From an uncultured Lachnospiraceae bacterium (GTDB lineage Bacteria > Bacillota > Clostridia > Lachnospirales > Lachnospiraceae), in contig CACWQH010000020.1 in assembly GCA_902762955.1 (NCBI GenBank), positions 1 through 56,279 of the forward strand: a DNA stretch of 56,279 bases. Reading direction: 5' to 3'. This document shows positions 1 to 56,279 of this stretch, in pieces (position 1 is the first letter of the stretch; each line of letters opens with the position of its first letter). Made by a program: the position numbers and the translations under genes. A model generated the notes under the pieces. It made no database searches. It saw only the letters and a program-made list of their open reading frames with translations, and had not been told where the DNA came from.

Positions 1-1
1 G

Positions 2-301
2 AACAGTCTTTATCATTGGGCGAAGCTTTTTAAAGCCACCACTTGGGAGGAGATAAAAATGTTAGCAGAAAAAAATGATTATATGGGTGAAACGATTGTG
101 ACCATGCATCAGATGACCGAAGACGAAAAAATAGCTGCCGAGTGCGCCGCACGCGAACGCTACGAAAGAGATACACTTTCCATCTATAGAAAAGGCCTGC
201 GCGAAGGACGAGCAGAAACTGAAGCGATAATTGCGGAAAAAGATAACACCATCGCCGAACTAACCAGGCAATTAGAAAAACTAAAATCACAAACCAAGTA
301 A
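2..301 (+). CDS. Rpn/PD-(D/E)XK nuclease-family transposase, C-terminal part
   Basis: The frame is open from the window edge, so the gene starts upstream. It reads NSLYHWAKLFKATTWEEIKM and continues through YERDTLSIYRKGLREG into a charged coiled-coil tail rich in E/K/R. That arrangement (LFKATTWEEIKMLAEKN, then YERD..S.YRKG.REG) is typical of the C-terminal part of Rpn-type recombination-promoting nucleases, often annotated as PD-(D/E)XK nuclease family transposases. The catalytic domain lies outside the window. The ATG at 59 has an upstream GGAGG but is internal to the protein. The gene converges on rpiB, with a large hairpin between them. Family assignment rests on the tail only. Confidence 0.7.
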   Translation, partial: NSLYHWAKLFKATTWEEIKMLAEKNDYMGETIVTMHQMTEDEKIAAECAARERYERDTLSIYRKGLREGRAETEAIIAEKDNTIAELTRQLEKLKSQTK

Positions 302-302
302 A

Positions 303-384
303 AAAATCCTCGGAGATGCTTATATGTAACTTCTTTACCGAACCAATCGGTAGATGAGTACATATAAGTTTCTCCGGGGATTTT
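303..384. terminator. Large three-part hairpin, probable bidirectional terminator
   Basis: The outer stem pairs 303-316 (AAAATCCTCGGAGA) with 371-384 (TCTCCGGGGATTTT), with one G-T wobble. A second stem pairs 319-328 with 359-368, and a third pairs 337-341 with 347-351. The A-rich left foot and T-rich right foot suit termination in both directions. It sits between the converging Rpn-type gene and rpiB. Confidence 0.7.
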
Positions 385-443
385 ATATCCATCTTATAAA
401 AGATTACGTATTGTTTTATGTACTATTTACTTCATAGTCTTTT

Positions 444-869
444 TTACTCAATCATAGAAATACGTCTCACATGTCTTTCATCATTTGAAAACGGTGTATC
501 TACGAACTCATCCACTATCATAAGAGCAAGTCCCGAGCCTATGGTTCTTGCGCCCATGCAAAGAACGTTGGCATTGTTGTGTTCCTTGGTAGCCCTTGCA
601 GAAAAGCAGTCACTGCAAAGAGCCGCTCTTACGCCCTTAACCTTATTGGCAGTCATGGACATTCCTATACCTGTTCCGCAGATCAGGATTCCAAGCTCAC
701 ACTCACCTTTTGCAACCGCCTCGGCAACTGCCTTTCCATATATAGGATAATCACAGGATGCTTCACTGTCGCATCCAAAATCCTTTACTTCAATGCCTCT
801 TTCCTTAAGATGCTTAATAACCTCTAACTTCAAACCGTATCCGCCGTGGTCGCTGCCTATACCTATCAT
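444..869 (-). CDS. rpiB: Ribose-5-phosphate isomerase B
   Basis: RpiB interconverts ribose 5-phosphate and ribulose 5-phosphate in the cytosolic pentose phosphate pathway. The 141-residue protein begins MIGIGSDHGGYGLK. It carries the family motif CGTGIGM at 64-70, whose cysteine is the catalytic base in RpiB/LacAB proteins, and EHNNANVL at 96-103. Length is normal for the family. The start at 869 follows AGGAGG with six bases between; a longer frame reaches 923 but runs through the base of the large hairpin at 892-976. It lies downstream of the Sua5 gene on the same strand. LacA/LacB-type isomerases share the fold, but single-gene RpiB fits best. Confidence 0.93.
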   Translation of the reverse strand: MIGIGSDHGGYGLKLEVIKHLKERGIEVKDFGCDSEASCDYPIYGKAVAEAVAKGECELGILICGTGIGMSMTANKVKGVRAALCSDCFSARATKEHNNANVLCMGARTIGSGLALMIVDEFVDTPFSNDERHVRRISMIE

Positions 870-891
870 ATCTTTCCTCCTAATTTCATTT

Positions 892-976
892 TCTGACTGA
901 CTATGTATAAAATGTACACGCATAGCTCGCTATCGCTCACGCTATGCTTAGTACATTTTATACATAGTCAGTCAGA
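892..976. repeat. Perfect 26-bp inverted repeat with inner 7-bp repeat
   Basis: Arm 892-917 (starting TCTGACTGACTATG) is the exact reverse complement of 951-976. Inside, GCATAGC at 920-926 pairs with GCTATGC at 941-947. The structure ends 11 bases upstream of the rpiB ribosome site on the transcribed strand and has no T-run, so it is not a standard terminator. It could be a processing site, a repeat element or a control element for rpiB. Confidence 0.85.
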
Positions 977-1002
977 ATACTTTAATTTCAATTCGGGCTA
1001 AA

Positions 1003-2070
1003 TCAATGTACCTTTATTACTCTGTGGCCGGCCGCTTTAAGCAGGCGGTTCATGATTGCGCCACCGAGTTCATTTTGATTAAGTGCTTCACTGTATATAT
1101 ATTCAGCCCCTATTGTATCACATTTTCTTAAAATTGCATAAAGATTTGCAGAAATTGTCACACCCTTATCTGCCTCGCCCACTATCAAAACGTTATCACA
1201 GTTATAATAAGGTGCATTATCCTTTGTAGCTATAACTGCTGTTTTAAAGCCTTGAGCAGCTTTTTCAGCGATAAGGGAATTAATCTTGTCTATTACCTTT
1301 TTATCGTTCTGCTCACTCTCAACTATCGTAACCTCACCCTTTGGCGCATAGTGGGTGTATTTCATGCCGGGAGCCTTTGGTCTTAAATTCGGATCCGGCT
1401 CGATAATTGCCCTGTCTATCGAGACATCACCGATTATCTCCTCAAGCATTTTCTTGGTTATATATCCCGGGCGAAGAATAGTCGGTGTCTCGCCTGTTAA
1501 GTCAACTATCGTTGACTCGATACCTATCCCAACTGCACCTCCATCCAGTATCATATCTATGCGTCCATTCATATCCTCGATAACATGCTCCGCAAGTGTA
1601 GGCGAAGGTCTGCCTGATGTATTGGCACTTGGTGCAGCTATGTACACACCACTTTCCTTTATAAGCTTCATGGCAACCGGATGTGACGGCATACGAATCG
1701 CAACCGTATCAAGTCCGCCGGTGGTACCGTCAGGCACGATTTTTTTCTTATTAAGAATAATGGTAAGCGGTCCCGGCCAAAAGGCTTCCATAAGCATAAC
1801 CGCCTTTTCAGGCACGCTTTCGGCAAGCTCGTAAACCGCCTTGGTATCCGCTATATGAACTATAAGAGGATTATCACTCGGTCTTCCTTTAGCGGCATAT
1901 ATCTTTGCCGAGGCATCTTCATTTAAAGCATCTGCTCCAAGGCCGTAAACCGTTTCCGTTGGAAATGCAACGAGTCCGCCCTGTCTAAGGATTTCGGACG
2001 CTCTCTCTATGGCTTTATCATCATTTCCTGATGAAATTATTGTATTAATATAATTAGTATTATCAAACAT
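1003..2070 (-). CDS. L-threonylcarbamoyladenylate synthase, Sua5 type
   Basis: This enzyme condenses threonine, bicarbonate and ATP to threonylcarbamoyl-AMP, the first step of the t6A modification at position 37 of ANN-decoding tRNAs. The YrdC/Sua5 domain is visible at the N-terminus (GGLVAFPTETVYGLGADA, KGRPSDNPLIVHI, SANTSGRPSPT), and the C-terminal Sua5 domain covers about residues 215-355 (APGMKYTHYAPKGE). At 355 residues it is the long Sua5 form rather than the short TsaC form. I chose ATG at 2070 because GAAGG precedes it; a TTG five codons upstream is also open. It is probably co-transcribed with rpiB downstream, across the large hairpin. Confidence 0.93.
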   Translation of the reverse strand: MFDNTNYINTIISSGNDDKAIERASEILRQGGLVAFPTETVYGLGADALNEDASAKIYAAKGRPSDNPLIVHIADTKAVYELAESVPEKAVMLMEAFWPGPLTIILNKKKIVPDGTTGGLDTVAIRMPSHPVAMKLIKESGVYIAAPSANTSGRPSPTLAEHVIEDMNGRIDMILDGGAVGIGIESTIVDLTGETPTILRPGYITKKMLEEIIGDVSIDRAIIEPDPNLRPKAPGMKYTHYAPKGEVTIVESEQNDKKVIDKINSLIAEKAAQGFKTAVIATKDNAPYYNCDNVLIVGEADKGVTISANLYAILRKCDTIGAEYIYSEALNQNELGGAIMNRLLKAAGHRVIKVH

Positions 2071-2113
2071 TTTTTTTACCTTCAATCACTTATTTCACAA
2101 GTAATTATACTCT

Positions 2114-3766
2114 TTACTCCTCCCACTGCTGGAGCATCTCGACTAGTCTCGGCACAATCTGCTTCTTTCTTGATACTACGCCTTCCAGATGGCAGGAGTT
2201 GCCGTTCATTTCAAGCTCAAATGCATCCTGCAAAAGTCTGACGGAATCCTCTCCGTAACACAGAACGGTTGAGCCCTCCTCCAAAATATTGGTCATAACG
2301 AAGAAAATCATATCGCACTTTGACGCAGTGTATTTATCCTTCAAATATTCATCCATTTCTTTGGCAAGTCTCTTAAGCTCTCTCTTATTCATAGAGCTTA
2401 TCTGTCCCACACCAAAGGTTATATCCTCAACATCAAAGGTCTTGAAATCCTGATACAAGAGCTCTTCAGGTGTCTTTCCCTTAAATGAACTGCCGGCCTC
2501 AAACATATTGACTGCATAGCTTTCTATATCTATATCCGCAATTTGGGAAAGTTCTTCCGCAGCCTCTTTATCAAGCGGCGTACAGGTAGGCGAGCGGAAC
2601 ATAAGTGTATCCGATAAAATCGCCGAGCACATAAGACCTGCCATATCCTTTGGCGGAGTGACACCCTGCTCCCGATACATCTGATACAGGATTGTACCGG
2701 TACAGCCTACAGGCTGATTACGGAAATATACCGGATTAATCGTCTCTATCGTACCTATGCGGTGGTGGTCTATAATCTCAAGTATTTCAGCATTTTCTAT
2801 ACCGTTTACCGCCTGCGTACGTTCGTTGTGGTCAACTAAAATAACCTGTTTTTTCTTCATGGCAAGGAGGTTTCTACGGGAAACCATACCACAATAGTTA
2901 CCCACATCATCGACGATAGGAAAATCTCTATGGCGGAGCTTTGACATGACATCCTTTACATTTTCAAGAGTATCATCAAGGTCAAAGGTTACAAGATTGG
3001 AGCTTCGCATAAAGAACCTGATTGGAAGACTCTGATTGATAACCCTCGCAGTAGAATATGTATCAAGAAATGTCGTGATGATGTTGCAGTTATGCTCATT
3101 TGCCAGATCAATTATCTCTTTTTCAACCTTTGCATTTAAGCTGACTATAAGGCACGATGCACCGAGCTTAATTGCCTCTCTTTGAGTTTCCTCACGATCC
3201 ACAACAAGCACAATGTCATCTTCCTCTATACACGCCTCATCTATGATAAGATTGGCCGCGCCGATAAACACCTTACCTCCCTCTATAACAAAATCCGGAT
3301 TGCCACACACAAGCCTGCCGTCAAGTACCTCGAGAAGATTCGAGATAGGCGTTTTGGCAATTCCGAGAACAGTATTGTCATAGGCATCCATGTAAGATTT
3401 TGCAATATCATTGATGGTTATAAGTCCCTTTAATTTGTTGTCCTTATGGATAATCGGAAGCGTAACCACGTCCTCATCACGCATAAGCTCCCATGCCGCC
3501 TTGAGGGAAATCTTATCTCGAACCGCAGTCGTATGCCTGATTTCGATATCTCTTATCTGGACATTTACATCCGAAAGGAGCTCCGGCTCATTTACATTAA
3601 AATAATCCAGAACATATTTTGTCTCGTTGTTAATTGCACCGGCACGGTTTGCTATGTAACGTCCCGGCTCCTTAATATTTTTCAGGTATGCATAAGCAAG
3701 TGCAGAGCAAATGGAATCCGTATCGGGATTCTTGTGTCCGACTATGTGAATTTGTTTTTGTTCCAT
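2114..3766 (-). CDS. CBS/DRTGG-domain manganese-dependent inorganic pyrophosphatase
   Basis: Family II (DHH) pyrophosphatases hydrolyse pyrophosphate and so drive nucleotide-activating reactions. The 550-residue protein has the N-terminal metal motif HKNPDTDS (11-18), a regulatory insert of two CBS parts around a DRTGG-like region (about 70-305), then VDHNE (311-315), DHH (333-335) and the C-terminal DHHA2 motif SRKKQ (532-536). In characterised CBS-PPases the insert binds adenine nucleotides. ATG 3766 follows AAAGGA. The gene lies downstream of the LicD gene and upstream of the Sua5 gene on the same strand. All metal and substrate motifs appear intact. Confidence 0.93.
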   Translation of the reverse strand: MEQKQIHIVGHKNPDTDSICSALAYAYLKNIKEPGRYIANRAGAINNETKYVLDYFNVNEPELLSDVNVQIRDIEIRHTTAVRDKISLKAAWELMRDEDVVTLPIIHKDNKLKGLITINDIAKSYMDAYDNTVLGIAKTPISNLLEVLDGRLVCGNPDFVIEGGKVFIGAANLIIDEACIEEDDIVLVVDREETQREAIKLGASCLIVSLNAKVEKEIIDLANEHNCNIITTFLDTYSTARVINQSLPIRFFMRSSNLVTFDLDDTLENVKDVMSKLRHRDFPIVDDVGNYCGMVSRRNLLAMKKKQVILVDHNERTQAVNGIENAEILEIIDHHRIGTIETINPVYFRNQPVGCTGTILYQMYREQGVTPPKDMAGLMCSAILSDTLMFRSPTCTPLDKEAAEELSQIADIDIESYAVNMFEAGSSFKGKTPEELLYQDFKTFDVEDITFGVGQISSMNKRELKRLAKEMDEYLKDKYTASKCDMIFFVMTNILEEGSTVLCYGEDSVRLLQDAFELEMNGNSCHLEGVVSRKKQIVPRLVEMLQQWEE

Positions 3767-3860
3767 AAGCAGTTATCCTTTTCCAATATATTAATCATAA
3801 CTATATATGCGCTATATAAAAAATGCGCTTAAGAATACTTTTACATATACTATGGCATTT

Positions 3861-6293
3861 TTATATGTCATAATTCGCTATCATAACCGGTTTCTTGTTG
3901 TAGGTAAAAATCGTGACAAGCGGCGATGCGCTTCCATAATATGCATCATACTCTTCCACTATAGCTTCAAGCTTCAAATTGTCCGGTTCAACCGGCATGT
4001 ACTCGTATCCATATTCAAAAAGTAAATCGATAAGTTTCTTTGTAAGTCTTGAATCAACCTTGTTCCAAGTGTTGATATCCGGCGGATATAAACCTACAGT
4101 TATATCAATTGTATCCTTATTATCCTTAAATGTATCGAGTCGGTTTTTGATGCTTTCTATAATGTCCTTTACCTCGGAAAGTTCATTTAGACCAATCAGA
4201 TAAAAAAGCTTTTTCTTTATATTTTTCTTTTCTTTTACATCGTCCGGATGATTCTCCGTATCATTTTTTTCATTACCATAATCGTATTGACTATCATTTT
4301 TTAAATTCAATTTACTCTTAACGACATATGGAAGTCCGACCTTAATCTTAGCCTCCCAGATATCCCCGGTTTCCTCACCGGCAAATTCTTTGAGCTTCTT
4401 TATGTACTGCGATTTGATATTCTCCGACTGTACAAAAACCTCATCCGCGTAGATTACCCCCGGCGCAGTCACATAATGCTTTTGATTGCAAAGATCCGTA
4501 TAATCATTTTCACCGAATTCATCCGTCTTAAACGGAGGTATGTATATAAGCCTGTCAGTGTAATTTCTAAGTTCCTTTGCATAATACTGTGGCGGGATTG
4601 TAAGACACGGATTTTCACCATCATAAGGGCTCTGAATATATATCCTGTCCGGATGATGAAGTCCGAGATCAAAGTCTGTCCACAGGCTAATCTTTACATT
4701 TTCCGGATAATCCTCAAGATGAGTATTGGAAATGAGCTCATCATCGGTCGCAGCAATCTGTCCGAAATAGTCCTTAAACAAAACCGGAAGCGGCACCACA
4801 TAAACATCCGCTTTATCCTCTTTTACCAATTCGTCATAAAGTCTCTCAAAGCCCTGCCACTCCTTCGGACCTATCGTTAAAATGAGAATCTCTTCGCGAT
4901 CGATGATCCGCGCTGTCACAGCCTCTGAAATCGAATTAAAATGTGTCTCGACCTCTTTTATATTCTTCAAGATCAACTCTTCTTGTTTTATATTATCATA
5001 AATCTCTTTAGAATTTTTACTTACTTTCTGCGTGCTATCATCTGCTCCGAATTCAGTCTGTGAGTTTTCATCATCTGTCTCGGATTGATTTGTCAGCAGA
5101 TTATACACCTCAAAAAGCGCATCACAATACCTTTGAATTTCACCGGTCACAAGCCTTGCACTTTCACTGTCCTCACCCTTGACATTTTCTATAAGGGTGC
5201 CTAAATCAACCGAAAGCTGCTGACACTCGGGAAGCAGCGTGGCTCCCAATTCCGCTATCTGCCCGGTCATAACCTCAAGCTGTTTTATGCATTCTGCCGC
5301 CATACCCTTAAGCGAATCACCGAAGTTAAGTCTTGCATCCGGTCTATCCAGCATATCCTTCGTAAATGTAAACTCCGGCAGTTTAAAATCCGCAACTGCC
5401 TGAAGGTTCTCACGCTGCTTTTCAAAATACGGATAATCATGTCCACCCCAGACCTTGCGGCATACAAGATAATTGCCGTAATGATTGCGAAGCGCAGCAT
5501 TATACTCTGCCGGAATCGGAATAGTTGTATTTTCAAACGGAACCCTTATGGAATTATCATAATATTTTCTTGGATGACCGCTTCTTCCCTTAAGTATCCA
5601 TGGAAAAATCTGACCTACCCTTTCGGCTCCATCCTTTGGTGCACGCGCCATCTGCTTTTCAGCAAGCTTATAAAGCTCAATCATCATATGCCTGCTGTCG
5701 AGATTTCTGTCTATCCTTATATTATATTTTTGCTCTAAAAGATATAGCTCTCTGTCAATCGTATCCTTGTGAAGGGTACCCTCGAGGATGCCGTCTGCAA
5801 CCGCGATAATTCTCTTAATCTCCTTGCAGCGCTCACGCTCTTTTTCCTCATCATTATAAAGATAATCAAGGATAAATATGTCGACAGATGCCATATATGG
5901 GAAATTGTGATATTTCTTAAGATGCTCCTCATCAAAGCAAATCCGGCTATTGCTTACGACTCTAGCCAGAAAAAGCTGGTGATCCTCTTTCCTCTCATAA
6001 TCATGTATAACAAACTCCTTCGGAAGTTCTATATCTGCAACCGCACGAAACTTATCATAATCCTCACGTTTCATGCATATATCAAGGTCGTCATCCCATG
6101 GCACAAAGCCACCATGCCTTACTGCTCCGAGGAAGCTTCCCCAGTCTGCAAAATAATTTATATCATGTTTTCTGCAGATACGGTCGATTTCATCAAGCAC
6201 AACAAGACTGGCAGCCCATCCCTGCTTGATGGCTGTCGGAATATAAAATCCATTTCTGACTTCATCTCTGAAAAAATCAACCGAAAAATCCAT
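3861..6293 (-). CDS. LicD-family transferase fused to a large C-terminal glycan-related domain
   Basis: Residues 1-300 form a LicD domain: GSFLGAVRH at 52-60 and the metal-binding WDDDLDI at 66-72. LicD proteins transfer phospho-groups (classically phosphocholine) from a CDP-activated donor to glycans or teichoic acids. A low-complexity, acidic, partly coiled linker (about 330-440) leads to an 810-residue end. The C-terminal part has short hydrophobic strands (ILILTIGPKEWQGF, ADVYVVPLPVLFKDYF) reminiscent of the glycerophosphotransferase/Rossmann-like regions attached to LicD in related Firmicutes; I cannot name it securely. The next gene downstream is the pyrophosphatase and the next upstream a cytidylyltransferase that could make its donor. 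No signal peptide or membrane segment is seen, so it is probably cytoplasmic. Confidence 0.8.
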   Translation of the reverse strand: MDFSVDFFRDEVRNGFYIPTAIKQGWAASLVVLDEIDRICRKHDINYFADWGSFLGAVRHGGFVPWDDDLDICMKREDYDKFRAVADIELPKEFVIHDYERKEDHQLFLARVVSNSRICFDEEHLKKYHNFPYMASVDIFILDYLYNDEEKERERCKEIKRIIAVADGILEGTLHKDTIDRELYLLEQKYNIRIDRNLDSRHMMIELYKLAEKQMARAPKDGAERVGQIFPWILKGRSGHPRKYYDNSIRVPFENTTIPIPAEYNAALRNHYGNYLVCRKVWGGHDYPYFEKQRENLQAVADFKLPEFTFTKDMLDRPDARLNFGDSLKGMAAECIKQLEVMTGQIAELGATLLPECQQLSVDLGTLIENVKGEDSESARLVTGEIQRYCDALFEVYNLLTNQSETDDENSQTEFGADDSTQKVSKNSKEIYDNIKQEELILKNIKEVETHFNSISEAVTARIIDREEILILTIGPKEWQGFERLYDELVKEDKADVYVVPLPVLFKDYFGQIAATDDELISNTHLEDYPENVKISLWTDFDLGLHHPDRIYIQSPYDGENPCLTIPPQYYAKELRNYTDRLIYIPPFKTDEFGENDYTDLCNQKHYVTAPGVIYADEVFVQSENIKSQYIKKLKEFAGEETGDIWEAKIKVGLPYVVKSKLNLKNDSQYDYGNEKNDTENHPDDVKEKKNIKKKLFYLIGLNELSEVKDIIESIKNRLDTFKDNKDTIDITVGLYPPDINTWNKVDSRLTKKLIDLLFEYGYEYMPVEPDNLKLEAIVEEYDAYYGSASPLVTIFTYNKKPVMIANYDI

Positions 6294-6320
6294 AATCCGC
6301 CTTTCCTTATGTAAAGAACT

Positions 6321-7043
6321 TTACATATTATCCTCAATCATCATTTTAAACTTTTCCAAATCTGCCTTGGTAGTTATCTTAAAATTATTTTCATCTCCGG
6401 GTATCATAACGATATCCATTCCTGCCATAATCGCCGGCTCTGTCGAGCCGTTGATGCTCATAATCTTACCTGAAAGAAGCTTTGTATTTGCCTCATAGTA
6501 TTTACCCAGCACAAAAAGCTCCGGCGCCTGTCCGGCATATATCTTCGACCTGTCAATCAGGTTCGCAACAGTCTTACCATTATGGCTCATATAAACCGTA
6601 TCCTTCATAGGAAGAACAGGCAAAACGCCATCATGAGAACTATCTTCATCTGATGTATGATCATCATCGATTCCTTTCACCGCCTCAAAACAGGAATTAA
6701 TAAGTTCTCCGCTTAAAAGCGGCCTTGCCGCATCATGTATCAGCACATATGAATCATCATCAGCGTATTTGCTTATATCAGTCAGACCATTGTAGATTGA
6801 AAGCTGTCTGTTCGCTCCGGGATTTGAAAAGCCCTTGAATTTAGAATTTGCCAATTCCTGTTCAATCTCACTATGCCACGCCCTATCAGCAACTATCTGG
6901 ATATAATCGATATTGTCATTCTTAATTAGAGTCTCAAGGCAGTAGCTTATTATCATCCTACCGCCGACTTTTATATACTGTTTTGGTATATCACTTCCCA
7001 GACGGGTTCCCGTTCCGCCGGAAAGAACAAGTGCTATGTTCAT
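6321..7043 (-). CDS. IspD/TarI-like cytidylyltransferase
   Basis: The 240-residue protein begins with the nucleotidyltransferase signature ALVLSGGTGTRLG...PKQY, followed by HDAARPL and the C-terminal TTKADLEKFK expected of the IspD/TarI family. These enzymes join CTP to a sugar- or polyol-phosphate. The neighbouring LicD gene, 28 bases downstream, suggests a role in making a CDP-linked donor (for example CDP-ribitol or a similar alcohol) rather than isoprenoid synthesis. It is therefore not called ispD here. The start follows GGAGG. Substrate is unknown; residue 130-140 carries a small acidic insert (DDDHTSDEDSSHDG), unusual for the family. Confidence 0.82.
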   Translation of the reverse strand: MNIALVLSGGTGTRLGSDIPKQYIKVGGRMIISYCLETLIKNDNIDYIQIVADRAWHSEIEQELANSKFKGFSNPGANRQLSIYNGLTDISKYADDDSYVLIHDAARPLLSGELINSCFEAVKGIDDDHTSDEDSSHDGVLPVLPMKDTVYMSHNGKTVANLIDRSKIYAGQAPELFVLGKYYEANTKLLSGKIMSINGSTEPAIMAGMDIVMIPGDENNFKITTKADLEKFKMMIEDNM

Positions 7044-7086
7044 ATTTTATAATTCCTCCATTAATATTATAAAATTACTACTTCAT

Positions 7087-8412
7087 CTATATAAACATAA
7101 GCATATATATAGGCATTGTTATTTTTTTATCCGTACAACCTACATTTTGCAGAGAAAGCTTATAGCCTTTTTTGATATTTTCCTGCTTTAAAATATTACC
7201 CAATGTATTGGCTTTTTTACGTCCGGCTTTAATTTCTATCGGCAATACTCCATCTTCATATTCAATCAGGAATTCAATTTCCGCTGTACTTTTTACATCT
7301 TTATAAAAATAAATATCCTGATAACCTTTTTTTATAAGCATGTCTGCTGCAAGCGCTTCATAAAGACCGCCCTTTGCAGTACCAAGCATTATATTTAAAG
7401 CTTTTTCTTCCAAAGAAGCATCACCAAGAACCATCTTTTTTAAAGAAAAATCAAAGCCTGCAAACAGCATTCCGATATCCGTCATATATAATCTAAAATT
7501 CGTCTCGTCTACAAATGCCTTCATGGGATATTCTATTCTTTTTGTAACATATACCGGTTTAGTTATAAAAGATGCGTTCAACCATTCTATACTTGTTTCA
7601 AACTTTGTTGCCGTAGCCTTTTTTTCAACAACTCCATACTGAAATTTATGATTATCCTTAGTAAGCTGAATCGGTATTGATTTATAACAATTTTGAGCTT
7701 TAATTCTTATGTTTGCAGGAGCATAATGTGCTATATCATTCAAATAATCTCTGTATATTCTTCTTTGGATTTCATCCGCCTCTTGTATATTTTTTGAATT
7801 GACATAAGCCTGTACAACCTCCGGCATTCCGCCAATTATCATATACTGTTTAAGTAAATTAATAATTTTATCATGGATAGCTGCAGGAACCTTCGATACA
7901 TTTTTGTAGCATTTATATAATAGCGATATAACTTCTTCATTTATATCATTAGCCCATAAAAATTCCTCAAAATCAAGTGCATGCATATCCAGGTATTCTA
8001 CATTTCCTACCGGATAAGAAATATCCTGTTTATAATTCATTCCAAGTGCCGATCCGGTTGCAATAACATCATATCTTCCATCCTCGGACCAAAACTTCAA
8101 GGATTGAAGAGCTTCTCCACATTCTTGAATCTCGTCAAGTAAAATAAGTGTTTTTCCTTTTTCAAAATTTGATTTAGGAAGGTATGTTGAGATATTAATT
8201 TTTAAATTTTCAACATCCAAACTTTCATCAAATATCTTCTTAAACTCGGGATTTTCAATAAAATTCAACTCGACAAAATGATCATAATCCTTGGCAAATT
8301 CTCTGACTGCAAAGGTTTTTCCAACCTGTCTTGCACCATATATAATAAGACTTTTATGTTTATCTTTTTTTCTCCACAGAATAAGCTTATTTATTATTTT
8401 TCTGGATAACAT
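7087..8412 (-). CDS. AAA ATPase with DUF4143 C-terminal domain
   Basis: A 441-residue protein of the AAA_14/DUF4143 family. It has Walker A GARQVGKT at 26-33 and a Walker B-like TLILLDEIQ, followed by the sensor region VIATGSALG. The C-terminal half ends in a PD-(D/E)XK-like stretch (ELIEYEDGVLPIEIKAG) as in DUF4143 proteins. The biochemical function of this abundant family is not established. The start is placed at 8412 because GGAGGTG lies just upstream; the ATG at 8430 contains that ribosome site. It sits between two polymer genes and has its own predicted promoter with palindromic repeats, so it looks like a separately controlled insertion. Confidence 0.88.
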   Translation of the reverse strand: MLSRKIINKLILWRKKDKHKSLIIYGARQVGKTFAVREFAKDYDHFVELNFIENPEFKKIFDESLDVENLKINISTYLPKSNFEKGKTLILLDEIQECGEALQSLKFWSEDGRYDVIATGSALGMNYKQDISYPVGNVEYLDMHALDFEEFLWANDINEEVISLLYKCYKNVSKVPAAIHDKIINLLKQYMIIGGMPEVVQAYVNSKNIQEADEIQRRIYRDYLNDIAHYAPANIRIKAQNCYKSIPIQLTKDNHKFQYGVVEKKATATKFETSIEWLNASFITKPVYVTKRIEYPMKAFVDETNFRLYMTDIGMLFAGFDFSLKKMVLGDASLEEKALNIMLGTAKGGLYEALAADMLIKKGYQDIYFYKDVKSTAEIEFLIEYEDGVLPIEIKAGRKKANTLGNILKQENIKKGYKLSLQNVGCTDKKITMPIYMLMFI

Positions 8413-8448
8413 TAAATTGTCACCTCCCATTTTAGCTCATCTATGATT

Positions 8449-8477
8449 TTTATAACATATAAAAAAAAATAAATCAA
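8449..8477 (-). promoter_or_regulatory. Predicted SigA promoter of the ATPase gene
   Basis: On the minus strand TTGATT (8477-8472) and TATAAA (8454-8449) are separated by exactly 17 bases. The -35 box overlaps the edge of the palindrome at 8475-8500. The start codon at 8412 would give a leader of about 30 bases. Confidence 0.5.
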
Positions 8478-8532
8478 TATTTTTCTATAGAAAAATATTG
8501 TGTGTTGCATATTTTTCTATAGAAAAATATTG
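8475..8532. promoter_or_regulatory. Two tandem AT-rich palindromes, probable operator
   Basis: A perfect 26-bp palindrome (8475-8500, centre CTATAG) is followed by a perfect 22-bp palindrome (8509-8530). Both contain the same sequence, so 8477-8500 and 8509-8532 are identical 24-base direct repeats, 32 bp apart. The proximal copy overlaps the predicted -35 box. Binding of a dimeric repressor is the obvious reading; an alternative is a weak terminator for glf, since T-rich sequence follows on the minus strand. Confidence 0.6.
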
Positions 8533-8542
8533 AAATATATTA

Positions 8543-9661
8543 TTATCTTAATTCTTTTTTCGCCATATCAAGTGCACTGGCGATTACGGCATCCATATCA
8601 TAATACTTGTACTCGCCCAGTCGACCACCGAAGATAACCTTATCTTCCTTATCGCCAAGCTCCTTGTACTCCTGATAAAGCTTGCCGTTTTTATCATCAT
8701 TTACCGGATAGTAAGGCTCATCGCCCGGCTTCCACTCGGAGCTGTATTCCCTGCTTATAACTGTTTTAGGAAGGTCGTTGCCATCATCGTCCTTTCCAAA
8801 CTCAAACCATTTATGCTCTATGATTCTTGTCCAAGGAGTTTCGGCATCGGTATAATTGACAGCGGCATTACCCTGGAAATTAGGCTTGTCCAAGACCTCA
8901 TTCTCAAATCTTACGGAACGATACTCAAGATAACCCAGCTTAAATCCAAAATACTCATCTATCGGGCCGGTAAAAATAACCTTATCCGCCATAGCATCAT
9001 ACTCTTCCTTATTATCCAGATAATTCACGCCAAGCTTAACCTCTATGCCATCAAGCATATTGGCAACCATCTTCGTATATCCACCCTTTGGAATACCCTG
9101 ATACAAGGCGTTAAAATAATTATTGTCAAAGGTAAGACGTACAGGAAGTCTCTTTATAATAAATGCCGGAAGCTCATCACAAGGTCTGCCCCACTGCTTC
9201 TGGGTATAGCCCTTTATAAGCTTTTCATAAATGTCTGTTCCGACAAGAGAAATAGCCTGCTCCTCAAGGTTCTTCGGCTCGGTTATACCTGCTTCCTTTC
9301 TTTGCTCCTCAATCTTTGCTGCAGCCTCCTCCGGCGTAACCACTCCCCACATCTTATTAAAAGTATACATATTAAACGGGAGCGAGAAAAGCTCTCCTTT
9401 ATAATTGGCAACAGGAGAATTGGTAAATCTGTTGAACTCTGCAAACCGGTTTACATAATCCCAAACTTCTTTGATATTGGTATGAAATATATGTGCGCCA
9501 TACTTATGCACATGGATTCCTTCGATATCCTCCGTGTACACATTTCCTCCGATGTTAGGTCTCTTGTCAATGACAAGCACTGACTTACCTGCATCTGTTG
9601 CCTTTCTTGCAAAAACTGCTCCGTAAAGTCCGGAGCCGACTATAAGATAATCGTATTTCAT
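8543..9661 (-). CDS. glf: UDP-galactopyranose mutase
   Basis: Glf converts UDP-galactopyranose to UDP-galactofuranose for cell-surface glycans, using reduced FAD. The 372-residue protein starts with the FAD-binding Rossmann motif YDYLIVGSGLYGAVFA, then VIDKRPNIGGNVYTED and HKYGAHIFHT, all hallmark Glf segments, and ends with the family feature GRLGEYKYYDMD. The start at 9661 follows GGAGG with eight bases between; a frame five codons longer would include the ribosome site. It is upstream of the ATPase, the cytidylyltransferase and LicD, suggesting a galactofuranose-containing polymer. Three phased direct repeats lie about 100 bases upstream. Confidence 0.95.
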   Translation of the reverse strand: MKYDYLIVGSGLYGAVFARKATDAGKSVLVIDKRPNIGGNVYTEDIEGIHVHKYGAHIFHTNIKEVWDYVNRFAEFNRFTNSPVANYKGELFSLPFNMYTFNKMWGVVTPEEAAAKIEEQRKEAGITEPKNLEEQAISLVGTDIYEKLIKGYTQKQWGRPCDELPAFIIKRLPVRLTFDNNYFNALYQGIPKGGYTKMVANMLDGIEVKLGVNYLDNKEEYDAMADKVIFTGPIDEYFGFKLGYLEYRSVRFENEVLDKPNFQGNAAVNYTDAETPWTRIIEHKWFEFGKDDDGNDLPKTVISREYSSEWKPGDEPYYPVNDDKNGKLYQEYKELGDKEDKVIFGGRLGEYKYYDMDAVIASALDMAKKELR

Positions 9662-9763
9662 AATTGGTTCCTCCATAGGCTATAATAATATTTCAACATA
9701 CTATATCACTTAAATAATCATCTAATTACATACTAATTAAAAAATACGGAGTTGTAAAGAAAA

Positions 9764-9792
9764 ACTTCACTGCACTTCACTAAAACTTCACT
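9764..9792. promoter_or_regulatory. Three ACTTCACT direct repeats upstream of glf
   Basis: ACTTCACT occurs at 9764-9771, 9774-9781 and 9785-9792, with 10 and 11 base periodicity, so all lie on one helix face. On the glf strand this reads AGTGAAGT three times. Tandem direct repeats at 10-11 bp are the usual layout of OmpR/PhoB-type response-regulator boxes. No convincing -35/-10 pair was identified between these and glf. Confidence 0.4.
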
Positions 9793-10160
9793 CAATTTCA
9801 TCAACCATGTCATGTACTTCAAATGCACTTAATAAATTTCAACAGATACCTCATTAACATCTTCCAATGAGTTATTTTCAGCTACGAATCATATTATTCC
9901 ATCGTTCGCAGCTGATTATCCCACATTTTTCGCATTATAACCAGCTATTTATTAAATTCGAACGATGTGACTAAAAGTCCAATGGCAAAAGAAATCAGAT
10001 GTTGTAATATACGATATATAACAAAACAGGAGGCTACATATGAATATTCCAAAAGAATTATTGGATCATTTTGGTGTTAAAGCAATTGTAAGCAGTTAAT
10101 TTGCATTTTCTTTATTCAGTTGATTCTTAAGTTTCTCCAATAATTTCAAACATATAAAAT
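9793..10160. other. Intergenic accessory spacer with possible 19-codon frame
   Basis: This stretch between glf and the PIN-like gene is AT-rich. It holds a 9-bp inverted repeat (CATCGTTCG 9900-9908 with CGAACGATG 9959-9967) and, on the plus strand, ATG 10040 to stop 10099 preceded by AGGAGG. The predicted peptide is MNIPKELLDHFGVKAIVSS. It may be a leader peptide, a small protein or the 5' remnant of a lost gene. I see no other coding signal. Confidence 0.4.
10040..10099 (+). CDS. Possible 19-residue small ORF with strong ribosome site
   Basis: ATG at 10040 has AGGAGG seven bases upstream and ends at TAA 10097-10099, encoding MNIPKELLDHFGVKAIVSS. It is one of few plus-strand signals in the window interior. 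The helical start followed by a hydrophobic end resembles the N-terminus of an ordinary enzyme, so a truncated gene remnant is as likely as a functional small protein. Only the ribosome site and start codon support it. Confidence 0.25.
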   Translation: MNIPKELLDHFGVKAIVSS

Positions 10161-10736
10161 CTATCTCTTAAAGTCATCCTTTAACGGCCATATATCTTTA
10201 TCAAAAATATCCTTATTTTTTCCTGCTACAATCCAAAGTGCCTTACACACTTTTCTTGGTATAATAATTTCACCTTCATAAGCCTTATTTATAATATCAA
10301 CAATTCTTATACATATTATATCATCTAACCCTGAATTCAGTTGTGAATCTATGATTGGTTGAAGATTCACCTCATCAGTTGCAAATACCGGAATTCCAGT
10401 TGCTTTAGCATATGCAAGTGAACAGACTTCGCCTTTGTTTTTATTAGGTCTTCGAGGATCCATCATAACTCTTTCAAGACTTTTATATACTGCTTCATAA
10501 ATGATACGATTTTGTTCATTAAGCTCACTTTCGTTTACTAATTCCACCTTACCTTCTGTCACTAATTCATTAAGTTGCTTTACCGCAGAAGAAGGTAACA
10601 TCACTTCACTATAAGCATATGTATGCATATATATTTTATTTGAAATAAGCGGAAGAATATCATACAGGTATCTGTATTTATCACTTCCGCCAAGCTTAAT
10701 GCATAAATCAGCATCAACAATCATTTTATCAATCAT
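10161..10736 (-). CDS. PIN-like domain protein, third gene of XRE/ImmA/PIN cassette
   Basis: The 191-residue protein starts MIDKMIVDADLCIKLG, with acidic D8/D10 after a beta strand. Later come KGEVCSLAYAKA (E103) and VFATDEVNLQP (D121/E122), the spacing and context of PIN-like nuclease domains, which cleave RNA using a cluster of acidic residues. The start codon overlaps the stop of the upstream peptidase gene by four bases (ATGA), indicating translational coupling. Together with the XRE and ImmA-like genes it looks like a toxin or effector controlled by a protease and repressor. Assignment to PIN rests on motif pattern, not close similarity. Confidence 0.65.
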   Translation of the reverse strand: MIDKMIVDADLCIKLGGSDKYRYLYDILPLISNKIYMHTYAYSEVMLPSSAVKQLNELVTEGKVELVNESELNEQNRIIYEAVYKSLERVMMDPRRPNKNKGEVCSLAYAKATGIPVFATDEVNLQPIIDSQLNSGLDDIICIRIVDIINKAYEGEIIIPRKVCKALWIVAGKNKDIFDKDIWPLKDDFKR

Positions 10737-11554
10737 TCATCTTCCTCCATGATACTGTCTAATTCCTCATCTGAAGGAAATGAACTTTTTCTTGTATTTT
10801 TAACTCCTAAGTCTTCAGGCTTTAATCCGCAAATCGACAATAAATATTCTAATTTCTCAAAGGTAATTAAACCGGACTCAAAAGCATTAATCGATAGTTC
10901 TGCAAGATTATCAACCGCGATTCTGTTGTCAGGTTCACTCATAGAATAAGCAAACCTTTTTTTATATTGGTCAATTGATTCTTCTGATTCCTCAAGTAAT
11001 TTTTCCCGTTTGTCTGACTTAATAAATCCGGTTTCAAACAATCTTTTCACCATTGCTTTGTATGGTACCGTAAATAATTCAGCTAATCGTAATGCCTGTT
11101 TAATATTAACATCCTTAATATTATAAGTCTCTATTTCCTGTCTTAATATTATTTCTTCCATAAGGAATTCTGCCGCAAATCGATTAGCCTTTTTTTCGTT
11201 ATTTTTCTTATCTTCCTCATCCAACAAATCCATAGGCAGGACATCCGGATTCTGTTCATACCAAATATGATATAATTCATGTGCTGCTGCAAAAACTTGA
11301 GAAGAAACAGGAATAGATGTGTTGATAGCAACAAACGGTTTTGCTAATCCCGAATCATTTTTTGAGCCACTGATTCTAGTAAATCCCCATGGTGCCTCTT
11401 TTCCAAACGGATAATAAATCACCCTTGCATAAAGACTAAGAATAGAAAAAATCTGTGTTCCGATTATATCATTCATCTTATGGCAGACTCCAAGCTTCTC
11501 TCTAGCCTGAAGCTTAACCTCTTCAATTTCAAAATCATTCAATTCTTTAAGCAT
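10733..11554 (-). CDS. ImmA/IrrE-family metallopeptidase
   Basis: ImmA/IrrE proteins are zinc peptidases that usually cleave a partner XRE-type repressor. The HExxH zinc site is HELYH at residues 92-96 and EKKANRFAAEFLM follows as the expected downstream helix with a third ligand. The start at 11554 overlaps the upstream repressor gene by eight bases; a longer frame to 11584 would run further into it. The C-terminal 100 residues are acidic and unassigned. The arrangement repressor-peptidase-PIN suggests that cleavage of the repressor releases expression of all three genes. Length of 273 residues is within the family range. Confidence 0.85.
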   Translation of the reverse strand: MLKELNDFEIEEVKLQAREKLGVCHKMNDIIGTQIFSILSLYARVIYYPFGKEAPWGFTRISGSKNDSGLAKPFVAINTSIPVSSQVFAAAHELYHIWYEQNPDVLPMDLLDEEDKKNNEKKANRFAAEFLMEEIILRQEIETYNIKDVNIKQALRLAELFTVPYKAMVKRLFETGFIKSDKREKLLEESEESIDQYKKRFAYSMSEPDNRIAVDNLAELSINAFESGLITFEKLEYLLSICGLKPEDLGVKNTRKSSFPSDEELDSIMEEDE

Positions 11555-11891
11555 AAAGAAGTTCCTCCAACATATGAATTTCATCTATCGCTGAACGAAT
11601 CAAATTAACCTTTTCCAAAGTCTCTTCATCTGTTATGCCTCCCATAAAGCTAAGCGTATCTTCAGAAACCGGCTCATCCTGAATCATAAGTAATTCATCC
11701 GTAGTTACACCTAAAACAGAAGCGATCTTTGCAATTTCGTTTACATTAATCGCTTTACCGCCATTGACTATCTTGCTCATTACCTGTTTTGATATTCCTA
11801 AAGCATCTGCTAAACTCTGTTGGGTAAGCCCCTTTATATCTAATTGTTTTTGAATATTAGCACCAACCTGTTCAAAATCCATAGCATACAT
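11547..11891 (-). CDS. XRE-family regulator of the ImmA/PIN cassette
   Basis: A 114-residue protein with a helix-turn-helix at about 10-65 (IQKQLDIKGLTQQSLADALGIS, then KQVMSKIVNGG) and an acidic C-terminal tail ending LEELLYA. ATG 11891 is chosen because AGAGGG lies seven bases upstream; the ATG three codons later (MDFEQ) is also possible. It is the first gene of the cassette, just downstream of a TTGACA/TATACT promoter overlapped by a GTCAA/TTGAC inverted repeat. It most likely represses this operon and is the probable substrate of the neighbouring peptidase. That regulatory role is inferred from the family and position. Confidence 0.85.
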   Translation of the reverse strand: MYAMDFEQVGANIQKQLDIKGLTQQSLADALGISKQVMSKIVNGGKAINVNEIAKIASVLGVTTDELLMIQDEPVSEDTLSFMGGITDEETLEKVNLIRSAIDEIHMLEELLYA

Positions 11892-11923
11892 AAACAATCC
11901 CTCTTTTTCTATGACTTGTTTAC

Positions 11924-11964
11924 AGTATATCTTATAAAAAGCACGTTGTCAATATTTTGTTGAC
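11924..11964 (-). promoter_or_regulatory. SigA-type promoter and inverted repeat of XRE/ImmA/PIN operon
   Basis: On the minus strand TTGACA (11952-11947) and TATACT (11929-11924) are 17 bases apart. GTCAA (11948-11952) and TTGAC (11960-11964) form an inverted repeat across the -35 region, and another TTGAC lies at 11992-11996, a 32-base interval. This layout suits autoregulation by the XRE protein. Confidence 0.65.
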
Positions 11965-12025
11965 TTATTACCAATAATATCCATCATTTCGTTGACATAA
12001 TCAATATTCACATAATAAATTATAT

Positions 12026-12080
12026 TCACACACCCAACAGCATATTAAACACTCCAAAAGTCAAATCCCCACTCTGCTTT
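12026..12080. repeat. Left copy of fliB 3'-end repeat (possible att site)
   Basis: This 55-base segment matches 12797-12851, the last codons and stop of fliB, at 53 of 55 positions; weaker match continues another 10 bases. It encodes IKQSGDLTFGVFNMLLGV and stop on the minus strand but has no gene in front of it. The two copies are 771 bp apart and bracket an XRE gene and a phage-like gene remnant, as expected for a small element integrated at the fliB 3' end. Confidence 0.8.
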
Positions 12081-12133
12081 ATTTTATTAATCATTTTTTA
12101 TTCTAACAAAAAATAATGAAGACATTCCTATAA

Positions 12134-12478
12134 TTATCTCTTTGAAAAAGCTTCAATATAACCCAAAAGTCTGTTTCTGGTATCTAAGTCCATGCTATTA
12201 TATTCAGAAATAATAAATCCAAGTTCTGTATCTTTATCCACTATAAACCAATCCACATTACTTCTTCTTTCACCTTTTTTTTCAATACCGGACAAAAGCC
12301 ATTCCGGTGCAACATCAAGGACTTTACAGATAATCATTATTTTGTCTGATGTTGGATTAGTGTGATTTTTTTTCCATTCACTTATTGTACTCTGCTTTAT
12401 ACCTGTTTTTTCTGAAAATTCCTTCTGCGACATAGAAAGCCCTTTTAGTTTTTCAAATATACGCTCACTGATTGTCAT
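12134..12478 (-). CDS. XRE-family transcriptional regulator (phage-like repressor)
   Basis: The 114-residue protein carries an N-terminal helix-turn-helix: SMSQKEFSEKTGIKQSTISE, then WKKNHTNPTSDKIMIICKVL, about residues 15-60, typical of Cro/CI-like DNA-binding proteins. The C-terminal part is short and lacks a peptidase domain. AGGAGG lies seven bases before the start. Its own upstream region has a duplicated AAATACAAT motif. It is the only intact gene between the two fliB 3'-end repeats, so it may be the last surviving regulator of a decayed mobile element. Confidence 0.85.
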   Translation of the reverse strand: MTISERIFEKLKGLSMSQKEFSEKTGIKQSTISEWKKNHTNPTSDKIMIICKVLDVAPEWLLSGIEKKGERRSNVDWFIVDKDTELGFIISEYNSMDLDTRNRLLGYIEAFSKR

Positions 12479-12498
12479 TGTTTATTCCTCCTGTTGAC

Positions 12499-12527
12499 AA
12501 ATACAATAAAAAATATTAAAATACAAT
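12499..12527. promoter_or_regulatory. Direct repeat near the XRE promoter, candidate operator
   Basis: AAATACAAT occurs at 12499-12507 and 12519-12527, exactly 20 bases apart (two helical turns), just upstream of the ribosome site of the XRE gene. On the minus strand a TTGAAT box with TATTGT 17 bases downstream overlaps it. Autoregulation is likely but unproved. Confidence 0.4.
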
Positions 12528-12558
12528 TCAAAGAGATGGGTTTTTTCCGAGTAAAATC

Positions 12559-12783
12559 TTAAGATTCCAAAGGGTTGCCTGTTTCTTTTTTTATTTCTAA
12601 AATATCGTAAAGATACATTTTATTATCGTTTGAATGTCTTATTAAAATTGAAGCATGAAAAACATTATATCTTTCTACTTCTCCATTATCTGCAAATACC
12701 GGAAGTGCAAATCTGGAATCATATCGATACCATCCATTTTTTGCATTCCATTGGTGTTTTATTTCGTTATTTTTAAGTAATTT
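12559..12783 (-). pseudogene. Remnant of a phage/ICE-type protein C-terminus
   Basis: The minus frame is open from 12783 to the TAA ending at 12559. It reads HQWNAKNGWYRYDSRFALPV followed by ADNGEVERYNVFHASILI, then RHSNDNKMYLYDILEIKKET. I recognise this as the C-terminal pattern of proteins on phages and conjugative elements of Firmicutes (a MuF or PBECR-like toxin/nuclease context). It has no start codon or ribosome site and an upstream stop, so it is a fragment. It lies between the two fliB 3' repeats. The exact family is uncertain. Confidence 0.6.
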
Positions 12784-12796
12784 TTAACACCTTTTT

Positions 12797-12851
12797 TCAC
12801 ACACCCAACAGCATATAAAACACTCCAAAACTCAAATCCCCACTCTGCTTT
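12797..12851. repeat. Right copy of fliB 3'-end repeat (possible att site)
   Basis: The last 18 codons and the TGA stop of fliB, repeated at 12026-12080 with two mismatches in 55 bases. See the partner entry. Integration into the 3' end of a gene that restores its coding sequence is a common outcome of site-specific recombination. Confidence 0.8.
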
Positions 12852-13899
12852 AGCTTATTAAGAAATTTGATACATTGAATTTTATTATGTTCCACTATCC
12901 TCGCATAATGCCCTGCGATATCAATAATCTCATCCTCACCAAGCTTATTATCATTCAAAAGCCACCACATAAAGCAGGTAAAGTAAGACATGGAAAGCTG
13001 AATCAATAAGACTTCAACATTATTCGAAAGATTCTCCTCCTTATCTGTCGGAAGGATCGACCTATAGACACTGTTAACCATATAGTTTTCAAAGAAATAC
13101 TCGTATGGTTCCATAAAAGCCTTAAATTCAGTCCAGCCATCAATCATGGCAACCATATCTGCATTTTCCAGATAATTCATAATCGGAACGATATACTTTT
13201 TAAAAACACTACCCTTTTCAAGTGTTGCATTTGCATTTACAAGCATATGTGCCTTGTATTGAATCGCAAAATTCAGATCAAGATTAAGTCCATCTGTTTC
13301 GGCAAAGGTTCGGGCAAGAAAGTCCGCATCATAATAATTGTTGATATTTGCAGTCACCTCATCCAGACTCTTCTCAGCATTATTTTTCACAAATCTGTAA
13401 GCCGTAAAAAACCTTGTCCAGATGGACGAAGCCTCAACCTGAAGCAAATCTATAACAAAATCACGGATAGTAAAAAGGCGCTCATCAAACAGTTTTTCCT
13501 TGGAAATGTTTCTGTTGTATTCTTCACAATCGGTAAATACAAGATGACCTTTATCTCTCATAAGAAATTCAAGAACCGCCTGACAGGCATTGTCGAGATA
13601 AAGCTCTATATAATTATCATTTTCAAGAGCGGTACGCGGAAAAAAATTGCAGGTATAGGAAAGCATATCTTCGCCATACTTACAGACAAGCTCACATAAA
13701 CCATCATCACGAAGACAAGAGCATCTTCCATCTTCACGCAATGGCATATGCTTTCCGTCTAACTCAATATTATTTTTTTTATACTTTTGTGCTGTAACAT
13801 CATCAACAATGATGTTCCAATTACCACAACAGGTATTGCGGCATGCACCTGCTATACAAAAAAATCATCATAAAATAAAGGTTTAAGGTATGGTTTCAT
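12797..13899 (-). pseudogene. fliB: Flagellin lysine-N-methylase FliB, frameshifted in a T7 tract
   Basis: FliB methylates flagellin lysines. From ATG 13899 (ACGGAGC upstream) the frame reads MKPYLKPLFYDDFFV then TAG. Shifting by one base at the seven-T run (top-strand A run 13858-13864) gives ...YDDFFCIAGACRNTCCGNWN and continues through the HMPLREDGRCSCLRDDGLC cysteine cluster to the end at 12797. One extra T would restore a protein of about 367 residues, normal for the family. The C-rich N-terminus (CxxxC..CC, CSCL..LCxLVC) is intended to hold a metal cluster. The part after the shift is uninterrupted from about 13855. It may be a switchable gene, a real mutation or a read error. Confidence 0.8.
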
Positions 13900-13953
13900 A
13901 TGCGTATTTGCTCCGTATAAAATCAAAATATTCTTGCAATCAATTAATTATTT

Positions 13954-13986
13954 AAAAAAATAATGAAGTCATCACTGACTTCATTA
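13954..13986 (-). terminator. Rho-independent terminator of the RelA/SpoT cassette
   Basis: An 11-bp perfect stem (TAATGAAGTCA 13961-13971 with TGACTTCATTA 13976-13986), a four-base loop and, on the minus strand, seven Ts directly after the stem (13960-13954). It closes the operon ending at 14018 and separates it from fliB. Confidence 0.9.
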
Positions 13987-14017
13987 TATACTAAGTATAT
14001 TTAATTATCAAATTATA

Positions 14018-14563
14018 TTATTTTACATAATCCACAGAGTATTGATATCCTCTTCCTGCCTGAAATGCTAAAATAATCATCTCAATTCCTTTAGCAGAAT
14101 AATCTCTATATTTAAAATAATAAATTAATGTATCCAAAAAATTATTTACATCTTCCTTTTTTATAGACGCAATAGAAATATTTTCAGGTTCTTTAAATAA
14201 ATAACTTCTCAAAAGTTCCTGAACAAACCTTTCATTAATAAAAACCAATTCTTCATTTTCGTTATTGTTTAACTGAAGAACTTTGTGACGCAGTAACCAA
14301 AAACTTAAATATGCATATATTTTAGAATCATGAACCTTTTCAATATCCTGAAATTCTTTTAATCTATATATATCTACATAATAATCTATAACTACATGAT
14401 TAAGTGTCTTTTCAGATATATATACCTTATCAGTAAGCTTTTCGGCCTCAATAAAAGAGAGCATTAAATCATACAGCCATTCATAGCGTGAACGCATTCT
14501 TTCCTCTTTAAAATGTTCAATTATAAAATCATAGGTTTTAGAATTGTACTCTTGTTCATCCAT
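14018..14563 (-). CDS. Unknown 181-residue protein, third gene of RelA/SpoT cassette
   Basis: I do not recognise this protein. It is rich in aromatic and charged residues and predicted to be all helical (RMRSRYEWLYDLMLSFIEAE, LNHVVIDYYVDIYRLKEF, then NFLDTLIYYFKYRDY). There is no signal peptide or clear membrane segment. Its ATG lies inside the end of the preceding small gene (eight-base overlap) with GGAAAGG upstream, so translation is coupled. It is the last gene before a strong terminator. By position it could be an antitoxin or partner of the alarmone synthetase-like protein, but nothing in its sequence proves this. Confidence 0.75.
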   Translation of the reverse strand: MDEQEYNSKTYDFIIEHFKEERMRSRYEWLYDLMLSFIEAEKLTDKVYISEKTLNHVVIDYYVDIYRLKEFQDIEKVHDSKIYAYLSFWLLRHKVLQLNNNENEELVFINERFVQELLRSYLFKEPENISIASIKKEDVNNFLDTLIYYFKYRDYSAKGIEMIILAFQAGRGYQYSVDYVK

Positions 14564-14774
14564 GATACTTAACCTTTCCAGCTCGTTTATTAGCCAAATA
14601 ACGACTACTTGATGCTAAATAATCTACAAATATTTTTTTATGGAGCTGCTCATATCCACCTTTAAAATCTCTTCCATGATTCGGTCTTGTTTCAACTGTA
14701 ATTTCACCATTCTTTAGAGAATTAATAAAGGTTTCTCCTGCTGATTTTACAACATATGAATACTTTTTTTCCAT
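14556..14774 (-). CDS. Unknown 72-residue protein, second gene of RelA/SpoT cassette
   Basis: A small basic protein starting MEKKYSYVVKSAGETFINSL with a central RPNHGRDFKGGYEQLHKKIF and a basic end (NKRAGKVKYHG). No family recognised. The start at 14774 is preferred because AGGTGG, overlapping the stop codon of the RelA/SpoT gene, lies five bases upstream; the GTG at 14783 falls in that site. It ends inside the third gene. Tight packing between a nucleotide-synthetase-like gene and another unknown gene is compatible with an antitoxin or regulatory role, which is inference only. Confidence 0.72.
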   Translation of the reverse strand: MEKKYSYVVKSAGETFINSLKNGEITVETRPNHGRDFKGGYEQLHKKIFVDYLASSSRYLANKRAGKVKYHG

Positions 14775-14784
14775 ATTGACCACC

Positions 14785-15726
14785 TCATACTATTCTTTTA
14801 TTTAGCTCATCAAGAAGCAACTGGGCATTGACTATTTTATCAGATATTTCATTTAACTGCAAGCTATAGCCTTCTTTAACTTTGTAATCGCCATCAAATT
14901 CACTAATAAGTTCATTATCATAAACTTTTTTCATTATTTCTCCTAATTCACTCGCTGCGATTGTTATCTGGTTAAGAACCTTAGACATATCCTTTAGTGC
15001 TGCATGGCTTTTATGATATTCTCTTTTATAAACAAAATTATGATCAAAGTCACTCCAAGCTTCATCATAAATAGTTCTGGTCTGAAGTTCAACATAAGTT
15101 CCTTGAAAACTTATAACATAATGTACACTTCTATATCCATTTTCTTTCAAATATGTTTCAACGTCCGCCTCTTTATAAATTGATAGGTCATCCATATAAG
15201 CATAATAAACCTTTGGAATTTCAGCAATTACACTTGACCCATCTTGGGGATGCGGAATAAATGTATATTTATTATATGCCTCTCTTTCTTTATAATACGG
15301 AAAAGTTTCAACTATTTTATTATGTAATTCGATCCAGCTTCCACGATAGCTTATTATTAATCGTATTCCTGTTAAATCAGTCAAAATATTCTTATAATTT
15401 TCACCATTGATATTTGTATATAAACTGGCGCCACTGGTAATATATTGACTACGTTTTTCAATTACTTTTTTTAGCAAGCTATCTAATTTTTTTACACGAC
15501 TTGTTTGTAAATGTACTCCGGGAAATTCTTCAACAATATTCAATAATTCTTGACGTTTTTTTTGGAGTTCCTTATAATAATCCGGATATTCATCATATAT
15601 TTCATGACATATATCTTCAATCATATACTTACCGTTAATATCCAGATCTATTTCATTCATTTCTTCAACTTTACTATTTAATTTTTTATCATCAAGAAGA
15701 AACTTCCAATATTCATCCCAACACAT
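14785..15726 (-). CDS. RelA/SpoT synthetase-domain protein
   Basis: The 313-residue protein has the core of a (p)ppGpp-synthetase-type nucleotidyltransferase: DLTGIRLIISYRGSW (acidic metal site), NGYRSVHYVISFQGTYVELQ (conserved NGYRSxH and the catalytic ELQTRT glutamate) and IYDEAWSDFDHNF. The usual basic RxKxxxS ATP-binding stretch before the core is not evident (KRSQYITSGASLYTNINGEN occupies that place), so the product may differ from (p)ppGpp; toxic small synthetases can instead modify tRNA. A helical C-terminus follows. No hydrolase or TGS/ACT domains, so it is a stand-alone synthetase. It is first in a three-gene operon with its own promoter and terminator, in an accessory region. Confidence 0.85.
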   Translation of the reverse strand: MCWDEYWKFLLDDKKLNSKVEEMNEIDLDINGKYMIEDICHEIYDEYPDYYKELQKKRQELLNIVEEFPGVHLQTSRVKKLDSLLKKVIEKRSQYITSGASLYTNINGENYKNILTDLTGIRLIISYRGSWIELHNKIVETFPYYKEREAYNKYTFIPHPQDGSSVIAEIPKVYYAYMDDLSIYKEADVETYLKENGYRSVHYVISFQGTYVELQTRTIYDEAWSDFDHNFVYKREYHKSHAALKDMSKVLNQITIAASELGEIMKKVYDNELISEFDGDYKVKEGYSLQLNEISDKIVNAQLLLDELNKRIV

Positions 15727-15765
15727 ATGGCACCTTCACTATTTTGCAGCAAAATTCTATGTATA

Positions 15766-15802
15766 GCGAATTCAATTATACTATATTCGCAAAATATGTC
15801 AA
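15766..15802 (-). promoter_or_regulatory. Consensus promoter with inverted repeat for RelA/SpoT cassette
   Basis: On the minus strand TTGACA (15802-15797) is followed after 16 bases by a perfect TATAAT (15780-15775). GCGAAT at 15766-15771 and ATTCGC at 15785-15790 form an inverted repeat that encloses the -10 box. The ribosome site and ATG at 15726 follow about 45 bases later. Both boxes match consensus, unlike neighbouring genes, and the repeat suggests repression. Confidence 0.8.
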
Positions 15803-15890
15803 GCCTTTATTCAGTAACAGTATAAGGCATACCTTTATCGTAAACGCTCTATAGCGAGTACTAATGTGCCTCCTTATATACTTTGTTGTG

Positions 15891-15930
15891 TCAAGTGTGA
15901 AAAGTGTGTGTACACACTTTTCACACTTGA
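15891..15930. repeat. 40-bp palindrome with 19-bp arms
   Basis: The arm TCAAGTGTGAAAAGTGTGT (15891-15909) and its reverse complement (15912-15930) flank a two-base centre. It lies between the RelA/SpoT promoter and a second, larger palindrome. Neither strand shows a T-run after it, so it is not a typical terminator. Confidence 0.85.
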
Positions 15931-15974
15931 GTAAAAGGTTACACATCATTATCTCAATTTTTTAACGAAAAAGA

Positions 15975-16034
15975 GAGAGTATAAAATAAAGTGTGTAAGT
16001 TACCGGTAACTTACACACTTTATTTTATACTCTC
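15975..16034. repeat. Perfect 60-bp palindrome
   Basis: Bases 15975-16004 are the exact reverse complement of 16005-16034, centred on ACCGGT, with no loop. On the minus strand TCTTTTT follows, so it could end transcription from the gene finishing at 16101. A perfect 30-bp arm without a spacer is far longer than a terminator needs and would readily form a cruciform. Confidence 0.9.
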
Positions 16035-16100
16035 AAGAAACCTGTAAATATTAAACAGAAGTGAAAAAATCTCCATTTTAATAAACAACCGGCAATTGGT

Positions 16101-18182
16101 TTACACAATCCTTCTGATTATCTCTCTCTCATATTTCTCATCACAGATATCCTCTACCACGTCTCCGCCACTAACCTCATTGTTATACTTGCCCTTTACA
16201 GGAACCTTTACGCCCTTTCCGGCAAGCATCCACTCATACTCTATATCTATATGTCCTATATCAAGTGCCTGAAAACCTTTCATGGCAATTTCATAAGCAA
16301 GCACTGTCGCAGTTGCTCCCATCGCTATTAAAGTGAGATAATCATCATTGCTTTCAAGGAAGCTAATTGCTTCTTTATACAAATCATCATACCTGTCAAA
16401 TGCATGCTCAGCCGGACCAAGTATACGCTTTATATCAACTGCTCCGGCAAATAAATCATTGCCTACTCCTAATCTTGTCTTCTCGCCTTCAATGATCAAA
16501 AGCTTCTTACCATTCCAGATTCTCTTCAGATTATCAAACCGTTTTTTAGGCGCATCTGTATTATTGTCTATATAGCTTGCATAAGGTCTGGTTACATATG
16601 CATCATAATAATCCTTTGCCATATCAATAAGCGCATAATGTTGTTTTCTTATATCTTCTGACATATATGCACGTATATTATATTTACATTCTGTATTATA
16701 TTTTGATAAATCTCCATATATATCTGGAATGCACACCAAAACGTCATCTTGCTTAGCCATTAAAATTTTCCTTAAGCGTTCAGCCAATTTTGAGTCTACT
16801 CTCTGAAATTTCTGTCTGTCTACTCCGGCAATAACCGCAAACTCTCCATCTCCAAATCTGGACATGGACTTTCCTTCATTTATTATCTTTTCTATAGCCA
16901 TATCTCCCGAAAGAATCTTTGGGTACTGTGGACGTTCGGTATTATATAAAAGTTCGTACTTTAAATTGTCAACAGAACTATTCATAGCAACCTGATTTAC
17001 AGATAACCGAGCTATATGATTTGCAATATTATCATAATCTGAAGTAACTTTTTTAATAACTTCATTTTGTTTTTTTACGATATCAAATATAAACTTGTCA
17101 TTTTCAATAGGCGTTTTAGAATCATTTGATCCTGCTTTCACCATAGATTTCACTTTAGGTGAATTAAATATCGGATAATCAACTCCCGAAAAAACTTTTA
17201 ATCCATAACTGTCTGCCATATCCATATGGCACACATTATCTATACTTCTGTTTGTAATATAGCCATCAGAAATGGCAAACAGACCTCTTTCATCAGACAA
17301 ATTTCCCACATATAAATTCACATAACAGTTATCCTTCTCATATTTTTCAAAAATATCATTTAAAAGATTCAACTTATCATTCAAAAACTCATCTTCTTTA
17401 ATGTAAAGAAGTAATTCTGTATTGGTATCAGCATATGCTCTTACAAACTCATCTATAACGTGTGGATATGTCGGATAGTCCTGTTCAAAATCCGGTATAT
17501 ATAATATTCTTTTATCTTCACCTGCATTGGATTTTTCTATCAGATTAATCTCTGGCAATGGCACATTATATAAATCTCCTACCTCATTGATATACTTTTG
17601 GGTAAAAAAATCTATATCGCCATACAAATCCTGCGAACGCTCCAAAACCTTATCATAAGACCAATTCCACCACTTAATACGCTTTAGCATATTAATGGTT
17701 TTCTCATCAAAACGATAACCTATAACTTTGGCAGGATTACCCGCAACTATGCTATATGCCGGCACATCTTTGGAAACAACTGCCCCGGCAGCCACAACAG
17801 CGCCATTGTGAACAGTAACCCCACTATTAATAATCGTCTTCTCACCAATCCAACAATCATTCATAATAATAATCTGACCCTTGCGCTTCGTAAACTCAGG
17901 TCTTCTATATGCAATACCCGTGATTCTTCCAAGTGCCGGTTTTCTATAATCATGGTTCATATCTATAATAAATGTAACATCGTGCGCTATAGCAGAGTAT
18001 CGTCCAACCTGTATATTATATATATACTTTTCATCAATGACATTCTCAACCCATGCTTCTTCTATATAACTGTCTTTGCCAATAGTAAGAACCGGAAAAT
18101 CTTTATTATCATTAAACAAATCATTTGTATAAATAGAATCCATCATTATTGAATTTTCAGCGACATTTAATTTTAAACGCAT
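16101..18182 (-). CDS. Hexapeptide acetyltransferase fused to a GT-D-type glycosyltransferase
   Basis: The start at 18182 follows GGGGGA; a frame to 18257 would overlap pseC. Residues 30-155 form a left-handed beta-helix acetyltransferase of the CatB/XAT class (catalytic-type H77 in [28 protein letters not shown], then [20 protein letters not shown]). A middle region of about 200 residues has no clear family. Residues about 425-690 resemble GT-D/DUF1792 glycosyltransferases ([43 protein letters not shown]). The gene lies downstream of pseC, at the end of the pse cluster. The acetyltransferase may modify the sugar that the second domain transfers. Role in flagellin or surface glycosylation is inferred. 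Confidence 0.8.
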
Positions 18183-18234
18183 ATTATTCCCCCAAAAAAC
18201 ACACGTAATTCTAATGCTATATCCTATAAAGGAA

Positions 18235-19431
18235 TTAACGCCTATAATAATCAACAATTTTTTTTACAGCTTTTATAACACTTTCGACATCTTCATTTGT
18301 CATCTTAGGATATAAAGGTATACTTATTACACTCTTATATATGGATTCTGCGTTCGGGCAAATTCCTTTCTCATATCCTAGATTTGCATAATAAGGAAAC
18401 CAATATGTAGGAATATAATGAATCTGACATCCAACATTCTCAGCATTTAATGCGTCAAAAAACTCTCGTCTGGTACATTTTAGTCTATCAAAATTCAATC
18501 GGATAATATATAAATGTCTGCATGTATCAGATTCCGGTATTTCATTTTGAACTATAATTTCCTGCATATTATTAAATGCTTCATTATAATATCTCACTAT
18601 CTCTTGACGCCTTTGCTTAAACTTATCCAATTTAGATAGCTGGCTGATTAAAAGACCTGCCTGAATATCTGTCATTCGGTAATTGTAACCAAGCATTATT
18701 TGTTCATAATACCATGGACCTTCGGGCGCACTTTCCGACATTTCTTCTATACTTCTCGTTATTCCATGTGCATGTGCTAACACAAGTTTCTTGTAATATT
18801 TTTCACTGTTAGTCTGTATAGCACCTCCTTCTCCACCTGTTATCGTTTTAACAGGATGAAATGAAAAACATGTCATATCGGCTAACGAACCTACCTTTTT
18901 TCCTTTATAAGCTGTTCCTATAGAATGCGCTGCATCTTCTATAAAAATAAGCCCATATTTATCACATATTTTCTTAATTGCATCAAAATCAACAGCCTGT
19001 CCTGTAAAATCTACCGCAATTATAGCCTTGGTTTTATCTGTAATATATGTTTCTATACTCTCAGGAGAAATATTATAAGTGTTAATATCAACATCAGCAA
19101 AAACAGGGATTGCTCCACAATAAAGAATACAATTTGCACTTGCCGCAAATGTAAGCGGTGTAGTTATTACCTCATCACCAGGTCCTATACCAGCAGCTAT
19201 GCATGCACAATGAAGAGCTGATGTACCACTATTCACGACTACGCTATATTTTGCCCCTGTATATTCAGATAATGCTGTTTCAAGTTCATTAATTTTAGGT
19301 CCACAGGTAAGAAAATTACTTCTTAAAACATCTACTACCGCTTCTATATCATCCTCATCAATCCATTGGCATCCATATCCTATTTTTGTATTTCTAACAG
19401 GTATTCCACCATTAATTGCAAGTCGATTCAT
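18235..19431 (-). CDS. pseC: UDP-4-amino-4,6-dideoxy-L-altrosamine transaminase
   Basis: PseC aminates the 4-keto sugar made by PseB, the second step to CMP-pseudaminic acid, using PLP and glutamate. It is a DegT/DnrJ/EryC1 aminotransferase of 398 residues with the PLP lysine K195 in [17 protein letters not shown]. Features I associate with PseC rather than legionaminate LegC are [21 protein letters not shown] and [20 protein letters not shown]. The start at 19431 follows GGAGGT; the ATG at 19443 lies before that site. The neighbouring pseI supports the assignment. Final substrate could only be settled biochemically. Confidence 0.9.
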
Positions 19432-19502
19432 ATTTACCTCCATTTTTTTACAGCATTTTTCACATAATATATTTTTAGATTATTATATTGTGCTATATAA
19501 TC

Positions 19503-20573
19503 TTAAACATCAATTATCTCCAACCCCTCAACCATACCAAACTCCATAGGCACACCTTTATGAATATCATAAGCTGCTGTTTTGCCAATAACATATTCAT
19601 AATAAATTGGGTGTAATCCGCATGAAGGTCGAATAGATTTTATATTTTCATCTGTAAAAACTTCACCCTTTTTTACTTCCTTAACTACATAAAGAGACCT
19701 CATATCCATCCTTTCTTTAATTTGTTTTGGTCTCAATTCAAAAGTACCCTTTCCTATTGCTTTTTCTACATTTCGAATTCTTTTAACCATCTCTACAAAC
19801 TCATCCATATTCATTGAAAAACCACTATCCGGACCACCATCTTCTCTACGAATTGTTACATGTTTTTCTATAACATTTGCACCTAATCCTATAGCACCGA
19901 TAGCTACCTCATCACCAAAAGAGTGATCTGACAACCCAACCAAGCAATCAAAAGTTTCCTTCATTAACGGAATAGTCTTTATATTCATATCTTCATATGG
20001 ACAAGGATATGCAGATGTGCATTTTAACAAAATAACATCTTCATTTCCCTCTTCTTTACATGCTTTGATTGCTCTTTCTATATCCGCAAGATAAGCAACT
20101 CCTGTGGAAATAATAACTGGCTTTCTTTTTTTTGCTATTTTTCGAATCATCGGGATATCATTAATCTCATATGATGCTATCTTATACGCCGGCATACCAA
20201 TATCATCTATAAAATCAACGGCCGTCAAGTCAAAAGGCGAAGAAAAACAACTAAGGCCTAAGCTGTTTGCATATTCCATCAGTTCCTTTTGCCACTCCCA
20301 CGGAGTAAAAGCCTTTTTATAAAGTGAATACAAATTTTCACCATCCCATAAACCTCCGTCAATCTGAAATTCCGGACGATTACTATCAATGGTTATAGTA
20401 TCTGCCGTATATGTCTGAAGTTTTATTGCATCTGTTCCTGAATCCTTGAGCATATATATGATTTCTTTAGCTCTATCAAAACTCATATTATGATTTCCTG
20501 ACATTTCCGCTATGATATATGTTGGCGATTCTTCACTGATTATTTTTTTATCGATTACTATTTTTTTTTTCAT
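19503..20573 (-). CDS. pseI: Pseudaminic acid synthase
   Basis: PseI condenses 2,4-diacetamido-2,4,6-trideoxy-L-altrose with phosphoenolpyruvate to pseudaminic acid. The 356-residue protein has an NeuB-type TIM barrel (YIIAEMSGNHNMSFDRAKEI, DAIKLQTYTADTITID, GLSDHSFGDEVAIGAIGLGA, then VIEKHVTI) and a C-terminal antifreeze-like SAF domain (SLYVVKEVKKGEVFTDENI). The GGLWDGENLYSLYKKA segment is typical of PseI rather than NeuB/LegI. GAAAGGA precedes the start. It sits between pseC and pseF on the same strand. All active-site segments look complete. Confidence 0.92.
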   Translation of the reverse strand: MKKKIVIDKKIISEESPTYIIAEMSGNHNMSFDRAKEIIYMLKDSGTDAIKLQTYTADTITIDSNRPEFQIDGGLWDGENLYSLYKKAFTPWEWQKELMEYANSLGLSCFSSPFDLTAVDFIDDIGMPAYKIASYEINDIPMIRKIAKKRKPVIISTGVAYLADIERAIKACKEEGNEDVILLKCTSAYPCPYEDMNIKTIPLMKETFDCLVGLSDHSFGDEVAIGAIGLGANVIEKHVTIRREDGGPDSGFSMNMDEFVEMVKRIRNVEKAIGKGTFELRPKQIKERMDMRSLYVVKEVKKGEVFTDENIKSIRPSCGLHPIYYEYVIGKTAAYDIHKGVPMEFGMVEGLEIIDV

Positions 20574-20605
20574 TTTTATCCTTTCAAATTATCACTTTTC
20601 TATAT

Positions 20606-21307
20606 TTAATATATCTTTTTATGTTTCATCATATTTATATATTTTAATTCAGCCAATTCCCAATCTGTTTCATTATCTATATCTTGAACCTCCATCTCAG
20701 ATACAATATAAGGAATTCTTACCTTTTCCGGTATTCCATCCAGATAATGTTCAGGCTTCATCCAATAAAATTGTCCACAATCATGATAAATAGCTTCTAA
20801 ATCCTGAGATCTTGTAAATTCATATTCCGGATATTTGTATTCTAATATTCCATTATTTATCACAAAGGCTCTCTGTGGCGGAAAAGAAAACTTTACTACA
20901 AAATACACGGCATCCGCCTTCATTTCATCCATTATTTTTAATGAATCTTTTATTTTCTGAGCCGTTACAAATGGTGCTGTCGGATAAATGCAAGCCATCT
21001 GTGAAAAAATAATACCCCTTTTTTGATATTCCAGCAAAACCTCTTTCAAAACATCATCAGTTGTTGCAAAATCTCCGGATGTAAATTCATTTCTCATAAA
21101 TGGTACAGATGCTCCATATTTTCGGGCAATATCCGCAATTTCCTCACTATCAGTAGAAACCATAATTTCATCAAATAAATCCGATTCTATCGCCGCTTCA
21201 ATAGAATAGGCTATTATTGGTTTTCCGCAAAAATCTCTTATATTTTTTTTAGGTATTCTTTTACTGCCACCTCTTGCTGTAATTATTGCAATTCTATTTT
21301 TTTCCAT
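20606..21307 (-). CDS. pseF: Pseudaminic acid cytidylyltransferase
   Basis: PseF activates pseudaminic acid with CTP to CMP-pseudaminic acid, the donor for flagellin glycosylation. The 233-residue protein starts with the nucleotidyltransferase signature IAIITARGGSKRIPKKNIRD and continues with GKPIIAYSIEAAIES and DEIMVSTDSEEIADIA, as in the NeuA/PseF family. GAGGAA precedes the ATG. It lies directly between pseI and a DegT-like gene. NeuA-type enzymes share the fold; the pse neighbourhood makes PseF the best call. Confidence 0.9.
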   Translation of the reverse strand: MEKNRIAIITARGGSKRIPKKNIRDFCGKPIIAYSIEAAIESDLFDEIMVSTDSEEIADIARKYGASVPFMRNEFTSGDFATTDDVLKEVLLEYQKRGIIFSQMACIYPTAPFVTAQKIKDSLKIMDEMKADAVYFVVKFSFPPQRAFVINNGILEYKYPEYEFTRSQDLEAIYHDCGQFYWMKPEHYLDGIPEKVRIPYIVSEMEVQDIDNETDWELAELKYINMMKHKKIY

Positions 21308-21338
21308 CTTTAACTTCCTCAGATAATATACCCAATTA

Positions 21339-22286
21339 TTAATATGGTATCATTATTTTTTTCAATATTTGAACAGTTTTCTTTGCCTGTTCCTCTGTAT
21401 AACAAAAATCATTAAACAGGTTTAGTATATGGTTATATAAAAAATTACAATTACTGGTTTCTTCGTCAGAAAAATATCCATTTCCAAGACTCATAAAATG
21501 ATTATTACAATATAAACCATTTTCAAACAATGCCTTTTTACATTCTATTGCATTCTTTAACAACAACTGATATCTCCATATATTATAATCATCCTCAAGT
21601 GACCCATTTAATCCACTATATATCTCATTAATTATTTTTTTATGTTTTATTGACCTCGGTAATTCTTTATTTAATTCATCCATATACTCATCCTGCGACA
21701 TACCCAAGTCAAACTTTATCCATTCAGCTTTCATAATTTTCCAATCAACCGGTCTAATATTACTATGACATTCTTTAATATGCTTATCAAATTCTGCGTC
21801 TGCTTTATCTGAAAATGGTTCATTTTGCTCTATGTAATTCCATTTCTCACCTATATAAGCAAAACCGCCTTTTCCAATATTCACTACTTTAGTATTGCCT
21901 GTAGAATATATAACTATATCAGCTACTGTTTTGGGAACACTTAAATCAGGTTCACACAAACAACGATCCTCAACAATTAAAATATTGGGATATTCATTTT
22001 TTATTTTGCATATCAATGTGTCCTGTTCAACATTTTTTCTTCCATATGTATGATTAAAATGTAACACTTTTATTTCAGCACTTAATTTTTTTCTTATTAT
22101 TTCTTCAGATATATCATACGTTTCTTTATCTATATCGCACAATTTTATTTTCAATCCGGCTTTCACATAAACAGCCGGAACTGTTTCACATATATTTGCT
22201 GGTAATAAAACTGTACCCTTAATCTCATTACTGACAAGCCAACTGTACATAATAGAAGATGCTCTAAATCCTATGACCATTCTCAT
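21339..22286 (-). CDS. DegT/DnrJ-like aminotransferase homologue, short form
   Basis: A 315-residue relative of DegT/DnrJ aminotransferases, about 60-80 residues shorter than usual. The fold pattern is visible: FRASSIMYSWLVSN, LLPANICETVPAVYVKAGLK, VLHFNHTYGR, IVEDRC (D107) and YSTGNTKVVNIGKGGFAYI with a lysine at 133 where the PLP lysine is expected. The usual N-terminal strand and several loops are reduced, so activity is uncertain. The gene fits tightly after pseG (three bases apart) and before pseF. It could be a second transaminase for the phosphonate or sugar branch, or a non-enzymatic homologue. Confidence 0.7.
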   Translation of the reverse strand: MRMVIGFRASSIMYSWLVSNEIKGTVLLPANICETVPAVYVKAGLKIKLCDIDKETYDISEEIIRKKLSAEIKVLHFNHTYGRKNVEQDTLICKIKNEYPNILIVEDRCLCEPDLSVPKTVADIVIYSTGNTKVVNIGKGGFAYIGEKWNYIEQNEPFSDKADAEFDKHIKECHSNIRPVDWKIMKAEWIKFDLGMSQDEYMDELNKELPRSIKHKKIINEIYSGLNGSLEDDYNIWRYQLLLKNAIECKKALFENGLYCNNHFMSLGNGYFSDEETSNCNFLYNHILNLFNDFCYTEEQAKKTVQILKKIMIPY

Positions 22287-22289
22287 AAA

Positions 22290-23309
22290 CTAATCCTCCA
22301 TAAGTATATCTGCAATCCTCTTTGTTCCCTTTTTATCAAAATATCTTCTGCATTTATCGTGTTGCTCTTTTCTTACCTGAAATGATAATTCTTCAGCAAA
22401 TATTTCTTTTATTCTTTTTTCTTTAATACTATCAATATTATTAAGCTTATCAATAAAAGGTACAATATTTAACTCATCCATTGCAATACATTGCATATGG
22501 TGATTATCTACAAATTCAAAACTGATACAAGGAACTCCCATTGATAAAGCCTCATAAATCGTAGTAGATCCGGGAGCTATTACTAAGTCACTGTTTTTAT
22601 AAATTTTAGCCATATTTTGGCCCCAACTAATAACTTGAACATTCTCACGTTCAATAGATATATTTTTTATTTGTTTTTTATAAGCTTCATCATAAAAAAC
22701 TCCAATCAAAATATTAAAATTAATTTCACTATAAAATACTGATAGAATATCCATAATTTTAACAGAAATATGATATGGATCTGTACCACCCGTTGTTATT
22801 AAAACCTCTTTAACATTCTTTTGTAATGGTTTATTTGTTTCTAAAATAAATTCCTCTCTCAACGGAAAATACTCTACTCCAACATAAAGATTTCGGTCTG
22901 TATATTTTGACGGATAATACTTTTCTACAGTTGCCTCAATATTATGATTAATTACTATATCCGCTGGACAGTCAAATTCATATAAGTCATCCATATACAC
23001 AACTTTTGTATGTTTTTTAATTTCTAAAATATCATTTTCTTCAATCCTATATGTATCTATAAAAAGGCACTTGCAATCATTTTTTAATATGCATTCTACT
23101 ATTTCTTCACTATTCCATCCTTGCTTTCCAAATTTTTTTATTCGAAAATACAAATATTCATGCTCTTTTAAAAATGTATCATCAGCGTCACTTGATAAAA
23201 CGAAAAAAAAATCCTTCTTTCTTTTGTTCAACTCATTCGCAATACAAAAACATCTCATCAAATGGCCCATACCAATATTTGAATTTGCATCCACGCAAAA
23301 TCCTATCAT
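22290..23309 (-). CDS. pseG: UDP-2,4-diacetamido-2,4,6-trideoxy-L-altropyranose hydrolase
   Basis: PseG removes UDP from the diacetamido sugar to give the free sugar used by PseI. The 339-residue GT-B-like protein begins with the family start FCVDANSNIGMGHLMRC, including H16 at the position of the essential histidine, and has ITTGGTDPYHISVKIM and DLVIAPGSTTIYEALSMGVP (UDP-binding) plus ISFEFVDNHHMQ. GGGAG precedes the start. The length and motifs are normal; N- and C-terminal Rossmann halves are both present. It lies upstream of the DegT-like gene. Confidence 0.9.
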   Translation of the reverse strand: MIGFCVDANSNIGMGHLMRCFCIANELNKRKKDFFFVLSSDADDTFLKEHEYLYFRIKKFGKQGWNSEEIVECILKNDCKCLFIDTYRIEENDILEIKKHTKVVYMDDLYEFDCPADIVINHNIEATVEKYYPSKYTDRNLYVGVEYFPLREEFILETNKPLQKNVKEVLITTGGTDPYHISVKIMDILSVFYSEINFNILIGVFYDEAYKKQIKNISIERENVQVISWGQNMAKIYKNSDLVIAPGSTTIYEALSMGVPCISFEFVDNHHMQCIAMDELNIVPFIDKLNNIDSIKEKRIKEIFAEELSFQVRKEQHDKCRRYFDKKGTKRIADILMED

Positions 23310-23327
23310 ATGATTACTCCCGATTAT

Positions 23328-24062
23328 CTATCTAATTTCTTTATTGAGTTCACTATACAAATAATTTTCTTTATCCAGTATAACATTTTTAGTCCATTCT
23401 GTACCATATCTAAATAACATATCTATAATGGACAGATTTGGTATAAAATCACCCTTACCCTGAACGTACTTCGGACACAGAAAATCCAAATACATATGAT
23501 CTAAGCCATTTGTATTAAACTTAGAAATATCTACATAATTCTGACTTCCTTTGTTAGAAAGATATACCGCACAAGACAACTCTTTTGTCATTTCAACCAA
23601 CAAATCATTACTCTTTCCAACGAAATTATAATTTGTATCATAGAAAATCTCTGTACTGCAACCCAATTCCTCCAATATCCAATTTGTTATGTATATATCT
23701 AAATTGTTTAATTTTTCCCATTCTTTTTTATATAGGTCTTCAAAAAAATCTATATATCTGTTAAAGAATTTTGTTTTTTTATAATTTAATTGAATTGAGG
23801 AAAAATGCTTCCTTCTCCAATCTATATTATTGTTAATTAACACATCCTTAATTTTTTGATCAAACTTTCCTTTTGATTTAACCGGAACTGTTAAAAATAT
23901 TTCCGTATCAACTCCCTTGATTCTGTTTCTGTTTTGCCAACTTTTCTTTTCAAATTGAACATTACTTACATATATAAATTTGTCAGACTGCATTATCTTT
24001 CCTATCAAACCCGGATATGGCATATAGTTAGGCTGGTGTCCACTAAGTATAATTTTACCCAT
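23328..24062 (-). CDS. WbqC-like family protein
   Basis: The 244-residue protein begins MGKIILSGHQPNYMPYPGLI and contains FIYVSNVQFEKKSWQNRNRI and GSQNYVDIS, the pattern of the WbqC-like family, which is found in O-antigen and exopolysaccharide gene clusters. Its reaction is not established; amide or acyl transfer to amino sugars has been suggested. AAAGGGAGA lies just upstream of 24062. A start at 24086, overlapping the methyltransferase stop by four bases, is possible. Located between pseG and a methyltransferase, it may act on the same nonulosonic acid or its substituent. Confidence 0.8.
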   Translation of the reverse strand: MGKIILSGHQPNYMPYPGLIGKIMQSDKFIYVSNVQFEKKSWQNRNRIKGVDTEIFLTVPVKSKGKFDQKIKDVLINNNIDWRRKHFSSIQLNYKKTKFFNRYIDFFEDLYKKEWEKLNNLDIYITNWILEELGCSTEIFYDTNYNFVGKSNDLLVEMTKELSCAVYLSNKGSQNYVDISKFNTNGLDHMYLDFLCPKYVQGKGDFIPNLSIIDMLFRYGTEWTKNVILDKENYLYSELNKEIR

Positions 24063-24082
24063 TTTTATTCTCCCTTTAGCGA

Positions 24083-24769
24083 TCATTTTGAGGCAGCAAT
24101 TATAAAATTATTATCCTCAAAGCTTTCATTATCATGTGTCTGTATAATGCGATCAATTGTTACACACTTCCATTCCTTAAAAAGATTCTTCAAAAAATCT
24201 TTAGTAAAAAAATACATATGCATTCCGTTTTCACTAAATGCAGCATGACTCTTATCATTATCATCTATTACCACTTCATTACTTTGACTATGTTCTATAT
24301 ATCTATAGTCTTCCGTGGAACGAACAACCACAAAAATCTTACCATCATTTTTTAATACTCTTTTCATCTCGGATACAGCTTCTTTTATCTCATCTTCATG
24401 TAGATAATATAGCACTCCATATGATATTACTCCATCAAAACTATTATCTTCAAACGGAAGACTTGTTACTGAACTACATTTTATATTATCTGTATAATCC
24501 GTAAATCCATTTAGATTGAGTAAATTTTTTGTATATTCCACACCTGTCTTAGAATAATCCACACCATACGGAACCAGATGTTCTTGCGCCATAAACATAA
24601 CATGTCTTCCGGCACCACATCCAGCATCTAATATTTTAGTCTTACCGTCTCTCATAAAATTATGGAATACAAACTGAACCACTTCTTCAGCTGGATATTT
24701 TGGATGATACCTGTCTTGTGTATGTAATTCAGTCCATTTATTCTGATTTATCTCCAATAATTCTATCAT
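24083..24769 (-). CDS. Class I SAM-dependent methyltransferase
   Basis: Residues 55-160 carry the SAM-binding Rossmann fold: TKILDAGCGAGRHVMFMAQE (motif I), NIKCSSVTSLPFEDNSFDGV (motif III region) and GKIFVVVRSTE. The family includes methyltransferases acting on glycans, lipids and small molecules, so the substrate cannot be read from sequence. The gene begins after AGGAG, and its stop overlaps a possible start of the WbqC-like gene. Placed between the phosphonate genes and pseG, it could methylate the final sugar or phosphonate ester. Length (228 residues) is normal. Confidence 0.85.
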   Translation of the reverse strand: MIELLEINQNKWTELHTQDRYHPKYPAEEVVQFVFHNFMRDGKTKILDAGCGAGRHVMFMAQEHLVPYGVDYSKTGVEYTKNLLNLNGFTDYTDNIKCSSVTSLPFEDNSFDGVISYGVLYYLHEDEIKEAVSEMKRVLKNDGKIFVVVRSTEDYRYIEHSQSNEVVIDDNDKSHAAFSENGMHMYFFTKDFLKNLFKEWKCVTIDRIIQTHDNESFEDNNFIIAASK

Positions 24770-24884
24770 AAATTTTGGTACTCCTATCCTTTAATTTTAA
24801 AAAATGCACATGCAAAATCATTATAAACTGTAAATGATTAAACCTAAACTATTATAATATCAGCCAGCATTTTATTAATGAAAA

Positions 24885-26006
24885 TTAAAGAGATTCTATA
24901 TAACTCATAAAACGCATCTTATTTTCCAAAGCTGTTGTTGTCGGTCGACCAAGGTTGTCTCTTGACCCAATATTGCACTTTACCTCAATAAAACTCAATT
25001 CCCTTTTATTCTTAGAAGTTTCCAAAGCATAATCTAAATCATCAATATTATCAACACTTTTCGCATTTGGATATCCACACGCTTTTGCAATCGCAGCCAA
25101 ATTAATACTATTTGCTACAGTTGGCATACCACCCACTGTCTCATGAGCGCCATTATTGATAACAATATGTATCAAATTCTTTGGTCTATTTGCGCCAATA
25201 ACTGCCATAGAACCCATATGCATAAGAACTGATCCATCTCCATCAATACACCAAATTCGCTGTTTTTGCTTATTAAGTGCAATACCAAGCGCAATTGAAG
25301 AACTATGACCCATAGAGCCAACTGTTAAAAAATCATACTTGTGACTTAGTTTTTTAGTAGTCCGTATCTCAAACAGTTCTCTTGAAGCCTTTCCTGTTGT
25401 AGAAATAATCGGATCCTCTTCAGATGCTTTTACAATGTGTTCAATTATCTCCTCGCGAACCATTTTATTATCATTTTTATATTCAACTTTTGAATCATAT
25501 GTAAGTGCACCTTTACGAATAATAAAAGCCACATCAAGTCCATGCTTAAGCATTTCTTGAAATTCCTTCATTTTTCTTTCAACTTCATCATCCGTGGTTT
25601 CTTTTCCAATAATGAAATAATTTATTCCTAAAGTTTGAAGGATTTTTATTGTCACCTCACCTTGGTAAATATGCTGCGGTTCATCATAGGTTCCAGGTTC
25701 TCCACGCCATCCAATGATAAATATTGCAGGAATTGCATACACCTTATTGTTCATTAAGCTTACTACTGGGTTAATAATATTTCCTTCACCAGAATTCTGC
25801 AAATAAATTACAGGTATCTTCCCCGTTGCCAAATGATATCCTGCTGCTAATGCTGTACAATTTCCTTCATTAGCAGCAATAATATGATGATGCGAATCAA
25901 TCCCATAAGTATTCATTAAGTAATTACAAAGCGCCTTAAGTTGACTATCAGGAACACCAGTATAGAAATCTGAACCTATAATTTCAACCATTTTTTTTAC
26001 TTTCAT
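24885..26006 (-). CDS. aepY: Phosphonopyruvate decarboxylase
   Basis: This ThDP enzyme decarboxylates phosphonopyruvate to phosphonoacetaldehyde, the step that drives the unfavourable PEP mutase reaction. The 373-residue protein has TGVPDSQL, the ThDP-activating glutamate E47 (AANEGNC), the family signature GWRGEPGTYDEPQH (99-112) and the ThDP/metal motif GDGSVLMHMGS (256-266) with NNGAHE (284-289). Both PYR and PP domains are complete. The start at 26006 has GAGAGG upstream; ATG at codon 6 is an alternative. It follows the radical SAM gene on the same strand, though a separate extended -10 is visible upstream. Confidence 0.92.
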   Translation of the reverse strand: MKVKKMVEIIGSDFYTGVPDSQLKALCNYLMNTYGIDSHHHIIAANEGNCTALAAGYHLATGKIPVIYLQNSGEGNIINPVVSLMNNKVYAIPAIFIIGWRGEPGTYDEPQHIYQGEVTIKILQTLGINYFIIGKETTDDEVERKMKEFQEMLKHGLDVAFIIRKGALTYDSKVEYKNDNKMVREEIIEHIVKASEEDPIISTTGKASRELFEIRTTKKLSHKYDFLTVGSMGHSSSIALGIALNKQKQRIWCIDGDGSVLMHMGSMAVIGANRPKNLIHIVINNGAHETVGGMPTVANSINLAAIAKACGYPNAKSVDNIDDLDYALETSKNKRELSFIEVKCNIGSRDNLGRPTTTALENKMRFMSYIESL

Positions 26007-26054
26007 CTTATACTCTACCTCTCAGTTTTCCAAAACTACAAACCGCTATTATTA

Positions 26055-26063
26055 ATTATACCA
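26055..26063 (-). promoter_or_regulatory. Extended -10 promoter upstream of aepY
   Basis: On the minus strand TGGTATAAT (26063-26055) is an extended -10 with perfect TATAAT, about 50 bases before the aepY start. A weak -35-like TTGAAA is too close (13 bases) to pair with it normally. A CCTATA/TATAGG small hairpin lies at 26087-26102. Confidence 0.4.
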
Positions 26064-26120
26064 TCTTTACCACTTTCAAATATCCCTATACACACATATA
26101 GGCTATAAATCAACAATATT

Positions 26121-27686
26121 TCAATTTTTTATTTCTTCTACAGCTCTTTCAACTATCTTTTTCTGAATCATTGTGGACGAAACACCTTGTGTATAATCAG
26201 GCTCAATCACCTGACCTCCCCACTCTTTCATCGCATCTATTGCCTGTTTGCGTACAGTGGCAAGCGGTCCCTCTCTCCAATCCTTTCCATGAACCATAAA
26301 ATCCGCTTTAAGCTTGCGTAAATTAGGAATATAATCTCTTGTTTCCTGTGGAATAACCTCAGATACCCCTTTTAGATTCTCAACGACAATCTTTCTTTGT
26401 TCATATGGCATATACGGAATGCGCTTATAAGATGCAATTGCATCATCAGTAAAAAGTCCAACTATGACTTTACCATATTTTGATGCTTTTTTTATAATAT
26501 TAATATGTCCTGGATGTATAATATCGCATGCCATAGGAACGTAAACTGTAAGATCACACTTTTCTATACGTTCTTTAACCACACTATCATCAAATACATA
26601 TTCATTTTGAATTTCCGAACACTCAGCCATAATAGGTTTTGCAGGAGCTTTTGTATGATGAACACATCCATCGCAAAGAGTTCCCTCAAGCTTATCTTCC
26701 ATAAACCTACATCTCATATCCTTCATAACATCTCCATACCAACCATCATGGAGAGAAACCTTATTTAAATCTGCCACGATCAACATGTTTTCATAATCTG
26801 CATTTTCTATTGATAAATAACCTTCTTTTGTTACCGAAACTGCATCAAACGGAAGATTGCATTTTCTACGTTCCTCATTATCACATTCACATCTCAAATA
26901 ATCTTCTATTTCAGGCATATATCCACCTTGATTATATACGTATTTAAATACAATCTGATCAGCTAATCCATCAAACACTTCATAGTACTTATCCTTTAGA
27001 TTCTCCGTAAAACGAGTCAAAATACCTGTAACATAAATTTTATAGTTTTTTCCTGTTTCCTGTCTATATTGATTTAAATACTTTAAATGTTCCATAACCT
27101 TATCAAAGTCATCGTGACCATGAATAAATTCATATAGTTTACGTTGTGGTGCATTTATAGAAAACTTAATGCTATCAAGCCCCACATCAATAACAGCACG
27201 AATTTTTTCAGGAGTTGCCAATGAACCATTAGAAGTTAAATACACATATGTATATCCAATCTCTTTAGCCTTTGCAATATATTCAGGAAGTTCCGGAACA
27301 ATAAAAGGTTCTCCTGTAGCATAAAAGCCAACCTCTCTTGTTCCTAAATCATAGGCTTGTTGAAGGATATCAAATGCTTTTTTCTTATCCATCTTTCCAA
27401 CCCTTCGTTGCATCTTTTGATGCGCGCAAAAAATACAAGAATGATTACATGCATTTGAAATTTCCATTAAAAAATTTGAACGAGGAAACGGAGGCTCTAA
27501 ACTGTACAAATTATCTCGGTTAGCCTTTTTTAATCTTACTCTTTCCATAAGGTCGACATCTTTTCCCATTTTATCGTAATCATACTTTCTTATTGAGCAT
27601 GCTGCATTACCGCAATTCATACAATCCATATTCATATCACATGTAGATATTTTATCACATTCTATCATTTTTCTATCATCTACCAT
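26121..27686 (-). CDS. Radical SAM/SPASM protein fused to a C-terminal cytidylyltransferase
   Basis: A 521-residue fusion. The N-terminus has five cysteines in residues 10-30, then the radical SAM cluster C80-x3-C84-x2-C87 (NACNHSCIFCAHQK) and the barrel (FYATGEPF, YVYLTSNGS, DSIKFSINAP). About 285-350 is a SPASM-like cysteine-rich region (CNLPFDAVSVTKEGYLSIEN, then LCDGCVHH). From about 375 the C-terminus is a nucleotidyltransferase with HPGH (391-394) and GLFTDDAIASYKR, as in phosphonate- and glycerol-3-phosphate cytidylyltransferases. AAGGAGG precedes the start. It lies 12 bases from the PEP mutase gene. The radical reaction is unknown; the C-terminal part may activate a phosphonate as CMP-phosphonate. 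Confidence 0.85.
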   Translation of the reverse strand: MVDDRKMIECDKISTCDMNMDCMNCGNAACSIRKYDYDKMGKDVDLMERVRLKKANRDNLYSLEPPFPRSNFLMEISNACNHSCIFCAHQKMQRRVGKMDKKKAFDILQQAYDLGTREVGFYATGEPFIVPELPEYIAKAKEIGYTYVYLTSNGSLATPEKIRAVIDVGLDSIKFSINAPQRKLYEFIHGHDDFDKVMEHLKYLNQYRQETGKNYKIYVTGILTRFTENLKDKYYEVFDGLADQIVFKYVYNQGGYMPEIEDYLRCECDNEERRKCNLPFDAVSVTKEGYLSIENADYENMLIVADLNKVSLHDGWYGDVMKDMRCRFMEDKLEGTLCDGCVHHTKAPAKPIMAECSEIQNEYVFDDSVVKERIEKCDLTVYVPMACDIIHPGHINIIKKASKYGKVIVGLFTDDAIASYKRIPYMPYEQRKIVVENLKGVSEVIPQETRDYIPNLRKLKADFMVHGKDWREGPLATVRKQAIDAMKEWGGQVIEPDYTQGVSSTMIQKKIVERAVEEIKN

Positions 27687-27698
27687 TAATATACCTCC

Positions 27699-28997
27699 TT
27701 ATATCTCATCAATTAGAGTTATTATATCATTAATTGACATGAGACAATCATCAACCTCTTTTGCCCTATGATGTGTTAATATCGTTCTTGCAACATTCTC
27801 CATAGCCGGATATGCCGCTCTAAGAAGGTGATTTGCATATATTACAATATTTACTCCATGTTTGGACAGTTCTTCCTCAGTAATTGTGTTGAAACTTGTT
27901 GGCACAACTACAATGGGTGTTTTATCATCTTTTTTTCTAAACTCGTCACAAAAATTAATTATTTCATCAGGTCTTTTTTCTCTGCTATGAATCATAATCC
28001 CATCTGCTCCAGCTTTAATATAAGCATATGCCCTTTTTAAAGCATCATCCTCTCCTTTTTTTAGAATTAGACTTTCTATCCTTGCAATAATCATAAAATC
28101 ATCTGAAAGTTGTGAGCGTTTTCCTTCACTGATTTTATAGCAGAAATTTTCAATATTATCCTGTGTTTGAACAACTTCTGTTCCAAACAAACTATTTTTC
28201 TTTAACCCCGTTTTATCTTCTATAATTACAGCACTCACTCCCATTCGTTCAAGGGAACGAACCATATATACAAAATGTTCTGTAAGCCCTCCAGTATCCC
28301 CATCAAAAATAATAGGTTTTGTAGTAACCTCCATAACATCATTGATTGTACGAAAACGACTTGTCATATCGACTAACTCAATATCTGGTTTTCCTTTTTC
28401 CGTACTATCACATAGGCTGGAAATCCACATTGCATCAAACTGATCTATAGCCTCTCCTTCTGAAACTATTGTTTTTTCAGCAATCAATCCAGTCAAGCCA
28501 CTGTGAACTTCAATCGCTTTAACAATAGGGGTAAGCTTTAATAATTTTCTCAGCCTTGCTCTTCGCAATTCCGGCATCGCCATTTTTTCTCGCATTTGTT
28601 GATCGATTTTTTGTACAGTTTCATTCTTGGTATAAGGAACTTCTACTAATTTGCCACCAAATTCTTTTAATAAACCAACAATATTATTTCGTATAACTTG
28701 CAGTGGACCCGAACTCCAATTATCCCCATGGACAACATAATCTGGATGAATAGAAGCAATGACTTCATCATAAAGTATACTATTTTGGATAATGACATCT
28801 TTGATTCCTGGTATTTTTTTTACCATTTTTACACGTTCTTCCGTAGTTAAAATTGGAAATCGATTATATCTAATCATTTCTGAATCACATAACACTCCAA
28901 CTATTACGCTTCCCAGCTTTTTTGCCTTTTCTATAATATTCATATGTCCTTCATGAATAATATCCGTACAAAAACATGTATATACAATTTTACTCAT
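27699..28997 (-). CDS. aepX: Phosphoenolpyruvate mutase with N-terminal cytidylyltransferase domain
   Basis: PEP mutase makes the carbon-phosphorus bond by rearranging phosphoenolpyruvate to phosphonopyruvate. The mutase part begins near residue 145 and includes FDGDTGG (231-237) and the signature EDKTGLKKNSLF (260-271), which separates mutases from isocitrate-lyase relatives. In front is a nucleotidyltransferase domain with HEGH (15-18) and VVHGDNWSSGPL. Such N-terminal fusions are known in some phosphonate gene clusters. GGAGG precedes the start. Downstream are the radical SAM fusion and aepY, so the first two phosphonate steps are encoded together. The 432-residue length equals the sum of the two domains. 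Confidence 0.93.
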   Translation of the reverse strand: MSKIVYTCFCTDIIHEGHMNIIEKAKKLGSVIVGVLCDSEMIRYNRFPILTTEERVKMVKKIPGIKDVIIQNSILYDEVIASIHPDYVVHGDNWSSGPLQVIRNNIVGLLKEFGGKLVEVPYTKNETVQKIDQQMREKMAMPELRRARLRKLLKLTPIVKAIEVHSGLTGLIAEKTIVSEGEAIDQFDAMWISSLCDSTEKGKPDIELVDMTSRFRTINDVMEVTTKPIIFDGDTGGLTEHFVYMVRSLERMGVSAVIIEDKTGLKKNSLFGTEVVQTQDNIENFCYKISEGKRSQLSDDFMIIARIESLILKKGEDDALKRAYAYIKAGADGIMIHSREKRPDEIINFCDEFRKKDDKTPIVVVPTSFNTITEEELSKHGVNIVIYANHLLRAAYPAMENVARTILTHHRAKEVDDCLMSINDIITLIDEI

Positions 28998-29179
28998 TTA
29001 TCAAGCCTCCGATAATAATTATAATTTTTTCCTCATTACCAGCTTATTCTTTAAAGTTATCTGTCAAACTGATTTTTTATTCAAATATTTTTTAGTTTTT
29101 ACATCGCAATTTATTTTCAAACTTATAATTTGTCATAACTCACTTTATTTAAAAAAATTATAACAAAACTTACAAATTA

Positions 29180-30328
29180 TCATTTTATTCTATAGTTTTT
29201 CCATGGATGATTTTTACTAGTCTGTTTCTCTCTCGGTGGCAATTCCATATAATTGCCATATACACGTGTTAGCAAATCATGACATCCAATAGGAATTGAA
29301 AAAAGTTCATTTTCAAAGGGGACGAACAATGGGACATTAAACCAATCTTTCTTAAATATATGAATACCATCTTCAGTATGTCCAAATAAACTTCCTATAT
29401 ATTCATTATCTTTATTTTCATACTTATGTGAAAAATCAATACACTTATGTATATGAATAAGATTATTCTTTCCATCTTCCAATATTTTTTTCTTGAAATC
29501 ATTAACTAAAATATAACTATTATGCAAAAATTTTTCTGCTTCTTCTATAGTTTTACCTAAACCAACTAACGGAAAAATATCTACTCCTAAACCTGTTTTA
29601 ATTATAAACGGAAAATCTATTATCCTCGATACAGTTTTTTTATCAACTAACATAGGAGTTAAAAAAATATATCCTTCTGTAACTCCTGGTAATAACAATT
29701 CGTAATCGTCCTCAGGACTAATAGTATCATATAATTTTTTTAAATCTTTTTCCATTATAAAAACATCTATATCATTATCCCATGGAATGAAAGCTTTATG
29801 GCGAACTGCTCCTAATAATGAACCATACGCAAGATAATAATTAACGTTGCATTCTATACACTTTTCTTTCAAAAAAATAAGCGCATTTAACTGAACTTCT
29901 CTTTCTTCAGACCAACTAATCTCTGTCAACGATTCTTCATTATAGTTTGAAATCACCTCATGCGGATTAAAGAATCTTATAATATTTTTTTCTTCATCAT
30001 ACCCCATCTTTTTTAATTGATTAACCATTTCATTATAATAATTACCACCGATAAGTATAAGATAAGATTCATCAAATGGGATTAATTTTTCTTTTGGACT
30101 ACAAACCTGTACTTCCTCACGAACCAAATTCTTTTTACTCGGATTGTTATCTATAATTGCTTCGACAATAACATTTTTACTTCTTAAAATCTCTAAAGCA
30201 ACGTTACTTGCTTCAGTTATACCAAATAGCACCACTCTGTGATTATCAAACTTTTTTTCTTTATCTAATTCAACTATTTTGTCTCTTACTATTTCTATTA
30301 CGTTTTTTTCTATCCCATATTTTCTCAT
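29180..30328 (-). CDS. LicD-family transferase with N-terminal Rossmann-like domain
   Basis: Residues about 25-125 form a nucleotide-binding-like domain (HRVVLFGITEASNVALEIL, AIIDNNPS). The LicD domain follows, with AYGSLLGAVRH (167-177) and WDNDIDVFI (183-191) carrying the metal-binding acids. LicD enzymes move a phosphoalcohol from a CDP or CMP donor to a sugar. Placed between pseB and the phosphonate genes, it is the best candidate to attach a CMP-activated phosphonate to the glycan. That is inference. AAAGGGG precedes the start. A 180-base AT-rich gap separates it from aepX; no good promoter was found there. Confidence 0.85.
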   Translation of the reverse strand: MRKYGIEKNVIEIVRDKIVELDKEKKFDNHRVVLFGITEASNVALEILRSKNVIVEAIIDNNPSKKNLVREEVQVCSPKEKLIPFDESYLILIGGNYYNEMVNQLKKMGYDEEKNIIRFFNPHEVISNYNEESLTEISWSEEREVQLNALIFLKEKCIECNVNYYLAYGSLLGAVRHKAFIPWDNDIDVFIMEKDLKKLYDTISPEDDYELLLPGVTEGYIFLTPMLVDKKTVSRIIDFPFIIKTGLGVDIFPLVGLGKTIEEAEKFLHNSYILVNDFKKKILEDGKNNLIHIHKCIDFSHKYENKDNEYIGSLFGHTEDGIHIFKKDWFNVPLFVPFENELFSIPIGCHDLLTRVYGNYMELPPREKQTSKNHPWKNYRIK

Positions 30329-30343
30329 ATCAAACCCCTTTTC

Positions 30344-31348
30344 TTATGCCAAAAAACCCAACAATTTCAATTCTCTTCTTAAATCTTCAACATCAAACCA
30401 TTGATTATTGTTATCAGAAGTATAGCTAAATCCTTCTTCAACTTTTTTTCCACCAACCAAAATATCTTCTTCATTTGCCCAACTATAGTGAGGATAAATG
30501 ATAAAATGCTTGTCGTACTCATATGTTGACCACGAATCATCCTTTGTTACCATTATCTCATGAAGTTTTTCTCCTTCACGAATGCCAAATTCATCTATTT
30601 CACAATCAGACAACATCGCTTTTGCCAAATCTCCTATATGAAACGATGGTATCTTAGATATATATGTTTCTCCACCCTTTGATTCTTCAAGCGCCTTAAA
30701 CACAAGCTCAACACCTTGCTCAAGTGTTATCCAAAATCTAGTCATTCTCATATCAGTAACGCCAAGTGTTTTACCTCCATTATCTATTATCTTTTTCCAA
30801 ATAGGTATAACAGATCCTCTACTCCCCGCTACATTTCCATATCTTACAACAGAAAAAACAGTTTTATAATTTTCTCCTCTATATGCGTTCGCAGCTATAA
30901 ATAGTTTATCCGAAACAAGTTTTGTTCCACCATATAGATTAATCGGATTAACTGCTTTATCCGTCGATAGTGCAACAACTTTTTTTACACCACAATCAAG
31001 CGCTGCATCTATTACGTTTTGTGCGCCATGAATATTAGTCTTTATAGCTTCAAAAGGATTATACTCACATGTAGGAACCTGCTTCATTGCTGCAGCATGT
31101 ATAACATAGTCTACTCCGGCAAATGCCCTGTATAATCTATCCTTGTCTCTAACATCGCCTATAAAAAATCTAACTCTAGATATATCAACCATATTAGCAA
31201 ACTCTGTTTTCATTACACTTTGCTTATACTCATCTCTAGAATAAATAATCACTTTTTTAGGATTATACTTCTTAAAAAACATCTCTAAAAACTTTTTTCC
31301 AAATGAGCCTGTTCCACCTGTTATTAATATTGTTTTCCCATTAAGCAT
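30344..31348 (-). CDS. pseB: UDP-N-acetylglucosamine 4,6-dehydratase (inverting)
   Basis: PseB starts the pseudaminic acid pathway, converting UDP-GlcNAc to a UDP-4-keto-6-deoxy-L-IdoNAc. The 334-residue SDR protein has GGTGSFG at 11-17, the inverting-dehydratase motif AAAMKQVPTCEYNPFEAIKT and the YGGTKLVSDKLF catalytic region. The start at 31348 overlaps the Maf stop by eight bases, with AAGGGAGA upstream. A longer frame to 31375 would overlap Maf further. Separation from the other pse genes by the phosphonate block is unusual. FlaA1/CapD-type dehydratases share the fold but not the MKQVPT motif. Confidence 0.92.
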   Translation of the reverse strand: MLNGKTILITGGTGSFGKKFLEMFFKKYNPKKVIIYSRDEYKQSVMKTEFANMVDISRVRFFIGDVRDKDRLYRAFAGVDYVIHAAAMKQVPTCEYNPFEAIKTNIHGAQNVIDAALDCGVKKVVALSTDKAVNPINLYGGTKLVSDKLFIAANAYRGENYKTVFSVVRYGNVAGSRGSVIPIWKKIIDNGGKTLGVTDMRMTRFWITLEQGVELVFKALEESKGGETYISKIPSFHIGDLAKAMLSDCEIDEFGIREGEKLHEIMVTKDDSWSTYEYDKHFIIYPHYSWANEEDILVGGKKVEEGFSYTSDNNNQWFDVEDLRRELKLLGFLA

Positions 31349-33191
31349 TTTTTTCTCCCTTCTGTATGTCCTCATAGCATTCGTCTAACATTTTAATTAT
31401 TTCCTTTATACTCGCAGTCAAATCTTTATAATATTTCTCACTTTTACTATACATACGAATTGACTCCTTTATATGATCTTCTTCTTCAATATAATAATCT
31501 CTTAAAAACTCATAATTTGTTGTCGGCTCATATCCGACGATAAAAGACCGCTCATCCATATCAAGAAAATCTTCATCCAATTCATATATAAATTTATTGA
31601 TTTTTTTTAATCGTTCAACATTGTATTTTTTATTTAAAAGTAATTCTTTACCTTCTTTTGCAAGTTTATATCCCTTATGCATTTTTTCTTTCATATTCTG
31701 CATATTGGATTTCATATTTATTATTGTATCCGTTATTATTCTTTTATCATCACCCATAAATAATCGCTTAGGCTTGGATAAAAATTCATCAACATCAAAT
31801 TTATTTTTACAATACTTATCTATTGCTTCTCTCAATGTCATAATAGTAGTATTTCTCTTGAAAGCTCCTCCTTCTGTAGCATCAATTATTTCAACTATAT
31901 CTCTATGATTATATGCAATTTCCTCTATTGCTCTTATAAAAGTAAAATAATCTTTTTTTGTCAACACATCATTACCATATATATCTTTTACATAAAAAGT
32001 AGTTGCTTTTATTTCGTCTTTGTTTATTTCATCATCATCTGCATACTGTTTATTATTTGTAAATGATAAGTCTTGTCCAATAAGTATAATTTTTTTAAAT
32101 CCAAATAATATCATATTTACAAGCGCATCAATCGCTACTGAACCTCCGGCATATACCATCTTTATCTCACTACCGGCATCTCTGAACATATTATCCCATA
32201 TTATAGAATTCGACGAATAAAATATATAATTATTGGAATCAACAAAATTTAATACATCATAATTTGATGACATATCCACCATAAATGGTATATCATTAAT
32301 GCCTTCAACCTCAAAATGTTTTGTACTTTTAGCACAATCAACCGAAATTATCATATCTGGTTTTATTCCTCTAGACATTACTTTTGGTATAGCTGTATCA
32401 ACAGCAATAACAAATGCTTTATTATGTACTTCTTTTAACAAATCAAGATTTTTTTCTAAAGATGGACCAGCAGATACAACTATGGCTGGTATACCTTCCG
32501 GTGCTGTATCATATAATTCCACAGCACTTTTACACCCAACAAGATATTGCATATTATGTATTGAGTTATAACACATCTTATTACCAAACATCGACATTGT
32601 ATTTATCTCTATTTCCAAATTTTCATACTTCTCAAGTACCATTTTAAGAAACACCAAATACTCTTCATGAAAAATCCTTTCATAAATTGGAAGTGCAAAA
32701 TACTTATTTGTTTTAACATTATTAGGCAGAACCGTTACCTCCAAATAGCTGTAAAATTTCTCTCTATTAATTTCATCAACCACGATTCTTAATCGATTCG
32801 ATTCCAATAAATCACTAATATCTATATTCTGTAGCACTGTCATAAAAATTGATTTCTTTGGTTCGTAGACAATACAATTGCATTTCTCCGTATTACTTAA
32901 AAACTCTCTTACAGCATCTCCGTTACTAATACCAAACAAATAAAGAACTGACACATCTGGCATATCCACTTTATCTTGCATTATTTTTTTTGCTTCATTT
33001 TCTGAATTATATTTTGAGGAAAGATAAGTTTTTTGATTGCCTTTACAATACGCAAGTATTATCTCATCTTTTTTTGACTTTTCAACTAACGTCTCATTTT
33101 CATTCCATGAAAAATTTCCTTCATTAATTAAATCGTAAAGATCAATATTGTATTTTTTTAATGCATCGAGATTCTTTTTATAAATATCCAT
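31341..33191 (-). CDS. maf: Motility accessory factor, flagellin pseudaminic acid transferase
   Basis: The 616-residue protein contains the MAF/DUF115 domain: VVSAGPSLEKNLDLLKEV, AVDTAIPKVMSRGIKPDMII, SVDCAKSTKHF and MVYAGGSVAIDALVNMILFG, then IILIGQDLSF. In Campylobacter, Aeromonas and some Clostridia, Maf proteins add nonulosonic acids to flagellin. An N-terminal region (1-200) and a helical C-terminus (about 480-616) flank the domain. The start follows AGGAG. It lies between flagellin and pseB, directly linking the pse pathway to flagellin. Whether the modified sugar includes a phosphonate is unknown. Confidence 0.88.
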   Translation of the reverse strand: MDIYKKNLDALKKYNIDLYDLINEGNFSWNENETLVEKSKKDEIILAYCKGNQKTYLSSKYNSENEAKKIMQDKVDMPDVSVLYLFGISNGDAVREFLSNTEKCNCIVYEPKKSIFMTVLQNIDISDLLESNRLRIVVDEINREKFYSYLEVTVLPNNVKTNKYFALPIYERIFHEEYLVFLKMVLEKYENLEIEINTMSMFGNKMCYNSIHNMQYLVGCKSAVELYDTAPEGIPAIVVSAGPSLEKNLDLLKEVHNKAFVIAVDTAIPKVMSRGIKPDMIISVDCAKSTKHFEVEGINDIPFMVDMSSNYDVLNFVDSNNYIFYSSNSIIWDNMFRDAGSEIKMVYAGGSVAIDALVNMILFGFKKIILIGQDLSFTNNKQYADDDEINKDEIKATTFYVKDIYGNDVLTKKDYFTFIRAIEEIAYNHRDIVEIIDATEGGAFKRNTTIMTLREAIDKYCKNKFDVDEFLSKPKRLFMGDDKRIITDTIINMKSNMQNMKEKMHKGYKLAKEGKELLLNKKYNVERLKKINKFIYELDEDFLDMDERSFIVGYEPTTNYEFLRDYYIEEEDHIKESIRMYSKSEKYYKDLTASIKEIIKMLDECYEDIQKGEKNA

Positions 33192-33216
33192 ACCGGTCTC
33201 TCCTGTTAAATAATAA

Positions 33217-33504
33217 TTATTCTTTTAATGATGTTATCAATTCATAAGATATAATATCCGCCATACCAACTGCATCCTTATTTTCCATGCTTTCTAATAG
33301 AGGCGTAAGCGCATCATTAATCAAACTGCTTCTCTTTTCTTCCGGCATATTAGTTGCAAAAAATGATATATCACCCAAAACAAGGTTCATCTCAGCCATC
33401 CCTATATTTATATTGCCATTATAAAGCTCGTTTGCTATATTTTCCAATTTTTCCATTGTTTCCTGAATATTATTCCCCAATTTATTTTCCTCCAATTTCA
33501 TCAT
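33217..33504 (-). CDS. Unknown small helical protein between flagellin and maf
   Basis: A protein of about 88-96 residues, predicted all helical and acidic (ETMEKLENIANELYNGNINI, then GMAEMNLVLGDISFFATNMP). I do not recognise a family. The frame runs to 33552, but that start lies in the flagellin terminator. Either ATG 33504 or TTG 33480, which has GGAGG eight bases upstream, is the likely start. Position between flagellin and maf suggests a flagellin- or Maf-associated factor, such as a chaperone, without proof. No membrane segment is seen. Confidence 0.6.
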   Translation of the reverse strand: MMKLEENKLGNNIQETMEKLENIANELYNGNINIGMAEMNLVLGDISFFATNMPEEKRSSLINDALTPLLESMENKDAVGMADIISYELITSLKE

Positions 33505-33516
33505 AATTATCGTTAT

Positions 33517-33549
33517 AAACAAAATAAGCTGACCCGTAACCGAGTCAGC
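33517..33549 (-). terminator. Rho-independent terminator of the flagellin gene
   Basis: On the minus strand a nine-bp stem (GCTGACTCG 33549-33541 with CGGGTCAGC 33536-33528, one U-G wobble) with a four-base loop is followed by TTATTTTGTTT. It lies about 23 bases after the flagellin stop and would isolate its mRNA. Confidence 0.9.
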
Positions 33550-33571
33550 CATATTTTGTAGATTAAATTAA

Positions 33572-34384
33572 TTAACCTAATAATGAAAGTACACCCTGAG
33601 TAGACTGATTTGCCTGTGCAAGCATTGACTGTGCAGCCTGCTGGAGAATGTTATTCTTAGTGTAGTTAGTCATCTCTGAAGCCATATCAGTATCACGAAT
33701 CTGTGACTCAGCTGAAGTTAAGTTCTCACTATAGTTATTGAGATTGTTGATAGTGTACTCAAGTCTGTTCTGCTTAGCACCAAGTTCTGATCTTGCTGCT
33801 GAAACAGTCTTGATAGCTGCGCTTATCTTAGACATAGCATCTGATGCTGATCCATGAGAAGCCATTGAAAGGCTTGTAACGCCAAGCTTTGAAGCACTCA
33901 TAGTAGCAATAGTAATCGCCATATTCTCTTTTGCAACAGCACCAACCTGAAGATTCTTATCCTTGAAGTCACCATTCAAAAGCTTAGTGCCGTTGAATGC
34001 TGCCTTGTTAGAAATAGAATCAATCTCAGCTGTTAATTCAGTAATCTCATTCTGGATAGCTGTACGATCTTCAGTTGCGTTAACGTCGTTAGCTGCCTTA
34101 GTAGCAAGCTCACCCATTCTCTGAAGGATGCTATGAATCTCGTTCATGTTACCTTCTGCAGTCTGGATAAGTGATACACCATCTTCTGAGTTCTTAACAG
34201 CCTGGTTAATACCTCTGATCTGGTTTCTCATCTTCTCACTGATTGAAAGACCTGCTGCATCATCTGCTGCTCTGTTAACAGCGAATCCTGATGATAACTT
34301 CTCAGTTGCCTTAGCTACTGCCTTAACATTTGTTCCTAACATTCTGTTAGTGTTTACTGCCTGCATGTTGTGTTGTACTACCAT
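33572..34384 (-). CDS. fliC: Flagellin
   Basis: The 270-residue protein has the conserved D0/D1 termini: MVVQHNMQAVNTNRMLGTNV, then LSSGFAVNRAADDAAGLSIS at the N-terminus and SQIRDTDMASEMTNYTKNNI, then LQQAAQSMLAQANQSTQGVL at the C-terminus. There is no large variable domain, so this is a minimal flagellin. The centre is rich in Ser and Thr (TIATMSASKLGVTSLSMASH), plausible O-glycosylation sites for Maf, and lysines could be FliB targets. AAGGAGGA precedes the ATG. A SigD-type promoter and a structured leader with CsrA-like sites lie upstream. The gene has its own terminator. Confidence 0.97.
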   Translation of the reverse strand: MVVQHNMQAVNTNRMLGTNVKAVAKATEKLSSGFAVNRAADDAAGLSISEKMRNQIRGINQAVKNSEDGVSLIQTAEGNMNEIHSILQRMGELATKAANDVNATEDRTAIQNEITELTAEIDSISNKAAFNGTKLLNGDFKDKNLQVGAVAKENMAITIATMSASKLGVTSLSMASHGSASDAMSKISAAIKTVSAARSELGAKQNRLEYTINNLNNYSENLTSAESQIRDTDMASEMTNYTKNNILQQAAQSMLAQANQSTQGVLSLLG

Positions 34385-34390
34385 AATAAT

Positions 34391-34423
34391 TCCTCCTTGA
34401 ATATAATGTTGCTTCCTTGCAAC
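34391..34423 (-). promoter_or_regulatory. Predicted CsrA binding sites in the flagellin leader
   Basis: On the mRNA a hairpin GTTGC-AAGGAA-GCAAC (34423-34408) presents GGA in its loop, the typical CsrA target. A second GGA lies in the ribosome site AAGGAGGA (34391-34398 region), about 15 bases further on. In Bacillus subtilis the hag leader has the same two-site layout, and CsrA is antagonised by FliW; both genes are in this window. Confidence 0.6.
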
Positions 34424-34461
34424 ATGTACTAGCGGTCATGCCGCCGTTAATATTAATCTAT

Positions 34462-34484
34462 GTTACACGCCGAGGCGTAATAAC
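34462..34484 (-). promoter_or_regulatory. Structured flagellin leader hairpin
   Basis: GTTACACGCC (34462-34471) pairs imperfectly with GGCGTAATAAC (34474-34484), and GCGG/CCGC form another short stem at 34432-34444. With the CsrA hairpin this makes a strongly folded leader of about 130 bases, which may protect the abundant flagellin mRNA. Confidence 0.4.
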
Positions 34485-34520
34485 CTTTGATTTTTGGTCT
34501 TCCTTGACCCTTACAGTATA

Positions 34521-34547
34521 TATATCGGAGCAATATGTACAAAGTTA
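34521..34547 (-). promoter_or_regulatory. SigD (sigma-28) promoter of flagellin
   Basis: On the minus strand TAAC (34547-34544) is followed after exactly 15 bases by CCGATATA (34528-34521), close to the SigD consensus TAAA-N15-GCCGATAT. It is about 130 bases from the flagellin ATG. Confidence 0.75.
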
Positions 34548-34588
34548 ACCCCAATATTTAATTTTTTTTGAAAAATTTTACAAATTTT

Positions 34589-35071
34589 TTATTTCTTTCT
34601 GTCATACAGCATAGCATCATTTACCATACCGTTCGCCATAGTCTTGTAATATTTATTTGCAATTGAGCGGGAATTTTTAACCTGTCTTAAGTTCTTTCTC
34701 TCACCCGCAAAAATAATTTCAAGCTTATGACGATTTCTCTCCTCAAGTACCTCTATCTCGTTTCCCTTATCCATACAAGCATTGATAAGTACTTGAATTT
34801 CCTTAAGTTCTGACGTATATGAATCTTTTTCTTCGAGGAGATTATCTCTGATTCTATCATACACCGAAGTAAAACCTTTGTCAATCTCATTTATGTTATT
34901 TATGAGGGTTTCTTTTCTTTCTACTGTCTCGCCAAATGCCTCGTCGTCAAACTTATCAGCGGCAGCTATCTCGCCTTGTTTAGATGTAATATCTGCGATC
35001 TCATCAAGGTAAGCTTTCTTACGTTTGAGTGAATCCCTCATAATTCCTACATACATACCTGTCTCGTTCAT
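34589..35071 (-). CDS. FliT/FlgN-like flagellar export chaperone
   Basis: A 160-residue, mostly helical, charged protein (YLDEIADITSKQGEIAAADK, ETLINNINEIDKGFTSVYDR) placed right after fliS. FlgN/FliT-type chaperones bind late flagellar substrates such as FliD or hook proteins before export. Sequence similarity in this family is weak, so the call rests on size, helicity and the fliD-fliS-X order. AAGGCGG precedes the start. It is separated by 200 bases from the flagellin start, where the SigD promoter lies. Confidence 0.65.
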   Translation of the reverse strand: MNETGMYVGIMRDSLKRKKAYLDEIADITSKQGEIAAADKFDDEAFGETVERKETLINNINEIDKGFTSVYDRIRDNLLEEKDSYTSELKEIQVLINACMDKGNEIEVLEERNRHKLEIIFAGERKNLRQVKNSRSIANKYYKTMANGMVNDAMLYDRKK

Positions 35072-35082
35072 ATAACACCGCC

Positions 35083-35478
35083 TTAATTTGTATCCAGAAC
35101 AAGCTGAGGTCCTTTTGCTTTGGTCATAATTTCTTTCCAGATATCTCTGATATCGCGAAGCTCAACAAGTGCTTTTTCCAGTGACTCCATATCCTTTTTC
35201 ATATTTGCCTCAGTCAAAAGTGCAAATATATAGTTGTAAAGTGTCTCAAAATCCTTGGCAACAGGATATTTATGATTAAGAGTTGACAAAAGTTCAACTA
35301 TTATATTACGACATTTCTGTATATTGGTATTGACCGTTTCGTAGTCATTTATCTCAAGAGCATCCTTGGCTCTGTTTGCAAACTTCACCGCTCCTTCATA
35401 CAGCATAAGCGTAAGCTCTGCCTGAGTTGCCGTATTTATCTTATTGTTACCATATGCCTTTGCTGCATTGTTAGCCAT
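35083..35478 (-). CDS. fliS: Flagellin export chaperone FliS
   Basis: FliS binds the C-terminus of flagellin in the cytoplasm and prevents premature polymerisation. The 131-residue protein has the family start AAKAYGNNKINTATQAELTL followed by MLYEGAVKFANRAKDAL, then NINIQKCRNI-type helix and LNHKYPVAKDFETLYNYIFA. Its ribosome site is AGGGGG. It lies 52 bases after fliD and 11 bases before the FliT-like gene. In B. subtilis FliS also links to the FliW/CsrA switch by binding flagellin. Confidence 0.93.
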   Translation of the reverse strand: MANNAAKAYGNNKINTATQAELTLMLYEGAVKFANRAKDALEINDYETVNTNIQKCRNIIVELLSTLNHKYPVAKDFETLYNYIFALLTEANMKKDMESLEKALVELRDIRDIWKEIMTKAKGPQLVLDTN

Positions 35479-35530
35479 TTATATTTTGCCCCCTGCTTAA
35501 AATTTATAATAATTGGGTAATACCTGGAAT

Positions 35531-37489
35531 TTAGGCTGTTCCCAAAAGTGATGCAAGATATGACTGTTGCTGCTGAAGTTTAGCCATAGCTGACTCCATC
35601 TTGGCAAACTGATTATAATACTTATCTTCCATATCTGAAAGCTTTTTATTTAACTCATCAATCTTGTCATCATAATCATCCAACTCTTCATCCATGGTTA
35701 TGTCGTCATAGAAAGTAAGCGCATGGCTTGACTCAGTCTTCTTCATAGCCTTCATCATGTAATCATACATCTGTTTTCCGATACCATCCGAACCATTATC
35801 ACTATTTGCAAATATCTTTGAGAAAATCTCAGACTTACTTTCAAGTGCTTCCTTTAATTTATTTGGTTCAGATGAATATGCTTCATCATCTTCATCTCCA
35901 AGTATATGAAGCTTACCATTCTCAGACCAATCACTCCCGGTTACTATTCCAAGTGATGCAAGTGAATACTGTGTAGTTGTACCATCTTCATTTGTAACAG
36001 TTACAGCCTTATTAAGTATAGTTCTCATATTAGAAAGTAAACTTCCAATGGTAGAATCTCTTCTTAACAAGCCTGATTTTGCTTTTTCTTCCCATTTTTC
36101 TATCTGATTGTCAGAAAGTGAACTCTTTTCTTCCTCTGTAAGAGGATCATAATCTGACTTTTCTGCATTATAAAGTTTGTTCATCTCTTTAATAAGTTCA
36201 TTATACTTATTGACAAAACTCTTGATACTGTTATATATACCATCAGTATCATTACCGACTGTTACACTTATCGGGGTATCATTAGTAAATTCTCCAGTTT
36301 CCTTATTATAACTTCCGGTAACGCCCTTAGCATTGATAGTCATGCCATTTATAGAAAACTGATTCGAATCGTTTCTATACTCAACACCATTATACTCTAT
36401 AATCGCATCCTGAGCATCCACCTTATTAGCTGCATTTCCAAGTCCAAGTGTCTCAAGAGCATCGGCATCTGTAGATGAAATCGTAAAATCATTAGCCGCT
36501 CCACCCTTTGAAGAGTTAATATAAAATCTACCCTGTCCGGTGTCAAAGCTTGCACTAACACCAAGCTTTGACAAGCCTGATGTAAAATCATCTATTGTAG
36601 TATTTTCATCAACCGTAAATTCTTTATCATTGATAAAGAACGATGTTCCAACTTTAATACCAATATCAGAAAGAATAGTCTTTCCATTGATATCTGATGC
36701 TCCAAACTCAATCTGCTGCTTAGTATCTAAACCACTAAGCGAAGTAACCTTTCCCGACTCCTCATCAGACTTATAATCAATTATTCCATTTGAACCAAGT
36801 GCATCAGCCTCTATAATAAAAGCTTTTCCCGACTCTATTCCATCCTCAGCCTTGGTAAGTGATGAATTGGTAAAGGTTATCTTTCCGTCCTGTATGCTCG
36901 CCTGAAGACCCTTAAAGTTATCATCTGCCGCAAGCCTAGCATTGAGTTCATCTATATTTGCAACGCCGTTTTCTCCTGAACCACCAAGAGTATATTCAAC
37001 TGTAGGCAGTCCTTCCTGATTAGCTGTTAATTTGATAGTCTGCCCTTCAAGACCGAGACTATCGCCATTTGCATCCTTCATATCTGCAAAATTCGTAGCG
37101 GTAGTTGCCGTATTAAAAGTAGTAAATTTACTGTTTCCACTCTTGATATTGGCGCCTGTAAGATAAGCGGACGAAGCCATTTGTTTAACAGATATAGTAT
37201 GCGTACCAAGTGTTGTTCCTGTTCCTGTACTTACCGATACCTTTGAATCATCACTTACTTTTGCAAATTTTTTGTTGTAAGTTGACGGTAATTTCAGAGC
37301 TGATAACTCTGTCTTATAGAAGTTATATAACTTTGTATTAAGATCCTGCCAGGCTTCTTTTTTCCACTCGGCCTTTTGTTTATCCTTTTTGACATTGTCA
37401 ACCTTAACTGAGCTTGCATTAACCAATTCCTTAACCATGCTCTCAGTATCAAGTCCTGATGCCAAACCGGTCATTCTTACTCTAGCCAT
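35531..37489 (-). CDS. fliD: Flagellar filament cap protein FliD
   Basis: FliD forms the cap at the filament tip and guides flagellin assembly. The 652-residue protein starts MARVRMTGLASGLDTESMVK, typical of FliD_N, and has WQDLNTKLYNFYKTELSALK near residues 50-75. The FliD_C domain is seen as SIKSFVNKYNELIKEMNKLY and ends in the coiled-coil and cap tail KLSDMEDKYYNQFAKMESAM, then AKLQQQQSYLASLLGTA. GGAGTGAG precedes the start. It is longer than B. subtilis FliD (about 500), mainly from central repeats in the exposed domain. It lies downstream of flaG. Confidence 0.95.
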   Translation of the reverse strand: MARVRMTGLASGLDTESMVKELVNASSVKVDNVKKDKQKAEWKKEAWQDLNTKLYNFYKTELSALKLPSTYNKKFAKVSDDSKVSVSTGTGTTLGTHTISVKQMASSAYLTGANIKSGNSKFTTFNTATTATNFADMKDANGDSLGLEGQTIKLTANQEGLPTVEYTLGGSGENGVANIDELNARLAADDNFKGLQASIQDGKITFTNSSLTKAEDGIESGKAFIIEADALGSNGIIDYKSDEESGKVTSLSGLDTKQQIEFGASDINGKTILSDIGIKVGTSFFINDKEFTVDENTTIDDFTSGLSKLGVSASFDTGQGRFYINSSKGGAANDFTISSTDADALETLGLGNAANKVDAQDAIIEYNGVEYRNDSNQFSINGMTINAKGVTGSYNKETGEFTNDTPISVTVGNDTDGIYNSIKSFVNKYNELIKEMNKLYNAEKSDYDPLTEEEKSSLSDNQIEKWEEKAKSGLLRRDSTIGSLLSNMRTILNKAVTVTNEDGTTTQYSLASLGIVTGSDWSENGKLHILGDEDDEAYSSEPNKLKEALESKSEIFSKIFANSDNGSDGIGKQMYDYMMKAMKKTESSHALTFYDDITMDEELDDYDDKIDELNKKLSDMEDKYYNQFAKMESAMAKLQQQQSYLASLLGTA

Positions 37490-37515
37490 AATCTCACTCC
37501 TTTCTTAATACAAAA

Positions 37516-37962
37516 TTACCTCTTCTCGTCTACCATAAGTCCTGCGAGTTCCCACGCCTTTGCAAGCATATCCAGAGCCTTTTCGGCAGGAATCTCCCTG
37601 ATAACCTCGTCTGTGTCTGTATCCTTAACTGTAATTGATATACGATTGGTGTCATCATGATACTTAAAGCTGCAGTTTGTGTGTCTCATAGCTATCTGTT
37701 TGTTGATAGTATCAACCGCAGACCTGATTTTGTCGGTAGGAACCTCTTTACCCTCAGTCTGGACAGCAGCCTCATCCTCTTTTTTCTTTTTGTCCTGCTC
37801 AGGATCATTAAAGTTCTTACTCTTTTCTTCTACCTGTGGTATAGCGTTTTCCACCTTAGGCTGATTACCACTCGCTGCGGTAACCGTTATATCAGCACTT
37901 GGCTGTGGTTGTCTAGGTGTATAACTGCTTCCCACTGCACTTCTAATTCCTTCAATTGCCAT
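37516..37962 (-). CDS. flaG: Flagellar protein FlaG
   Basis: The 148-residue protein ends in the FlaG domain: VDTINKQIAMRHTNCSFKYH, then DTNRISITVKDTDTDEVIRE and IPAEKALDMLAKAWELAGLM. The N-terminal half is a flexible, charged stretch. FlaG affects filament length and is usually placed before fliD; its mechanism is not settled. GGAGGT lies nine bases before the start. A SigD-type promoter is predicted about 110 bases upstream, so flaG-fliD-fliS-fliT is probably one late-flagellar operon. Confidence 0.9.
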   Translation of the reverse strand: MAIEGIRSAVGSSYTPRQPQPSADITVTAASGNQPKVENAIPQVEEKSKNFNDPEQDKKKKEDEAAVQTEGKEVPTDKIRSAVDTINKQIAMRHTNCSFKYHDDTNRISITVKDTDTDEVIREIPAEKALDMLAKAWELAGLMVDEKR

Positions 37963-38017
37963 CTTCTATCCACCTCCGTGTGATTTTCTATAGAATTTTC
38001 AATAATTCTATAGAGAG

Positions 38018-38057
38018 CCTAAGCCCGAGAATATCCGTAATCTCAGGCTGATCGTCA
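38018..38057 (-). promoter_or_regulatory. Hairpin in the flaG leader
   Basis: On the mRNA AGCCTGAGA pairs with TCTCGGGCT across a short loop, about 60 bases upstream of flaG. It is preceded by the predicted SigD promoter. Possible role in mRNA stability or CsrA control; no strong GGA loop is seen. Confidence 0.3.
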
Positions 38058-38073
38058 TTTACTGTTACATCTT

Positions 38074-38101
38074 ATATCGTCAAGATATATATAAAAGTTT
38101 A
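38074..38101 (-). promoter_or_regulatory. SigD-type promoter of the flaG operon
   Basis: On the minus strand TAAA (38101-38098), 16 bases, then GACGATAT (38081-38074). This is one base longer in spacing and one base off the SigD consensus. It would transcribe flaG-fliD-fliS-fliT. Confidence 0.55.
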
Positions 38102-38199
38102 CACTTTTATTTAAAATTTGTCTATATAATTTTACCGCTGTTTTTTTGCGGTCTAAAAATGCAGTTACAAACCCATCAAATTGCTGCTTTTATCATTTA

Positions 38200-38415
38200 T
38201 TATAAAAGCTTTTTCAAGCTCTCAATATCCACAGAATTAACTGTTTCTTTGTTAGCTTCCTGTATCTGTGTATAGATTTCTTTTCTATATACAGGTATGC
38301 TCTTTGGAGCTGATATACCTATCTTTATCTGCTCACCCTTTATCTCGAGTATGCTGATTTCGATATCATTTCCGATCATTATAGATTCGCCCTGTTTTCT
38401 TGATAATGCCAGCAT
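38200..38415 (-). CDS. csrA: Carbon storage regulator CsrA
   Basis: The 71-residue protein begins MLALSRKQGESIMIGNDIEI, a near-perfect CsrA start, followed by GEQIKIGISAPKSIPVYRKE and a C-terminal helix extended by about 10 residues. CsrA binds GGA motifs in leaders and blocks ribosomes; its main target here is likely flagellin. The start is set one base after the fliW stop (TAG-T-ATG), with GGCGGGTG as ribosome site; a frame three codons longer would overlap fliW. The fliW-csrA order matches the Bacillus partner-switch module. Confidence 0.97.
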   Translation of the reverse strand: MLALSRKQGESIMIGNDIEISILEIKGEQIKIGISAPKSIPVYRKEIYTQIQEANKETVNSVDIESLKKLL

Positions 38416-38416
38416 A

Positions 38417-38881
38417 CTACTCACCCGCCTTTGCTTTTAACTTCTCTACAAACTCATATACATTAAATCTGATGTCATAGTCCTGATTCTCAACTATAAC
38501 CTGCATAGCCTTCCTATCCTTGGCATTTATTATAAATGGTGCCTTGAGGTTTGCAGTAACCTTGGTAAGATCAGAAGGTATAGTCATACTTACAAGTATA
38601 AGTAAGTCTGCATCGGCAGGATCGCCTATTGTCTTTGTAAGCTCATCTTCTATGATAGGATTGTACTCACCAAGTATATCCAAAGGACTTACTACCGGAA
38701 GAGCAAGAAGCGGTTCGTCCATACACTGAAGCCAACTTATAGGCGAACGTTCCTCCTGATCCTTGTCAAATATAAGTGCAAACTTCTTGAAGTTTTCAAA
38801 TCCGATAATTCCGTTTGGGAATTCTATCAACTTGTCATCCTCAACATCAATAGTTCCAAAAAATTTAGTTTCTGCTACCAT
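38417..38881 (-). CDS. fliW: Flagellar assembly factor FliW
   Basis: FliW binds flagellin and, when flagellin leaves, binds CsrA and relieves repression of flagellin translation. The 154-residue protein has KFFGTIDVEDDKLIEFPNGI, IGFENFKKFALIFD, PLLALPVVSPLDILGEYNPI and LILVSMTIPSDLTKVTANLK, then APFIINAKDRKAMQVI, matching the family throughout. AGGAGG lies eight bases before ATG 38881; a longer frame reaches 38938 but runs through it. It is directly upstream of csrA. Confidence 0.96.
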   Translation of the reverse strand: MVAETKFFGTIDVEDDKLIEFPNGIIGFENFKKFALIFDKDQEERSPISWLQCMDEPLLALPVVSPLDILGEYNPIIEDELTKTIGDPADADLLILVSMTIPSDLTKVTANLKAPFIINAKDRKAMQVIVENQDYDIRFNVYEFVEKLKAKAGE

Positions 38882-39054
38882 ACCCTTTTCCTCCTCGCAT
38901 CTCATTCTATAAACACTTTTTTGGTCACATAAGTTCAAACAGAAAAATCAAAACCTTTCTTATAAACTTATCCCCGAAATCTTTACTCTGATATTACCCA
39001 TATATTATCCAGAGCCTTTATTAAAGTGTTAATACATATATAATACAACGATTT

Positions 39055-40590
39055 TTACAGATAATCAAGCAAAGTCTTATCCATTACGTTACTTGTAGCC
39101 GCAAGTGCAGATTCGTATACGAGATTTGCCTCGTTGAAGTCTGTAACGATTTCCTCTGTTTCCATATCTTCATTTGCAGACTTAAGCTCTTTAAACGAAG
39201 CATACTGTTCCTCTACTCTGGTTTTTACCATGGAAAGTTTAGTTATACGGCTTCCGATATCTGACTGTGTAGCGGATATCTCTGCAAGATAGTCCTGGAA
39301 ATGTGTTATATTGCCGGAGAAGGTCTTTTGCATGGTTTCCTTCTTAACAGCTATCTCTGTATCTAAATCTTTAAGCATTTTATTTATTTGTTTTACAGCA
39401 TCATCATTTGAAGCATATTGGTTATCATCCAGCAGTTTTTTGAGCTTTGCCTGTGTATCCTCAGCATCTTTAAGATCCTGAAGTGTATATATAAGGTCAT
39501 TTATATAATTTCCTATCTTGGAAGTAATAAGATCTTTACCTTCAAGATTAACTTTAATGCTCTGGTTAAAGTTGACCTCATAGTAGATTCTCTGGCCACC
39601 TTCCGGCTGTGTATAATCAACAGTCTTGATACTTCCGTCAGGTTGTTCTGTATACTGAGTACAGTCAAAATAATGTTCAGGTCTTAAATCATCCACATCA
39701 AACTTGGTTTTTGCATACTTTACCTCGATATCATCGGCAGCTTTAAGCACGTTATATATATCTTCGCCAAAGATTATCTCACCTGTTTCTTTTATTACAT
39801 TTATCTCTCCCGGCTTAACATCATAGTAAGTATCCGCATCATCTGTCGGCTTTATATTTATTGTATATCCTGTCAGGTCTATATCGTTACCTGCCGCATC
39901 CTTTGCTGTAAGCGAAAGTACAGCATCTCCGTTATTATTGTTTTCTTCTATACCTTCATAAGCAAGATTTAATCTGTATACCTGCTGTGGATCGGGCTGC
40001 TCGTAGGTCTTTGCTCCCGAGATATAATCATCTACGTCTTCATACTTGACCGAATCCACTATAACCTTTCTGTTATCAAGGTCTTTACCGTTTATGTGCT
40101 CAGTTATATCATATGAATATTTTGATACGTCATCGGTCTTTGTAAATGTAAGAGGTCTGTCTGTCTTGTAGCCGGAGAAGATGTATCTTCCTGCGTAAGT
40201 TGAGTTTCCTTCCTCATATATCATATCCTGAAGTTCTTTTAATGAATCGATTATAGCACTTCTGTCGGTTGAACCAAACGAATCGGTTGAACCCTGTACA
40301 CAATACTCGTTGATATCCTTGATTCTTTTTACGATATTGTCAAGTGAAGTATTGGATACCTCATACCAGGAGTTTGCATCAGGTATATTTTTATCCTTAT
40401 ACTGCTCTAACTGACTTACTGTAGTTCTTAATTTTAATGCCCTTACCGCTACTACCGGGTCCTCTGAAGCCTGTGAAATCTTCTTACCCGAAGTCATCTG
40501 CTTGGTTCTTCTGTCCACCTCAGTCATACTTCTTTGGAGGTTTCTGACTGAATTATTTGAAATCATCTGGTTGGTTATTCTCATTCCCAT
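39055..40590 (-). CDS. flgL: Flagellar hook-associated protein 3
   Basis: FlgL forms the second junction layer between hook and filament. Start MGMRITNQMISNNSVRNLQR, with AGGAGG seven bases upstream, and a flagellin-like N-terminus (TSGKKISQASEDPVVAVRAL). The C-terminus (ITKLSMVKTRVEEQYASFKE, ANLVYESALAATSNVMDKTL) is also flagellin-like. At 511 residues it is longer than B. subtilis FlgL (about 300) owing to a central exposed domain (about 150-400). It lies between flgK and fliW. The gene is preceded by a weak SigD-like -10 (TTATCGGC at 40640-40647, no clear -35). Confidence 0.93.
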   Translation of the reverse strand: MGMRITNQMISNNSVRNLQRSMTEVDRRTKQMTSGKKISQASEDPVVAVRALKLRTTVSQLEQYKDKNIPDANSWYEVSNTSLDNIVKRIKDINEYCVQGSTDSFGSTDRSAIIDSLKELQDMIYEEGNSTYAGRYIFSGYKTDRPLTFTKTDDVSKYSYDITEHINGKDLDNRKVIVDSVKYEDVDDYISGAKTYEQPDPQQVYRLNLAYEGIEENNNNGDAVLSLTAKDAAGNDIDLTGYTINIKPTDDADTYYDVKPGEINVIKETGEIIFGEDIYNVLKAADDIEVKYAKTKFDVDDLRPEHYFDCTQYTEQPDGSIKTVDYTQPEGGQRIYYEVNFNQSIKVNLEGKDLITSKIGNYINDLIYTLQDLKDAEDTQAKLKKLLDDNQYASNDDAVKQINKMLKDLDTEIAVKKETMQKTFSGNITHFQDYLAEISATQSDIGSRITKLSMVKTRVEEQYASFKELKSANEDMETEEIVTDFNEANLVYESALAATSNVMDKTLLDYL

Positions 40591-40725
40591 AATAATACCT
40601 CCTGTTATCCTGCACGTTTGCGCCTGCCTCTTGATTAGTTTATCGGCGTTCCCATACACCGAGATAACTATCTTTTGACTTTTATATACGTCTTAGGCAT
40701 CAATATTTTTCCTATATCGTACTTG

Positions 40726-42594
40726 CTATCTTCCCGTATCGTTGATAAGCTTGTTATATACCTCATTTAATACTGATATAACCTTGGAAGCAAGATTATA
40801 CAGGTTTTCAAATTTTACCAATTCAGATGCTTCTTCGTTGGAATCTACACCCGATATGGAGAGTCTCTGGTTACTGATGATGTATTTTATATCATCCTGA
40901 TTGTTGGTAAATGCTGTCATCTTGGAGATATCTACCGCAAGGTTGGTTGTTACAGCCTGCATATACTGTGATACGGAACCCTGCTGGAACATCTTCATAT
41001 CTGTAAGACCGTATGTTATAGCATCTACTATAGGTCTTCTCTCGATATCGCCCTGATCAATGTCCTCTTTATAGGAAACTACTACCTTGCCAGGATCCTC
41101 CTGCCATGCTGAGTTAAGCTCCCAGTTAAGGCCGGTAAGCTTGTAGTAGCTTGAATCAGTCGAATTAAGCGTGCCTGAACCAAGCATTGAGTCCTTAAGT
41201 ACATAATCGTTACCGTAAGGATCAATTGCTGAAAACATATCAAGTCCGTCATTGCCTTCCGAATCGACACCTGAGGTTGTATGTTTGTTCATATATTCCG
41301 AGAAGGTTCTTACCATCTCATTTAATCTTGCCTGATAGTATGGTATACCTTTGGTTGCGTTGTACTCGCCCATCTGAGCTGTTGTTCCTACAACAGAATC
41401 GAGTATAATCGCCGTAACCTCAGCCCCGCTTTTATCTATCATAGTCATGTTCTGGAATGTAAAGTTGTTTAAGTTGTCATTTTCATCATACTCTGCAGTC
41501 CAGCCATCATATATATATTCTCTTCCATTTAAGTTAATCACTCCCTGTGTAGGAACATTTAACTTATATACATTTATCGACTTAGGGAGTTCTACAGAAA
41601 CCGTCGCCGGTGAGTCAGTCTTTGCTGTTATGGTTCCCTTAAATATCTCGCCGTTATTACCGTCTCTTATGTTAAATAAGCCGTTAAGCTTACCTGTTGT
41701 CCTTGTTATCTGGAATTTTTCTCCCGGAGTGCTGTCTGCATTTTTCCACGCTATGTCTACAAGACCGTCTACATCACTCTGGTTCACTCTTTCCTCTCTA
41801 GGTACTACCATAAGCTCATGATAGCCCATCTCATCCACAAGGATATTACCGTTTATTCTTATGCTCATCGCCTTGGCATCTGATTCTACCGCGTCAAGGC
41901 CGGTACCAAACATGATAGAACGCTCTTCTACGTCTACATCTACATACTCTGCAAGTGTATCTATACATACACCTCTCTGGTCACGGAGATCATTGGCACT
42001 TCCGCCACGAAGCTCTATGGTTATTATCTGCTGGGTGAGCTCATAAATCTGCTTTGCAAGTGAATTTATCTCACTTACGCCGAGCTCTATCTCATCATTT
42101 ATGGATTTTTGTGAATTCTGGAAATTGGTAGCAAGCTCATTTATCATATCCGTAAAGGAATCTACGGTATTGGTAAATCCGATTCTTGCCGTATAATCCG
42201 AAGGATTATCCGATAAATCCTGAAGCGCATCCGAAAATCTGTTAAGCCACTCGGAGTAACCTGCATTTCCTGTCATCTCGTTCATATATGTTTCGAGCTG
42301 CTTTAAGTTATCCTCCTGGACAGCATACTCGCTGTACTTTGAGGTTGTATTCCAATACTTGGTATCGTAATACTCATTTCTAAGTCTGTCTACGCTCTTT
42401 GCTGTTACGCCGGTACCCATCATACCATAGGATGCCGCTATACTTAAAGCCTGTGATGCCGATGCGCTAACCTGCTGTCTGGAATATCCCTTTGTATTGG
42501 CATTGGATACATTGTGTGAAGTTGTATTGAGTGCCGTCTGGAAATAATTTAATCCCGACAAGCCTGTGTTAAGTCCCAAAAATGTTGATGGCAT
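40726..42594 (-). CDS. flgK: Flagellar hook-associated protein 1 (copy 1)
   Basis: The 622-residue protein starts MPSTFLGLNTGLSGLNYFQT, then NTTSHNVSNANTKGYSRQQV, the FlgK/rod family N-terminus. The C-terminal NQRLSISGVDSNEEASELVK followed by FENLYNLASKVISVLNEVYN completes the pattern. The region QIITIELRGGSANDLRDQRG is conserved in FlgK. AAGGAGTG precedes the start. Next upstream, 93 bases away, is a second, distinct FlgK homologue. The two differ clearly outside their termini, so this is an old duplication. FlgK is the first junction protein on the hook. Confidence 0.9.
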   Translation of the reverse strand: MPSTFLGLNTGLSGLNYFQTALNTTSHNVSNANTKGYSRQQVSASASQALSIAASYGMMGTGVTAKSVDRLRNEYYDTKYWNTTSKYSEYAVQEDNLKQLETYMNEMTGNAGYSEWLNRFSDALQDLSDNPSDYTARIGFTNTVDSFTDMINELATNFQNSQKSINDEIELGVSEINSLAKQIYELTQQIITIELRGGSANDLRDQRGVCIDTLAEYVDVDVEERSIMFGTGLDAVESDAKAMSIRINGNILVDEMGYHELMVVPREERVNQSDVDGLVDIAWKNADSTPGEKFQITRTTGKLNGLFNIRDGNNGEIFKGTITAKTDSPATVSVELPKSINVYKLNVPTQGVINLNGREYIYDGWTAEYDENDNLNNFTFQNMTMIDKSGAEVTAIILDSVVGTTAQMGEYNATKGIPYYQARLNEMVRTFSEYMNKHTTSGVDSEGNDGLDMFSAIDPYGNDYVLKDSMLGSGTLNSTDSSYYKLTGLNWELNSAWQEDPGKVVVSYKEDIDQGDIERRPIVDAITYGLTDMKMFQQGSVSQYMQAVTTNLAVDISKMTAFTNNQDDIKYIISNQRLSISGVDSNEEASELVKFENLYNLASKVISVLNEVYNKLINDTGR

Positions 42595-42687
42595 CTAAAT
42601 CACTCCTTACTTTAACTGCGCTTTTAAGCCTTTTATAACCTCTCGCGCCGGCTATCTTTTATCGATTACTTTCTTTACTGTCATCTG

Positions 42688-44520
42688 TTACATACCGAGC
42701 GTATTTATCAAATGTTCTATCATCTCTGCTACTGTTGTTATATATCTTGAAGCTGCATTGTATGCGTGCTGGAATTTTATAAGATTTGATAACTCTTCAT
42801 CCGATGAAACTCCAACTACCTGCTGCCTTAAGTTATCCAAATCATTTACTGTCTGCTGCTGGGTTTCAGCCATCGCATTATATGTATAACCTCTGTCTGA
42901 AAGCTCATCTATCGCACCTGCGAAGTAGTCCTTGAAGTTACACTCAACAAGTGAGTTAGGACTGACGGTTGCAAACTTTTTATCCCAGAGTGCAAGAAGA
43001 TTATCTGCTATATCCTGTGCTTCCTCACCGGTATTTCTTGAAAGCGGAAGCAGTGAAGGATTTTGTGCAAGCTCCATATTGATATCCATATTTCCTATGG
43101 TATAAAGTGAATAAAAGCTACTCGTATCCTCTTCGTTATATACCTTGAAGGTTCCTGTGGTTCCGTCTGCAAGGGTAAGAGTCTGCTCTGTGTATCTTGG
43201 TTGGTTTATCCTTACAAATAATTCGGTTCCGGCATATTCGTTGCCCATACCCATACCGATACCTGCTGCCTCTTCATCAAGTACGTTTACTGTCGTACCG
43301 TCCGCAAGAGTTACTTCCTTATTAGGACAAAGGATATCGTTTATACCTGTTGCCATGGCATTTATAAGAACGTCAAACTGTGCCATAAGGTTTGTAACTG
43401 TGTATGGTTCAACGTATGTATTGAAATAATCCAAATCCAAAAGGTACTGCTGATGGTCTGTCTCGTACTGTGCCATATCGGCTGCGTACTGTGCAGGATC
43501 CGTATAGTCCTCCTCGAGAGGTTTATCAGGTCTTTGAGGTACATCCGTATACTTACTTACAAAGTATCCTCTTGACATCATAAGACCCTTTAAAGAACCT
43601 ATGTCAGTATTGTTATTGGCATTTGGAACTCTGTCTATGTTAAATAATGCATGCTGGTCATCCTTCCACACCGGCATAAGAAAATCCGTCGAGTCGGAGG
43701 TGAAGCCGTAATTGTTCTGGTAGGTTTCACTTTCTGCAACCTTTACTGCCTCTATATCATAGGTCTTACCTCTTGTAACCAGACATCTGCCCTCGATATA
43801 TACCTCTATGGTTCCGTCTACATTATTTAATACCTCTGTATCCACAAGACCACATAGCTCATCTACGGCTAAGTTTCTTGCATCTCTATAATCATTAGCA
43901 TTCTCAAGCTTGGATGATTCTGCGCTAAGAATGTTTTCGTTCAATTCCCTGATAGTTTTAGCAAGCTCATTTATACGATTTATCTGATCCTTAATTTCTA
44001 CATTTAAGTTTCTCTGATAATCTATAAGACTGCTTCTTATCTCCTTGGATCTGTCAAGGAAATGCTGTGCAGTTGCTATAAATGAACTTCTTGTAACTAT
44101 ACTGTTTGATTCCTTTTGAAGCTCCTGGAGTGAGGTCCAGAAATTATTAAGAACTGTATTGAAATCGTTACTGTCATTCTGATTGACAACATCCAGCTTA
44201 CCGAAATAGTTTTCTATCTCGGATACTGTCTCGTATTCTGCCTTGTAATAGTTCATACGTCCTATCTCACTTCTGTAGGCCGCATCCGCAAAGGTATCTC
44301 TTACCTGCTTTACCTCCGCAGTTATAACACCAAGACCGGCCTTTTGAACCTTATAGTCAGCGCCTATCTTGTTGTAGGTTCTGTCAGTGAGCATAACCTG
44401 CTGTCTGCTATAGCCTTCTGTCTGAGTATTTGTTAAGTTGTGTGCTGTTGCGTTAAGCGCATACTGACTTGTCTGTAAAGCTGTAGTACCTACCGACAGT
44501 CTGCCCATAGTTCCTGCCAT
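42688..44520 (-). CDS. flgK: Flagellar hook-associated protein 1 (copy 2)
   Basis: The 610-residue protein begins MAGTMGRLSVGTTALQTSQY, then NATAHNLTNTQTEGYSRQQV. It ends VVGVSSDEELSNLIKFQHAY, then NAASRYITTVAEMIEHLINT, again the FlgK C-terminus. The middle (PDKPLEEDYTDPAQYAADMA, unusually proline and tyrosine rich) differs from copy 1. GGATG precedes the start. It follows flgN by 27 bases. Two full-length FlgK proteins next to each other imply either specialised junctions or one working with a different filament type. Confidence 0.9.
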   Translation of the reverse strand: MAGTMGRLSVGTTALQTSQYALNATAHNLTNTQTEGYSRQQVMLTDRTYNKIGADYKVQKAGLGVITAEVKQVRDTFADAAYRSEIGRMNYYKAEYETVSEIENYFGKLDVVNQNDSNDFNTVLNNFWTSLQELQKESNSIVTRSSFIATAQHFLDRSKEIRSSLIDYQRNLNVEIKDQINRINELAKTIRELNENILSAESSKLENANDYRDARNLAVDELCGLVDTEVLNNVDGTIEVYIEGRCLVTRGKTYDIEAVKVAESETYQNNYGFTSDSTDFLMPVWKDDQHALFNIDRVPNANNNTDIGSLKGLMMSRGYFVSKYTDVPQRPDKPLEEDYTDPAQYAADMAQYETDHQQYLLDLDYFNTYVEPYTVTNLMAQFDVLINAMATGINDILCPNKEVTLADGTTVNVLDEEAAGIGMGMGNEYAGTELFVRINQPRYTEQTLTLADGTTGTFKVYNEEDTSSFYSLYTIGNMDINMELAQNPSLLPLSRNTGEEAQDIADNLLALWDKKFATVSPNSLVECNFKDYFAGAIDELSDRGYTYNAMAETQQQTVNDLDNLRQQVVGVSSDEELSNLIKFQHAYNAASRYITTVAEMIEHLINTLGM

Positions 44521-44547
44521 ATGCCCGACATCCTTTCTTACTTTATT

Positions 44548-45078
44548 TTACTGGGTTTTGTCAAATTTGCCAGGTTGCTCTGTTGCTCCGGCTCCCGAAT
44601 ATCCGCCTTTTTTGAACATATCCTTTGAATATTCTGCTGTTTCAGGTGCTCTGCTGAAATTCTGAATAAGATTAATATTATACTCTATCATAGACAGGGA
44701 TTCCTGTATAAGATTCTGATTATGTCCATTAACCTCATAAAGCTGTCTGGCTATCCTGGCAAGCTTTTCATTTATTATCATAAGCGGCTCCTGAAATTCG
44801 GTCTGACCGTCAAGAAAGCTTATGATATCCGTTATCTTGATATCTGCCTTGCTCTTATTGATAACCGTAGCAATGTTACCCATAGTACTTCTTCTTTTGT
44901 TTTCAAGACCTGTAAGAACATCCACATAGAGCTGTTCCTTATCGGTCGTTTCTCTCAATCTGTCCAGATTGTTGGACACGATTGCAGAGGTTTTTTCCCT
45001 TGATACGACAAGGAGTTCTTCATATATAGCATACTCCTGATTAAGTTCTTCGATTAAATTCTCAATTAAGCTTGCCAT
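44548..45078 (-). CDS. flgN: FlgN-type flagellar export chaperone
   Basis: A 176-residue helical protein (LIEELNQEYAIYEELLVVSR, DRLRETTDKEQLYVDVLTGL, then LYEVNGHNQNLIQESLSMIE) with the FlgN-like layout. It ends in a disordered Gly/Pro/Lys tail (GGYSGAGATEQPGKFDKTQ). FlgN binds FlgK and FlgL before secretion. It lies between flgM and flgK, the standard position. AAGGAGTT precedes the start. Similarity is recognisable mainly from the NGHNQNLI motif and position. Confidence 0.88.
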   Translation of the reverse strand: MASLIENLIEELNQEYAIYEELLVVSREKTSAIVSNNLDRLRETTDKEQLYVDVLTGLENKRRSTMGNIATVINKSKADIKITDIISFLDGQTEFQEPLMIINEKLARIARQLYEVNGHNQNLIQESLSMIEYNINLIQNFSRAPETAEYSKDMFKKGGYSGAGATEQPGKFDKTQ

Positions 45079-45089
45079 ATATTAACTCC

Positions 45090-45377
45090 TTAAATCGCCT
45101 TACTTGCAAATGCACTTATAAGCTTAGATGCAAAATCCTCATTACTTACTTCATATGTGCCGGCATCCATCCTTGACTTGATATCAGATACTAAGCCTTC
45201 TCTTACATCAGGTGTAGATAAAAGAGCATTCTTAGCTACCTGCATATCCTTGCCTAAGCTTGAAAACAAGACCTCATCCTTGAAGCTTGCATTTCCGGTA
45301 CTATTAGTATATTTGGATTTATTAAGCCCTGTTGCGTTATAAATCTGATTAATACTATTGAAAGTACCTATACGCAT
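45090..45377 (-). CDS. flgM: Anti-sigma-28 factor FlgM
   Basis: FlgM holds SigD inactive until the hook is finished and is then exported. The 95-residue protein has MRIGTFNSINQIYNATGLNK and the C-terminal SigD-binding helices (VREGLVSDIKSRMDAGTYEV, FASKLISAFASKAI). AGGAGGG precedes the start. A SigD-like -10 (TCCGATAA on the minus strand, 45477-45470) lies about 95 bases upstream, with a poor -35. Its leader has two hairpins. It is followed by flgN. Confidence 0.9.
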   Translation of the reverse strand: MRIGTFNSINQIYNATGLNKSKYTNSTGNASFKDEVLFSSLGKDMQVAKNALLSTPDVREGLVSDIKSRMDAGTYEVSNEDFASKLISAFASKAI

Positions 45378-45400
45378 AACTATCCCTCCTAAAATATATT

Positions 45401-45448
45401 GCCTAAGCCTTTAACCTTAGGCTGTGGGGTAAGCATTTTGCTTCCCTG
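45401..45448 (-). promoter_or_regulatory. Two hairpins in the flgM leader
   Basis: On the mRNA CCTAAGG-TTAAAG-GCTTAGG forms one stem (45401-45422) and GGGAAGCA-AAA-TGCTTACC a second (about 45428-45447). Both lie between the candidate SigD -10 at 45470-45477 and the flgM ribosome site. They may be control or stability elements. Confidence 0.45.
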
Positions 45449-45516
45449 TAAAAAATTTCTTCAATAATTTTATCGGACATATTTTTTATAATATAACCTC
45501 TAAAATGAATTTTTTA

Positions 45517-45909
45517 TTATTCAAGGAATCTCATCTTTCCTGCGCCGGTTTTCTTAGGTGCCTGATGTGCTGCCTGATAGAGTCCGTTAAGAGAATTTTC
45601 AAGGCTTCCGGCACACTGTGCACAGAATTTTCCGCTGTGAATCATAGCGCCGCATCTCTCACAGGTAAGTCCTACAAGCGAATCATCCGTAAATGTGAGT
45701 CTTTCCTCTCTAACCCATTTCTTTATCTGCTTTACAGGTACATCACAGGATTCGGCAACCTCATTGATATTGTTGCCTGGATTATCCTTTATGTACTGCT
45801 TTACCTCCTGGAACTTATCCTCAAGCTCCTTTTTGCAGTTAGCACAGATTTTATCACCTGTTACCCAGTTAAATAATCTCTTACATCTTTGACAGTTCAT
45901 AACTTCCAT
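45517..45909 (-). CDS. yvyF: YvyF-family flagellar operon zinc protein
   Basis: The 130-residue protein has NCQRCKRLFNWVTGDKICAN, then CKKELEDKFQEVKQYIKDNP at the N-terminus, with two CxxC pairs, and LTCERCGAMIHSGKFCAQCA at the C-terminus. YvyF (TIGR03826) homologues sit before flgM in Bacillus and Clostridia; a role in flagellar gene control is suspected but not defined. A helix-turn-helix-like part (NINEVAESCDVPVKQIKKWV) may bind DNA. The start at 45909 is chosen because AGGGAGGG lies seven bases upstream. It follows comFC. Confidence 0.85.
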   Translation of the reverse strand: MEVMNCQRCKRLFNWVTGDKICANCKKELEDKFQEVKQYIKDNPGNNINEVAESCDVPVKQIKKWVREERLTFTDDSLVGLTCERCGAMIHSGKFCAQCAGSLENSLNGLYQAAHQAPKKTGAGKMRFLE

Positions 45910-45926
45910 GGCATAGCCCTCCCTTT

Positions 45927-46691
45927 CTAATCCTTTCCTATACATATGCTTGTGTAATATACTTCCTTTACACCGCAAGCTTTAAGCACCTTTGTGCAGG
46001 CTTCTATGGTTGAACCGGTGGTATATATGTCATCCACCAGCATAACCTTCTTATATTGTACTTGTTTTTGGTCAGATATAAAAGCCCTTTCGAGATTTTT
46101 TTGTCTTTCTTCATTGTCAAGCAGCTTTTGCGGGGTTGTATTTACTGTTCTTTTTAAAATCGAAGCATCAACCGGTATATCCAGATACCTGCCGAGACTT
46201 CCCGCCAAAGCCTCTGCCTGATTATAGCCCCTTTGCTCCAGCTTATTTTTATGCACCGGAACGGGTATAAGCACTTCAGGTGAAATCTTCTTGATATCTC
46301 TTCCGTGGGTTTTTATTATCTCATACGCAAAGCTTTCGGCATATGTTTTTTTATTATGATATTTAAAATTAACTATACCTCGTTTTACCGGTTCTCTATA
46401 TCTCATCGCCGGAAATCCCTTTACATAGCTTTTCGGTTTTGTCTTGCAATCCTCGCAATACTCCCTTTCAGCATCATCTATCTCTTTGCCGCATCTTAAG
46501 CAGGTAGGTTCGGTAAGATAGGTGATTTTTGAACGGCATCTGTCACATATCCTTGTCTTTCCGCCTGACAGTACTTCCTCACACAAGGGACAGATCGGCG
46601 GATAAAATAGTGTTTTAATTCTATTGGATATTATATAAAACAAACCACCTAAAGATGATTTTTTCTCTGATTTTATCGCCTTGTAACCCAT
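45927..46691 (-). CDS. comFC: ComF-family phosphoribosyltransferase-like protein
   Basis: The 254-residue protein has zinc-finger cysteine pairs (CPLC 35-38, CDRC, CLRC, CEDC) and the PRTase active-site loop VMLVDDIYTTGST near residues 222-234. ComFC/ComF is needed for DNA uptake or processing in competent bacteria and lies in the comF-yvyF-flgM cluster of Bacillus. AAGGTG precedes the start. Downstream is yvyF, matching Bacillus synteny; comFA and comFB are not in the window. The exact biochemical function remains uncertain in this family. Confidence 0.9.
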   Translation of the reverse strand: MGYKAIKSEKKSSLGGLFYIISNRIKTLFYPPICPLCEEVLSGGKTRICDRCRSKITYLTEPTCLRCGKEIDDAEREYCEDCKTKPKSYVKGFPAMRYREPVKRGIVNFKYHNKKTYAESFAYEIIKTHGRDIKKISPEVLIPVPVHKNKLEQRGYNQAEALAGSLGRYLDIPVDASILKRTVNTTPQKLLDNEERQKNLERAFISDQKQVQYKKVMLVDDIYTTGSTIEACTKVLKACGVKEVYYTSICIGKD

Positions 46692-46760
46692 AACACACCT
46701 TCTTTTTGTCTATATAAGCAGCCGAAAACTCTTATATTCTTTAAGATTTTTTTCGAATTC

Positions 46761-49076
46761 TTATATCCCCTCCATAAGCTCCTGCAGCCTTAAAATAAGT
46801 GTTGTATATCGTTTCTGCTCTTCCTTATTGTCTATCATCTGATTGACAAGATTAAGGTTTCCGACTATTACAACCATACGCTTTGCTCTTGTGATTGCGG
46901 TATATATAAGATTTCTGTTTAGAAGCTTCGGCGGTCCGCTAAGGAGCGGAATGATAACGACAGGATATTCACTTCCCTGGGATTTATGTATCGTAACCGC
47001 AAATGCATGCTCAAGCTCCGAAAGGCCGTTAAACGGATATACTACCGTCCTTCCGTCATCAAAAAGGACTGTAAGCTCTTCATCGAAATGACTGATATTA
47101 CTTATAATTCCCATGTCTCCGTTAAATACGCCGACACCCTCTTCTATTACATAGCCCTTTTGACCGTATATTCTCCAATCAAGCTTATAATTGTTTTTTA
47201 TCTGCATAACCTTATCGCCGGTTCTAAATATAACGTCATTTTTCTCAACCTCATCCTTTTTCGGAGAAGCAGGATTTATAAAGCTTTGCAGCTTGACATT
47301 TAACTTTTCCACTCCGACTTCATTTTTCTTCATCGGAGTAAGCACCTGTATATCCTGAGGTGTTATACCCAGATAAGGCGGGAGATTTTTCATAATAAGT
47401 TCTTTGATCTCATTGGTTATAGCCGTTACATTGTTTCTTGGAATAAAGAAAAAATCCTTATTTTTATTGGTTATGTCTATATGCTCTCCCTGATTTATCC
47501 TATGAGCATTGTACACTATATCGCTACCGCTTTCCTGTCTGTAAATCTTGGTAAGCCTTGTAACCGGAAAGCAGTCTGAATTTATAATATCCTTCAATAC
47601 ATTTCCTGCTCCGACGGACGGAAGCTGGTTGATATCTCCTACGAGTATGAGTCTCGTACCGTTTAAAACCGCACTAAGCAGGGAATAAAATATAAAGCTG
47701 TCAACCATTGACATCTCATCTACTATTATGGCATCACATTCCAGAGGATTATCTGCATTTCTTCCGAAATAGACTCCCTTATTATCCCTGTCATTGTCAT
47801 CCGGAATACCCGAAAATTCAAGCAATCTGTGGATGGTCTCTGCCGGTTGGCCTGTTGATTCGGTCATCCTCTTTGCCGCCCTGCCGGTAGGTGCGCAAAG
47901 TCTTATATCCATTCCTTTTTTTATGAAATATCTGATAATTGCATCTATTATCGTGGTTTTACCGGTTCCGGGACCTCCGGTTATAACTGCTACACCGGCT
48001 GTTATGGCAGACTTTACCGCATCTCTTTGAACGTCATCAAGTGCCATATCCATATCTTTTTCTATGGAAGAAAGCGCTATGTCCAGTTCATTTTCCGGGA
48101 GCTCGTATCTTAGCATTTTATCAAGGAGCATCCTTGCAGTATTAAGCTCCACATAGTAATTAGAGGCAAGATAAACCGCATCTGTTCCTTCAACATTTTT
48201 TATTATCAGCTTGCCTTCTATCACAAGTTCTGCCAGCTGATCCTCTATAAGCTCTGCCGCCTCTTCAAATACAGTAGCAGCACTTACACTGCTCTCATAC
48301 TCGGCATAGCCGTAGGAAAACTCCTCCTCGTAGCTTATACCGTCATTTTCCCTTGTAAGAAGCAGGGTTCTTCTGATAACCTCATCCTTTGGAAGATACA
48401 TATGTCCGTCAGCGATAGCAGTATTTAATACATAAATTACAGCCGAACGGATTCTGAATTCGGATTTTTTTTCTATGCCCATTCTTCCGGCTATCTCATC
48501 AGCTGTTCTAAAGCCTACGCCTGCTATATCCTCTGCTATTTTATATGGATTTCCACGGAGGATTTCATATACCCTGTCACCATATTCATTGTATATTTTC
48601 ATGGCTAAATTGACAGATATCCCATACTCCGACAGGAAAATGATAACATGCTGAAATTCCTTCTTATCCTGATACGAAACCGCTATGCTTCTGGCTTTTC
48701 TCTCTGATATACCGTTTATCTCTGCCAGTCTCTCCGGTTCTTCTTCCAGTATCCTTAACGTGTCTGCCTTAAATTTCTTTACAATTCTTTTGGCAAGCAC
48801 CTCACCTATACCTTTTACGATACCCGAAGCCAGATATCTCTCTATTCCGAGGGTATCCTCCGGCATTTTGATCTCACAGCTTGTAAACTTGAACTGGATA
48901 TCGTATTGAGGATGGTTTACATAATCTCCCTCCGCAATAATATAAAGGCCCTCTCCTATACCAAAAAGAGTGCCTACAAATACTTCTTCGCCGTCCTCTC
49001 CATTTACGGAGAAAACGGCGTAGCCATTTTCATCATTTTTATAAATTATCTTCTCAATTATTCCTTCTCTGGTCAT
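46761..49076 (-). CDS. recD2: RecD2-type ATP-dependent helicase
   Basis: The 771-residue superfamily 1B helicase has an N-terminal OB/HhH region (about 70-200; GIGEVLAKRIVKKF, GVGFRTADEIAGRMG), Walker A GGPGTGKTT (367-375), Walker B VDEMSMVDS, LVGDINQLPSVGAG and the C-terminal AVTIHKSQGSEYPVVIIP and YTAITRAKRMVVIVG. This N-terminal extension marks RecD2 (5'-3' helicase acting alone) rather than RecD of RecBCD. It has a weak ribosome site. It sits between the flagellar rod genes and comFC, unrelated in function to either. Confidence 0.94.
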   Translation of the reverse strand: MTREGIIEKIIYKNDENGYAVFSVNGEDGEEVFVGTLFGIGEGLYIIAEGDYVNHPQYDIQFKFTSCEIKMPEDTLGIERYLASGIVKGIGEVLAKRIVKKFKADTLRILEEEPERLAEINGISERKARSIAVSYQDKKEFQHVIIFLSEYGISVNLAMKIYNEYGDRVYEILRGNPYKIAEDIAGVGFRTADEIAGRMGIEKKSEFRIRSAVIYVLNTAIADGHMYLPKDEVIRRTLLLTRENDGISYEEEFSYGYAEYESSVSAATVFEEAAELIEDQLAELVIEGKLIIKNVEGTDAVYLASNYYVELNTARMLLDKMLRYELPENELDIALSSIEKDMDMALDDVQRDAVKSAITAGVAVITGGPGTGKTTIIDAIIRYFIKKGMDIRLCAPTGRAAKRMTESTGQPAETIHRLLEFSGIPDDNDRDNKGVYFGRNADNPLECDAIIVDEMSMVDSFIFYSLLSAVLNGTRLILVGDINQLPSVGAGNVLKDIINSDCFPVTRLTKIYRQESGSDIVYNAHRINQGEHIDITNKNKDFFFIPRNNVTAITNEIKELIMKNLPPYLGITPQDIQVLTPMKKNEVGVEKLNVKLQSFINPASPKKDEVEKNDVIFRTGDKVMQIKNNYKLDWRIYGQKGYVIEEGVGVFNGDMGIISNISHFDEELTVLFDDGRTVVYPFNGLSELEHAFAVTIHKSQGSEYPVVIIPLLSGPPKLLNRNLIYTAITRAKRMVVIVGNLNLVNQMIDNKEEQKRYTTLILRLQELMEGI

Positions 49077-49108
49077 AATCTATCTCGAATTTCTATTGTT
49101 CTATGTCA

Positions 49109-49519
49109 CTACTCTTTAACCGCCATATTTTCAGCAGCAATCTCGGCATCCTTCAAAGATGTATCAACAGAAGCATTTATCTCGGACGCATCTATGGTCG
49201 GCATATTCTTTTTCATAGCCTCATAAAGCTGTTTGGCAAGTCCGACACCACCCTGATCTGTTACAGCCTGTGCATACTGCTGAACTCTCATATCGCCAAA
49301 CATCTTGACATAATCGCCCTCTTCTTCATCCGACTTCATGATGGTATTTTCCATGGATTTATAAACCTGCTCTATCATATAAGCTTCAAACTGCTTGCAG
49401 GCTTCCATCATCTCCTCATCCGTCTGGGCCTTGTCCTTTTGCTTGAAGGTCTTTTCTACATCAGTTGAGCGTGTTGAATTAATTATAGAAGAATAATCTG
49501 TGGTTCCTATTATATCCAT
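49109..49519 (-). CDS. Rod-binding FlgJ-like protein without muramidase domain
   Basis: The 136-residue protein has the rod-binding (FlgJ N-terminal) pattern: EACKQFEAYMIEQVYKSMEN, GDMRVQQYAQAVTDQGGVGL and AKQLYEAMKKN. The peptidoglycan hydrolase domain of proteobacterial FlgJ is absent, as in many Firmicutes. It probably binds rod proteins during assembly. AAGGAG precedes the start. It is 49 bases downstream of flgG on the same strand. The N-terminal 30 residues are disordered. Confidence 0.85.
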   Translation of the reverse strand: MDIIGTTDYSSIINSTRSTDVEKTFKQKDKAQTDEEMMEACKQFEAYMIEQVYKSMENTIMKSDEEEGDYVKMFGDMRVQQYAQAVTDQGGVGLAKQLYEAMKKNMPTIDASEINASVDTSLKDAEIAAENMAVKE

Positions 49520-49568
49520 ATATTTTCTCCTTAATGTGATATTGTGACGGGCACCTTGTCACATAATA

Positions 49569-50396
49569 TTATCTAAGGTTGTTGGCCTGCTGCATCATCT
49601 CATCTGTTGCCTGGATTGCCTTTGAGTTCATCTCATAAGCTCTCTGGGCTACAATAAGGTTAACCATTTCATTTGCTACATCTACGTTTGAACCTTCTCT
49701 GTAGAACTGGTGGGTCTTGCTTGGTGTAAGAGTTGCATTGCCCTGTTCTGCCACTGCTTCTCCTGATGCAAGAGTTACAGAGAAGTTGTTATTTCCTTCT
49801 TTATGTAAGCCTGCAGGATTGTTGAACTGATATAAGCCAAATCTAACTTCCTGTCCGTTATTGGTAAGCGCCTGGAAGTTACCGTCGTCTCCTGCAAATC
49901 CAAATCTTCCGTTATCATCTATCTGCACATCGGTTGCCACTCTGTTTAATGGAAGCAATATATTTTGTCCATTGGTATCAAGTACAGGATATCCGTCTGA
50001 GGTACAGAGAAGATTTCCGTTTGCCGTAGGTGATACTATAAAGTTTCCGTCTCTGGTATACTGAAGCTCACCATTTGGTGTTCTTACCTGGAAAAATCCG
50101 TCGCCCTCTATAGCAACTGCAAATGGATCTTCTGTCGCAAGAAGCTCACCCTGCGTAAACATACTTGTTATGGCTGAAGTTCTCGAGCCAAGTCCTACCT
50201 CTGCTGCCACAGGCTTTAAGTCGCCTGCATTGTTGGTAGATTTTGATTGGAGATTTTGATAAAGAAGCGATTTAAAGCTTGCCTGCTGGGTCTTATATCC
50301 TGCTGTATTAACATTGGCTACGTTGTTTGCTATTGTATCTACATTTGTCTGCTGTGCTCTCATTCCTGAAGCAGCAGTCCACAGTGAACGCATCAT
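49569..50396 (-). CDS. flgG: Flagellar distal rod protein FlgG
   Basis: The 275-residue protein starts MMRSLWTAASGMRAQQTNVD, then TIANNVANVNTAGYKTQQAS, and ends EMVNLIVAQRAYEMNSKAIQ, then ATDEMMQQANNLR. These termini fit FlgG and the hook/rod family. GGAGGT is nine bases before the double ATG. In B. subtilis the comparable flhP/flhO pair lies with mbl, and here flgF and mreB/mbl come directly upstream. The gene has its own SigD-type promoter about 60 bases upstream. Confidence 0.9.
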   Translation of the reverse strand: MMRSLWTAASGMRAQQTNVDTIANNVANVNTAGYKTQQASFKSLLYQNLQSKSTNNAGDLKPVAAEVGLGSRTSAITSMFTQGELLATEDPFAVAIEGDGFFQVRTPNGELQYTRDGNFIVSPTANGNLLCTSDGYPVLDTNGQNILLPLNRVATDVQIDDNGRFGFAGDDGNFQALTNNGQEVRFGLYQFNNPAGLHKEGNNNFSVTLASGEAVAEQGNATLTPSKTHQFYREGSNVDVANEMVNLIVAQRAYEMNSKAIQATDEMMQQANNLR

Positions 50397-50453
50397 AATT
50401 TTGTACCTCCTGACAGTTTATATCCGATTAAAACTTATAATCATCTAATTAAT

Positions 50454-50480
50454 TTATCGGCTTATTATCCTTTAGCTTAA
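50454..50480 (-). promoter_or_regulatory. SigD-type promoter upstream of flgG
   Basis: On the minus strand TTAA (50480-50477), exactly 15 bases, then GCCGATAA (50461-50454). The -10 matches the SigD consensus fully. It overlaps the end of flgF and would drive flgG and the rod-binding gene separately. Confidence 0.6.
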
Positions 50481-50482
50481 CC

Positions 50483-51262
50483 TTATACCTGACCGATTGT
50501 TACAGTCTTTTCGAGTATGTCATCTATCGTCTGAACCATCTTCTGATTGGTTTCATAAGCTCTTGTGATAGCTATCATATCTACCATTTCTGTTACCATG
50601 TTGACGTTGGACATCTCAAGATAGCCTTGCGTAAGTGTTGCATTGGCAGGTATCCGGGTTGCTCCGTCAACCGCCTCATACATATTTTCACCATAGCTTG
50701 AAAGGAAATCATAGCTTTCAAAATCCGTAAGTCCTATGGTTGCAATGTAGTTATTGTTGGCATATATATCTCCGGTTTCACTGATTGCCACGTCTACAAA
50801 GTTGGCATCCGGAATCTGTATAGGATTGCCGTTTTCATCGAGTACGGAATCTCCGTCCTTTGTCTGAAGGAAGCCCTCTTTTGTAACGGTGAAATCTCCG
50901 TCACGGGTATATCTTATATGGTCATTACCCTCTTTATCTGTCATCCTTATGGTAAAAAAGCCCGAACCGCCTATGGCTACATTATATACATCACCGGTCT
51001 CCCTAAAGCCTCCTTGGGACATATCATAGAAGGTCTCTCCTATCTTTGTACCAAGGGCAACTCCACCGAGTCCACGCTTTATGTTTGGTCCTTCGGTGTT
51101 ATCGTCGATTTTAACAGCAAGCTGTCTTGCAAAGGATTGGGACGTAGCATCTATCTTTTTAAATCCCGTGGTGTCTGCATTTGCCATATTGTTTGTAACA
51201 ACATCCATACGTCTTTCTTCATTTCTAAGTCCCGTCCACGCTGTATAAAGGCCTCTTACCAT
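50483..51262 (-). CDS. Flagellar rod protein FlgF-like
   Basis: The protein of 259 residues starts MVRGLYTAWTGLRNEERRMD, then VVTNNMANADTTGFKKIDAT, and ends EMVDMIAITRAYETNQKMVQ, then TIDDILEKTVTIGQV. It belongs to the FlgF/FlgG/FlhO rod family; I call it FlgF-like because the second member of the pair is the better FlgG. The start at 51262 follows AAGGAGTG, and a frame to 51307 would include it. It lies between mreB/mbl and flgG, the same order as B. subtilis mbl-flhO-flhP. Confidence 0.88.
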   Translation of the reverse strand: MVRGLYTAWTGLRNEERRMDVVTNNMANADTTGFKKIDATSQSFARQLAVKIDDNTEGPNIKRGLGGVALGTKIGETFYDMSQGGFRETGDVYNVAIGGSGFFTIRMTDKEGNDHIRYTRDGDFTVTKEGFLQTKDGDSVLDENGNPIQIPDANFVDVAISETGDIYANNNYIATIGLTDFESYDFLSSYGENMYEAVDGATRIPANATLTQGYLEMSNVNMVTEMVDMIAITRAYETNQKMVQTIDDILEKTVTIGQV

Positions 51263-51341
51263 ATTATCACTCCTTAAAATGTTTCGCGAAACGCCGGCAT
51301 ATATCATCTGCCCGCTTTTCGTCCTTCAATTAATAAACTGA

Positions 51342-52331
51342 CTACTTTTTCTCACTCAAAAATTCGATATATTTACCTGTTCCTATAGCAACTGCCGTAA
51401 GCGGTTCCTCGGCAGTCATGGTTGTTATACCGGTATTTTCCTCTATAAGATCTTCGAGTCCGTGTAGGAGTGAGCCGCCGCCCGTAAGGACGATACCTCT
51501 GTCGGCTATATCTGCCGCAAGCTCAGGAGGTGTTCTTTCAAGTACCGAATGTACTGCATCAACTATCTGAGCTGTTACCTCCCTAAGCGCCTCTTCCGTT
51601 TCGTCTGACGAAACCGTCACCGTCTTAGGTAAGCCTGTAACAAGGTTTCTGCCTCTTATCTCCATGGTTATATTTTCCGGTCTCTTATAACAGGTTCCGA
51701 TATTTATCTTTATCTCTTCAGCAGTTCTTTCACCGATTAGCAGATTATGTCTTTTTCTCATAAATCTTACTATGGCTTCATCAAAATCATCTCCGGCAAC
51801 CTTTATGGAGGTTCCCACAACGGTTCCCTCAAGGGAGATAACTGCTATATCGGAGGTTCCTCCTCCTATATCCACTATCATGTTGCCACAAGGTCTGGAA
51901 ATGTCGATACCTGCGCCAATCGCTGCCGCAACCGGCTCCTCAATTATATAAACATCTCTCGCTCCTGCCTGATAGGTTGCATATTCTACCGCTTTCTTTT
52001 CTACCTCGGTTACTCCCGAAGGTACACAGACGCTTATCCTTGGTCTTCTTCCAAAAAAGCTTTTACCCACTGCCTTTTGGATAAAATACTTAAGCATCTT
52101 TTCGGTAATTGTAGAATCAGAAATAACCCCGTGTCTAAGTGGTCTTACTGCCACTATATTACCCGGGGTCCTTCCCAACATCAGCCTGGCCTCCTCGCCA
52201 ATAGCTTTTATTCTATCTGCATCTCTGTCGTATGCAACAACAGACGGTTCTCTCAAAACTACGCCCTTGCCTTTTACATAGACTAGTACGCTGGCTGTTC
52301 CCAAATCTATACCTATATCTGAACTTGCCAT
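51342..52331 (-). CDS. MreB/Mbl-type rod-shape actin
   Basis: The 329-residue protein has the actin-family ATP sites: DIGIDLGTASVLVYVKGKGV, FGRRPRISVCVPSGVTEVEK, EPVAAAIGAGIDI, MIVDIGGGTSDIAVISLEGT and GIVLTGGGSLLHGLEDLIEE. MreB/Mbl filaments guide lateral wall synthesis. The position next to rod genes matches Mbl of Bacillus, but sequence alone does not separate MreB from Mbl here. AAAGGAG precedes the start. It is probably co-transcribed with the rod genes downstream. Confidence 0.94.
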   Translation of the reverse strand: MASSDIGIDLGTASVLVYVKGKGVVLREPSVVAYDRDADRIKAIGEEARLMLGRTPGNIVAVRPLRHGVISDSTITEKMLKYFIQKAVGKSFFGRRPRISVCVPSGVTEVEKKAVEYATYQAGARDVYIIEEPVAAAIGAGIDISRPCGNMIVDIGGGTSDIAVISLEGTVVGTSIKVAGDDFDEAIVRFMRKRHNLLIGERTAEEIKINIGTCYKRPENITMEIRGRNLVTGLPKTVTVSSDETEEALREVTAQIVDAVHSVLERTPPELAADIADRGIVLTGGGSLLHGLEDLIEENTGITTMTAEEPLTAVAIGTGKYIEFLSEKK

Positions 52332-52371
52332 CGTTTACTCCTTTCCCGCTATCATATATATCGTCAATAAT

Positions 52372-54147
52372 TTATAAATCATTAGCTTTTCTTATAATAA
52401 TTAAAGAGGCCGGTTCACCGTCGAGCCATTCCATCTTAATCTCCGTTATATCCATGATGCAATCCAGCTTTTGTATATAGCTTCTCCAATTTGTAACCTT
52501 TTCCTGTGTCATAAATGGTTTTCTCATGGTTTCGATTCCATCAAATCTGTCATGCAAATCATTTATCAAAACTCTGCTGTCAGTCCCGACAAAATCATGT
52601 CCCACCAGCTCATTCATCTTTTTATTGGCAAACAACACCTCTCCGGAGTACGCATCTCTTACAAATACGCCCACATCAAAGTTATTGTATGTTTCTATCA
52701 GATGTTTATTCACATTTCTTATATTATCATCACCTACTGCGTTCTCAACCATATTTTGTATAATTAAAGAAATGCTCTTTAAAAACCTTAGTTCTTCCTT
52801 GGAAAATACTCTTTCATTTCTGTCTTCGGCGAAAAATACAACTCCGTTAAGCTTGCCCTTTACATATATAGGGTATGCGACAACTGCCTTGAGGTTATAT
52901 CTCATTATGCTAAGCTTGGATTCTCTTGTAAAATTGGCATTGTCCACCAGGTGAATGCCCCCGCCATTTTTTATATTTTGCTCAACTATATACATATTTT
53001 CTGACAGAGTTTCCAATAAGTCAGAATCCGGCTGTCTTCCGGTTATGTTAAAATAATTTCTTATCTTGTATTCCTTAACATTATGCTTTGAACGTGTATA
53101 TACAAAAGCCGAGCCAAGATTAAGGTGTGTGCAAACATCCCCCAAGGTTTCCTCTATAACTTCATTTACTGAATTATAAAGGTTGCTGTTTATCTTGGAA
53201 AGTGCATTGGTCATGATGTTCTGACCGGCAAGCTCCTCACGAAGCTTAACGCCCACACCCTTGGTCTTTGCTATCTCTATCTCAGCAGAAAGCTTCTTTT
53301 CAACATAATCCGAGATGAGCTCTCCCAAATCACATAAATCCTGATAGTACTTTTTCAATCTTTCATTTTCTTCTTCGGTATATGCCGCAACAATCCATAT
53401 GGCTATTATCTTATCGTTTTGCCTTATCGGTGCCCCAAAGACATTTCCACCTGCCGGAGGCATCATAGCCCTGACGGACGGTTCTCCCGTCTCAATTATC
53501 TCATCCCTATGTGCAAAATAGCCTTCCTTTGACTTGGGATTTTCTATAGAATCATAAAAAACGCCAAGATTTGCATCAGGACCCGTAGGCTTATATATCA
53601 TCTTACCATCCAAATCAACATAAACCGAGTAAAGACCTGATATATCGGAAAATGCCGCGAGGGCTGCCTCTACTCTCTCATCATTTTTTATAAGCTCATA
53701 TCCTTCCTCAACATTGTCCTTCTTTTTATGCTTTTTCCCAAGTCCGTCATGCTTCTTTTTCTTATCCTTTTTATCTTCTTTCTTTGAAATATAGTATTCC
53801 AATATTATATTGCCATCTTTTCCCTCGGATATACTTACTTCATTGGTAACCTCAAAAATTTCGGCATTATCTCCCACCATTCGATAGCTGTGAGCATAGT
53901 CCTTGACCTTTGTATCTATGGCATCTTTAATAACCGCCTTAACCTTATCCCTATCCTCCGGGAAAATGTAATCATCCGTAAGCTTTAATCCCTTTGTAAC
54001 CATCCCCGGATTCATACCGATTATCGAAGCATTAGGAGAAATGTATTTCAAAGTAAATTTGCCGTCATCAGGCGTATATTCTTTTACAACCACTACATAG
54101 CCCGACTTGCTTATAGCTTTTAAAAGATACTTATTTTCAAAAAGCAT
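52372..54147 (-). CDS. PAS/GAF sensory protein without an output domain
   Basis: The 591-residue protein has an N-terminal PAS-like domain (about 1-120), a lysine-rich linker (KKEDKKDKKKKHDGLGKKHK), a ligand-binding domain (about 160-280), a coiled coil, a GAF domain (about 300-460; VFFAEDRNERVFSKEELRFL) and a C-terminal PAS-like domain (about 470-585; GVFVRDAYSGEVLFANKKMN). No GGDEF, EAL, kinase or DNA-binding domain follows. The start at 54147 follows AGGAGGG; a frame to 54198 would extend into a hairpin. It lies after the coiled-coil gene. It may act through a partner protein. Confidence 0.82.
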   Translation of the reverse strand: MLFENKYLLKAISKSGYVVVVKEYTPDDGKFTLKYISPNASIIGMNPGMVTKGLKLTDDYIFPEDRDKVKAVIKDAIDTKVKDYAHSYRMVGDNAEIFEVTNEVSISEGKDGNIILEYYISKKEDKKDKKKKHDGLGKKHKKKDNVEEGYELIKNDERVEAALAAFSDISGLYSVYVDLDGKMIYKPTGPDANLGVFYDSIENPKSKEGYFAHRDEIIETGEPSVRAMMPPAGGNVFGAPIRQNDKIIAIWIVAAYTEEENERLKKYYQDLCDLGELISDYVEKKLSAEIEIAKTKGVGVKLREELAGQNIMTNALSKINSNLYNSVNEVIEETLGDVCTHLNLGSAFVYTRSKHNVKEYKIRNYFNITGRQPDSDLLETLSENMYIVEQNIKNGGGIHLVDNANFTRESKLSIMRYNLKAVVAYPIYVKGKLNGVVFFAEDRNERVFSKEELRFLKSISLIIQNMVENAVGDDNIRNVNKHLIETYNNFDVGVFVRDAYSGEVLFANKKMNELVGHDFVGTDSRVLINDLHDRFDGIETMRKPFMTQEKVTNWRSYIQKLDCIMDITEIKMEWLDGEPASLIIIRKANDL

Positions 54148-54169
54148 TATTATCCCTCCTGTATAAAAT

Positions 54170-54196
54170 GGCTGCTGCATATGATATGCAACAGCC
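54170..54196 (-). terminator. Hairpin between coiled-coil and PAS/GAF genes
   Basis: A 13-bp stem around a one-base centre (GGCTGCTGCATAT-G-ATATGCAACAGCC, one wobble) is followed on the minus strand by ATTTTATA. It would partly end transcription from the coiled-coil gene before the PAS/GAF gene. Confidence 0.6.
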
Positions 54197-54222
54197 ACAT
54201 GATAAATTATCTTATCTGTAAA

Positions 54223-55041
54223 TTATCTATCCAAATCAGGAAATGCCTGATCTGCAACTGTCTTGGTTTCATTACATGCCGTAACAACATTATCAACAGA
54301 CTTAAGAAGTGTGGACATATACTCACTAACACTCTCGCATTCTCTCTTAACTGACATCCTTGTATTGTAAGCCTCAACTCTTGCCTGATTTTTCATCTCC
54401 TCACACTCTGCATTGGTCTGCTCTGTAAGGACACGGCAATTATATTCGGTCTCTTCTCTAAGTGTATCTGTCTCTTCCTTTGTTGTACGCTTTAATTCTT
54501 CACAATCAGCATAAGTAGTCTCTCTTAATTCCTGACATGCGCTCTGTGTCTCAGCATTTAACTGGTCACATGCGGACTGGGTCTCATTACGGAGTCTCTC
54601 GCACTCGGCATTGGTTTCATCAGCAAGTCTCTGGCACTCAGCATTGGTCTCGTCTGTAAGCTCCTTACACTCCTTCTGTGTCTGAGCCATAAGTGCATCT
54701 GCACTCTCTCTCGCCTGTAAAAGAGTTCTTGAAATAGACTCATATCTCATAGCTGACTCTTCTTCTCTTGCCTTGTATGTCTCTAACTGGTCTCTCATCT
54801 GGGTAATCTCTACCTGAAGCTCATCATTTACATTTTTAAGATTGTCTATAGTACTGCTTGACTCATTTAAGTTTACTTCTCTCATAGTATGAAGATTCTT
54901 AACTGACTCACTAAGCTTAAGTATATTATTCTTTAACTCTTCAACTTCCTTCTCATGCTCCTTGTTAAGATCCTCTACGTAAAGCTCCGTAGCTCTCTTA
55001 TCATATCCACCAAATGATGCTGTTTTTATCTGTAACTCCAT
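54223..55041 (-). CDS. Coiled-coil protein with cysteine-spaced 11-residue repeats
   Basis: The 272-residue protein has an N-terminal DivIVA-like start (MELQIKTASFGGYDKRATEL, YVEDLNKEHEKEVEELKNNI) and is a coiled coil to the end. From about residue 123 to 222 it has nine repeats of 11 residues of the form xCxxLxxETxx. Cysteines fall at 125, 136, 147, 158, 169, 180, 202 and 213, all in the same register (191 is Thr). The start follows AAAGGGG; the frame to 55086 is unsupported. A DivIVA/GpsB or scaffold role is possible. No family securely recognised. An extended -10 is predicted upstream. Confidence 0.8.
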   Translation of the reverse strand: MELQIKTASFGGYDKRATELYVEDLNKEHEKEVEELKNNILKLSESVKNLHTMREVNLNESSSTIDNLKNVNDELQVEITQMRDQLETYKAREEESAMRYESISRTLLQARESADALMAQTQKECKELTDETNAECQRLADETNAECERLRNETQSACDQLNAETQSACQELRETTYADCEELKRTTKEETDTLREETEYNCRVLTEQTNAECEEMKNQARVEAYNTRMSVKRECESVSEYMSTLLKSVDNVVTACNETKTVADQAFPDLDR

Positions 55042-55176
55042 GCTAATTTGTCCCCTTTCACATTTAAATAACAATTCTTTTATCACACATATAGCGTATA
55101 TGTCGGTTTAATCGCATCACATGGCTCTGCACTTATTTTAAGCATGCTTTCTGCAATTAAAAATTTTCACTTGCTT

Positions 55177-55185
55177 ATTATATCA
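55177..55185 (-). promoter_or_regulatory. Extended -10 promoter of the coiled-coil gene
   Basis: On the minus strand TGATATAAT (55185-55177) is an extended -10 with a perfect TATAAT box, about 135 bases before the start codon. No good -35 is visible. The leader contains a small hairpin ACATATA-GCG-TATATGT (55087-55103). Confidence 0.5.
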
Positions 55186-55376
55186 CACGAATCGACAATA
55201 TGCACCCATTTTTTATTTTAATTTATTTTTAATGTTTTTGCTGACATAATCTTATTTGTTTATGATATTAACTTATTTGATTTGCGTTATTAGCTTTTGT
55301 TTTTTTATTTCGGTTTACCACATTTATTAAATATTAAAAATATTGACTTTTTTCTATCGCATTTATCTTTTTTCTG

Positions 55377-55385
55377 TGATACAAT
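55377..55385 (+). promoter_or_regulatory. Extended -10 promoter of the lipoprotein gene
   Basis: TGATACAAT at 55377-55385 is an extended -10, 42 bases before the ATG. A TTGACT at 55343-55348 is too far upstream (31 bases) to act as its -35. Confidence 0.4.
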
Positions 55386-55426
55386 TAACTGGCTAAAGCT
55401 ATATTATATTATGTGAGGTTTTTTCT

Positions 55427-56122
55427 ATGAATATTAAATTTAAAAAAATTTTATCTATATTTTTATGCCTTATGCTGACGATGGCTCTTTGCTCCTGCGG
55501 CACCAGATACGAGAAAAAATATCAGGAATATGTCAAGAGCCTCATAGCAATCAATTACCTTGGCGTGTCCGAAGAATACATCAAGTCAACCGGTGCCAAC
55601 AAGGAGGATGCTGATGCACTTTACGAGGCTAACGCCGAGCTTCTCGCAAATAACATACTTACCTACTACGGTATCACTATCTCAGATGCTTCCGAGATGA
55701 TGGACCAGTATGTATCTCTCGCAAAAAACATCTACGGAAAGGTTAATTATAAGGTTTCTCCTGCCTACAAGGACGGCAGTGTTTATCTTGTGGACGTAAC
55801 CATTTATCCTATAAATATCTTTGCGCAATCCTCAGAGGATGTCACCAACTATGTCAATAAATTTAACGAAGGTGTGGCAAACGGAGACTACAATGATTAC
55901 ACCCTTGTCCAGTATGAAACTGAATTTTCAACCGGCATGCTCGATATCTTAAACGATGCAGCCTTAAATATGACCTATGCGGATCCCGTAACCGTCACCG
56001 TGGAAATCGTCGTTGACGGTGATACCTACTACATCAGCGAGCGCGACTTCTTAAAAATCGATGCTGCAATGATTAACTCAACTGATGTCCCTGTACCTGA
56101 GCCTGATACTGAAGCTGAGTAA
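55427..56122 (+). CDS. Lipoprotein of unknown function
   Basis: The 231-residue protein begins with a lipoprotein signal peptide: basic MNIKFKK, hydrophobic ILSIFLCLMLTMAL and the lipobox LCSC, with cysteine at residue 24 as lipid attachment site. The mature part is acidic and folded-looking (LIAINYLGVSEEYIKSTGAN, VTIYPINIFAQSSEDVTNYV), ending in a proline/acid tail. Similar uncharacterised lipoproteins are common in Lachnospiraceae; I cannot assign a ligand or partner. GTGAGG lies eight bases before the start. It is transcribed away from the rest of the window. Confidence 0.85.
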   Translation: MNIKFKKILSIFLCLMLTMALCSCGTRYEKKYQEYVKSLIAINYLGVSEEYIKSTGANKEDADALYEANAELLANNILTYYGITISDASEMMDQYVSLAKNIYGKVNYKVSPAYKDGSVYLVDVTIYPINIFAQSSEDVTNYVNKFNEGVANGDYNDYTLVQYETEFSTGMLDILNDAALNMTYADPVTVTVEIVVDGDTYYISERDFLKIDAAMINSTDVPVPEPDTEAE

Positions 56123-56137
56123 ATTCCGGTTTGTCGC

Positions 56138-56195
56138 ATAATAGTGGGTATCCGTACCACTGCTTATATATGACTTCACACTATTATAGGTTTTC
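56138..56195 (+). terminator. Hairpin after the lipoprotein gene
   Basis: ATAATAGTG (56138-56146) pairs with CACTATTAT (56179-56187), with GGTA/TACC pairing inside, and TTTTCT follows. It is a likely but imperfect terminator. Confidence 0.55.
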
Positions 56196-56210
56196 TAAAG
56201 CGAAAAGTAT

Positions 56211-56279
56211 ATGAATAAGACTGATACACAACGTGTCATCGATTTGCTAAATCAAAGCACTCGAATTCTTTATAGGTGC
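56211..56279 (+). CDS. Possible start of a gene running off the window
   Basis: An ATG at 56211 opens a frame of 23 codons to the window edge (MNKTDTQRVIDLLNQSTRIL). The ribosome site is weak (GCGAAAAG). There is too little sequence to name it; it could also be a chance frame. Confidence 0.3.
   Translation, partial: MNKTDTQRVIDLLNQSTRILYRC

Follow-up and report, generated by a model that had tools for sequence, protein, structure and literature searches.

The window, as we call the whole stretch of 56,279 nucleotides analyzed here, contains a run of genes (16101-37962) in which the phosphonate genes and the flagellin/pseudaminic acid (Pse) island lie on the minus strand only, as do all features of the island located below. 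The genes pseB, maf and flagellin stand on one side, pseG, pseF, pseI and pseC on the other, and the phosphonate genes together with a LicD gene in between. These genes are found, all on the minus strand, where the original prediction had placed them; their identities are backed by profile matches, and the gene calls bear out its view that a dedicated phosphonate module is embedded in the island. The flagellin (33572..34384, 270 aa; PF00669, 147 bits; PF00700, 100 bits), which compares at 79% to that of the same-genus genome G180, is directly followed on its 3' side by a terminator-like hairpin (33527..33550, from the hairpin scan and the sequence); such sites number 7 in the region versus 5.6 expected in shuffles, and are weak evidence taken singly. 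The same side holds a Maf-type flagellin glycosyltransferase (31341..33191; PF01973, 128 bits, cut-off 34.6), which reaches only 95 bits against the PseD model NF050051 (cut-off 670), and PseB (30344..31375; TIGR03589, 520 bits, cut-off 408). The other side comprises PseG (22290..23309; TIGR03590, 161 bits, cut-off 154), followed by a divergent DegT-like aminotransferase ORF (21339..22286; PF01041, 14.9 bits, below the cut-off of 19.8), PseF (20606..21307; TIGR03584, 274 bits, cut-off 206), PseI (19503..20573; TIGR03586, 473 bits, cut-off 340), PseC (18235..19443; TIGR03588, 481 bits, cut-off 424) and, as last gene of the run, a protein combining a hexapeptide repeat with a GT-D glycosyltransferase (16101..18257; PF08759, 269 bits; PF00132, 26 bits, just under cut-off), 3' of which the hairpin scan found a terminator-like stem of 20 pairs (15981..16028, minus strand). 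With PseB, C, F, G and I over their NCBIfam cut-offs and the Maf and flagellin genes adjacent, the locus qualifies as a pseudaminic acid flagellin glycosylation island. No acetyltransferase (GNAT) match that would correspond to the N-acetyltransferase PseH was found in the run with Pfam; the hexapeptide repeat of the last gene could stand in for it. Further along the window lie a second LicD gene (3861-6293) and a UDP-galactopyranose mutase gene (8543-9676).

The phosphonate module encodes a phosphonopyruvate decarboxylase (24885..26006; TIGR03297, 457.5 bits, cut-off 312.5), a radical SAM-cytidylyltransferase fusion (26121..27686; PF04055 and PF01467) and a PEP mutase (27699..28997; TIGR02320, 415.2 bits, cut-off 319.6). 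The latter has the motif EDKTGLKKNS (pattern EDKxxxxxNS) and consists of an N-terminal cytidylyltransferase-like domain (PF01467, aa 12-97, 53 bits), absent from the original prediction, fused to the mutase domain (PF13714, aa 150-407). The proposed CMP-phosphonate transferase belongs to the LicD family and has an additional N-terminal domain (29180..30328; PF04991, 109 bits, cut-off 22.6; GSLLGAVRHKAFIPWDNDID stretch). Among 397 genomes, 11 have relatives of it, and in 9 of these the fetched stretch also contains genes for Pse, Maf or flagellin; 6 of the 11 have no PEP mutase match, and on this ground we rejected the idea of a phosphonate-specific LicD. Just downstream of the decarboxylase gene lie a methyltransferase (24083..24769; PF08241, 73 bits), probably involved in Pse tailoring, and, on the Pse side, a WbqC-like protein (23328..24086; PF08889, 211 bits). 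The methyltransferase was rejected as a phosphonate enzyme, as three genomes negative for pepM (G795, G047 and G042) carry it together with wbqC and pse genes.

Two cytidylyltransferase domains, one probably inactive

Cytidylyltransferase (CTase) domains of the Fom1 type combine HxGH, Lys and SST motifs. The domain at the N-terminus of the PEP mutase (28584..28997), 37% identical to the Fom1 fragment, retains HEGH, but has RYNR where the fragment has SYKR (Lys to Asn) and NETVQKI instead of GISSTRL, so that SST is missing and the Fom1-type combination is incomplete. The domain of the radical SAM fusion (26151..26546) keeps all motifs (HPGH, ASYKR, GVSSTMI) in comparison with PDB 5x3d (E 2.7e-46, 54% identity), which we take to be the CTase domain of Fom1, the title of the entry reading only phosphoenolpyruvate phosphomutase. 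Counting usable ORFs only, full motifs are present in all 29 CTases on the radical SAM side (22 fused, 7 separate ORFs) versus 1 of the 68 on PEP mutases; SST is missing in 67 of these 68, while the Lys is kept in 35 and L048 shows a partial GIST. Solely on this motif loss, we reject the domain fused to the PEP mutase as a working enzyme and regard it as probably inactive. The active cytidylyltransferase would be the Fom1-like domain of the fusion, and its homology suggests 2-hydroxyethylphosphonate (HEP) as substrate.

In the radical SAM part, C80, C84 and C87 (CX3CX2C) as well as C266, C276, C338 and C341, candidate auxiliary-cluster cysteines of a SPASM/twitch protein, are invariant across 28 aligned rows, window included. 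For the fusion, Pfam gives only PF04055 and PF01467 at E 0.001, with no cobalamin (B12)-binding domain, and the protein was therefore rejected as a Fom3, i.e., a cobalamin-dependent radical SAM methyltransferase. The family comprises 32 loci from several phyla, and at 31 of them the radical SAM protein is encoded no farther than 8 kb from pepM. Fusion is not obligatory: of the 29 loci for which a usable CTase ORF was available, 7 encode the CTase on its own.

Linkage to flagellin glycosylation genes in related genomes

The original prediction had made its case depend on pepM being linked to maf and pse genes in relatives, and such linkage does occur: PseI, Maf or flagellin lie within 20 kb of pepM in 9 of 46 pepM-positive genomes of the family (the window's own included) versus 1.39 expected (P 5.8e-6), and in 8 versus 1.36 when the window genome is left out (P 4e-5), under a null of uniform gene placement that takes no account of the clustering of glycan genes. 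At a distance of up to 10 kb, PseI is linked to pepM in 5 of the 46 genomes versus 0.12 expected, and flagellin alone in 3 versus 0.57 expected (P 0.019). Three different chemistries are represented among the 9 linked genomes, and the remaining 37 have no linkage to the three markers within 20 kb.

Within the genus, the comparison covered 22 genomes, those listed by the methyltransferase search, which form part of the genus. G180 has the same flagellar flanks and another nonulosonate sugar cassette; no PEP mutase was found in it, and it carries a gene 34% like PntC, which counts against our preferred reading. G823, found through the methyltransferase search, which favours Pse islands, has the radical SAM-CTase, the PEP mutase and the decarboxylase at 68-69% on a flagellin/Pse contig. 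Its module stands at the distal end of the Pse genes, ∼21 kb away from flagellin; it is preceded by a gene on the opposite strand and followed by non-Pse ORFs, and the fetched stretches yielded no LicD match. In G139, the module occupies the same inside position as in the window. An island position of pepM in the same-genus genome G805 was considered and dropped, as topoisomerase-like ORFs (recognized by eye) separate a yrdC-like gene from pepM.

Proposed pathway and alternative explanations

We propose, with somewhat better than even confidence, that an activated phosphonate is supplied from within this flagellin glycosylation operon, in the form of CMP-HEP or a derivative produced by the radical SAM domain, which LicD would add to the flagellin glycan. 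By family assignment, the PEP mutase would form phosphonopyruvate and the decarboxylase phosphonoacetaldehyde, which, with no AEP transaminase found, would most likely be reduced to HEP by a dehydrogenase encoded elsewhere. The Fom1-like domain may then turn HEP into CMP-HEP, and the fused radical SAM domain may modify the phosphonate before or after activation, in a way resembling Fom3 (which acts on the CMP form in the fosfomycin pathway) minus cobalamin. LicD would finally move the group from CMP onto a glycan containing pseudaminic acid and placed by Maf on flagellin, an acceptor suggested by its position and by the occurrence of LicD relatives in flagellin islands. In favour of this proposal stand the gene identities, the one-strand run between terminator-like sites, the linkage, G180, G823, the LicD relatives, the proximity of the radical SAM protein to pepM, the CTase motif counts, and the transaminase and Fe-ADH results given below. 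Against it count the 37 pepM genomes without linkage, the placement of the module in G823 and the LicD relatives in pepM-negative genomes. More tentatively, and with clearly less confidence, the fusion may start an oxygen-independent, cobalamin-free phosphonate branch in gut anaerobes, in which a two-carbon phosphonate would be cytidylylated, remodelled by radical chemistry into an undescribed phosphonate and installed on the flagellin glycan; a shortened product, e.g., hydroxymethyl- or methylphosphonate, is one possibility under this oxygen-independent scheme. The enzymes known to us for these two compounds all need oxygen.

The product might also be ordinary 2-aminoethylphosphonate (2-AEP), on either acceptor discussed here, with a transaminase encoded elsewhere or the DegT-like ORF of the island acting in its place, and a side role for the radical SAM protein. 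In the PEP mutase tree (70 rows; L079, L107 and loci lacking a usable ORF were dropped), the window sequence falls in a clade with 14 of the 15 AEP-type rows, alongside 10 radical SAM rows; the phosphonate described from flagellin is 2-AEP (PMC8861647), and a transaminase could be missing from the assembly, since the genome is 89% complete. Yet a probe search found an AEP transaminase near pepM in none of 34 radical SAM loci versus 17 of 45 other loci (counts that include the near-duplicates L047/L107 and L041/L053 and some loci cut by contig ends). The best match to TIGR02326 (PhnW) in the window genome reaches 37 bits versus 270-290 for the transaminases of four relatives, a comparison by score, as the relatives' enzymes also miss the cut-off of this model; all four that were tested exceed the cut-off of TIGR03301, a model for AEP aminotransferases. 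The run lacks a PntC-type PF12804 gene, the only Pfam match being a sub-cut-off one within PseF, and thus differs from a Pnt/AEP tailoring cluster in both transaminase and PntC; its CTase is of the Fom1 type, an HEP enzyme, unlike the PF12804-type PntC. Taken together, the second, probably inactive CTase domain and the absence of an AEP transaminase among the matches found point away from 2-AEP, which we consider an unlikely product. Three Fe-ADH genes over cut-off lie elsewhere in the window genome. Two Fe-ADH genes that were tested pass no NCBIfam cut-off (closest, Phn_Fe-ADH, 145 bits of 424), and the label "HEP type" is therefore derived from position.

It seems improbable as well that the radical SAM domain acts on a non-phosphonate target, e.g., the acceptor sugar, the fusion merely coupling it to the CMP donor. 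Radical SAM enzymes acting on sugars exist, and the loci with a separate CTase would be consistent with such a role, but the radical SAM protein tracks pepM through hosts differing in glycan genes and phyla, and occupies the place of the phosphonoacetaldehyde enzyme at other loci. Concerning the acceptor, the phosphonate may be real and sit on another surface polymer (capsule, teichoic-like), sharing the island since glycan genes gather there. This would fit the 37 pepM genomes without flagellar linkage, the non-Pse ORFs after the G823 module and the second LicD and UDP-galactopyranose mutase genes farther along the window, whereas in the window the module is flanked by pseB-licD and pseG rather than placed at an edge, G139 has it in the same inside position, and the linkage exceeds the uniform null; we regard another polymer as a rather unlikely acceptor. 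That the module yields a free small-molecule phosphonate is highly improbable: related PEP mutases and decarboxylases do make fosfomycin precursors (PMC6697681, PMC8158854), but no resistance or export families are found among the Pfam matches of the run 16101-37962, and the module is enclosed by LicD and Pse genes.

Comparison with known systems and implications

The original prediction knew of no flagellin with a phosphonate group, but such a modification is already known: 2-AEP on FliC of Clostridioides difficile was published in 2022 (Hensbergen, PMC8861647), where this organism is given as pepM-negative, and phosphonate moieties on flagellin glycans are brought up in a review of 2025 (PMC12645811). 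The C. difficile type A flagellin glycan, as presented there and in the CDP-threonine model of 2023 (PMC10714395), resembles what we propose in the phosphonate on a flagellin glycan and in the transfer of a cytidylyl-activated group to a flagellin sugar. The window island differs in holding a pepM module, pseudaminic acid genes and LicD, where C. difficile is described with GlcNAc and a TagF-like enzyme. Phosphonyl tailoring clusters (Pnt; Rice et al., 2019, PMC6697681), in the description given there, share the PEP mutase-PF01467 fusion, the decarboxylase, a LicD-type transferase and CMP activation, whereas the window run has the radical SAM-CTase fusion instead of a PF12804 PntC and an AEP transaminase; the terms flagell* and radical SAM are absent from the text of that study. 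With the fosfomycin enzymes Fom1/Fom2/Fom3, as outlined in PMC8158854, the module shares a PEP mutase with a CTase domain, a decarboxylase and a radical SAM enzyme linked to a cytidylylated phosphonate. It differs in carrying the intact CTase on the radical SAM protein rather than on the PEP mutase, in lacking a cobalamin-binding match and, among the Pfam matches of the run, an epoxidase, and in its Pse and flagellin surroundings. The phosphonoglycoproteins proposed for Prochlorococcus and SAR11 (Acker, 2022, PMC8931226) are alike in having pepM next to protein O-glycosylation genes and phosphonate in the protein fraction; in the account given there they are marine and follow an O-oligosaccharyltransferase route rather than involving flagellin.

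Most CTase domains fused to PEP mutases in our sample thus appear to be non-working, a point to consider when phosphonate clusters are interpreted, and the radical SAM-cytidylyltransferase family is named here as a target for reaction assignment. The locus illustrates how a source of phosphonate can be built into a flagellin island, whereas C. difficile, in which no PEP mutase gene is reported, nevertheless has 2-AEP on its flagellin, and the locus makes the coating of flagella with C-P compounds by gut anaerobes a testable idea.

A phosphonate module within a flagellin glycosylation island

The genes lie at the positions of the original prediction, all on the minus strand. In order of transcription, the run begins with flaG, fliD, fliS and an ORF with a sub-cut-off FlgN match, followed by the genes for flagellin (33572-34384) and a 111-aa protein, maf (31341-33191), pseB, licD (29180-30328), the PEP mutase gene pepM (27699-28997), and the genes for a radical SAM-cytidylyltransferase fusion (radical SAM-CTase, 26121-27686) and the decarboxylase (24885-26006). 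A methyltransferase gene, WbqC, pseG, a divergent DegT-like ORF, pseF, pseI and pseC come next, and a hexapeptide/GT-D gene ends the run. The DegT-like ORF (21339-22286) scores under the Pfam cut-off and shows by eye a plausible active-site lysine region. A terminator-like site lies after flagellin (33550-33527) and another after the last gene (16028-15981); this is weak evidence, as the scan returned seven such sites versus 5.6 in shuffles. The G+C content is 29-34% across 10.5-33.5 kb versus 35-44% outside (2-kb windows).

In the same-genus genome G180, where a search at E 1e-40 yielded no PEP mutase match, the flagellar genes are 49-79% identical to those of the window, maf 38% and, at the opposite end, yrdC 65%. 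Of the genes at 2114-30328 of the window, pseC (30%), pseI (37%) and pseF (38%) alone have a match in the 72 kb of G180 compared, whose cassette region includes a gene 34% like PntC. The cassette has been swapped between fixed flanks. The exchanged stretch also holds a second LicD protein (810 aa, 3861-6293) and a UDP-galactopyranose mutase (8543-9676), and two HTH proteins, an IrrE-like peptidase and a RelA/SpoT-domain protein are found at the island edge (10733-15726).

We found pepM in 7 of 22 further same-genus genomes surfaced by a methyltransferase search. One of the same-genus genomes, G823, has flgL, fliW, flaG, fliD, fliS, flagellin (85%), maf and pse genes on one contig, followed there by a phosphonate module that begins ~21 kb after flagellin, with a radical SAM-CTase, PEP mutase and decarboxylase 69, 69 and 68% identical to those of the window. 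All these genes share one strand, save for an intervening opposite-strand glycosyltransferase-like gene. The acceptor in this genome is ambiguous, because non-Pse ORFs directly follow the module.

Recurrence of the linkage in Lachnospiraceae

The locus is real, and the proposed neighbourhood of pepM with maf and Pse genes recurs in the family. A PEP mutase search of 397 family genomes (E 1e-40) gave 46 positives, in which, together with G180, we searched for PseI, Maf and flagellin (the flagellin model also picks up FlgL-like proteins). At least one of these markers lies within 20 kb of pepM in 9 of the 46 genomes versus 1.39 expected (P 5.8e-6), or in 8 versus 1.36 when the window genome is left out, under a null of uniform placement that ignores the general clustering of glycan genes. 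Taken singly, PseI (over cut-off) falls within 10 kb in 5 genomes where 0.12 would be expected. For Maf at 20 kb the observed and expected numbers are 5 and 0.31; for flagellin they are 7 and 1.04 at 20 kb, and 3 and 0.57 at 10 kb (P 0.019). The other 37 genomes have none of the three within 20 kb, some of them being on short contigs.

The linked loci differ in their chemistry, which is of the 2-aminoethylphosphonate (AEP) type in G157, G135 and G290, of the Fe-ADH type in G188, G139 and G022, and of the radical SAM type in the window; G177 and G315 have none of these within 8 kb. In two of the fetched loci, flagellin lies ~1.1 kb after the decarboxylase gene (L040), or as pieces ~2.7 kb before pepM (L059). 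A protein of ~690 aa (L086:4923-7001, L067:6106-8136, L113:3909-5903) is encoded near maf or nonulosonate genes; the copy scanned (L086) has a sulfatase-fold match (PF00884) and a TPR match under cut-off. G157 and G188 have this protein alongside pepM, G180 in the absence of pepM.

The LicD transferase

The two-domain LicD has relatives in 11 of 397 genomes (E 1e-35). In nine of these (not G017 and G187) the stretch fetched also contains Pse, Maf or flagellin genes. A PEP mutase match is lacking in six of the 11, five of them still with a Pse/Maf/flagellin locus, and in the pepM-negative G125 a CTase-like gene (31%) adjoins LicD. LicD looks like a flagellin-island enzyme accepting whichever cytidylyl-activated group the island provides. 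Its distribution supports flagellin as acceptor and weakens LicD as a sign of phosphonate. Precedent for this logic is the 2023 model of the Clostridioides difficile type A glycan, in which, according to PMC10714395, a LicC-like enzyme makes CDP-threonine and a TagF-like enzyme transfers it.

Cytidylyltransferase domains of the fusion and of PEP mutases

The C-terminal domain of the radical SAM-CTase matches PDB 5x3d (E 2.7e-46, 54% identity), which we take to be the Fom1 CTase domain (database label: phosphoenolpyruvate phosphomutase), and carries HPGH, ASYKR and GVSST motifs; the roles of HPGH, Lys and SST are known from related cytidylyltransferases. A cytidylyltransferase-like domain, missing from the original prediction, is also present at the N-terminus of the PEP mutase (28584-28997); it matches 5x3d at E 2.8e-30 (37% identity) and has lost the Lys and the SST motif. 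Among 68 PEP mutases (the window and loci L033-L112), SST is missing in 67 (the exception is L045; L048 has a partial GIST), full HPGH in 67, though HxGH is kept in nearly all, and Lys is kept in 35, all outside the AEP type. By comparison, HPGH, Lys and SS[ST] are kept in 29 of 29 radical-SAM-side CTases, 22 of them fused and 7 encoded by separate ORFs within the same cluster. A PF12804-like nucleotidyltransferase is encoded near pepM in 41 of 45 loci without a radical SAM protein; with the near-universal loss of SST, this suggests that published counts of active PEP mutase-fused CTases may be too high.

In the radical SAM half, CX3CX2C and four further cysteines are invariant (28 aligned rows), a Pfam scan gave no match to a B12 domain, and solved relatives are only distant (e.g., BtrN, PqqE). 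A Cys-rich extension in the N-terminal 40 residues of the fusion is present in the window and L033, not in the other rows aligned.

Module types and the likely phosphonate

A radical SAM protein lies within 8 kb of pepM in 34 of 79 loci. The AEP transaminase probe matched near pepM in none of these 34 versus 17 of the 45 others, Fe-ADH in 4 (all Synergistaceae or Synergistales records) versus 18, and the PF12804-like probe gave no match in 25 versus 4. This distribution argues that the radical SAM protein occupies the place of the aldehyde-processing enzyme and the CTase of other loci. The four transaminases scanned all pass TIGR03301, and PntC is found in 15 of 17 transaminase loci. Fe-ADH loci, 17 of 18 with a LicC-like domain, presumably make 2-hydroxyethylphosphonate (HEP); the two Fe-ADH scanned pass no NCBIfam cut-off. 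One locus (L071) has both transaminase and Fe-ADH.

The radical SAM-CTase is rare: it was found in 4 of 397 family genomes (E 1e-80), all pepM-positive, and the window's own copy was the sole one in a sample of 398 from the phylum. It has 32 close relatives in the genome collection, and for 31 of them the stretch fetched contains pepM. The records that carry these relatives bear titles such as Clostridia, Synergistaceae, Desulfovibrio, Bacteroidaceae and Gastranaerophilales. On a 70-row PEP mutase tree, 11 changes of module label are required, of which well-supported branches force at least 6, and the window enzyme falls in a clade that contains 14 of the 15 AEP-type rows. The cassette was apparently swapped in more than once.

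A joined YidC-like (PF02096) and CDP-glycerol glycerophosphotransferase (PF04464) protein (L082:11734-13632 and relatives), encoded near pepM in 16 loci (9 AEP-type, 6 radical-SAM, 1 Fe-ADH), is a candidate membrane transferase for CMP-phosphonates. Two radical-SAM-type loci (L040:86-3164, L109:11591-16780) have ORFs identified by eye as ATP-grasp and SDR proteins, along with another radical SAM gene that is only distantly similar (23-25%), perhaps for further phosphonate chemistry; L061 has such ATP-grasp and SDR ORFs too.

With the PhnW model TIGR02326, the top match in the window genome (89% complete) reaches 37 bits versus 270-290 for the true AEP transaminases of relatives, and three Fe-ADH genes over cut-off lie elsewhere in that genome. 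Given the Fom1-like CTase as well, CMP-HEP or a radical-SAM derivative is a likelier activated phosphonate than CMP-AEP.

Relation to described systems

Fusions of PEP mutase and CTase, triple fusions and LicD were covered by Rice 2019 (PMC6697681), Fom1/Fom3 chemistry is described in PMC8158854, and phosphonoglycoproteins were proposed in Prochlorococcus (Acker 2022, PMC8931226). Two surveys of flagellin glycosylation islands (PMC5109656, PMC4875605) contain no occurrence of "phosphon*", and among the matches listed in the open-access literature none linked pepM to flagellin genes or described a phosphonate enzyme of the radical SAM-CTase kind. The original prediction knew of no flagellin with a phosphonate, but 2-AEP is reported on C. 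difficile FliC, with its origin given as unknown (Hensbergen 2022, PMC8861647). The product of the locus is probably a phosphonate-bearing flagellin glycan; phosphonate on flagellin is not new as an idea, and what is new is the radical SAM-Fom1-like fusion, together with a dedicated PEP mutase module inside the island.
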